Shown here: piece by piece, positions 1 through 34,845 of the stretch | Numbering within the stretch: position 1 is the first letter of the stretch | How the letters are laid out: each line of letters opens with the position of its first letter | Virus record (IMG/VR): IMGVR_UViG_3300040807_002411 | Coordinates: 1 to 34,845 of that record | Length of the DNA stretch: 34,845 bases | Direction: 5' to 3' (one strand) | DNA from: a virus | Notes under the pieces: generated by a model | Told to the model about the DNA's origin: nothing | The model's input: only the letters and a program-made list of their open reading frames with translations | Database searches by the model: none | Program-made: the position numbers and the translations under genes

Positions 1-258
1 GGAAGCATAGTCATTGTAGGTGGTTCCTGTAACCGTATAGGTTACTCCATCACTACTTCCGTAGGCAGTAGATGTATTCTGTAGATCTGGGCCAAGAACA
101 AGGGGGTGGGTTGCAGTGGAAGAGTCACCTAAATCAAAGGTAACTGTATCTCCTGGGACAAAGTTAAGGGCAGGTTTTTCTGTTCCATTGAGGCTATAAA
201 CATTGCCACCATAGAAGGAACTATAAGCAACGGTAACCGTGTAGTTATAATTTGCCAT
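1..258 (-). CDS. Partial phage structural protein (tail/fibre), 3' end outside the window
   Basis: An open frame starts at ATG 258-256 and runs without a stop through base 1, so only the first 86 residues are visible. It begins MANYNYTVTVAYSS and is rich in Tyr, Thr, Val and Gly, as expected for a secreted-looking beta-sandwich virion protein. The stretch FDLGDSSTATHPLVLG (about residues 41-56) resembles a beta domain of aquatic-phage structural proteins, in which a 'G-D-T-V-x-F-D' strand is followed by 'S-S-x-x-x-H-P'. It is the last visible gene of the tail-fibre operon, 7 bases after the 71-aa gene. The function is not identified; fibre or decoration protein is an inference from context. 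Confidence 0.7.
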   Translation of the reverse strand, partial: MANYNYTVTVAYSSFYGGNVYSLNGTEKPALNFVPGDTVTFDLGDSSTATHPLVLGPDLQNTSTAYGSSDGVTYTVTGTTYNDYAS

Positions 259-265
259 TGATTTC

Positions 266-481
266 TTAACTCACTGATAATGAACCGTCACCTGTAATGT
301 CCAATGTCCCTGTAATGTCAATATCATTCAATACATTCAAATCACCCTGTACATACAGGGTTCCACTAATCTCAATGGGGCCTACCAGAATTCCCTTCCG
401 GTTTGCATCCATATAATGCACACCATCAAAGGTGTCAGAGTGTTGAATAATTCCATCTTGCAGTGTGAAATCATACGGCAT
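266..481 (-). CDS. Small beta-helix-like tail protein (71 aa)
   Basis: A 71-aa protein starting at ATG 481-479 (MPYDFTLQDG); a TTG one codon earlier is a less likely start. The C-terminal half has alternating hydrophobic and polar strands with turn residues (GTLYVQGDLNVLNDIDITG, then TGTLDITGDGSLSVS). This is the look of a short stacked beta-helix or a fibre-shaft repeat. The same 'GTL-x-V' ending is seen in the 92-aa (5088-5366) and 141-aa (3181-3606) proteins, so these may be related fibre components. The start is 4 bases below the stop of the 116-aa chaperone-like gene. Exact function is unknown. Confidence 0.75.
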   Translation of the reverse strand: MPYDFTLQDGIIQHSDTFDGVHYMDANRKGILVGPIEISGTLYVQGDLNVLNDIDITGTLDITGDGSLSVS

Positions 482-485
482 CAAT

Positions 486-836
486 TTACTCAGTAGGAGG
501 TGTAGGCCAAGTGACTCCAGTTAGGTTCCCGTTTTCATCCAATGCAGGAGTGGCAGTTGCAGGAAGGTCTCGCAGGGCTTGGCAGTAGTCAATCCATGCT
601 TGGGATGGGGTTAGGTCACTACGAAATCGCCAATCTGTAAGAGCAATAAGTCTATCTCTTTCAACTCTTAGTAATCTCATTGGTTCTGCTGCAGTTAGTT
701 CTGCGATTTTTGCTTGGATTTCTGCTTCTGTTGGTTGTTGCCTGTCATCGTGCCAAATAATTTCTTTTTGTCCAATAAGACTAAAATCAGCATTCGGTAC
801 AAGTGCAATTATTGCAGTAGATTTTCTTATCGTCAT
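486..836 (-). CDS. Tail fibre assembly chaperone-like protein (Phage_tail_APC type), copy 2
   Basis: A 116-aa soluble protein. Its second half carries the hallmark of the small tail assembly chaperone family often called Phage_tail_APC: basic residues and RD, then L-x-x-x-D-W, a spacer, W-x-x-Y-x-x-A-L-R-D-L-P, and a C-terminal T-W-P (residues about 53-115; VERDRLIALTDWRF and YCQALRDLPA). Proteins of this family usually sit next to tail-fibre genes and are thought to help fold or attach them. The start ATG (836-834) overlaps the stop of the 180-aa adhesin gene as ATGA, so the two are translationally coupled. It is a paralogue of the 113-aa protein at 1379-1720: the C-terminal half is alike and the N-terminal half different. 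Confidence 0.8.
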   Translation of the reverse strand: MTIRKSTAIIALVPNADFSLIGQKEIIWHDDRQQPTEAEIQAKIAELTAAEPMRLLRVERDRLIALTDWRFRSDLTPSQAWIDYCQALRDLPATATPALDENGNLTGVTWPTPPTE

Positions 837-1375
837 GCTATTTCCATTGCATAAGAATAGGCTGTATTAGTAAAGATACCATTATAATTAAAAGCAGAGT
901 CCCCAAATGGGGTATTAGATGTATATCTCTTAAATGAATAAGTGATATTTAATGCCGTAAAATTACTGGTTTGCCCATGTTCATAAATTCTATGTACTTG
1001 TAGTAAATCACTAAGTTCCACAATAGAATCAGTGTTAACTCTACCCCAATGAAAAGATTTTGCATTAGAACCATTGATTTGTGATATCATTTCCAAATTT
1101 ACTTGGTTTTGAGATCCTGAGTTAATAGTTCCACTTAAAACCATTAAAATTTTGCTATTTATATGTGTAGGTGTGATTGAAAGTGAAAAGTCTGTTAAAT
1201 CGGTATAAGTAGAAGTAGAAGTACTTAAATATTCTGTGTCAGAAGACGTATAAACAAATTGAACCACATTCCCAGCAGGAAATACTAACCCACTATCCAA
1301 ATTAATCTTTGCAGAAGCTCCACTTCCCGTATGGGTGGCTAATGTGGTTCCTCCTAATTGTAATTCACCTGCCAT
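833..1375 (-). CDS. Short tail-fibre/adhesin protein with shared N-terminal tag (180 aa)
   Basis: A 180-aa beta-rich protein. The N-terminus MAGELQLGGTTLATHTG matches the tag of the neighbouring fibre proteins (MPGTLNVGGHDIITHTG in the 175-aa protein). The body is rich in Ser, Thr, Asn and Tyr and contains LSITPTHINSKILMV (about residues 65-80). This 'TITPxxxxSKIL' strand pair is widespread in aquatic-phage fibre tips. GGAG seven bases before ATG 1375-1373 supports the start. It is flanked by chaperone-like genes at 1379-1720 and 486-836 and overlaps the latter by 4 bases. The likely role is a receptor-binding or accessory fibre tip, but the receptor cannot be inferred. Confidence 0.75.
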   Translation of the reverse strand: MAGELQLGGTTLATHTGSGASAKINLDSGLVFPAGNVVQFVYTSSDTEYLSTSTSTYTDLTDFSLSITPTHINSKILMVLSGTINSGSQNQVNLEMISQINGSNAKSFHWGRVNTDSIVELSDLLQVHRIYEHGQTSNFTALNITYSFKRYTSNTPFGDSAFNYNGIFTNTAYSYAMEIA

Positions 1376-1378
1376 TGA

Positions 1379-1720
1379 TTACTCCGGTTTTGTAGGCCAA
1401 GTCACATTAATCAAATTACCCTGTTCATCCAATGCTACATTTGGTGAATTGGCAGGGAGGTCTCGTAAGGCTTGACGATAGGTTCTCCATGCATCACTCA
1501 TGGTTACATCAGAATTTGCCATCCAATCGGATTCTTGAATAATCCTTGTTCTTTGTTCTCGTAGTTGGCGTAATGGTTCTGCTGCTTTTATTTCTTCAGC
1601 TTTAAGAAGAACTTCATCTTTATTAGCATCCCCTTTATGAATAGTAATCTCACCTGTTTCTGGAGAATAGCTAAATTCCAAACCACTAAATGATTTTAAA
1701 GCTTTTAGTGTATAGTCCAT
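1379..1720 (-). CDS. Tail fibre assembly chaperone-like protein (Phage_tail_APC type), copy 1
   Basis: A 113-aa protein whose C-terminal half (about residues 47-112) shows the Phage_tail_APC pattern: LREQRTRIIQESDW, W-R-x-Y-R-Q-A-L-R-D-L-P, then V-T-W-P at the end. The N-terminal 45 residues (SGLEFSYSPETGEITIH) differ from the paralogue at 486-836, which fits a variable, client-specific half. A strong GGAGG nine bases before ATG 1720-1718 fixes the start. It sits directly after the 175-aa adhesin gene and before the 180-aa adhesin gene. Position and family suggest a chaperone for the upstream fibre; this pairing is inferred. Confidence 0.8.
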   Translation of the reverse strand: MDYTLKALKSFSGLEFSYSPETGEITIHKGDANKDEVLLKAEEIKAAEPLRQLREQRTRIIQESDWMANSDVTMSDAWRTYRQALRDLPANSPNVALDEQGNLINVTWPTKPE

Positions 1721-1722
1721 TC

Positions 1723-2250
1723 TTAATTACCTCCTAATTCAAATACCATGAATGGATTTTTAAAGTCATAAGGAGCTCTATATTGGAATCCAGCTGATCT
1801 AACAGCAGCATCAATGGTAAATGCTGTATTGGTAGCAGGTTCATAATAATAATTTAAATTCATAAAAAAACCAAAATCATCATAACCAACATTATATAAA
1901 TAATGAACTGAAATTGTGTCTATAATATAAGCTTGAGTTCCAAGTCCATTGTCTTTTATTAAAGATCCTAATAATCGAGAATTTGTTGAACCGGAATCAA
2001 CATAACCACCAATGCCACCAATAATTAAATAGCTATAACTGGTTTGTGGATTAGGAATTGAAACACTATAAACAATTTTATTTGATGTAGAGTTTGTAAT
2101 TGTTGTATCTGTTCCAGTACTATCTATATAAATATTTTTTATAATTTTCCCAGGAAATTGTAAAACATCTTGAATAGCTACTGTACCTGCCCCTGCATCT
2201 CCAGTATGGGTAATGATGTCGTGACCACCTACGTTTAGTGTTCCTGGCAT
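1723..2250 (-). CDS. Short tail-fibre/adhesin protein with shared N-terminal tag (175 aa)
   Basis: A 175-aa protein starting MPGTLNVGGHDIITHTGDAG, close to the start of the 180-aa protein (same spacing of G-G, T-H-T-G and a following V/L-x-F-P). After the tag the sequence diverges completely: it is rich in Tyr, Asn, Ser and Thr and ends in an aromatic, beta-rich tail (FMNLNYYYEPATN). AGGAG six bases before ATG 2250-2248 is a good ribosome site. A conserved tag with a divergent body is what is expected of interchangeable receptor-binding tips. No catalytic motif is visible, and no closer assignment is possible. Confidence 0.75.
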   Translation of the reverse strand: MPGTLNVGGHDIITHTGDAGAGTVAIQDVLQFPGKIIKNIYIDSTGTDTTITNSTSNKIVYSVSIPNPQTSYSYLIIGGIGGYVDSGSTNSRLLGSLIKDNGLGTQAYIIDTISVHYLYNVGYDDFGFFMNLNYYYEPATNTAFTIDAAVRSAGFQYRAPYDFKNPFMVFELGGN

Positions 2251-2251
2251 C

Positions 2252-2482
2252 TCAAGCTCCTATCGTAATGGCTTTGAGTTCTTCTACACTGGAAGCACTA
2301 TCCACCAAGTTGGTAATGTCCCGTAGACGTTGTTTTTCTGCAACAATACTAGTGGTATCCTCTCCTGCTTCCTGTGCCCTCATGTAAAGAACATCCTGTG
2401 CCTCCAAAAGTGGCTTGCGCTCACTACGAAGACTCTCTTTCTTGAGGTTCTTGGCCTTATCCAAGTTAATTGAAATGGTCAT
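2252..2482 (-). CDS. Small tail-fibre-associated protein, C-terminal half of a split chaperone (76 aa)
   Basis: A 76-aa charged, helical protein. The pattern R-x-x-R-x-x-L-L-E-A-Q-D-V-L-Y-M-R-A-Q-E, then A-E-K-Q-R-L-R-D-I-T, corresponds in layout to the C-terminal half of tail-fibre chaperones ('R..RD.LL...D...... Y..ALRD'). It overlaps the 69-aa gene by one base (TAATG at 2482), so the two are made together. Small gene pairs like this one recur beside fibre genes in aquatic phages. The split-chaperone reading is inferred from the layout, not demonstrated. Confidence 0.7.
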   Translation of the reverse strand: MTISINLDKAKNLKKESLRSERKPLLEAQDVLYMRAQEAGEDTTSIVAEKQRLRDITNLVDSASSVEELKAITIGA

Positions 2483-2691
2483 TATCCACCATATCCATCT
2501 GGGTTAGTAAAATCTGCTTCCCAAGCATCTCTAAATTCCCTATCTGCTGGCAACTCACTGGAATCAATGATCCGGTAGGGTACTCCCGTGGGTACATCCT
2601 TGACACATACTTCTTCTAGGCTTAACTCACAATTAGGAGCAGGAACCAGCACACTAATGGTTGTTTCATTGGGGAAAATTGCTAGTTTCAT
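2482..2691 (-). CDS. Small tail-fibre-associated protein, N-terminal half of a split chaperone (69 aa)
   Basis: A 69-aa protein, MKLAIFPNETTISVLVPA..., with the recognisable segment VPTGVPYRIIDSSELP (about residues 33-48), then DREFRDAWEADF and a final DGYGG. 'VP.G.PY.I....LP.D..FR.AWE' is a common signature of small proteins beside phage tail-fibre genes, and also forms the N-terminal part of longer fibre-assembly chaperones. AAGGA seven bases before ATG 2691-2689 supports the start. It follows the 156-aa fibre gene and overlaps the 76-aa gene. Confidence 0.72.
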   Translation of the reverse strand: MKLAIFPNETTISVLVPAPNCELSLEEVCVKDVPTGVPYRIIDSSELPADREFRDAWEADFTNPDGYGG

Positions 2692-2706
2692 TTGAATCCT
2701 TTGTGG

Positions 2707-3177
2707 TTAGCGGAAGATGGAAACGTTTATATATTTCGTGTCTACGACACTACCAGCAAAAGTTACAGAGTTAACTCGTACTGCAGTTGTGGTCGGTGCT
2801 GCTTCATTCCCATTACTGCCAATTCGATTTGCGCCTAGAAACCCAGAAGCAGTTCCATTACCCGCATAGCCAGTTGTGCCGACTGTACAATAATTTGCAT
2901 CAGGCATCGCAGTCGCAAAATTTATGGTATAGTCCCCTTGCCCCCCATTGTCGGAGATGCTCGATACATTTCCGCTATTACGAATTGCTACAGTGCCAGT
3001 TCCATCAAAATTAACCCATGCCCTACACGCATAAATTGGAGCACTCCCACTTGCATTTAATGCTGCTTTGATTCCTGCATGGTTTGCAGCAAAAGTAACA
3101 TTGTTTGGAGCAATGGTAACGGTTCCTCCACTTTCTGTTGCTACCGAAACATCATTTAGCTTTATCTCTCCTGCCAT
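2707..3177 (-). CDS. Tail-fibre protein with 'RAWVNFDGTG' beta domain (156 aa)
   Basis: A 156-aa protein with the shared N-terminal tag (MAGEIKLNDVSVATES), a linker, then a compact beta domain starting ACRAWVNFDGTGTVAI (about residues 50-65) and continuing ISDNGGQGDYTINF, ATAMPDANYCTVGTTG, and a final YINVSIFR. This order is widespread in tail-fibre and tail-tip proteins of aquatic phages and is usually annotated as tail fibre. AGGA upstream of ATG 3177-3175 lies inside the end of the 141-aa gene, indicating coupling. It is followed by the 69-aa/76-aa pair. A receptor-binding role is inferred. Confidence 0.82.
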   Translation of the reverse strand: MAGEIKLNDVSVATESGGTVTIAPNNVTFAANHAGIKAALNASGSAPIYACRAWVNFDGTGTVAIRNSGNVSSISDNGGQGDYTINFATAMPDANYCTVGTTGYAGNGTASGFLGANRIGSNGNEAAPTTTAVRVNSVTFAGSVVDTKYINVSIFR

Positions 3178-3180
3178 CTC

Positions 3181-3606
3181 TTATCCTAAATAAAGGGTTC
3201 CAGTAACATTAACGGTTGAAGTGAAGTTGGCATGTCCTCCCATCACCACCATGTATCCTTCTACGGTTACCGTGTTGGAGAAGGTAGTGTCTCCAAAATA
3301 GAGTTTATTGCTGTTACTGGCAACACTCACGGCCCCTGTAATGGTGTTCAACTGTAGACTTCCTGCAGAGATGTCCTTACCTCCTACTGTGGTTCCATCA
3401 TGGATTCTCATCTCTCCTGTGGATACTCCACTTCCATCTACAATGGCAACAATTTCCCGATTGGTAAAAGTCCCAGCATCATTAACAGCAGTGGTTACTC
3501 CTCTAGGGAGTAGTTTGATGTTGTCAATGGTCTCTGCACTGGTATCAATGAAGGTCTTGGTTCCGGTTTGGTTCTTAAGAAGACCAACTTGTAGTTCACT
3601 TGCCAT
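3181..3606 (-). CDS. Tail-fibre shaft-like protein with shared N-terminal tag (141 aa)
   Basis: A 141-aa protein, MASELQVGLLKNQTGTKTF..., with the same short tag as its neighbours. The middle (GEMRIHDGTTVGGKDIS) resembles the 'G.mri.DGTT.GG' segment of phage tail proteins. The end (TVTVEGYMVVMGGHANF, then TVNVTGTLYLG) is a run of short strands typical of beta-helical shafts. AAGGA seven bases upstream supports ATG 3606-3604. It lies between the 58-aa chaperone-like gene and the 156-aa fibre gene and has no small chaperone of its own directly after it. Confidence 0.75.
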   Translation of the reverse strand: MASELQVGLLKNQTGTKTFIDTSAETIDNIKLLPRGVTTAVNDAGTFTNREIVAIVDGSGVSTGEMRIHDGTTVGGKDISAGSLQLNTITGAVSVASNSNKLYFGDTTFSNTVTVEGYMVVMGGHANFTSTVNVTGTLYLG

Positions 3607-3616
3607 ACATCATTCC

Positions 3617-3793
3617 TTATGGAGTGTCTGGTTCATCTGCAGGTTCTGGAGTATTCCCTTCTGCTAACCAAGCAAGGTATTCTTGGTAGTCTGTATTTGC
3701 TGGGTTGAATGGAATAAATTTTTTCCGGTTATCAATATCATTTATTAAAATAACTGTATTATGATCGTGATCACTGAGTTTATAATTCATCAT
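3617..3793 (-). CDS. Small tail fibre assembly-like protein (58 aa)
   Basis: Translating the 183-base gap after the 432-aa fibre gene gives a complete 58-aa frame, start ATG 3793-3791 (a second in-frame ATG follows at once), stop TAA 3619-3617. It contains FIPFNPANTDYQEYLAWLAE, then GNTPEPADEPDTP at the C-terminus. 'IP.d..N.DYQEYLAWLAEGN.PEPAD' is a well-known N-terminal segment of phage tail fibre assembly and tail proteins; here the D-W C-terminal part is absent. The start overlaps the upstream stop as ATGA, strong evidence for a real, coupled gene. Confidence 0.82.
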   Translation of the reverse strand: MMNYKLSDHDHNTVILINDIDNRKKFIPFNPANTDYQEYLAWLAEGNTPEPADEPDTP

Positions 3794-5088
3794 AACTCTG
3801 CTGCAAAATTGATTTGAGTACTACCAGTAAGCCTAAATATACAAGCATTTCCATTTGCACCACCGGAAACATTAGCCCTTAAATTAGCCCCAAATTGAGT
3901 AAGGGCACTTGCAGTGATTGATGAAACTGTAAGAACTACAGAACCGTATTCAAAATATGCGGAATCAAAGTCAACTTCTGCTGTTGGGCTAGCTCTCATT
4001 ACATGAGGGAAATTGTATTGACAATCTCCTGCTCCTCCCCCATTCATTCTTCCATTAACAGCAAGCCCTTCTCCAGAAGCACCAGATCCTCCAAGCCCTT
4101 TAATAACTTGGCAATACCTCTGACACAAACTCAACTCCATCCCAATAGGTCTCTGTTCAAAGGGTGTTGCTACAGGCCCTTCTTCCACTTGAACTTGTGC
4201 AATGTCAAAGGTTCCAGATTGTTGTCCTAGTGAGTTGGTTCTGGAGTTGTAATCACTTCCTGCATCAAGCCAAAAAAGCAATCTGATAAAATCATTACCA
4301 TCTGAACCAATTGTTTTTGGGGCACCTCCTGCTAATCCTGTATCTGTCAAATGTGGAATTGCAACTGTTGCTGTAAACTTTTGCCAAGAGGTTGTTAGAG
4401 CATGTGTAGTTACTCCAATTCCAAGAATTGACGATGATCCTCCTGCTCCAAAATCTTGTGTGAATTCAGTTGCAATATTCTTGTTAGAATCTGCTTTGGC
4501 CCAAAAACTTAATGTGGCTGTCTGTCCTGCTAGATTAGTAACACCTTCAATTTTATGAGTAATAAGACAAAAATTTCCCGCTCCTGCTACACTTGAAACT
4601 ACATGTCGTAAATAATACTTTGGATTGCCTGGAACATCTGTTTGCCCAAGAGTAAATGCCTGTTGAGATGCTGTTTTAGTTGAACCTGAGTGACCATTTT
4701 GCCATCTGTCTGCACTTCCATATCCACTACTTGTCTGACTTGTCCCTCTTTGCCAAATGTCAAAGTTCCCATTAATGATCTTATTACGGAACATCATGGA
4801 ACTGGAAGGAACTACAGTGCTCCCCAAACTTACTGCACCAGCACTTGCTGTAAGCAGTGCATTTCCAGAGGAATCACTAATTCCTCCACTTGCAGGAAGT
4901 CTCACATTCTCAAGAGTAACATTCCCACCACTCTCACTTAGAATGTTGTTTCCAGCACTGTTCTTGATTGCAGCAGTAGATCCAAACTTTAAATCTTTTT
5001 GAAGATTTGTGTTTCCACTGGTGTCAAATGTAAGAGCATCTGTTCCATTCGTATGTCGTATCTTGTCTACATCTAGTTGTGAAGGCAT
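3790..5088 (-). CDS. Tail fibre / receptor-binding protein with carbohydrate-binding-like domain (432 aa)
   Basis: The largest fibre gene. Residues 1-95 hold the tag MPSQLDVDKIRHTNGTDALT and shaft-like repeats (SSGNALLTASAGAVSLGS). Residues about 101-130 carry RNKIINGNFDIWQRGTS followed by a Y...ADRW motif. This is the start of a jelly-roll domain common in aquatic-phage tail fibres, which resembles carbohydrate-binding modules. That domain runs through WQKFTATVAIPH to QVQVEEGPVATPFEQRP (about 300-316), and ELSLCQRYCQVI opens a C-terminal beta tip rich in Gly. The start is TAATG-coupled to the 92-aa gene, and a chaperone-like gene follows with a 4-base overlap. A role in host binding is inferred. 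Confidence 0.85.
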   Translation of the reverse strand: MPSQLDVDKIRHTNGTDALTFDTSGNTNLQKDLKFGSTAAIKNSAGNNILSESGGNVTLENVRLPASGGISDSSGNALLTASAGAVSLGSTVVPSSSMMFRNKIINGNFDIWQRGTSQTSSGYGSADRWQNGHSGSTKTASQQAFTLGQTDVPGNPKYYLRHVVSSVAGAGNFCLITHKIEGVTNLAGQTATLSFWAKADSNKNIATEFTQDFGAGGSSSILGIGVTTHALTTSWQKFTATVAIPHLTDTGLAGGAPKTIGSDGNDFIRLLFWLDAGSDYNSRTNSLGQQSGTFDIAQVQVEEGPVATPFEQRPIGMELSLCQRYCQVIKGLGGSGASGEGLAVNGRMNGGGAGDCQYNFPHVMRASPTAEVDFDSAYFEYGSVVLTVSSITASALTQFGANLRANVSGGANGNACIFRLTGSTQINFAAEL

Positions 5089-5366
5089 TAGACCACTCTC
5101 AATGTTCCATTGACTGTCAAGGTGCAGTTTACCGTCACAGGCCCTACCATGTAGGCATTCTCATTGGAGGCCACTGTAATGGTTTCTGATCCTGTACCCA
5201 AGGTGTCCTTATTGATAAACAAGGCACTATTCTCAATTCCATCGTTCCCAATAATTGCTCTATCGGCAGTCCCATCTGCCGTCTTGAATGCATAGGTTCC
5301 ATTAGGCTCCTCTCGTACCCCAAGAGGCTTGGTTCCTATGTATCGGGGAGAATGACTCATGCTCAT
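5088..5366 (-). CDS. Small tail-fibre connector / shaft protein (92 aa)
   Basis: A 92-aa protein starting MSMSHSPRYIGTKPLG at ATG 5366-5364; an alternative ATG lies two codons in. Its C-terminal third, VGPVTVNCTLTVNGTLRVV, alternates hydrophobic residues in the way of a beta-helix or trimeric shaft and matches the ends of the 71-aa and 141-aa proteins in style. The centre has FKTADGTADRAIIGNDG, reminiscent of fibre-shaft repeats. The start overlaps the stop of the 119-aa gene by 4 bases (ATGA), and the stop overlaps the 432-aa fibre start (TAATG). Probable fibre-network component; exact role unknown. Confidence 0.75.
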   Translation of the reverse strand: MSMSHSPRYIGTKPLGVREEPNGTYAFKTADGTADRAIIGNDGIENSALFINKDTLGTGSETITVASNENAYMVGPVTVNCTLTVNGTLRVV

Positions 5367-5722
5367 GTGTTCACATCCTCAAGAACAGATACGGTTACAT
5401 CTACGGCACTTGCCGTGTTACTGTAGGCCTTCAACACATCCCCATTGACGTTATTGTGCGTCATAATCACCTTACCTAGCACCAACTCTGTCGAAGTGTT
5501 GGCAGGAACCACAAGATCCTTCACCAGGAAAGCATCATCATTACCAGGAATGGCAGTGTCAATATAAACGGACACCGTTACTTGAGAGGACAACTTGTTG
5601 CACACCAAGCAGCCAATCACAATGGAGGTCACATTGGTTGCACAAGTATAGATGGTATCTGGAGAAGCAGGGTTATTGGAAATGTCTCCTGCCGTAAATC
5701 TTTTAAAGGTATTGGTAGCCAT
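5363..5722 (-). CDS. Small virion beta-sandwich protein (119 aa)
   Basis: A 119-aa protein, MATNTFKRFTAGDIS..., with successive strands IVIGCLVCNKLSSQVTVSVY, FLVKDLVVPANTSTELVLG, VLKAYSNTASAVDVTVSVLE. The order 'v.N......V.v.......yLvkd..VPa.ss..l..g.i.......D.l.a.s......dv.vsvlE' is one I associate with a small jelly-roll protein found in many aquatic-phage tail modules. No enzyme motif is present. It sits between the 191-aa protein and the 92-aa shaft protein, so a tail-tip or fibre-attachment part is the natural reading. The start ATG 5722-5720 has only a weak ribosome site. Confidence 0.75.
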   Translation of the reverse strand: MATNTFKRFTAGDISNNPASPDTIYTCATNVTSIVIGCLVCNKLSSQVTVSVYIDTAIPGNDDAFLVKDLVVPANTSTELVLGKVIMTHNNVNGDVLKAYSNTASAVDVTVSVLEDVNT

Positions 5723-5741
5723 TCTTCACTCTTTCTATAAA

Positions 5742-6317
5742 TTATCCAAGGGCAATTGCCATTGCTACAGAAGTTCCTCTTAGTCCATTTAGGGCTGAAG
5801 CAGAAAGATTTGCCTGGTCATACAACCATAATGCCTCATAATCCTGTGTCGCATATGCTATCGAATTTACTGTCCCCTGGATAGTGAATGCGGCATTAGT
5901 ATTATTTGCTATAAGGTTAACTGTTGTCAAGATGGTGAATGAACTTGAACCTACATATGCATAATAAATATCAGAACTTGTTGTAATTCTAACAGGCCTA
6001 TTTGCCCTATAAATTCCTGTTTTGTCTGTAGGAACAGTAAAAAAGGTGTTACCTGCTGTTGCTGTAAAGGATGGTTCACTTTGCCAGAAAGAAGCACTAA
6101 TCCCTGTTGTGGACTCAATAAAATCAAGTCTGCTCTTTAAAGTGCTATAGGTCGCATTTGTACTGCTTCTTGCAACAGATACCTCATCGTCCACATCCTT
6201 GACTGCTGTCATCAAGGTTTCAGTATTTGTTCTGAAATCAGATTCAAAATTTGCAGCCGTAGGATCTGCAGGAATTACCTGACCAGGATAAGTTCTTGTT
6301 GCCTGTGATGTAGCCAT
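5742..6317 (-). CDS. Tail-tip / fibre-base protein (191 aa)
   Basis: A 191-aa protein. Residues 1-30 (YPGQVIPADPTAANFESDF) are extended. Residues 30-72 form a likely helix or coiled coil (TNTETLMTAVKDVDDEVS, then YSTLKSRLDFIE), and the rest is beta-rich (FFTVPTDKTGIYRANRPVRI; YYAYVGSSSFTILTTV). The SSSFTIL strand resembles the beta module of the hub and tip proteins. A GGGAAG ribosome site lies upstream of ATG 6317-6315, and the start is TAATG-coupled to the 1179-aa tip protein. Likely role: joining the tail tip to the fibre proteins encoded downstream. Inferred from position. Confidence 0.7.
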   Translation of the reverse strand: MATSQATRTYPGQVIPADPTAANFESDFRTNTETLMTAVKDVDDEVSVARSSTNATYSTLKSRLDFIESTTGISASFWQSEPSFTATAGNTFFTVPTDKTGIYRANRPVRITTSSDIYYAYVGSSSFTILTTVNLIANNTNAAFTIQGTVNSIAYATQDYEALWLYDQANLSASALNGLRGTSVAMAIALG

Positions 6318-9300
6318 TACAATACTTCCCTAATAGAAAAGGATGCTTCCTTTAAATTATTTAATTTATTACTGAATGTTGCCTGTGGTAGTGCAGTGAA
6401 ATAACCGTAAAGGGCAGTCCTTGTTCTCAGCTTTTTCATGTTTCCTGTATTACCTGAGATTACCAGACATGGGAATGGTCTTGCAAGTTGTTCTGCACCA
6501 AAATCAATAATCTGGTCTACACTCTCAGGATCAGACAAAAGTCTACCAGAAAACTCCTTTGCAGAATCACGATTCAAATAGTAATACGCACCTGTAGGAA
6601 GTTCCTTTCTTACTGAAAAGTCCTTCATGTTATTACTTACTCCAACCTGTGGATTTGGAAGCTGTCTGCTAATTCCTGCTCTCACAATTGCAACTTTAAG
6701 TCCCTGCAATAATTTTGTGAACACAAAAGGAGTATTTAGCTTTCCAAATGGTTTTTCCAAATGAATATCAAATTGTGTAGTTGCATCACCACGAATTAAA
6801 TTAATCTGAGAAACTACAGAATCTGCTGTTCCTGCAAATGTATTTTGAATGGCAGTGTCAGAATCTGGACGATAGGGACTTGTTGAGGTGGCATCATCAA
6901 TATTTGGAGTCTTTGAAAATGTCGCACTAGATACATTTGCTGCTTGATAAACTCCACTGGAAAACTGAAGGGCATCCCGATAAATCAAGTTTCCAACCTC
7001 AATTGGATTCTCAAAAGAACTAATAGCATCTGCAATGGAAACACTTCTAGAACAAGGCACTCCTGTTATATTCCCAGTTGAAGTTGAATTCGTATAAACG
7101 GTTCCTCCTAGTGATGTCAAATAATGAACACCTACAATTGCTCTTGCTGAAGCACCAACCGTTGGGTTGTAGTTTGAAGCCACATCTGAACCAACATCCA
7201 CTGTAAATGATTTAGAAGTTGGAGTCGTTTTTATAGTGTAAAATCCACTATAATCTGTAGGGGAACTCGGCAAATTGTTCAAAGTAACCTTGTCTCCGAC
7301 AGAAAATCCATGATCTGTTGAGGTGATGACTAGTAAATCATTATCTGCTCCTGCATTTAGCTGAGATCCTAACGAACTAATCACAATAGAAGAGCTACTA
7401 CTTAGTGCAATCTTCACAATATTTGATGTGGAATAAGTAACCAAGTAACTTGAGTCCAAACCTCTTAGTGAGGTTCCTCCACTACTGGATGCTAAATCAT
7501 ACAATACGATTTTGTCATTATTTACCAAAGAGTGAGGAGACGAAAAAATCAGTTGGGCTGTTTCTGCTTCTACATCATAACTCTGACCACCATAACTATA
7601 GGTAACTGTTGATGTTCCAGAATTCCATAAAAATGCATCTGCACTTGTGATTGAAGTTGTAATTGGCCTTACAAATCTTCCTTTTCCATTTTTAACCTTA
7701 ATCGCATAAACTCCTGTGGCTGCCTTTAATCCAGCATTTGAGTTAATAGTCAAATCTCCATTTACTCCAGAATTTGGAACAATTAACTTAATTGTCTGTC
7801 CTGAGTTTTCAGATGTTTTGACTCTATGGATTCCTGTCCATCCAGAAGATGCGTCATCTCCTAAATCTGGATGATGGTCAAAAGTGACATTTACAGTTAC
7901 TGAATTTACATTGGATGTGTCCACTCCATGCGCAATGTTTGTTGTTATTTCATTTGCAGTTTTGTTAATTGTCAAAATATAAACATCACTTGTTCCTGCA
8001 ACCTTCATTCCTACATATAACTCATGAATTGTATTTGAAAATTTTAATTTTGTTGCAGTATGATCAGCAACTACGTTTGTCAGTGTTTTTGAAATCTGAT
8101 CATTTTGAGCAGGAACTGTGCTAGGCCAATTCAAATAAATATAATCTCCTGCAACCAGTGACGTTCCTGCAGAAAAATTAAGAGTCAGTTCTCCATTGTC
8201 ATTTGAATTATACAAATAAGTTGAAACAGAATCATAGTAAGTAGAATTGGATAACTCAGAATTTAAACTAGTAGTAATATTTGATGCTGATGAAGAAGGC
8301 TTCTCCAAATAAATTTCTTCCAATAAAAACTGATTAAAAAGATTTGCCGCATTATGATTTAGTGTGGCATTCATCTCAATCAATATTTTTGTTGGAAAGG
8401 CCTCTCTTGGCAAGGGAATGTAATTGGACTCCACTCTAATCAATTTCCCAGTAACAAAATCAGCAACTGTATTCTGTGTTCTTGTTGCAATACTTGTTCT
8501 TCTAATTGGGGTTCCTTCTCCACCTGTAGTGGTTGAGGCCTCTGTCGTATCTACTACATACTTTCTGATTTCTATGGAATCTCCACTTCCAAAAAGAAAA
8601 GCAAGGTTTGCTAAAGGGCTTCCTCCTTTTGCCTTAAAAGGCAGTTTAATTGAAAACTGTGCTCTATCTTTTATGGTTGTCTTATGGAGGTAAGTCTGTT
8701 CAATAGAATTCAAGGTGATCTGTTTTGTATTGAACGTCTGTGTGCTTACAGTAGGTGATGATAATTCTAAGACCTCGGTATTCTCAAAAATATCGGTTCC
8801 GGCTGTAGAAGAAGATCCAGCAATTAATCCAATTCCTAGTTTGTGCTGATATCCTCCTCCGTTGTAAAAGAAGGTAGATCCAAGATTTACTTTTGGTGAA
8901 CCCGAAGTTGTTACTTGAACAAGGTTTTTTGAATAAAAAGTCCCAGGTTTTACAAAAACATCAAATCCAAGCTGATCCTCTGTAATTCTCTCAACATAAT
9001 AGCTTGTGTAACTATTTACAGAATAATCCAAGTTCTCTGAAAGCAATGATCCAATAGAAGTTTCAATCTTACAATCTTCAAAAGAAATGTACTCTCCAAC
9101 TGTAAAAGGAGATTCTCCACTTTTTAGTAAATCACTTGCTGAAATTGAAAAACCAACCTTATAAGTAAATGCAATATCATTTTCATCTTCAATAGTTCCA
9201 GAAATATTTCCTGCCGTTAATAATGAAATAGAAAGTCCATTTTCCAAACTTAGTGTTGTATTTAACAAGGACTGAATATCAGATATATTTCTATTAATAA

Positions 9301-9856
9301 TTACTTGTATTTTTTCTCCAACTGCACCCTGTTCTTGAAAAAGAGCAGAGTTTCCAGATCCATTGAGTCTAGTAAATGAAGAGGCCTTTTGTACTTGTAC
9401 AACTCTATGATTGCCATTCAAGAAAGAAGTGGAATTATTAAATATTCTAATCAAATCATTTACATTTATATAATCTGTATTTTGATTCAGTGTAATTGTG
9501 ATTAAACTTCCAGAATTATAATAATAACCACCTGGAACTGACTCAATAGCTGTTACTGTACCTGTTAAAACTCCAGTAGAATTATTTCCATATCCTATAG
9601 AAATGTATCCAGAACTTGTCTTATTCTGAAATAAATCATCTCCTTGATACGTCAAAAGAACTTCATCTGCCTGGTATCTTCCAAGAAACAATCCATTTAC
9701 CTGACCAAGACAATTAATTGTCAGTTTGTCTGTTCCATCACTAGAAACCCATGAGTTTCTATTTGAATCATCTCTTGTATTTCCAGGCCCATAGGTCTTT
9801 AGCGGTGACTTGTCAGAAGCAAGTCCAGAAACCCGATCCTGTGTCATGATTAACAT
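6317..9856 (-). CDS. Large tail-tip / central fibre protein (1179 aa)
   Basis: An 1179-aa virion protein. It begins MLIMTQDRVSGLASDKSPLK; AAGGGA six bases before ATG 9856-9854 favours this start over the in-frame ATG three codons later. The protein is almost all beta, rich in Ser, Thr and Asn. It contains several copies of a 'HG/HS...GD.v.....G.Y.I....s.sF.v' module, at about residues 115-165, 770-815 and 845-890 (DHGFSVGDKVTLNNL, YTIKTTPTSKSFTVDV). The C-terminus (RTALYGYFTALPQATFS) is more mixed. No lysozyme or peptidase motif is visible. Directly after the hub gene, its place fits a tail-tip or central-fibre protein. Confidence 0.75.
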   Translation of the reverse strand: MLIMTQDRVSGLASDKSPLKTYGPGNTRDDSNRNSWVSSDGTDKLTINCLGQVNGLFLGRYQADEVLLTYQGDDLFQNKTSSGYISIGYGNNSTGVLTGTVTAIESVPGGYYYNSGSLITITLNQNTDYINVNDLIRIFNNSTSFLNGNHRVVQVQKASSFTRLNGSGNSALFQEQGAVGEKIQVIINRNISDIQSLLNTTLSLENGLSISLLTAGNISGTIEDENDIAFTYKVGFSISASDLLKSGESPFTVGEYISFEDCKIETSIGSLLSENLDYSVNSYTSYYVERITEDQLGFDVFVKPGTFYSKNLVQVTTSGSPKVNLGSTFFYNGGGYQHKLGIGLIAGSSSTAGTDIFENTEVLELSSPTVSTQTFNTKQITLNSIEQTYLHKTTIKDRAQFSIKLPFKAKGGSPLANLAFLFGSGDSIEIRKYVVDTTEASTTTGGEGTPIRRTSIATRTQNTVADFVTGKLIRVESNYIPLPREAFPTKILIEMNATLNHNAANLFNQFLLEEIYLEKPSSSASNITTSLNSELSNSTYYDSVSTYLYNSNDNGELTLNFSAGTSLVAGDYIYLNWPSTVPAQNDQISKTLTNVVADHTATKLKFSNTIHELYVGMKVAGTSDVYILTINKTANEITTNIAHGVDTSNVNSVTVNVTFDHHPDLGDDASSGWTGIHRVKTSENSGQTIKLIVPNSGVNGDLTINSNAGLKAATGVYAIKVKNGKGRFVRPITTSITSADAFLWNSGTSTVTYSYGGQSYDVEAETAQLIFSSPHSLVNNDKIVLYDLASSSGGTSLRGLDSSYLVTYSTSNIVKIALSSSSSIVISSLGSQLNAGADNDLLVITSTDHGFSVGDKVTLNNLPSSPTDYSGFYTIKTTPTSKSFTVDVGSDVASNYNPTVGASARAIVGVHYLTSLGGTVYTNSTSTGNITGVPCSRSVSIADAISSFENPIEVGNLIYRDALQFSSGVYQAANVSSATFSKTPNIDDATSTSPYRPDSDTAIQNTFAGTADSVVSQINLIRGDATTQFDIHLEKPFGKLNTPFVFTKLLQGLKVAIVRAGISRQLPNPQVGVSNNMKDFSVRKELPTGAYYYLNRDSAKEFSGRLLSDPESVDQIIDFGAEQLARPFPCLVISGNTGNMKKLRTRTALYGYFTALPQATFSNKLNNLKEASFSIREVL

Positions 9857-9865
9857 GTTTTTCCC

Positions 9866-12139
9866 TTAATAAATTTGATCCTGTTCAATCACAACAAGAC
9901 TTCCGTCTCCAACAAATTCCGTATCCAATTCTGAAAAATTGTATTTGATTGTTCTTACAATCATGTCAATGCTTACTCCATCTTCATCACGATTGGCCTT
10001 AATTCGATCACCAACCAAAATATCATCCCGTATTCTACCAACCTTCAGTGTGATTACATTCTTATTAATTGTATTTTTTATATTCAATAAAACGGTTTCA
10101 ATAACTGACGAATCCTCAGAAATTGGAGTAATGTCCAGTATTTCTCCAGAGGCCATATTTGAAATCATCACGCTTTCTTCTCTTGTAGTCAAAGAAGTCG
10201 GAATGGTTTTGGAGGTTGCAATATTTTCAGTCCATTTTGTTCTCAAGGCTTTCACTGGGGTTGGCATCTTGTAAGTTGCTTCAATAATTTCCCAGTTATT
10301 AATAATCTTAAAAACACTAGGATTCAATCCTCTGTCAATTACTCTTAGTATATCATTTTTTATTTCAAATAAGTAATTTGCTGCGTAGGCAATCTCTCCA
10401 GCAAACTCAATTGTTTTTGTTTGAGCGGTTTGCCATATTTGCAACTTCAAGGAAGAAGCATTTGGCGCTGCAGAAAAATCCACATTGGTAACCCCTACCT
10501 TTCTGGCAACATACTCAAAAAAATCTGAAAGAGTTTCTCCATTTCTAGAAATTCCAGATACCAGGGGGGTTCCTAAAATCGCAGTACCATCCCTTGCCGT
10601 CAGAGGAACAGAGTCTAAACTTCTTACATAATTCGGATAGGCCGGATCAGTAGGATCTGGATTTCCAAGTCCATCTCTTGGAACATTGTCCCAAGTCAAT
10701 AAATCCACCCAATAGGCCCTGGAATAAATAATCTCGTTTGTAGGCAAACGATCTGGGCCAAAATACTCTCCAGGAGCCTCTACAATTGATTTTATGGTAA
10801 CAGAGGTTCCACTGACTGCCAATGTGATGAATCGGCCTGTAGAAAGAGAATGAGCTACTGTTGTTGTGATTGTATAGGTTGTTGAGTTGTAGATAACCTT
10901 GAATTGAGTGGAAGAAGGGACTTCCTTTACTTCATGTCTACCTGAGACTAATCCAGATGTATTTGCTGTTCCTGTAATTGACCCAGTCTGGATGGTTTCC
11001 AAGTCTGTAGGAAGTCTTGCAAAAACATTAAATGTCCAGGGGCCACTTCCTCCATCTGCAATGGAATCTGGATCTCTGACATCAGACACTACATAAAAGG
11101 CACCACTTGTATTCACCTCATTTGGAGTAAACCCAGATAAAGAAACTGTTGAACCAATCAGCAAATTGTGTTTATCTGCAGTCTCCAATGTTAAGGAATC
11201 GACATTTCTGGTAACACCAATAACTTCCAATCCATTTAAAATTCTTCCAGACCTATTCTGGTCACTAGATCCAACAAGAACACCATCATCAAACAAAAGA
11301 ATCGGATATTCTGCATTGTTTGGATCAAGATCTGGATTGGAATATTCAAAGAAAGAATAATCCCCAAGATTATCTCTCAAGGGTCTCTCATCAATCAGAA
11401 TGATGTCCTTCTTTCTATTTATTACACCAAAACTAAAAGGTTGCGGCTTCTTTGTATATGTCTCCATCAAGTATTCGCTGGATCTTTCAAAAGCCGTAGA
11501 AGTCAATCCTCCTAAAAAATTGTAAGTAAAGTGATTATCATCCACCACTGTAATTCTTACAGGCTCAATCACTCCTGTTGCATTATTCAAAGTGTTGAAA
11601 GCATTTATGGATGATCCACTAACTTTTATGAAATCCCCTGTAATCAATCCATGATCTGGAGCAATCACATACCCGTAAGTATTGACTCCTCTAATGGAAA
11701 TTGAATTTACGGAAACAAAAGAAGAATTGTAATCTCTGGCCTGACTTAGTAAATCAACATCTTCTATTTTGTCTTCTAATAAAAAATTAAACTCATCTGT
11801 GTTAAATCCACTCAAATACATTGTCCCATCAAACAATGATTGAATGATGTCATGCTGTTCCCAAGAGATATTTACAGGAATCTTCTGGTTTGGATTGGAT
11901 AATAGTTTTTGATAACCTCCTCCAAATATAGAAAAAGGAGAAAAACGATCATTGGAACGATTGGCAATACTCAAATCACCAAGTCTTACTCCAATATATC
12001 CACCTTTCACTTCCCCCAGTTCTAAGGATGGGCTTTTGGAAAGATAGGGAGAATAGTAATTCTCCCCAATATATCCCTCCTCACTCAAATACCAAGTCTT
12101 GGAGTTGAACTCTATCTCAACTAGAAGTACGTCACTCAT
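9866..12139 (-). CDS. Putative tail hub / distal tail protein (757 aa)
   Basis: A 757-aa protein translated by ATGA overlap with the tape-measure stop. This first gene after the tape measure is normally the distal-tail or hub protein. The N-terminal 130 residues (LLVEIEFNSKTWYLSEEGY; GGYIGVRLGDLSIANRSND; FDGTMYLSGFNTDEFNFLLE) look like the hub-ring domain of tail-tip proteins. Beta modules of the 'HGL.tGD' kind follow at about 150-210, 320-375 and 425-455 (DHGLITGDFIKVSGSS). The C-terminal 180 residues (VARKVGVTNVDF; YLFEIKNDILRVIDRG; IINNWEIIEATYKMPTPV; ILVGDRIKANRDEDG) match in style the D2/D3 parts of siphovirus hub proteins. Family naming is tentative. Confidence 0.72.
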   Translation of the reverse strand: MSDVLLVEIEFNSKTWYLSEEGYIGENYYSPYLSKSPSLELGEVKGGYIGVRLGDLSIANRSNDRFSPFSIFGGGYQKLLSNPNQKIPVNISWEQHDIIQSLFDGTMYLSGFNTDEFNFLLEDKIEDVDLLSQARDYNSSFVSVNSISIRGVNTYGYVIAPDHGLITGDFIKVSGSSINAFNTLNNATGVIEPVRITVVDDNHFTYNFLGGLTSTAFERSSEYLMETYTKKPQPFSFGVINRKKDIILIDERPLRDNLGDYSFFEYSNPDLDPNNAEYPILLFDDGVLVGSSDQNRSGRILNGLEVIGVTRNVDSLTLETADKHNLLIGSTVSLSGFTPNEVNTSGAFYVVSDVRDPDSIADGGSGPWTFNVFARLPTDLETIQTGSITGTANTSGLVSGRHEVKEVPSSTQFKVIYNSTTYTITTTVAHSLSTGRFITLAVSGTSVTIKSIVEAPGEYFGPDRLPTNEIIYSRAYWVDLLTWDNVPRDGLGNPDPTDPAYPNYVRSLDSVPLTARDGTAILGTPLVSGISRNGETLSDFFEYVARKVGVTNVDFSAAPNASSLKLQIWQTAQTKTIEFAGEIAYAANYLFEIKNDILRVIDRGLNPSVFKIINNWEIIEATYKMPTPVKALRTKWTENIATSKTIPTSLTTREESVMISNMASGEILDITPISEDSSVIETVLLNIKNTINKNVITLKVGRIRDDILVGDRIKANRDEDGVSIDMIVRTIKYNFSELDTEFVGDGSLVVIEQDQIY

Positions 12140-15100
12140 GCAAGCATCCTTGCGCCACGATAATTCATTTCACGATCCCTTGAAATTCTTATATTAGAAT
12201 CTGACTTTTCTTCTCCAGAAGTGTCCAAAACTGTTACACTCATTTCCTTTTGTTCTACAACTTCAATCAATCTGGAAAGCAACTGGTTGTTCATAGAGGA
12301 GGTTCTTATTAAGCTTGATGTAAATCCGCTTCCTCCAGAATTCAAACCGCTCATAAATCCATATCCAAGATCCGATACAGAATCACGATTCATCACATAC
12401 TCACCACCTTCCAGTTCTGCCAAAACTCCACCCATTCCATGAGAAGGCCCAAAGACCATTCCTCCATTTTTCATAGAAGGAGTTGGTAACGAATCAATTC
12501 CCAATTTATTAAGAACATCTCCACCAAAATTAGAAGTCAGTTTAGAGTTGTAAAAATCTAATGAATTCCCATCTATCCCAAGTTTAAGTATGTCCGGCCC
12601 AAGAGGAACCAATTTTGTTACGGTTCTTGTTGCCCATTCAAGCACTGTTCCGACAACTCTTCCAAGGAATCCATATTTTTTTACTTCTCTTTGATATCTC
12701 TCTACAAAAGTAATGGCCTTTCTAAATGGATTGTCCACAGAGAGAAAGTCTTTTTCAAAAGAATTACCAAATACATTTCCAGCAATGTCAAATAAGCCGC
12801 CACCATTCTTAAACAGGTTTTGTTCTACATCTATACCAGATAGATCTTCAGAAGGATCAATAGATATATTAAACTCATCTGGCCCTGTCAGGGATTTCAG
12901 TGGATTGGGAATTGTAAATACACTGGACAATGGATTGTCATTCATCCCAAGATCAAATAGGTCTCCTCCACTTTGAAACATTGACAATACAGAAAACACA
13001 TCCTTCAAATCTTCATCTGATTTTACAGCATTGATTCCTGCCATAAAGTCATGCCCCAAAAGATCTGTTGTTTTCTTGTTTACAATGTATTCTCCACCTT
13101 CAAATAAAAATGGAGTCCCTTGGTTTGTAAGCCCCAGCATCCCACTCTGGTGAGATGGCCCTACTGCCAATCCTCCTGTCTGAAGAACTCCTCCTCTACC
13201 ATAATTGATTAGACCTCCATCTCCTTTTGACTTTTCTCCAATCTCTAAATCAATCAAATATTCTGGGCCACCTAGATTGCCATGAAATGGGTTCTTTAAG
13301 GCATTTAATTCAAAAAACGGAAACTGAATCCCAAACATCTTCAATAATTTTGCAGGTAATGCTGTTACAAAATTAATAGTCTCCTGCAACAACATATTGG
13401 GAATCATCAATATTTCGCCCAAGAAGGAATCAAAAATTCCTGTAAATGAGCCTAAAAATGTAGGCACCAATAAATCTAAAATTGCCTTTAAGGAATTACC
13501 TGGAATATTTAAAATGCCGCCAAGAACTGTATTATTAAAACTCTCTGCAAACTTAACAACAAATTCTGAATTTGCAGCCACAATTGCCATTGTTAGTGTA
13601 ACCGGAAGAAGAGCAATTGCTCCTGTAAATATTACAAAGTTTGTTAAAAACTGATCAACATTCTCTCCGATTTTTCCTGTTGCCAACATTGTTAGAGTTA
13701 CCGGAAATAAAGCTATTGCCAAAAATAAGGCCAAACTATTTTTAGTAAACTCTTGAAGACCAATTCCAATATTTTGTTTTAATGTTTTTTCAAATAAATC
13801 TGCTATCTGAAGAGGTATGCCAAATATTACACTAAACAACTCACCCAAACTTCCCTTAAAGAAATCATCTAATTGATTTCCAAAATTCTTAAAAAATTCA
13901 GCAGGATATTCTACAATATATCTAATTCCTTCAATAAGTTCTTGCACTTGTGGTGCTACTATATTCTCAAGTTCTTTTAAACGATCCCCAATTTTACTAA
14001 GACTTTCAACGCTGCCATATGTCTCGCTTAATCCTCCTATAGCATCAAATTGAAGTGACCCCTCATCTAGATCAAATGCTCTTTCCATTGCTGAAGCCAA
14101 CTTTTGCGAATTCATATTCATTCGCATGGTTCCTTCATCCAATCTCTTTTGAACGTCAGGTATTCTTTCCTTGAAAAGAGTATCTACATATTTTGCTGGG
14201 TAGGTAAATGCTCCATCATTTTGATTGAATAATTCATCATATAGACCCTGTACAGGTTCCTGCAAATCCATTTGCTCATCAAATCCAATCTCTGCAAAAT
14301 AATTTTCTGGCTTCCCAATAACTTCTGCAGCAATCACTGTTGCGGCAACAGTAACCCATGCAGGAGCACCAGCAGCACTAAGGCCAACTAAAGCCGCTAA
14401 TCCTGCTGCAGTTGAAAGATCTTGCTTCCCTTCTTCTGCAGTTGAACGTCCTCTTTCTAATCCAAGTGCAGCAATTGCTGCCCCCGTCACTCCTATTCCT
14501 CCTGCAGAAATTCCATATTGAAGAGCACCTTGTAAAATAATATCTAAGAGCCTGTCATCAAAAGATGGCCCACCACCTCTAGGAAGCAATGAGGCCAATT
14601 GAGCAAATGCTGCATTTCCAATAAAGTCCAAGGAGACTCTTAACAACATCCCAGGAGCAATTCCAGCATCTGTCAATGCTTTTGCTTGTTCTTCTGTTGC
14701 TACACTAAATATATTGCTTGTATAATCCTGTAAGGCCAACTGAGTACCAAAGGCAGTCTCTACTGCAAGAGTAGAAAACTTTAATTGCTCCTCCATGATC
14801 TCAAGGCCGTTTTCCCCAATTATTTTTTGCTGAACCTTTGTGGTTACCAACAATGAAGAAAGAAGCTCACTAATTCCGCTTAGTAACTCAGTATTGGAAG
14901 AACTTCCTCCAGAAATTTCAGAAACATTTGCTACATAAACTTCTTCAATATCTCCAGAATCTGTTGTTCTTGTAATTTTCTGAAGTCCAAACAAATCTCT
15001 TCTTGCCAACAATAAACTCTCCATCATATTCGTTGGAGCTACTGTTGTCCCTCCCTGATAGGAAGGAATTCTGCCACCACGACCCATTGAGAACATGCCA

Positions 15101-18100
15101 CTATTCAACATGTCCAGAATAGGAACTCCTAGCTTGTCAACCGAATCCTTACGGATTATGTATTCTCCTCCCTCAAACAAGAAAGGCATTCCTCCTTTTG
15201 CATAACCAACCATTCCACTTTGATGAGAAGGCCCTCTTGCTACTCCTCCAGTCTGTAAAGATCCTCCTGTGCCAAATCCAAAAAGTTTTTTATTGTTTGA
15301 AATAATTGCACCTAATCCACCTATGCCTAATGTAAGCATCAAGTATTCAAGGAATCCCCAAGAATTATTCCTCTTCCCTCTTCCTGGAATTACTCTGGAT
15401 CTTGAAACATCTCCCATTGCAGAAGGCTCAAAGAACCCTCTTTCAAATGCAGATTTTCTTCTGTTTTTTCCAAGCAATTCCAACAAACTTCCTGCAGTTT
15501 TAAAGGATGGAATTGATCCTCCATTCCCAAAATCCAACCAAGACCAAAGACTGAAGTTTCTACCCCACCATCCTAAATCCAAGAAGTCCATTGAAGCATT
15601 AGCAACACCTCTGGATGACCAATCAAAAAGACTGTCTATTGATCCCTTTGTATCCCAAGGCCAGATCCAATCCAATACATTGCTAGAGCCAACACCCCTT
15701 CCACCATCAAAACTAGGAATATCTCCTCCAGATCCAAAAATGGCCCTGTCTTTCAACAAGTAACCAAGAGACCCACTCTTTCCACCAAACATCCAATTGC
15801 CAGAAGTTAGGCTCTTAAATGAATCATATGTAAAATATCCTGTACCCAACAACCCAAGCAATTGAAGAAGTCTTGAATTGTTATTCTTTTTGCTTCCCTT
15901 GGAAACTTGCTCTCTGTAAATCTGATTAGAAAGGGCCAATCCAATTAATGATCCAAATAAACTCAATCCTGGACTATTCCCTAATCCAAGTGATGGAATT
16001 TTACCACCCTTGCCAAACTTAGGAGACAAGTAACCAAGAGATCCGCTTTTTCCTCCAAACATCCAATTGCCGGATGTTAAATTCTTAAAGGAGTCATAAG
16101 CAAAATATCCTGTTCCTAACAGGCCAAGCAATTGTAGAAGTCTTGAATTGTTGTTTTTTCCACTACCTTTGGAAACCTGCTCCTTATAAAGCTGATTGGA
16201 GCCTGACATCAATATCAAAGAGGTTAATAAATCTAAACCAGGATTTGGTTTTCTTCTTGGAGTATCTTCTCCAAAAAGCCAATCTCCAACTCCAAAGCTT
16301 GGAATAGAGCCTCCAGATCCAAAGACAGGCTTGTCTTTCAGCAGATAAGGAAGAGATCCACTCATCCCGCCAACCATCCAATTTCCAGAAGTTAGACTTT
16401 TGAATGTGCCATATCCAGAAAGGCCTACACCCAACAATCCAATTAACTGTAAAATACTAGAAGTGCTATTTTTGCCACTACCCTTTTTTACCTGACCTTG
16501 ATAAAGCTCATTAAAAAGACCCATCATTAGCAGGGAGGACAACAAATCCAATCCTGGAGAGTCTCCAAATCTACGCATTCCAGAATTACTTTTTCCACCA
16601 GATTCAAAAGATGGAATGGAACCTCCAAGGCCAAATTTACTTCTATTGTATTTTTGTGTTCCTGCCCATGTTGCTGGATTTAAATAACTCTTTCCTCCAC
16701 TTTTGAAACCTGTAGAACCCAATCCCATCAATAGCAAAGAAAGCAATCCCATTTCTCCAGAACGCTTTCCTCCTTGCATTGAACTAAACAAACCAATGGA
16801 ACCCAAGGCCCATGAGATGGCTTGAGCCGCAGTCAATGCCTGAGAACCTGCACTTCCCTTGTTTTGCCTTGATCCCAATGGTGAACCAAAAAATACATTT
16901 CCAGGCAACATTCCTGCATCTGCCAAAATGGACATTGCTCCAATAGAAGCAGTTCCTAATCCAAATAAACCCATTCCCATTCCAGCCTCTGGAATAGAGC
17001 CACCCTTGCCGAACCAATTAAAGATATTCCCATAATAGACTAAGGCCTCATACCAATCTCTTTTTGCAAGAGCAGAAGTGTCAGGGCCTTTTACATCATC
17101 ATCAAACCAATTCCAAGGAAGCCAACTGCTTCCAGAGACTCCTTTATAGGGTGTTGCGAGGAATGGATGATAAACCTTCCCCTTCTTTGGGCCGTCTGGA
17201 AGCCAATTCCCAGGCCAGAGCCATCCTAAGTAATCTCCAATGCCAAAACTAGGAATAGATCCACCATTGCCAAAACTAGAAACAGAACCACCATTACCTC
17301 TTAGTGCTTCTAGGTTTGTTCCCAAGAAAAACGGAAGAAGTCCTCCAAAGAATCCTAAACTTACGTCTCCCACAGTGGAACCTGTCCAAGGCCCATACAA
17401 TTGTGAACCTTTATAACCCGTGTACCCCCCAAGTAAGGCAAAAAGTAGAGCTATTGTTTCTAGTTGACCACCTAGCCCAAAACTTGGGACAGAACCTCCT
17501 TTACCCATCTCTGACCCACTCACTCCATCCCATCTCCCGTAACCACTCCACATGGAAGAAGAGGAATAATCAAATGGAGTACTCCCATATCCTAATAATC
17601 CAGCAAGAAGAAGTGCTTTCGTTTGATCAGTATTGTTTGTTTTCGTACCAAATAAACTACTAAGCATCATGTATGAGGCAGCACCACTAATTCCCCCAAA
17701 AATTCCAGCATCTCCTGGTCTACCAAAATATGAACCTGGCCCTCTAAATATATCGCTTAAAAAGTTTCCACCAATTCCACCCAAAAGTCCTGCAAGTAAA
17801 GCAATGTCACCACCACTTCTAAAGGAAGGAATTTCTCCACCATCCCCAAATACAGGTTTTCCGCTCTTCCACCATTTGTAACCACGATATCCACCATATC
17901 CAAGTAAGGATAACAGCATGATCTGGTTGATTGGAGCAATATCTCCATAATTCCCCTTCTCTATCTTTGTAAAATCACTATCTCCATCCTTTGTAGGGAA
18001 TCCCAAACCAATAAGACTCATAAGAGAAAGAGAGGCAAAAATTGGATCAAAGATGTCTCTAAACCTTGTTGGTTTTGTAGGCTTCATCAACTCCAGCAGG

Positions 18101-21100
18101 AAGTTTGAACTTCTTTTTCTTTGAGATCGGCTTCTTGCCGTCATAAAGATGTCCATGTCCTCTGCAAAGGAACTTTCTAAATAATCTGGAGTCTTTGGTA
18201 ATTGCCTGCCCCAGGTATCCATCCAACTCCCTTTTACAGGGCCTGCCGATCTAAAAGACTTTAAAGAACCTCCACTACCAAACATCATTGGCAAAATTCC
18301 TTGATTGATCAGATCAAGGTTATCCATCCCAATAGAATCAACTGCATCCTTATTAATAATGTATTCACCACCTTCAAATAAGAAAGGAGCACCACTAGAT
18401 GTCATTCCAAGCATTCCACTTTGATGAGATGGGCCAATTGCCTGACCAGATGCAAAAGATCTTAGTCCACCACCTGCACCAAAAGAAGTGTATCCTGTGT
18501 CAAAATTCCCTGTTAACAGGTCATTCATATATTTATTGTCAAAATAACTATCCATCTTATTGGAATTGATGCTACCAATGCTTACATTGTCTGCAATCAA
18601 AACAATTTGATCAGAATTTGCAGATCTTCCTGAGATATTAAACATCTCATTTGCAATGGAACCGCCTTTCCCAAAGTTCATTCTGTCTAGATTTGATTTT
18701 CCAATAGATGCTACTGACTCCTTGCTAAAAATATATTCTCCTCCTTCAAATAAGAAGGGGCCTCCATCTGGACTCAACCCAATCATTCCTCCTTGATGTG
18801 AGGGGCCAATTGCCATTCCTCCAGACTGAACACTTCCTCCTTTTGCAAATCCCTTATAACTTGTATATCTTGAAGCTACATTGCCTCTTGATAAAAAGCT
18901 TGGAACTGCAGGAATTGAACTCTTTGAACTAGAATCATTTGAAAAGAAACTAAATGGTTTTGATGTATTGGATCTGGAACTTCCAAATAAACTAGGTAAT
19001 CCCAAATCAAAAATATTTACTGCTCCTTCATAGGCTCCATAAAGCGCAAGCAGTCCAAGAAGCTTATCATCACCCAATTCACTAAGATCCTCTCCACCCT
19101 TGTCTCTCATTCTAATCAAGCTTCTTATGAATTTGTCTGAAGTGACAGAGAGCCAATCCCAAATACTACCTTTCCCATATTGATCATCATATTGCAGAAA
19201 ACTGTCCTTCCCAAGAACTGGAGCCAAAGAAAGAAATGCTGGAATCCAGGCCCAAGTAATGTCAGCAAGGCTTCCTTTTGTCTTTTTATAATTTCCAAAA
19301 CTAAGAACTTCCAACCAATCTCCAACATCCTCACCCCAGACACTCCTTCCTTCTGCCATTCCTAAGAAAGAAGAAACCAAGGAGGCCATACCAATACCAA
19401 GAACAGCAATCTCTCCTAAACTCCATTCTTCTCTAGAAGCATCACCACCACCAAACATTCCTCCAAGGGCACTAATATTTGTTAAATAATTCCCAATGTT
19501 TGCACCAAATGATCCAATCAAGTCAATTGATCCATTGATCAATCCCCAGCCACTTCCAATGATTGCATCAACTGCTGACTTAATCATTCCTCCTACAAAA
19601 CTAGGGGCACCAATTGAGTCAAGAAAACTTAGATCAATGTTTAATTTTTCATATTTATTTGAAGTAGAAAGATCATCTCTTCTTCTTGTTTCATTTACCA
19701 ATCCGTTTCTATTACGGGCCAGCATCTTCTCTGGTGAAATCTTATTTCCAGAAAAACTTCTAAATGAGCCAATCTCAGAAGGATCTAATGCCGACCAAGT
19801 CCCACCGCCATTCTCAAACCTTGGAATCAATCCTCCTGTTTCCCAATTTCTAAATTCCATTCCATAGGGGAATCCCATTGAGGTTTCAATTCCATGATTA
19901 CCAAATAGACTTTTAAACCACCCTCTTGTTGAAATACTTGCATCAAAAAAGTCATGAGTGCTTAGCCAACTCTGAGGTTCAATTAACCTCATTGGATCAG
20001 TTTTTGAAGAAGGGGCCTCTGGATTGTTTTTCTTGCTTTCTTTGTTTGTGTTATTGATCCTTATGTCTAATATGCTTCCTAGATCTGTAATCTGATTTGC
20101 GTAGTCCACTAAATCTGTTCTCTCAAATTGAGAGGCCTTTAGGTCAAAAATATTCTCTTTGAATCCATAATTACCACCTCCATATCCACCCTCATTCCAA
20201 GAAGTATTTCCTCCATTTTCAAATCTTGGAATCATTGAAGAAACCATCCTGGATAAGGATTTTTTGTCCTTCACTCCATTGATCATTGAGAAGAAGTCAG
20301 AACCCAATCCAGAAACTGTTTTCTTATTTATAATGTACTCTCCACCCTCTAATTCAATAGGGCCTTGTCCTGAGACATTTGCAAGAATTCCACCTTGTTG
20401 ATGAGAAGGCCCATGTAACAAACCACCCTTTGCAAACTCAATCAAGTAATCTGGCTTAATGGCAGGATAGAATGGGTTTTTTAACATCTGCAATTTGTCC
20501 AATAGTGATTTTGGATCACCAAAGACACTGTTCACTGCATTCTGTAGCTGTTCTCCAATGTTTAGATTAACTCCATCCAGAGAGAGTCCTGAAAAGAGAT
20601 TATTCCATTCTGTCTGGAAATCTCCCAACCCTATACCAAGATCAATATCTGAAAGGTCTGGTAATCCTAAATTATCAAACCAACTCTTGAAAGAATCCCA
20701 ATTGCTCAAGTCTGGAAGATTCAAACTTGCTGTCCATTGATCCCAATTTTCTTTAAAATCTCCCCATCCCCCTGGGATATCTAACTGTGCGGCCCAATGC
20801 TCAAACATGGAAACCCAGTTATCCCAACTTGCCAAATCTGGAATTCCTAACATATCTAGGAAATTATCCCAATTTGTTTTAATGGTTTGAAATCCTGTCT
20901 CTAAATTAGTAATTAGCTGATTAAGGCCTCCTTCTAATTCTCCCCAAATTGTTTCTATTCCAAAAATAATATTATTCCAAAGAAGTTGAAGTGCCTCTCC
21001 AAGATTTCCAAATAAATCAAAATCAATTCCCAAATCAAATAAATTAAATCCAGTAGTCCCTTCTTCTCTTGTGAAGGTTACATCTTGAGGAGTGACATCT

Positions 21101-24100
21101 CCAATCTCAGGTTGCACCCTTTTTAGTGCTGCAGCACGGCCTTCTTCAATAGCAACAATCATTTCGGATTCTTGAAGAGCAACTGCATCTGCAATTCTTT
21201 GACCTGTCTCGTAATCTATTCCAAAAAGCCTCTCAAAATCTGTTCTGACAGAAGAAGAACTAATGGCCTCACCCATTGAGCTTTCCCATTGAGTAATGGC
21301 ATCATCTCTGTATTTATAAAAGGCCTCTTCAACCTCTCCGAAGTCTCCAATTGAACCAAAGTCAGCAAATTCCTTTAAATCAATATCATCATCAATCTGT
21401 GCAAGCTTGTAACCAATGTAGGTTAGCAAATCGTTGTAACTAATAAATCCATTGCGATATACATTTACTGCATCTGCAAGCATATCTCCCATCGGAGATC
21501 CTGCTACCTGTAATTCAAATATCCCCTTTTTCAATGCTTCTGTAATGTCTGCACCTACGGCCTTTGCAGAGGCCTCCTGCAAGGATTGAAGATCCTCAAT
21601 TACTCTTACATAAATCTGCTGATATGCACTGGATGTCTTCAAAACATCTTGGGCCTGTTGCAAATAAACCTGAGTAAAGTTCTTGTAATCCTCTACTGCT
21701 TTTTCATCTGCACCCATTCTTGTTGCTGCCTCATACAATTCATTGTATTTTTCAGAGGCCAATTCCAGCTTTACTCCTGGTGCAGAAATATTTAATGCAG
21801 AATTCATAATAGAGAAAATCACATCCTCTATATCCTGCAATGTATCCGCAAGTCCCTTAATGGAATTATTGATCTCTCCAATAATATCTCTTTCTTGTCG
21901 AAGAAGATTTAAGGATTTGTATTTATCTGTAGAAGTCTCAATCCCCAAACCATTCAAAATTCCAGAAAAAATCTGATCCAATGTGTCTGCAAAAATTCCA
22001 AATATTCCAGAAATCAATCCAACCAATAATTGAAGAAATCCAGAAAGATAAATGAGTATTGGAGTTAAGGATTCAATTAATCTTGCAAAAGGCTGAATCA
22101 CTTGAGTAAAGGCTCGTAAAATCTGCTTTACTGCACCTCCCATCATCTCAAAAAGAGGACGAAGAGGCTCAACCATATCAACCAAGGCTTCAAAAACAAT
22201 AGCAATTCCTTCTGCAAAATCTCCAAAAACATCCATGAAAATACTCATGAATCTATCTAAGGTTTTCTGGAACCTTTCATTTTGCATTAAAGAATCAAAA
22301 GTAAGATTCATAATTGCAGTGGTTGGATCTTTAAATGCCAACTTTACTGAATCAATGATACTTTTCCCATACTCTAAAAATTTGTTCTCTTCTTCCTTTT
22401 GTGGTTGGGCCTCCGTATTTTCTTCAACAGCAACCGTTAGTTGTTCAATTGCTAATTTTGTTTCTGGAGTCATTCCTGCAGGAGAGCCTGTTCCAGGCTG
22501 ACCGTATATCGGAGCATCCTTATATTTCTCAGCAAGATCATCTACAGACTTGATCCCAGTTTTGTTTGATTTTGACAATTCATCAGTTGTCTCCTTTAAG
22601 GCCTCCATTGAGTAGTTCAACTCTTCAAATTGATGAGAACCCATCGAATAGGCCATTCTCCCTAAATTTGCTTGAGACACTTCCTCTTTTGTTGGCAACT
22701 TCCCATAAGAGGCTGCTGCCATTCCACCATTTTGAAATTTCCTTGCATTTAATGCATCAAACAAAGGAATTCCATAATTTGCTACAGCCTTCTTATTGAT
22801 AATATATTCTCCTCCTTCCAACTCGATTGGCTGTCCATTCAAATAACCACCAATTCCTCCATTATTGTGAGATGGGCCACTAAGCAATCCGCCTTTTGAA
22901 AGAGTTCTTCTGCCACCAATTTCTCTACCTTTTTCTCCAATAAACTCTCCCAGTTTCTTATTAATGGAATCAACCCATGTTTCTGTATAATTAAAGAACT
23001 TCTTTTGTTCTTCGTTTATCTGATTTTGAATATCAATTAATTCTCTGGCTCTCTCAACTCTAATAATCTCATCATCTGTTAATTTTTTCTGATACTCTTC
23101 TGCAACATCAAGAACCCCATTCTTGAATGTCAGCATATATGCAGGAATATCCTGAGAAACCATAATATCAAAGGCCTTACTAATATCTTGTTCTAGTCCA
23201 GCAAGAGGATCAGCTTCCATTCCTGCGCTAATTTTCAGTTGCTGGGACAGGCTCATTCCTTCCAGTTGTTGGGCCTTGTATGCTTTTACTTGATTGAGTA
23301 CCTGCTCTTTTAAAAGGTCATCCTTACTTTTTTGAAGCTCTTTCTGAAACTCCAATTCTTTCGTTATTTCTTGCTCATAATTAAGCTGATCCTGCTTTTT
23401 TGACAACATGTCTGTAACATTCTTGATCTGCTCCTCGTTATATCCTTTTTGCTTTAGGGAGTGATACAAAATGTTCTGTTCTACCTTGTCTCTTTCTTCC
23501 TGTAACTTTTTAGCTCTTTCAATTGGAGAAACTGCTTTTTGGAATAAACTTATCTCTTCATTTAAAAGGAATATATTTCTTTTGCTAAGTTGAATTTCCT
23601 CTTCTAAGGCCCTTGTTTCTCTTACGGCCTCTAATGCAATTTCTTGTTCTTTTAAGGTAACCAGGGTTTCCGTTTCTGTTTTCAGAATCTCTTTTGCTTC
23701 TTCCAGTTGGGCCTTCGTATGGCCTTCCAAGGCCATTCTTTCCAAAGTAATTTGATTTTGAAGTTCAGACTCCAATCTTACTGTGTCTAAAATTAAATCC
23801 CGATAACCCTTGTGTTGTTTAATTACCTTAATTTGACGATTATTTAACCTCTCTGTAAGTTTTAACGACTTTAACTCTTCTGCAGAAGATTGCTTAAACT
23901 CTTCCATCTTTCTGGAAAAGGCCAATTCTGTCTTAATCAAATCCTGAGTAAGTTTCTCAATGTTTTTATAAAGCAAAGATTCAACCGTTCCACCAAGAAT
24001 GTCTGGCAAAATGGAAACTCCACCTGCATCCTTCACTTCTTTTATTTTCTTTGCAATGGCCTCATCACTAAGAATTTGATCAACAATCCCCTTAAAATTG

Positions 24101-26550
24101 AATATGTTTTTTGCCTCATCTTCTGTAAGACGAAAGGATGGGCCTATTTTCTTTCCAGTTTTTGCAATTTCCTTGTAAAAATTATTGATATTCAAAGGAG
24201 ATCCTTCTCCTGTCAAATCAAATATTTTACTTAAATCTACACTGGCCTCTGGAACTCTTTTTTCAATCTCCTTTTGAAGATCAGATGCAAAGGAAGAGGC
24301 AAAACCAGCCAAGGATTCTTGACCAGGAATAAATCGAACATCAAATGGCTTGCTAAACTGAAGTTCAAACAACCTCCTCATTTCAGAGGCCTCAATATCT
24401 ACCAACCTTTTTGCATTTTCAATTTGCGCCTTAAATCTAGCCATAAACTGCTCTCTTGCAGTTTTATCTCTTTCCTGACGCATTTTATTTTGTGCCGCTT
24501 CAAGCTCTGCAAGTTTTGATTTCTCTGCAGCAAGCTCTGCATCTATTCTGTCCTTGGCAACTTGATCCATCCCCATAGGCTCTTTGCCCATCATGGCATC
24601 AGTCCACTTGCCACCAAAAACATCCCATGCATCATCAGATTGTTTCTTCAGATCATTGAAATATTGTCTCGTTGAACTCCTCAAGGATTGAATTCCTGCA
24701 GTGAGTGTTCCTGTAAAATCAAGATAACTCATCCACTCTGCTGCCATTAAAAAAGAATCTGCAATACTCTGAAGAGTCACAATTGCAATCTTATTCAACC
24801 CAGCAAAAATTCCTCGTATAATGGCTTCAATAAAATATGCTATTTTTCTAAATGTGTTTTTTGTTTTGTCTTCCAGACTCACCATCTGGCTTTCAATTTT
24901 CTTCTGTTCTTTCTCCAACTCTTGAATAGCAAGTGTTACCTGTGAAACCTCAAAAGAAATATTTCTATAAACAACAGATATCTTCTGAAGCTCATCCAAG
25001 GCCTCACCACTTTGCTCTTCCAGTTGTTTCATCTCTCTTTCAGCCCTACGAATTACTCCTGCAAGATCTTCAGTAGTATTTGAGAGATACTTCATCTTGT
25101 CACCAAGAGCATCAAATGTTTTGCTTGCTGCAAAAAATGATGCTGCCACCATTGAAAGCTTAACTAGATTTGCAACCAGATTCCCTTTTGACATTGCCTG
25201 GACAAAAGCCAAAGCCTTCCCAAATGCATAAGTTGCTGCAGTAAGTGTTCCGAATACACCAATAAATGCGACAAATGAACCAACCAAGGGGACAATATTT
25301 GCTGCAATCTTTTCCAGCACATCACCCAGTTTCCCTAGTCCTGTTCCTTCAATCAGTTTTCTAATGGCCCCACCCAATTTTATAAATGATAAGGCCAGGG
25401 TTGTATTTGCATTCTTGACACTTTCTGTAGAGCCAAGAGCCAACTGCATTGATGTGCGAACAACTTCCATTGCTTGTGAAATTGTAGGCTTCATCTTTGA
25501 AAAGGATTTATTGATCTCATCTGTTGCTTCCAACATTGCAGAAACAATAATCTCTGTGGTGATCATTCCTTCAGAAGCAAAAGAACGCAATTCACCAACA
25601 GTAATTCCAATGGATTTGGAAATACTCTTTGCAAGAGTTGGAGCCAATTCAAGAATAGAACGGAGTTCGTCACCTTGTAGGCGACCAGAGGCAAGGGCCT
25701 GGGACAACTGAACAATCGCATTTCTTGCTTCTTCAGCAGTTGCTCCAGCAATTTGGAAGGATTTGGAAACTGTAGAAGTCACCTGTGCAAGAGCCAATGA
25801 GTTTTCAGCCAACTCCTGAGAGTTTCTACCTACTCTTGCCATCAAGTTTCCAACAGCAAATAAGGACTGCCTTGTTTCCAAAGCAATGCTACCTGCTGCT
25901 TTCATATTTATATTAAACGTATTTAAATTATCATTTACTAGTCGAAGTCTATTCTCAAGAAGAATGAATTGATCTGTAACACGAATTAAATATCCAACTA
26001 AATTAACCTGTATAAAGTTAATTACGGCCTGTATCAAAATACTGAATAAGTATTCGTTTAACTTTAGGGATTTGTTCAGCTTATCAAAAGTATCTTTAAG
26101 ACCAGAAAGATCCCTTCCTAGTACAACAAAGCTTTTTCCTGTTTTGTCTAGTGCTCTATTGGCCCTATCTAACTTGTTTGCAAGTCCATTGACCCTTGCT
26201 TCAGATTGTGCCAGCTGTCTTGTGGCAGAAGATAAATGTTTCCTTACATCAGCAAGAGTCTGTGATAATTGTTTGTTCTCACGATGAAGTTTTTGCATTT
26301 CACGATGGTATCTTACCACAGTGACTCTAGCCATTTTCCCCATAAGATCCTGCATTTGTTGCATAGGCCCCACGGCCCTTGCTACAGAATCTTCGATATT
26401 CTCAAATGTTTTCTCTAATCTGCTGACAGAAGAAGATGTTTTCTTTGAAGATTTTTCAACTGATTCTAATCTTGAATCAAGATTGTCTAACCCTTGTTGA
26501 GCCTTTTTAGAATCTAACTCAACCGTCATCATTGCGGTAGTAGTAGCCAT
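12136..26550 (-). CDS. Giant tape measure protein (4804 aa)
   Basis: This is the tail length ruler, bound inside the tube during assembly and released on infection. Residues 10-160 are coiled coil. Residues about 190-385 match the tape-measure N-terminal domain (TIGR02675 type): SGRLQGDELRSILELAP, then SKSIGITVGELRSFASEGMI (288-330). Hydrophobic segments follow (NIVPLVGSFVAFIGVFG near 410), then a long coiled coil about 860-1100. A Trp-rich repeat lies at 1891-1970 and Gly-rich repeats at about 2565-3835. The GPSH...GGEY motif occurs seven times, at residues 1225, 2047, 2582, 2706, 3773, 4464 and 4701. AAGGAG precedes ATG 26550-26548. At about 0.15 nm per residue the tail would be near 0.7 micrometre. 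I saw no lysozyme or M23 peptidase motif. Confidence 0.95.
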   Translation of the reverse strand: MATTTAMMTVELDSKKAQQGLDNLDSRLESVEKSSKKTSSSVSRLEKTFENIEDSVARAVGPMQQMQDLMGKMARVTVVRYHREMQKLHRENKQLSQTLADVRKHLSSATRQLAQSEARVNGLANKLDRANRALDKTGKSFVVLGRDLSGLKDTFDKLNKSLKLNEYLFSILIQAVINFIQVNLVGYLIRVTDQFILLENRLRLVNDNLNTFNINMKAAGSIALETRQSLFAVGNLMARVGRNSQELAENSLALAQVTSTVSKSFQIAGATAEEARNAIVQLSQALASGRLQGDELRSILELAPTLAKSISKSIGITVGELRSFASEGMITTEIIVSAMLEATDEINKSFSKMKPTISQAMEVVRTSMQLALGSTESVKNANTTLALSFIKLGGAIRKLIEGTGLGKLGDVLEKIAANIVPLVGSFVAFIGVFGTLTAATYAFGKALAFVQAMSKGNLVANLVKLSMVAASFFAASKTFDALGDKMKYLSNTTEDLAGVIRRAEREMKQLEEQSGEALDELQKISVVYRNISFEVSQVTLAIQELEKEQKKIESQMVSLEDKTKNTFRKIAYFIEAIIRGIFAGLNKIAIVTLQSIADSFLMAAEWMSYLDFTGTLTAGIQSLRSSTRQYFNDLKKQSDDAWDVFGGKWTDAMMGKEPMGMDQVAKDRIDAELAAEKSKLAELEAAQNKMRQERDKTAREQFMARFKAQIENAKRLVDIEASEMRRLFELQFSKPFDVRFIPGQESLAGFASSFASDLQKEIEKRVPEASVDLSKIFDLTGEGSPLNINNFYKEIAKTGKKIGPSFRLTEDEAKNIFNFKGIVDQILSDEAIAKKIKEVKDAGGVSILPDILGGTVESLLYKNIEKLTQDLIKTELAFSRKMEEFKQSSAEELKSLKLTERLNNRQIKVIKQHKGYRDLILDTVRLESELQNQITLERMALEGHTKAQLEEAKEILKTETETLVTLKEQEIALEAVRETRALEEEIQLSKRNIFLLNEEISLFQKAVSPIERAKKLQEERDKVEQNILYHSLKQKGYNEEQIKNVTDMLSKKQDQLNYEQEITKELEFQKELQKSKDDLLKEQVLNQVKAYKAQQLEGMSLSQQLKISAGMEADPLAGLEQDISKAFDIMVSQDIPAYMLTFKNGVLDVAEEYQKKLTDDEIIRVERARELIDIQNQINEEQKKFFNYTETWVDSINKKLGEFIGEKGREIGGRRTLSKGGLLSGPSHNNGGIGGYLNGQPIELEGGEYIINKKAVANYGIPLFDALNARKFQNGGMAAASYGKLPTKEEVSQANLGRMAYSMGSHQFEELNYSMEALKETTDELSKSNKTGIKSVDDLAEKYKDAPIYGQPGTGSPAGMTPETKLAIEQLTVAVEENTEAQPQKEEENKFLEYGKSIIDSVKLAFKDPTTAIMNLTFDSLMQNERFQKTLDRFMSIFMDVFGDFAEGIAIVFEALVDMVEPLRPLFEMMGGAVKQILRAFTQVIQPFARLIESLTPILIYLSGFLQLLVGLISGIFGIFADTLDQIFSGILNGLGIETSTDKYKSLNLLRQERDIIGEINNSIKGLADTLQDIEDVIFSIMNSALNISAPGVKLELASEKYNELYEAATRMGADEKAVEDYKNFTQVYLQQAQDVLKTSSAYQQIYVRVIEDLQSLQEASAKAVGADITEALKKGIFELQVAGSPMGDMLADAVNVYRNGFISYNDLLTYIGYKLAQIDDDIDLKEFADFGSIGDFGEVEEAFYKYRDDAITQWESSMGEAISSSSVRTDFERLFGIDYETGQRIADAVALQESEMIVAIEEGRAAALKRVQPEIGDVTPQDVTFTREEGTTGFNLFDLGIDFDLFGNLGEALQLLWNNIIFGIETIWGELEGGLNQLITNLETGFQTIKTNWDNFLDMLGIPDLASWDNWVSMFEHWAAQLDIPGGWGDFKENWDQWTASLNLPDLSNWDSFKSWFDNLGLPDLSDIDLGIGLGDFQTEWNNLFSGLSLDGVNLNIGEQLQNAVNSVFGDPKSLLDKLQMLKNPFYPAIKPDYLIEFAKGGLLHGPSHQQGGILANVSGQGPIELEGGEYIINKKTVSGLGSDFFSMINGVKDKKSLSRMVSSMIPRFENGGNTSWNEGGYGGGNYGFKENIFDLKASQFERTDLVDYANQITDLGSILDIRINNTNKESKKNNPEAPSSKTDPMRLIEPQSWLSTHDFFDASISTRGWFKSLFGNHGIETSMGFPYGMEFRNWETGGLIPRFENGGGTWSALDPSEIGSFRSFSGNKISPEKMLARNRNGLVNETRRRDDLSTSNKYEKLNIDLSFLDSIGAPSFVGGMIKSAVDAIIGSGWGLINGSIDLIGSFGANIGNYLTNISALGGMFGGGDASREEWSLGEIAVLGIGMASLVSSFLGMAEGRSVWGEDVGDWLEVLSFGNYKKTKGSLADITWAWIPAFLSLAPVLGKDSFLQYDDQYGKGSIWDWLSVTSDKFIRSLIRMRDKGGEDLSELGDDKLLGLLALYGAYEGAVNIFDLGLPSLFGSSRSNTSKPFSFFSNDSSSKSSIPAVPSFLSRGNVASRYTSYKGFAKGGSVQSGGMAIGPSHQGGMIGLSPDGGPFLFEGGEYIFSKESVASIGKSNLDRMNFGKGGSIANEMFNISGRSANSDQIVLIADNVSIGSINSNKMDSYFDNKYMNDLLTGNFDTGYTSFGAGGGLRSFASGQAIGPSHQSGMLGMTSSGAPFLFEGGEYIINKDAVDSIGMDNLDLINQGILPMMFGSGGSLKSFRSAGPVKGSWMDTWGRQLPKTPDYLESSFAEDMDIFMTARSRSQRKRSSNFLLELMKPTKPTRFRDIFDPIFASLSLMSLIGLGFPTKDGDSDFTKIEKGNYGDIAPINQIMLLSLLGYGGYRGYKWWKSGKPVFGDGGEIPSFRSGGDIALLAGLLGGIGGNFLSDIFRGPGSYFGRPGDAGIFGGISGAASYMMLSSLFGTKTNNTDQTKALLLAGLLGYGSTPFDYSSSSMWSGYGRWDGVSGSEMGKGGSVPSFGLGGQLETIALLFALLGGYTGYKGSQLYGPWTGSTVGDVSLGFFGGLLPFFLGTNLEALRGNGGSVSSFGNGGSIPSFGIGDYLGWLWPGNWLPDGPKKGKVYHPFLATPYKGVSGSSWLPWNWFDDDVKGPDTSALAKRDWYEALVYYGNIFNWFGKGGSIPEAGMGMGLFGLGTASIGAMSILADAGMLPGNVFFGSPLGSRQNKGSAGSQALTAAQAISWALGSIGLFSSMQGGKRSGEMGLLSLLLMGLGSTGFKSGGKSYLNPATWAGTQKYNRSKFGLGGSIPSFESGGKSNSGMRRFGDSPGLDLLSSLLMMGLFNELYQGQVKKGSGKNSTSSILQLIGLLGVGLSGYGTFKSLTSGNWMVGGMSGSLPYLLKDKPVFGSGGSIPSFGVGDWLFGEDTPRRKPNPGLDLLTSLILMSGSNQLYKEQVSKGSGKNNNSRLLQLLGLLGTGYFAYDSFKNLTSGNWMFGGKSGSLGYLSPKFGKGGKIPSLGLGNSPGLSLFGSLIGLALSNQIYREQVSKGSKKNNNSRLLQLLGLLGTGYFTYDSFKSLTSGNWMFGGKSGSLGYLLKDRAIFGSGGDIPSFDGGRGVGSSNVLDWIWPWDTKGSIDSLFDWSSRGVANASMDFLDLGWWGRNFSLWSWLDFGNGGSIPSFKTAGSLLELLGKNRRKSAFERGFFEPSAMGDVSRSRVIPGRGKRNNSWGFLEYLMLTLGIGGLGAIISNNKKLFGFGTGGSLQTGGVARGPSHQSGMVGYAKGGMPFLFEGGEYIIRKDSVDKLGVPILDMLNSGMFSMGRGGRIPSYQGGTTVAPTNMMESLLLARRDLFGLQKITRTTDSGDIEEVYVANVSEISGGSSSNTELLSGISELLSSLLVTTKVQQKIIGENGLEIMEEQLKFSTLAVETAFGTQLALQDYTSNIFSVATEEQAKALTDAGIAPGMLLRVSLDFIGNAAFAQLASLLPRGGGPSFDDRLLDIILQGALQYGISAGGIGVTGAAIAALGLERGRSTAEEGKQDLSTAAGLAALVGLSAAGAPAWVTVAATVIAAEVIGKPENYFAEIGFDEQMDLQEPVQGLYDELFNQNDGAFTYPAKYVDTLFKERIPDVQKRLDEGTMRMNMNSQKLASAMERAFDLDEGSLQFDAIGGLSETYGSVESLSKIGDRLKELENIVAPQVQELIEGIRYIVEYPAEFFKNFGNQLDDFFKGSLGELFSVIFGIPLQIADLFEKTLKQNIGIGLQEFTKNSLALFLAIALFPVTLTMLATGKIGENVDQFLTNFVIFTGAIALLPVTLTMAIVAANSEFVVKFAESFNNTVLGGILNIPGNSLKAILDLLVPTFLGSFTGIFDSFLGEILMIPNMLLQETINFVTALPAKLLKMFGIQFPFFELNALKNPFHGNLGGPEYLIDLEIGEKSKGDGGLINYGRGGVLQTGGLAVGPSHQSGMLGLTNQGTPFLFEGGEYIVNKKTTDLLGHDFMAGINAVKSDEDLKDVFSVLSMFQSGGDLFDLGMNDNPLSSVFTIPNPLKSLTGPDEFNISIDPSEDLSGIDVEQNLFKNGGGLFDIAGNVFGNSFEKDFLSVDNPFRKAITFVERYQREVKKYGFLGRVVGTVLEWATRTVTKLVPLGPDILKLGIDGNSLDFYNSKLTSNFGGDVLNKLGIDSLPTPSMKNGGMVFGPSHGMGGVLAELEGGEYVMNRDSVSDLGYGFMSGLNSGGSGFTSSLIRTSSMNNQLLSRLIEVVEQKEMSVTVLDTSGEEKSDSNIRISRDREMNYRGARMLA
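15055..18850 (-). repeat. Gly-rich FGxGGSIPSF repeats in the tape measure gene
   Basis: Within this stretch the tape measure repeats a decapeptide near F-G-x-G-G-S-[IV]-P-S-F more than ten times. Clear copies lie near 17830, 17490, 17295, 17255, 17010, 16625, 16305, 16005, 15725, 15515 and 15070. Each copy is followed by a hydrophobic, Gly/Leu-rich segment that could form a membrane-active helix (for example ALLAGLLGGIGGN). The result is a chain of alternating Gly-rich hinges and hydrophobic helices, about 1270 residues long. Confidence 0.85.
15721..16600 (-). repeat. Three tandem ~90-105-codon repeats in the tape measure gene
   Basis: Three adjacent units read: S-P-G-L-x-L, hydrophobic helix, [LI]-Y-x-[EG]-Q-V-x-K-G-S-x-K-N, L-L-Q-L-[LI]-G-L-L-G, S-x-x-S-G-N-W-M-x-G-G-x-S-G-S-L, then the FGxGG decapeptide. 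Unit 1 is about 16321-16560, unit 2 about 16021-16243, unit 3 about 15741-15979. Units 2 and 3 are the closest pair (both have KNNNSRLLQLLGLLGTGYF), so they probably arose by the most recent duplication. DNA identity has visibly decayed, so the duplication is not brand new. Confidence 0.88.
20641..20880 (-). repeat. Trp-rich ~20-residue repeats in the tape measure gene
   Basis: Residues about 1891-1970 of the tape measure hold four units near W-x-x-x-L-x-[IL]-P-D-L-x-x-W-D-x-[FW]-x-x-x-[FW]. Examples are FLDMLGIPDLASWDNW, HWAAQLDIPGGWGDF, QWTASLNLPDLSNWDSF and WFDNLGLPDLSD. The regular Trp and Pro-Asp-Leu spacing suggests a tandem array of short amphipathic helices, unlike the rest of the protein. 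Confidence 0.8.
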
Positions 26551-27030
26551 TTATCTCCTTCGCCTACCCATGCTTGCCGATCTTCTAGGAACAGGTGCAG
26601 AATAATTCTTTTGAGGGCCTCCTTTATTCTTGGCCTCACTTTTCTTCTTTTCCCGTTCTTGTTTTTTCTTTTCTTCTTCTTGTCGATGTGAGAATAGAGT
26701 CATCTCTATTTTAAATAGAGTCTCATACACATCTGGGTCATTTGCGCCATAACGCTTTAGGTGAGCATCAATGGCTTCTTCACGGAGGGGAGATTCACCA
26801 AAACCACGATCTCTGCCAGTAACATCAAGCATTTTCCAATGCTCCAAACAAAACTGGTTGAAAGGGTCTGGCTCATTCTCAGAAAGAGGACAGACATGAC
26901 AGGGAGGGCCGGAATCATCTTCATTCCAAATATCAGAATGCTGACAACACCATTCAGCTTTAAACCGCATCCCTACTTCAATTCCATGTTCGGGAGAGGC
27001 CTCCTCATAGGAAACCTTTCCCGTTTGCAA
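26551..27030 (-). CDS. Tail assembly chaperone T part, made as a G-T fusion by -1 frameshift
   Basis: This frame has only a TTG at 27030 with no ribosome site, but it stays open upstream to the A AAA AAC at 27054-27048. A -1 slip there adds L-S-F-L-L-E-L-Q-T-G-K-V to the G protein and gives a 286-aa fusion (27410 to 26551). G/G-T pairs made this way, directly upstream of the tape measure, are standard in siphoviruses; G-T binds the tape measure and tube subunits before assembly. The frame carries C28-x2-H31, C44-x2-C47 and C61-x2-H64 (numbered from the TTG), a possible zinc site. A highly charged helix (EEEKKKQEREKKKSEAK) and a basic tail ending MGRRRR follow. The stop abuts the tape-measure start. 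Confidence 0.88.
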   Translation of the reverse strand: MQTGKVSYEEASPEHGIEVGMRFKAEWCCQHSDIWNEDDSGPPCHVCPLSENEPDPFNQFCLEHWKMLDVTGRDRGFGESPLREEAIDAHLKRYGANDPDVYETLFKIEMTLFSHRQEEEKKKQEREKKKSEAKNKGGPQKNYSAPVPRRSASMGRRRR

Positions 27031-27044
27031 CTCAAGTAGGAAAC

Positions 27045-27410
27045 TTAGTTTTTTTCCTGTATCCCAAGCTGATCCCTTGAACGAGTTTCAAGCTCTGCAA
27101 GAAGCTCTTCAATCAAAGGTTGCAATGCTGGATTACGGAACCATTCTCTCTTGGTTTCATCAGTACATGGAATTTGTGATCCACGATCATCAACTACATT
27201 TTCCCAACTAATACATGATTTCAACCATTGTTCTTCAAGGAACTTTGAAATTCCCTTGTTATTTTTGACTCTTTTTTCATAGATTGAAGAAACTTCATGT
27301 CGAGTCAATGGTCGCATTTCAAAATAAACATCCTCCAATTCGGAGTTCATTTCTGCCCCAGGGCATTGAATGCGGAAAGTTTCTTGCAGTTTGCTTGGTA
27401 CAAAAGCCAT
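27045..27410 (-). CDS. Tail assembly chaperone G
   Basis: A 121-aa protein starting MAFVPSKLQETFRIQCPG. Its size, acidic/basic helical make-up and place between the tail tube and the tape measure are those of the siphovirus G chaperone. There is no recognisable catalytic motif. Helical stretches occur at about 37-65 and 94-112 (IEELLAELETRSRD). The last codons are GAA AAA AAC TAA, so the stop lies immediately after the slippery heptamer, the typical arrangement for producing mostly G and a minor G-T product. The start has a weak GGGG at eight bases. The role in tail assembly is inferred from context. Confidence 0.85.
   Translation of the reverse strand: MAFVPSKLQETFRIQCPGAEMNSELEDVYFEMRPLTRHEVSSIYEKRVKNNKGISKFLEEQWLKSCISWENVVDDRGSQIPCTDETKREWFRNPALQPLIEELLAELETRSRDQLGIQEKN
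27048..27054 (-). promoter_or_regulatory. Programmed -1 ribosomal frameshift site A AAA AAC
   Basis: On the minus strand the sequence reads CAG GAA AAA AAC TAA in the G frame. A AAA AAC is an X XXY YYZ heptamer in the correct phase, a well-established -1 slip site. The stop codon follows immediately. A weak stem downstream (TTTCC with GGAAA, about 16-17 bases apart, 27042-27016) could act as stimulator. Slipping joins the G and T frames with no stop between them. Confidence 0.88.
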
Positions 27411-27452
27411 AAATTACCCCATAAATTAAGTGAAATGCCCCATTGTATCGAA

Positions 27453-27499
27453 AGGCGACACAAGGATGGGGCCACCTTGAGGAAGCTTCCTAGTCGCCT
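27453..27499 (-). other. Structured RNA element: predicted three-way junction
   Basis: The arms AGGCGAC (27453-27459) and GTCGCCT (27493-27499) are perfect inverted repeats. They enclose CAAGG/CCTTG (27461-27465 with 27475-27479) and the palindrome AGGAAGCTTCCT (27480-27491). In RNA this can fold as a 7-bp closing stem with two side hairpins. It begins over the stop of the 60-aa gene and lies in the 79-base gap before the G chaperone. No U-run follows, so it is not a textbook terminator. It may be a processing, stability or attenuation element. Confidence 0.55.
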
Positions 27500-27672
27500 A
27501 CCTTTACTTCAGAAAGAGACTGTTTAAAGAATGGGAAAGTTGTACTCAACTCACAAGAATAGTTATACCCTTGAACTGTCGAGTTCTCTTCATTCTTGCC
27601 TTTTTCTGAAGAATCCTTAGAACCCATCATAAACAGGTTCGGAACTTGATAAGAAAAAGAACTGGAAAACAT
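27490..27672 (-). CDS. Small protein of unknown function after the tail tube gene (60 aa)
   Basis: A 60-aa frame with a good GAGGAA ribosome site six bases before ATG 27672-27670, two bases after the stop of the 98-aa gene. It is rich in Ser, Lys and Glu and contains NYSCELSTTFPFFKQSL near the C-terminus. There is no signal peptide or membrane segment. Its place between tube and chaperone genes suggests a tail role, but I recognise no family. Spacing and the ribosome site argue for a real gene. Confidence 0.6.
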   Translation of the reverse strand: MFSSSFSYQVPNLFMMGSKDSSEKGKNEENSTVQGYNYSCELSTTFPFFKQSLSEVKVGD

Positions 27673-27674
27673 GA

Positions 27675-27971
27675 TTATTCCTCATCTACAGATGAACCAC
27701 CCCAACTCATTCCACTAGAAGAACTAGTAGAACTTGATGGAGAAACCATAGATGAAGGAACTTCAATCCATGAGGTGCCACCATGATCCATGATTTTTTG
27801 CTCAAAATCACTAATAGATGAAGACTCAGACATAATGTTTTTCAACATTGTAAGCGCCTCTGGAGATCCAGATCCAGACATCTGAGAAGTCGGCTTAGAA
27901 TCAGAATTGTCAGCATCAAAGCTGACCTCACAAGAACTATTGCCAACTTGGATCTTATACGAGTATTTCAT
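27675..27971 (-). CDS. Small Ser-rich protein of unknown function (98 aa)
   Basis: A 98-aa acidic protein starting MKYSYKIQVGNSSCEVSF, which looks like two beta strands. A central helix (EALTMLKNIMSESSSISDF) follows, then a low-complexity C-terminus of Ser with Gly, Trp and a final SSVDEE. The start overlaps the tail tube stop as ATGA, so translation is coupled to the tube protein. Genes in this slot are often tail-tube accessory or minor chaperone proteins; no family is recognised here. The C-terminal Ser run may be disordered. Confidence 0.65.
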   Translation of the reverse strand: MKYSYKIQVGNSSCEVSFDADNSDSKPTSQMSGSGSPEALTMLKNIMSESSSISDFEQKIMDHGGTSWIEVPSSMVSPSSSTSSSSGMSWGGSSVDEE

Positions 27972-29797
27972 CTGTACCTCAAAAAGAATTTGTTAGCATC
28001 ATCCGTTTCACCAAGATTACCACGAATGACAGTAAATGGAATATCAATCTGAGTAGCTCCATCCGCATCACTTGGAGTTGGAACTTCAAAGAAGGCAGAG
28101 GCAGCACCCATCTCAATAATCTTTCCTTCAACACTACCTACACGAACACCAATGGCTCTTCGTGGCTCTTCACGCAAGGAGTTCATAAATTGGAAATCCT
28201 TTGGTCGAAGCAAAAGAGTAATAGAACCAGTAATCGTAGGTTCATTAATTACATAAGATGCCGCAGGGAATTCCTCACCTGACATTTCTGTCAAGGCTGG
28301 AGTTGTAATGGCTCTGTCAAAATCAAAGTTCACAGAAGTCACATCCAATGAATTTCCGATATTGAACAAATGACTTTTTGTTGCCGTTTGATTTGCAAGC
28401 ATCACATTGGCATCTGCCACATCAGCAACTGTCGGGTTGTAATCCAACAAATTTGGAGATGAACTTGTATCCTTAATTGCATCAGAAATAAAGACTTGAA
28501 CCTTACGCTGGTCAATCACAGAAGTTGAAAGATTCGCAGTAGGCATGAATGGAATCAAATAAATAGTTCCACCAGCAGCTATATTTGTAACTGTGGTATT
28601 GCCATTTATCTTTACAGTAGCCCCACTGACTTCTGTTACCTCAAAAGGCCCATAATCCGTATCTGTTGTAAGAGTTACAGAATTTACAGAAGCTCCAGCC
28701 TTTGCTCTAAGAAGAACCTGAGATCCAGAAGACACAGATCCTGAGATTGTCTGGGTATAAACAACATCACTTGCTGTTGCAGCAGTATCTTTATGATGTC
28801 GCTTTGGAGAAATAACAGTAAGTGTTTTCTCTGAGCCAGCAGTAATTGTCCCAATTCCACCACCAACATTATCTAATTCAGCAGTACCTGTGTAAAACAC
28901 ACGATTTGCCTGGAATCCACTGGTGTAGGTTACCGCACCATCCTTTGCAAAAGTAACACTGAATGATGTTGGCAAAGCACCTGTTGCAGTATACATCTGA
29001 ATTGCATCTTCAGTAAACTGGCGGCTATGAACTGTCAGAGTCTGAGAAATATTCTTCAGAAAATAAGAGACACAAGTTGCATTAGAAGCAGTAAGCTGAG
29101 TACCGCCAGAACTTGTACTTGTTGCTCCAGAAGCATAACCATTGTGTGCTGCACTCATGAACTTCGTGCCACCAAAACACTTACTCAAAATAACATCTTC
29201 CTTTGGAAGAGCCATTGTTACTTTTTGCACAGAGACTGTAGTTGAGACAAGAGCATAATTTGCTTCAGAATCCTTGGCAAAATACTCAATATATCCACCA
29301 GCCCCTGTGTCTACAGCCTCAATCAAAAATAGTCCATTTGCAGAATTTGTTGCTGAACTTCCTGCAACTAGAATCGTATCACCAACAGCAAAACTTCCCG
29401 CTGCAACTAGTCCGGCCTTAGTTAGGCGAACCTTTCCAAGGCCACCTGTATCACCTTGCTCTGACTCTGTACATCCTGTTTGGGCTGTCCCAAGAGTACG
29501 TCCACCTGGCTTTGCATAATACTCAAAGTCAAATGTCGAATACTCCATGTAATTGAGTACACGGTCAGTTGTAATCAACTCTGGGCCAATCTCAGAAGTA
29601 TCTGAGTAGTTACCCTGTTGTCCAATAATTGGAACGGTAGTTAGACCAAAAGCGTCTGTATTTGTGTCAGAAGTGTGTTGAGGTCGATCTAGAACATTAG
29701 AAGTGCGGTTTGCATCAATTGTTCCATTGACACTTTCTGGAACAACAAAAACGATTGCCGACCTAGATCTATTTAACCCAAGATCTGCTAAAGCCAT
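27968..29797 (-). CDS. Major tail tube protein (609 aa, with inserted beta modules)
   Basis: The tube core appears split. Residues 1-100 (GLNRSRSAIVFVVPESVNG; VLNYMEYSTFDFEYYAKPGG) and about 480-609 (SVNFDFDRAITTPALTEMSG; YVINEPTITGSITLLLRPKD; AIGVRVGSVEGKIIEMGAAS) have the strand layout of siphovirus tube proteins. In between are inserted beta modules at about 120-197 (FAVGDTILVAGSS, NGLFLIEAVD) and 350-420. At 609 residues it is well above the usual 200-300, so the inserts may decorate the tail surface. AAGGAG overlaps the stop of the tail-terminator gene and precedes ATG 29797-29795. No sheath gene is present, which fits a non-contractile tail. Confidence 0.8.
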   Translation of the reverse strand: MALADLGLNRSRSAIVFVVPESVNGTIDANRTSNVLDRPQHTSDTNTDAFGLTTVPIIGQQGNYSDTSEIGPELITTDRVLNYMEYSTFDFEYYAKPGGRTLGTAQTGCTESEQGDTGGLGKVRLTKAGLVAAGSFAVGDTILVAGSSATNSANGLFLIEAVDTGAGGYIEYFAKDSEANYALVSTTVSVQKVTMALPKEDVILSKCFGGTKFMSAAHNGYASGATSTSSGGTQLTASNATCVSYFLKNISQTLTVHSRQFTEDAIQMYTATGALPTSFSVTFAKDGAVTYTSGFQANRVFYTGTAELDNVGGGIGTITAGSEKTLTVISPKRHHKDTAATASDVVYTQTISGSVSSGSQVLLRAKAGASVNSVTLTTDTDYGPFEVTEVSGATVKINGNTTVTNIAAGGTIYLIPFMPTANLSTSVIDQRKVQVFISDAIKDTSSSPNLLDYNPTVADVADANVMLANQTATKSHLFNIGNSLDVTSVNFDFDRAITTPALTEMSGEEFPAASYVINEPTITGSITLLLRPKDFQFMNSLREEPRRAIGVRVGSVEGKIIEMGAASAFFEVPTPSDADGATQIDIPFTVIRGNLGETDDANKFFLRYR

Positions 29798-29806
29798 CTT
29801 TTCTCC

Positions 29807-30217
29807 TTAGTCTGAAGAATACACATAGAATTCAACTGAGATTGGTATTTCAAAGTGTGGCCCCTGACCAAACCCTGGCCCAACCTCAAGTGGCGAAAAT
29901 GAATAAGAATAGTTAGCAGTGCTAATATCCTTTTTGCTGAAGAGGTTTTTAAGTACCTCAACATAACTATTCACTGCGCTGGTTCCCGTGTTCTCCTTCA
30001 ACAGAAGATTTAGGCCCATTGCATAATCCCTGCGTACAGCACCTGTGCTTGCAGGAGTTTCTAGAATTTGCGAATCAAGGTTCCGCAAGAAGGGAACCAA
30101 GTACTCAATGTCAGAAGAATAATTTACTGATACATTAAAATTGGCCCATGAAATGACTGGGCTTTGTGTCCAATTATCACTGAGATGACCAAGGATTTCT
30201 CTTTCAAGAAGAAGCAT
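29807..30217 (-). CDS. Tail terminator-like protein (136 aa)
   Basis: A 136-aa protein directly before the tail tube gene, where tail terminators (lambda gpU-like) normally lie. It has an N-terminal helix (LLLEREILGHLSDNW), strands (ISWANFNVSVNY), and a C-terminal strand block F-E-I-P-I-S-V-E-F-Y-V-Y after a G-P-G-F-G-Q-G-P-H-F loop. That alpha/beta order and length fit the terminator fold, which caps the finished tube and joins it to the head. Sequence-level family identity is not certain. The ribosome site is weak. Confidence 0.65.
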   Translation of the reverse strand: MLLLEREILGHLSDNWTQSPVISWANFNVSVNYSSDIEYLVPFLRNLDSQILETPASTGAVRRDYAMGLNLLLKENTGTSAVNSYVEVLKNLFSKKDISTANYSYSFSPLEVGPGFGQGPHFEIPISVEFYVYSSD

Positions 30218-30219
30218 TT

Positions 30220-30651
30220 CTACCGAATTGAAGAAATTTTATTAGCCATCTTTTTGACACTTCTACGAATAAAAAACTGGTTTTGAGAAGAGTGACCATA
30301 CTCTAAAACTCCCATGTAGGGAGTTGGATTGTAGAAACGAAGCCCTTCCTTAAATCCGTTTTTCTTTAGAATTTTAATAATCCCACTTCCATCATCAATC
30401 ACTTGGCCTTCTGAACGATAAGGCCCTCCATCTTTTGATGGAGCAGGAATTCCAGGACTATCTCCAAACAACACAAACCAATTTGATTTTGCGTAACCTG
30501 TGTCTATTGGAGTGTCTATAACAATATCAGAAAAGCCTTCTTGAATAATCTTTGCAGTATCTGAATAGAGCTTCTTCTTTAACCCTTCAAATGCCTTTGA
30601 GAAGTCAACCTGTACGTTCTTTCTTGCTTTTCCAGTTTTTCTTGTAATCAT
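30220..30651 (-). CDS. HK97 gp10-like neck / tail completion protein (143 aa)
   Basis: A 143-aa protein with the features of the HK97 gp10 group: a basic N-terminal helix, TPIDTGYAKSNWFV (about residues 50-63; 'TP.dTG....SW'), and RFYNPTPYMGVLEYGHS (about 105-121; 'N..pYa..lE.G.S'), then a helix R-R-S-V-K-K-M. Members form the neck between the head connector and the tail. Its place between the head-closure and tail-terminator genes agrees. No strong ribosome site is visible; the AT-rich gap upstream holds TAGGTTAA copies. Confidence 0.88.
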   Translation of the reverse strand: MITRKTGKARKNVQVDFSKAFEGLKKKLYSDTAKIIQEGFSDIVIDTPIDTGYAKSNWFVLFGDSPGIPAPSKDGGPYRSEGQVIDDGSGIIKILKKNGFKEGLRFYNPTPYMGVLEYGHSSQNQFFIRRSVKKMANKISSIR

Positions 30652-30660
30652 TTCAGAACT

Positions 30661-30708
30661 TTAACCTAATAATTAAATTTTAATTTACCTAGATTAAATT
30701 TTAACCTA
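30661..30708 (-). repeat. AT-rich gap with three TAGGTWAA copies and a direct repeat
   Basis: On the minus strand TAGGTTAA, TAGGTAAA and TAGGTTAA lie at 30701-30708, 30684-30691 and 30661-30668. ATTAAATTTTAA (plus strand) is repeated exactly at 30672-30683 and 30693-30704, 21 bases apart. The element fills most of the gap between the head-closure and neck genes and overlaps the stop of the former. It could be a set of weak ribosome-site-like or protein-binding repeats. Confidence 0.5.
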
Positions 30709-31123
30709 CTGCAAGCAAATTATAAACTAATTTGTTAGGCCCCAAGTCCTTTGATTGAATGCTCATTATCTTATATGTTTTTGACTCAAGAATCAACTCA
30801 TCGTCAATTCCCTGTTCTGGAAGAACACCTGTAATTGGTGTAATCATAAATTCCAGATAGTCCCTCTTTGCAATTGCACTCTTGTTGTCAACCAAGCCAC
30901 TCTTTTGAGTTGACCCATCCGATGGCCCAGAAGTTACATCTTTTTTAATAACCTTCACTGGGTAATCATTTATGGATCTCGTTATTGTCCCAGATATTGG
31001 ATTATAATCCCCAGATGTTCTTACTGAACGATATACTCCATCCACTGATACAGTAATCCCTCGTATCAAGGAACCATCAAACACATCCATGACCAGTTTT
31101 ACCATATCGTCATTGAATGCCAT
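30701..31123 (-). CDS. Head closure / head-tail joining protein (140 aa)
   Basis: A 140-aa mostly beta protein between the DnaT-like adaptor and the gp10-like neck protein, the usual slot for the head-closure (stopper) protein. It shows VSVDGVYRSVRTSGDYNPISG (strand-turn-strand), then LEFMITPITGVLPEQGID, and ends YKIMSIQSKDLGPNKLVYNL. The ending fits a ring-forming stopper with a 'Y.I..v...dLg...l.Y.L' C-terminal strand pair. AAGGAG eight bases before ATG 31123-31121 supports the start. Confidence 0.72.
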   Translation of the reverse strand: MAFNDDMVKLVMDVFDGSLIRGITVSVDGVYRSVRTSGDYNPISGTITRSINDYPVKVIKKDVTSGPSDGSTQKSGLVDNKSAIAKRDYLEFMITPITGVLPEQGIDDELILESKTYKIMSIQSKDLGPNKLVYNLLAVG

Positions 31124-31126
31124 GAT

Positions 31127-31924
31127 TTATCTCCTTAGTGATACGGACGGGCCTCCACCAGCTTGTAATAATGGATTTATATAATTAAGAATATTCCGAT
31201 CCAAGGCTCTTGGTAATGCATTCTCATTAAACTCTACAGATAGTACCCCATCAATGCTTACCTTTCTAAATTGACGAACTGTAGGATCTCCTGTTAACTC
31301 AGGATCACCCAATAGTCTCAAGGCCAATTCATAAGTAGCAAACAATACCCTATCTGGAATGATGTCATTATCAAAATAATCGGAACGTAACCGAAGTGCT
31401 TGTCCCCAGAATACTGCAGTGGCATCTGGATCTGGTAAAAACATTCTAGGGAAAGAAAGTTTCTGTGTAGTAAGAGTTCTTTCTCCCAGATACATCAATT
31501 GATCCAAGTAGCGAGTTGCCATGATCAAGGCCTTGGCCTTATCGCTATAAGTGGAACGATCCAAGTAAGTTATGGAACTGACAGCGGACTGATTACCGCT
31601 TACTATGAATTGAAAGGAGGTGGATGAGACAACTTTCGTAATAAAGTGAGTCCCATCTGCCCCTGCAACATCCGTAACAATCTGCATTGAATCCCCCAAG
31701 ACCAAACCTGGACTTGGAGCCGTGATTCCTGCAACCGTTACTTCCGTTTTATCATCTAAAGAACTATAGATGCCACTAATCGTAGCTGAAGAAATTCCAA
31801 TGATTTCATCGCCAATTGAATTCCATGCGCTTGCTCCCAAACGATCCGCAAAGTATGCATCCGCTTGAGCCACTGTTGCATAGGAATTTGAACTGGCACC
31901 CTTGACTGTGGCATCCAAGGCCAT
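31127..31924 (-). CDS. Head-tail adaptor, DnaT-like family, with inserted beta domain (265 aa)
   Basis: The core matches the adaptor proteins often annotated as DnaT-like: N-terminal SSNSYATVAQADAYFADRLG-A-S-A-W, then DKAKALIMATRYLDQLMYLG, LTTQKLSFPR (usual 'Q.L.wPR'), IPDRVLFATYELALRLL, and a C-terminal strand K-V-S-I-D-G-V-L-S-V-E-F. These proteins bind below the portal. Unusually, residues about 41-120 are an inserted beta domain (VLGDSMQIVTDVAGADGTHF, VVSSTSFQFIVSG) like that of the tail proteins. The start is TAATG-coupled to the 64-aa gene. Total length exceeds the usual 160-190 by the size of the insert. Confidence 0.82.
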   Translation of the reverse strand: MALDATVKGASSNSYATVAQADAYFADRLGASAWNSIGDEIIGISSATISGIYSSLDDKTEVTVAGITAPSPGLVLGDSMQIVTDVAGADGTHFITKVVSSTSFQFIVSGNQSAVSSITYLDRSTYSDKAKALIMATRYLDQLMYLGERTLTTQKLSFPRMFLPDPDATAVFWGQALRLRSDYFDNDIIPDRVLFATYELALRLLGDPELTGDPTVRQFRKVSIDGVLSVEFNENALPRALDRNILNYINPLLQAGGGPSVSLRR

Positions 31925-32118
31925 TATTCAGACCCTTCGTCTTTAGATTTTGCTGAATAAACTTTCTTTTTTACAGAAGTATCCTCAACCTTTTCTTCTA
32001 CTTTTTTAGGAGTAGATTTCTGAGGTTCCAATGTATAACCAGCATTCAGCATGGTCGCAACATCATTTGTTTTAATAAGAATTTCTGTATTTCCAGGCTT
32101 ATACATTTTGGTATACAT
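31924..32118 (-). CDS. Small head-region protein of unknown function (64 aa)
   Basis: A 64-aa protein. The first 35 residues (MYKPGNTEILIKTNDVATML, then NAGYTLEPQ) look like two strands and a helix ending in a G-[YW] turn. This is a pattern seen in small phage proteins encoded just after the coat gene. The rest is Lys/Glu/Ser-rich and probably disordered. AAGGAG six bases before ATG 32118-32116 is a strong ribosome site, placed directly after the UUCG hairpin. The function is unknown. Confidence 0.75.
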   Translation of the reverse strand: MYTKMYKPGNTEILIKTNDVATMLNAGYTLEPQKSTPKKVEEKVEDTSVKKKVYSAKSKDEGSE

Positions 32119-32140
32119 ACGAATCTCCTTCAGTAGTGAA

Positions 32141-32156
32141 GGCCCCCGAAGGGGCC
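32141..32156 (-). terminator. Very stable UUCG hairpin after the coat gene (terminator-like, no U-run)
   Basis: The minus strand reads GGCCCC-TTCG-GGGGCC, a perfect 6-bp G/C stem with the C(UUCG)G tetraloop, 17 bases past the coat gene stop and just before the AAGGAG of the next gene. What follows is TTCACTAC, not a U-run, so efficient intrinsic termination is doubtful. Partial termination, mRNA end protection after processing, or shielding of the downstream ribosome site are all possible. Confidence 0.65.
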
Positions 32157-32173
32157 AAACTGGTTAGTTAGAA

Positions 32174-33484
32174 TTAACCATTTACTGAGGCAACACGCAC
32201 ACCAAGTCGCCCGTCCACTGCAGCAGCACCAACCAGACAATCCACAGAGATCAGATCTCGTTTCTTGATGTGGTCATAGCTCTGCAGAACTCGCAGACTC
32301 ATACCGTTGTAGTTTACGGTAGAAGAACTTGTGCCTGGCCCCATTGGGTTGGGTTGAGGTACAAATACGAGTTGGAATGCACTTGGATGGAAGGCCGCAC
32401 CCATTGTATAGGAACCAACAGGAGTTACTGCTGTGGTAGTTCGATTTGCAACCAAGGTAGAGGTGACATTTCGGACAGTAGCACCACTTGCCACAACATT
32501 TGGAACACCTGCAGCAACTGCAGTGGCTCCACTTACCCCATACAGTCCTGGAGTGATCGTAATTCCAGCAATAGCATTTGCAACACCACCATTAGTAGTA
32601 AATGCAGTATTGTTAGTAACAACATGCTCACGGGTAATTCCGTCAATATAATCAATTTCCAGTGTATCTCCAGCAACAATTTCAAGAGTACCATTAGGGC
32701 CACCAGCAACACCAATTGTCGTTGTGCCTTCTGTATAAGCACCAGCAGCAGTATAAACCACATCAGTGCTTGCTGTTGTTGCAGCAGTACCCAGTGTGCT
32801 GTGCTTTGGAAGGTTCTGTGACATCACAGTATCCAGACCCATGAAGCGACCTAGTGAGGCCTCTTCTACTGGAGAAGTTGCAGCACCACGAATGTCGGCC
32901 CGTACAAACTCATCAATTCCATATAGTGCTGTCTGCATGGCAGGAGACACCAGGAATTTACGATTTGTCATTGGAATGTTCTGGTTGTTCATTTTCTCTA
33001 CAATAGAGGCCACATGAGTCAAATCACTTGGGGCCGCATAAGTAGTAGCAACACCGAATAGACCACCTAGATTTGCAATCTTGGTTAGCGCATACTGGTC
33101 AATCTTCTGGGCCAACGCACTCATTGCAGGTTTTAGTAGTCGCTCATTGAAGTCATCAACTGCAAAGGCCAATTCCTTTGAAGATACTTCAAAAGAAACA
33201 TCAAAGTGCTTCTCAATTACCAAGTTTACACTGTTTTCAACAGCATCTTGAATAGTAACTGTGTTATTGATGTTACCGCCTGTTCTGTCAAACTCATCAA
33301 CGCCAAAGAAGGCAGGTCTTCGGATACGAATTGTATCTCCAACTTTTGCTCCAGTGAAATCAGCAGTTGCTGATGTGGACATCATCTGAGGAGCAACAAT
33401 GTTGTCTTCAAGAATTAGGAGGGCTTCCCGTGCAATTACATCGGGGGTAAGAAAAGTATTCTGCGTACCGTAACTAGTCGCCAT
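32174..33484 (-). CDS. Major coat protein, P22-coat-like (436 aa)
   Basis: The N-terminal half fits the P22 coat group: TPDVIAREALLILEDNIV (about 13-30), then KVGDTIRIRRPAFFGVDEF, EKHFDVSFEVSSKELAFAVD (the '.d..f.ls..el.l..ddf' stretch, 91-110), and PAMSALAQKIDQYAL. Length is near the usual 430. An insertion-type domain is seen at about 225-345, rich in Gly, Thr and Ala (TTTIGVAGGPNGTLEIVAGD; ITITPGLYGVSGATAV), and the core resumes with GSYTMGAAFHPSAFQLVFV. AGGA seven bases before ATG 33484-33482 supports the start. The gene has its own promoter-like sequence and leader, in line with high expression. Confidence 0.88.
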   Translation of the reverse strand: MATSYGTQNTFLTPDVIAREALLILEDNIVAPQMMSTSATADFTGAKVGDTIRIRRPAFFGVDEFDRTGGNINNTVTIQDAVENSVNLVIEKHFDVSFEVSSKELAFAVDDFNERLLKPAMSALAQKIDQYALTKIANLGGLFGVATTYAAPSDLTHVASIVEKMNNQNIPMTNRKFLVSPAMQTALYGIDEFVRADIRGAATSPVEEASLGRFMGLDTVMSQNLPKHSTLGTAATTASTDVVYTAAGAYTEGTTTIGVAGGPNGTLEIVAGDTLEIDYIDGITREHVVTNNTAFTTNGGVANAIAGITITPGLYGVSGATAVAAGVPNVVASGATVRNVTSTLVANRTTTAVTPVGSYTMGAAFHPSAFQLVFVPQPNPMGPGTSSSTVNYNGMSLRVLQSYDHIKKRDLISVDCLVGAAAVDGRLGVRVASVNG

Positions 33485-33628
33485 TGTTCTATCCTATCTA
33501 TAATAGAGTAATCAATTGGGTGGGGATCACTCCATACAGGAGGCCCCTTATCTAAAGGCCACTGCGCTCCTGCGTAGAAAGGCTGAACTTTGGGGTATCT
33601 ACTTATATGTTTCCTCTGGAAACAAGTA
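33485..33628 (-). other. Structured untranslated leader of the coat gene
   Basis: About 140 bases between the predicted transcript start and the coat ATG. Two folds are visible. The first is a 5'-end hairpin, GTTTCC-AGA-GGAAAC with flanking TACT/AGTA after a bulge (33600-33628). The second has arms CAGGAG and CTCCTG (33537-33542, 33567-33572) enclosing a CCTT/AAGG stem. No protein-coding frame of note lies here. A stable 5' hairpin can protect an mRNA; that role is inferred. Confidence 0.5.
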
Positions 33629-33633
33629 AAAAC

Positions 33634-33662
33634 ACTTTAATATAACAAATTATATATGTCAA
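33634..33662 (-). promoter_or_regulatory. Sigma70-type promoter for the coat gene
   Basis: On the minus strand a perfect -35 TTGACA (33662-33657) is followed after 17 bases by TAAAGT (33639-33634), four of six matches to the -10 consensus. The region is very AT-rich. It sits in the gap after the dCTP deaminase stop and about 150 bases before the coat start. The predicted transcript start near 33627 would place the 5' hairpin at the very front of the mRNA. No activity data are available. Confidence 0.6.
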
Positions 33663-33668
33663 GAAATT

Positions 33669-34205
33669 CTACATGGAATTTCTAATAAACTCATCATCTT
33701 TAAATATTCTAGAAAAGGTAGCACCTTTCTGATGTTGATATTTACCTTGATAAGGATTTACACATTCAGAATCCATCTTCATATAAATCAATTGACATAT
33801 TCTCATGCCCTTATGAAGACGAATGCTTCTATGTGATTGATTTTGAAGTTCAAGAGTAATCTGACCTTTAAAACCAGCATCAACAAATCCAGCATTCTGA
33901 ACTTGAATTCCGACTCTACCTACAGAGGATCTCCCTGCAACAAAGGCCGCATATCCATTAGGAACTTCAATCTCTTCTTGAGTAGAGGCCAAGAGAAAAT
34001 CATTTGGCTTCATCACCAACTCTCTTTCCTTCCACTCAATAAAGTCCAATTCATCCATCACATCCACCACCTCATCCTTAAAAAGAGATAATGTGCAGAA
34101 TGAATCAGAGAGAGTAAGATCCACACTGGAAGGCCCAATGTGGACACCCTCTGGAATGTATCCCTGGTATTGCAATTTGATTAGTTCTAAATCGCTGCAA
34201 ACCAT
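33669..34205 (-). CDS. dcd: dCTP deaminase (Dcd family)
   Basis: A 178-aa enzyme that would convert dCTP to dUTP in the host cytoplasm, feeding dTTP synthesis. Motifs in order: PSSVDLTL (25-32), VAGRSSVGRVGI (89-100), NAGFVDAGFKGQITLELQN (104-122) with the likely catalytic Glu at 119, and YQGKYQHQKGATFSRI (152-167), where the C-terminal segment closes over the nucleotide. The G-x-I/V-D-x-G-F-K-G-Q-I-T-L-E arrangement is that of Dcd and bifunctional Dcd/Dut enzymes rather than plain dUTPase; mono- or bifunctional cannot be decided by eye. The start is TAATG-coupled to the scaffold gene, an unexpected place for a nucleotide enzyme. Confidence 0.92.
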   Translation of the reverse strand: MVCSDLELIKLQYQGYIPEGVHIGPSSVDLTLSDSFCTLSLFKDEVVDVMDELDFIEWKERELVMKPNDFLLASTQEEIEVPNGYAAFVAGRSSVGRVGIQVQNAGFVDAGFKGQITLELQNQSHRSIRLHKGMRICQLIYMKMDSECVNPYQGKYQHQKGATFSRIFKDDEFIRNSM

Positions 34206-34845
34206 TAGCGAATCACTCCTTGATCTCTCAACTTCTTGTAATCCCCAACAGACATCGTTCTAATCTCATCCTGAGTAACCCCAGTATATCTACGAACACC
34301 ACTGCCTGTTGCGCCAACAGCACCACCACCTGTGGATTGAAGGAATAGTTCGGATTGATCCTCACGCAGTGTTTCAATCAACTCATTAACACGCATAGGT
34401 TGACCATCCTTCCCATAGCGAAGACCTCCATCACTGTCCTTGACAATTACACGATCCGTCTCTTCATCAAAAATGATGTCATCACGAACCTGCGCAGTCA
34501 TTGCACGATAATACCTTGGATTTACACCAGCATCTGCACATCCATCCACAATGGACTTTTCAATCTCTCTTTGCTGATACTTCTTAATGTAGTTCTCAGT
34601 TTGGCCCTTCCACTTATCCCTCTCCTCCTGCATGATCTTCAATTGATTTGCATGATCCTGACGAGCACGATTGAGAATACGATCATTATACTTTTCACGA
34701 TCCCCAGAAGTGAATAGGCGCAACTCCTCATCCTGTTCAATCTTTTGCTTTAATTCCTGCAGTTGGTTTAGACCTTCCTGACCACCAAAACTTCCAAGAA
34801 TGTCAGTATATTCACGAATACGATCCTGTGCCTTTTTCTTCTCAT
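34205..34845 (-). CDS. Partial capsid scaffolding-like protein, 5' end outside the window
   Basis: The frame is open to the right edge, with 212 residues visible; the TTG at 34723 is internal and not a convincing start. The sequence is strongly charged and helical with coiled-coil stretches (EYTDILGSFGGQEGLNQLQE; RQDHANQLKIMQEERDKWKG). A C-terminal block follows: FDEETDRVIVKDSDGGLRYG, DGQPMRVNELIETLREDQSE, LFLQSTGGGAVG, and a final MSVGDYKKLRDQGVIR. This architecture is typical of phage scaffolding proteins encoded just upstream of the coat gene. No protease motif is visible. The role is inferred from composition and position. Confidence 0.75.
   Translation of the reverse strand, partial: EKKKAQDRIREYTDILGSFGGQEGLNQLQELKQKIEQDEELRLFTSGDREKYNDRILNRARQDHANQLKIMQEERDKWKGQTENYIKKYQQREIEKSIVDGCADAGVNPRYYRAMTAQVRDDIIFDEETDRVIVKDSDGGLRYGKDGQPMRVNELIETLREDQSELFLQSTGGGAVGATGSGVRRYTGVTQDEIRTMSVGDYKKLRDQGVIR

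Follow-up and report, generated by a model that had tools for sequence, protein, structure and literature searches.

In phage TP901-1, the tape measure protein (TMP) accounts for 0.145 nm of tail per residue over the counted region, a value that fits an extended helix (PMC5099701), and the TMP coiled coil of HFTV1 extends along the greater part of the tail (PMC12494034). Giant TMPs are already known in Thermus and Gordonia phages. Gp96 of Thermus phage P23-45 (Oshimavirus) has 5,002 residues and is encoded by a 15.0-kb gene followed by late tail-region genes; the tail of this phage exceeds 800 nm (PMC9022992), and the protein includes a virion RNA polymerase (DFDGD) at its N-terminus as well as a metallopeptidase domain (PMC10770324). 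The TMPs of Gordonia phages Katyusha (3,027 aa) and Hotorobo (3,327 aa), with measured tails of ~500 and ~540 nm, are likewise very long, contain Gly/Pro-rich stretches and are accompanied by a chaperone frameshift; the Katyusha TMP is reported to possess a lytic transglycosylase domain. Hypervariable tape measure regions have also been described in marine and honeybee phage populations (PMC5628999, PMC13331135). With such precedents TMP hypervariability itself is not new.

The locus studied here lies in a window of 34,845 bp (the whole stretch of DNA that was analyzed), which is a linear, fragmentary IMG/VR virus record. Its minus strand encodes, at positions 12136-26550, one TMP of the lambda type, as shown by its domain, its neighbors, a conserved frameshift and the intactness of the frame; the function of a ruler would follow from the family. 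The protein belongs to a known class and comes near the record in size. The gene (14,415 nt) is a single frame of 4,804 codons that begins with ATG, is uninterrupted by stops and fills 41.4% of the window, which, since the record is fragmentary, is not its share of the genome. At this composition, the chance of so many open codons is ~10^-161. Using a codon bias measure trained on the other window genes, we found synonymous codon bias to be positive in 16 of 16 full 300-codon blocks, in 15 of which the true frame outscores both shifted frames, and GC3 is steady along the gene (0.25–0.33). TMP_3 (PF20155; 149.6 bits vs. a cut-off of 41) is the sole Pfam domain over cut-off; TIGR02675 gave 65.9 bits (cut-off 21.35), and 22 tape measure PHROGs match the protein, mostly in its N-terminal third. 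These results bear out the first-pass annotation, which had described an intact 4,804-codon frame of 14.4 kb (about 41% of the window) encoding a TIGR02675-type tape measure protein with correct neighbors, one of the largest of its kind. The last statement is fair: the 55 prophage frames with TMP_3 matches over cut-off, from 398 genomes of the phylum of Pantoea locus L022, encode 442–1,727 aa, and TMPs on remote viral contigs have ~690–1,120 aa where complete; among named phages, P23-45 has a TMP gene of similar length. Unlike P23-45 gp96, the window TMP is far richer in Gly and Ser and has neither DFDGD nor HExxH; only DDDID and DGDSD fit the D.D.D pattern. An embedded enzyme as in P23-45 was rejected, as these motifs and any Pfam enzyme domain are missing. 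The Gordonia TMPs differ from it in being shorter and in their actinobacterial hosts.

The gene is positioned directly downstream of a −1-frameshift chaperone pair, with neck genes further upstream, and is itself upstream of the tail tip genes (Table 1). Its start ATG comes immediately after the stop codon that ends the chaperone frame before it (GAAGGAGATAAATGG). The 121-codon G-like frame, for which a family search returned no match, ends with GAA AAA AAC TAA and is accompanied by a −1 frame of 165 codons. The A AAA AAC site, the zero-length in-frame tail and a −1 extension of 164–166 codons recur in all four related phages examined. A similar layout is found for the G/GT chaperones in phages with long tails, such as phiCbK (PMC3556154). 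Upstream of the pair, the 609-aa protein occupies the same place as a 611-aa protein of CcrColossus. The two proteins do not align; identification as tail tube by sequence was thus abandoned and the assignment is one of position only.

Table 1. Features of the tape measure locus (window positions; residues are those of the window TMP).
Feature	Position	Strand	Evidence
Tail tip protein, 1,179 aa	6317..9856	-	position; homologue in L046
Tail tip protein, 757 aa	9866..12139	-	position downstream of TMP; homologue after TMP in L046
Tape measure protein gene, 4,804 codons	12136..26550	-	open frame, codon bias, TMP profile matches
TMP_3 domain (PF20155), residues 188-375; TIGR02675, residues 262-333	25426..25989	-	profile matches
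GPSH...EGGEY module copy 1	22747..22878	-	internal repeat search
Conserved central block, residues 1396-1935	20746..22365	-	common to relatives (51% L008, 33% L009)
GPSH...EGGEY module copy 2	20278..20412	-	internal repeat search
Extension, ~residues 1936-4223, Gly/Ser/Trp-rich, modular	13882..20745	-	mostly missing in the 2,511-aa L046 TMP; boundaries approximate
GPSH...EGGEY module copy 3	18676..18807	-	internal repeat search
GPSH...EGGEY module copy 4	18304..18435	-	internal repeat search
Three diverged ~100-residue hydrophobic units, residues 3301-3620	15691..16650	-	self-comparison and AF2 model
GPSH...EGGEY module copy 5	15100..15234	-	internal repeat search
GPSH...EGGEY module copy 6	13027..13161	-	internal repeat search
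GPSH...EGGEY module copy 7, near C-terminus	12337..12450	-	placed as in Bacteroides/Elizabethkingia phage TMPs
T-like frame, read as G-T fusion after -1 shift	26551..27030	-	frameshift structure
Tail assembly chaperone, G-like, 121 aa	27045..27410	-	position and frameshift structure
Slippery heptamer A AAA AAC, -1 frameshift	27048..27054	-	conserved in four related phages
609-aa protein, putative, tail tube position	27968..29797	-	synteny with CcrColossus
Tail terminator, Neck1, Hc1, Ad1 neck genes	29807..31924	-	PHROG matches; Hc1 weak (E=0.006)
P22-type coat protein	32174..33484	-	PF11651

We observed that the window TMP is built of unlike parts. By propensity, 53% of its residues (2,524) are helix-like, compared with 62–87% in six comparison TMPs, and the share falls from 80% in residues 1–1900 to 34% in residues 1901–4804. 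Half of its 200-residue blocks hold at least 15% Gly+Pro, and the longest run of such blocks extends over 1,800 residues vs. at most 800 in the comparison TMPs; Gly+Pro amounts to 16–23% over residues 1936–3860. Within this region, the three hydrophobic units are 57–72% identical to one another and are predicted to form helical hairpins followed by FGxGGxIPS linkers. An AF2 model of residues 3500–3860, with the internal copies as alignment, gave pLDDT values of ~70–80 for the hairpins and below 50 for the linkers (mean of the whole model 49.9, low confidence), and Foldseek of this low-confidence model found no match; for residues 1380–2160 the mean was 37.7, with a mere hint of helix. The GPSH...EGGEY module occurs in seven copies over the whole protein, several of them within the extension; it has no family match and nothing credible in PDB by sequence. 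Among named phages, at the threshold used, the module was detected solely in those of Bacteroides and Elizabethkingia, which would be a weak hint at a Bacteroidota host. The TMPs of Bacteroides phage BT2 (848 aa) and Elizabethkingia phage TCUEAP1 (1,227 aa) are, unlike the window TMP, of ordinary size, with one copy found in each; this copy ends 93–108 residues from the C-terminus, and the last copy in the window TMP is similarly placed. A genome search (query A1), considered as host evidence, was set aside, as it retrieved only a remote Pantoea prophage TMP, uninformative on the host.

Giant TMPs run through the lineage of the window phage. In three related contigs they are open at the contig ends, at no less than 3,921 (L009), 2,576 (L008) and 1,758 residues (L011), while contig L046 (IMG/VR 3300044302_005161) has a complete TMP of 2,511 aa (L046:5290-12822, minus strand), followed by homologues of the window 757-aa and 1,179-aa proteins. 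The L046 and window TMPs share the N-terminus (residues 1–515 align with 1–475, 36% identity), the central block (window 1421–1765 with L046 962–1300, 34% identity) and a C-terminal part (window 4224–4521 with L046 1524–1789); identities in the C-terminal pair are 27–37% and boundaries are approximate. Both proteins also have the C-terminal motif. Between the central block and the C-terminal pair, the window TMP has 2,459 residues vs. 224 in L046, a net difference of ~2,235. The region before the central block is ~460 residues longer in the window TMP and the C-terminal part ~440 shorter; as these nearly cancel, the gain of ~2,235 comes close to the total difference of 2,293. L046 thus belongs to the same lineage yet is without the extension of ~2,200 residues. 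In the L009 TMP (L009:3-11765, minus strand), residues ~1850–2820 form an array of 19–20-residue repeats, in part with an 81-residue super-period, which sits after the central block like the window extension but is quite unlike it in sequence.

The L046 TMP also holds a segment (residues 1336–1401) that resembles the FlhB/YscU C-terminal domain (PF01312, 34.3 bits vs. a cut-off of 24.4), with an NPEHYAV motif and matches to FlhB, EscU and SpaS structures. In secretion systems, this self-cleaving domain is part of the switch that reads the length ruler. We found no literature report of a tape measure protein with such a segment, and named phages gave no match; the window TMP does not share it. 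Residues 2375–2408 of the L046 TMP gave a sub-threshold match (18.9 bits vs. a cut-off of 22) to Peptidase_S74, the chaperone of endosialidase, a domain mostly known from tail spikes, and no match in PDB.

In turn, contig L004 is 94.9% identical to the window in DNA up to position 26551, one base ahead of the TMP start codon (L004:16914). Its chaperone genes are nearly identical to those of the window, and its TMP shows 37% identity over the first 430 residues. The ~95% identity ends exactly at the start codon; therefore the TMP gene behaves as an exchangeable cassette. This boundary argues that the gene may have been exchanged as a unit beside nearly unchanged chaperones, and suggests that the same chaperones can accept very different rulers.

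We consider it probable that the window TMP is a single ruler protein composed of a core of ~2,500 residues and a modular insertion of ~2,200. The core would have gained the latter between the central block and the C-terminal part, possibly through small modules that were repeatedly duplicated and inserted. Growth is supported by the complete relative and by the internal repeats, from which the direction and order of events can be proposed; in the simplest history, modules from the C-terminus would have been copied and spread through the protein during its growth. The protein would be made with the G/GT chaperones and dock at the tip through its C-terminus, and rings of the tail tube would assemble along it until it is covered, a mechanism established for lambda-type phages that presumably extends to the window phage. 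More tentatively, tape measure length in this lineage may be tuned by a swappable modular cassette, through whole-gene exchange at the start codon and gain or loss of modules by which lineages differ in thousands of residues, giving severalfold variable tails among close relatives, of ~700 nm here, with a largely non-helical ruler. If true, this would contradict the need for an extended-helix ruler. The window phage and L046 provide a natural test of that need, their predicted tails being 605–845 and 316–442 nm. Our literature search did not find a modular, largely non-helical extension or an exchange exact to the start codon described, and the lineage shows what TMP variation can consist of.

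Over the whole protein, TP901-1 has 0.126 nm per residue (118 nm/937 aa), Hotorobo 0.162, Katyusha 0.165 and lambda 0.176 (150 nm/853 aa); for 4,804 residues, the range of 0.126–0.176 nm predicts a tail of 605–845 nm. A tail of roughly 600–850 nm is plausible for the window phage, and we lean toward one longer than 600 nm. Such a tail would be among the longest of any virus and would extend their known range beyond thermophilic and actinobacterial phages. The ~700 nm given in the first-pass annotation falls within the predicted range; however, the 0.15 nm rule assumes a helix and the TMP is 53% helix-like, so that, while the identity, intactness, neighbors and size put forward there all stand, the tail length is an extrapolation only, unproven because about half of the residues lack helix-like propensity. 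The first-pass annotation did not mention that the protein has a modular insertion and seven GPSH...EGGEY copies, that the gene behaves as an exchangeable cassette or that relatives also have giant TMPs. When only the helix-like residues are counted, the predicted tail shortens to ~380 nm. It is possible, although rather doubtful, that only the helix-like part (approximately residues 1–1935 and the 3860–4440 domain) measures the tail, which would then be ~300–450 nm, the extension being compact or located at the tip or membrane for DNA entry or envelope crossing. The Gly+Pro content of the extension, the unusual length of its Gly/Pro-rich run and the hydrophobic hairpins with disordered linkers suggested by AF2 are consistent with this, and the giant TMP of P23-45 indeed holds a non-ruler virion RNA polymerase (PMC10770324). 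Yet P23-45 has ~0.16 nm per residue despite its RNAP part, and the Gordonia TMPs with Gly/Pro-rich runs of 600–800 residues still fit ~0.16 nm over their full length, which suggests that Gly/Pro-rich stretches contribute to tail length.

That the gene is an assembly chimera or repeat artefact, the real TMP being shorter, appears highly improbable. The longest exact repeat within it is below 20 nt, therefore reads longer than 20 nt could not collapse or expand the repeats; repeat misassembly, a worry raised at first reading, is largely removed and was dropped as the main concern. Contig L010, from another metagenome, is 99.94% identical to window 1–13478 and thereby covers the final 1,343 nt of the gene, and contigs L003 and L004 cover the genes upstream of it, L004 with 94.9% identity over window 26551–34845. 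A search for an independent contig over the gene interior (residues 1–4357) found none, so this part is known from one assembly only, and most relatives' TMPs run off contig ends, which suggests a gene that is hard to assemble. The single frame, the consistent codon usage and the homology to relatives, seen at either end and centrally, speak against this and make chimeric assembly unlikely. We also regard as very unlikely a polyprotein cut at the GPSH...EGGEY modules, with no single 4,804-residue ruler in the virion. It would accord with the sevenfold presence of a module that is placed near the C-terminus in other TMPs, and lambda gpH is trimmed near its own C-terminus; no protease or cleavage site was identified, though, and the module matches no family. 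A single long ruler with a modular insertion is our preferred reading.

Elsewhere in the window, a dCTP deaminase/dUTPase-like gene (33669-34205, minus strand) is located between the scaffold and coat protein genes, and both L004 and L011 have a 178-aa frame in that position. Two minus-strand genes (486-836 and 1379-1720) match one and the same tail fibre assembly PHROG, phrog_4912, which suggests that fibre-chaperone pairs are duplicated where the tail operon ends.
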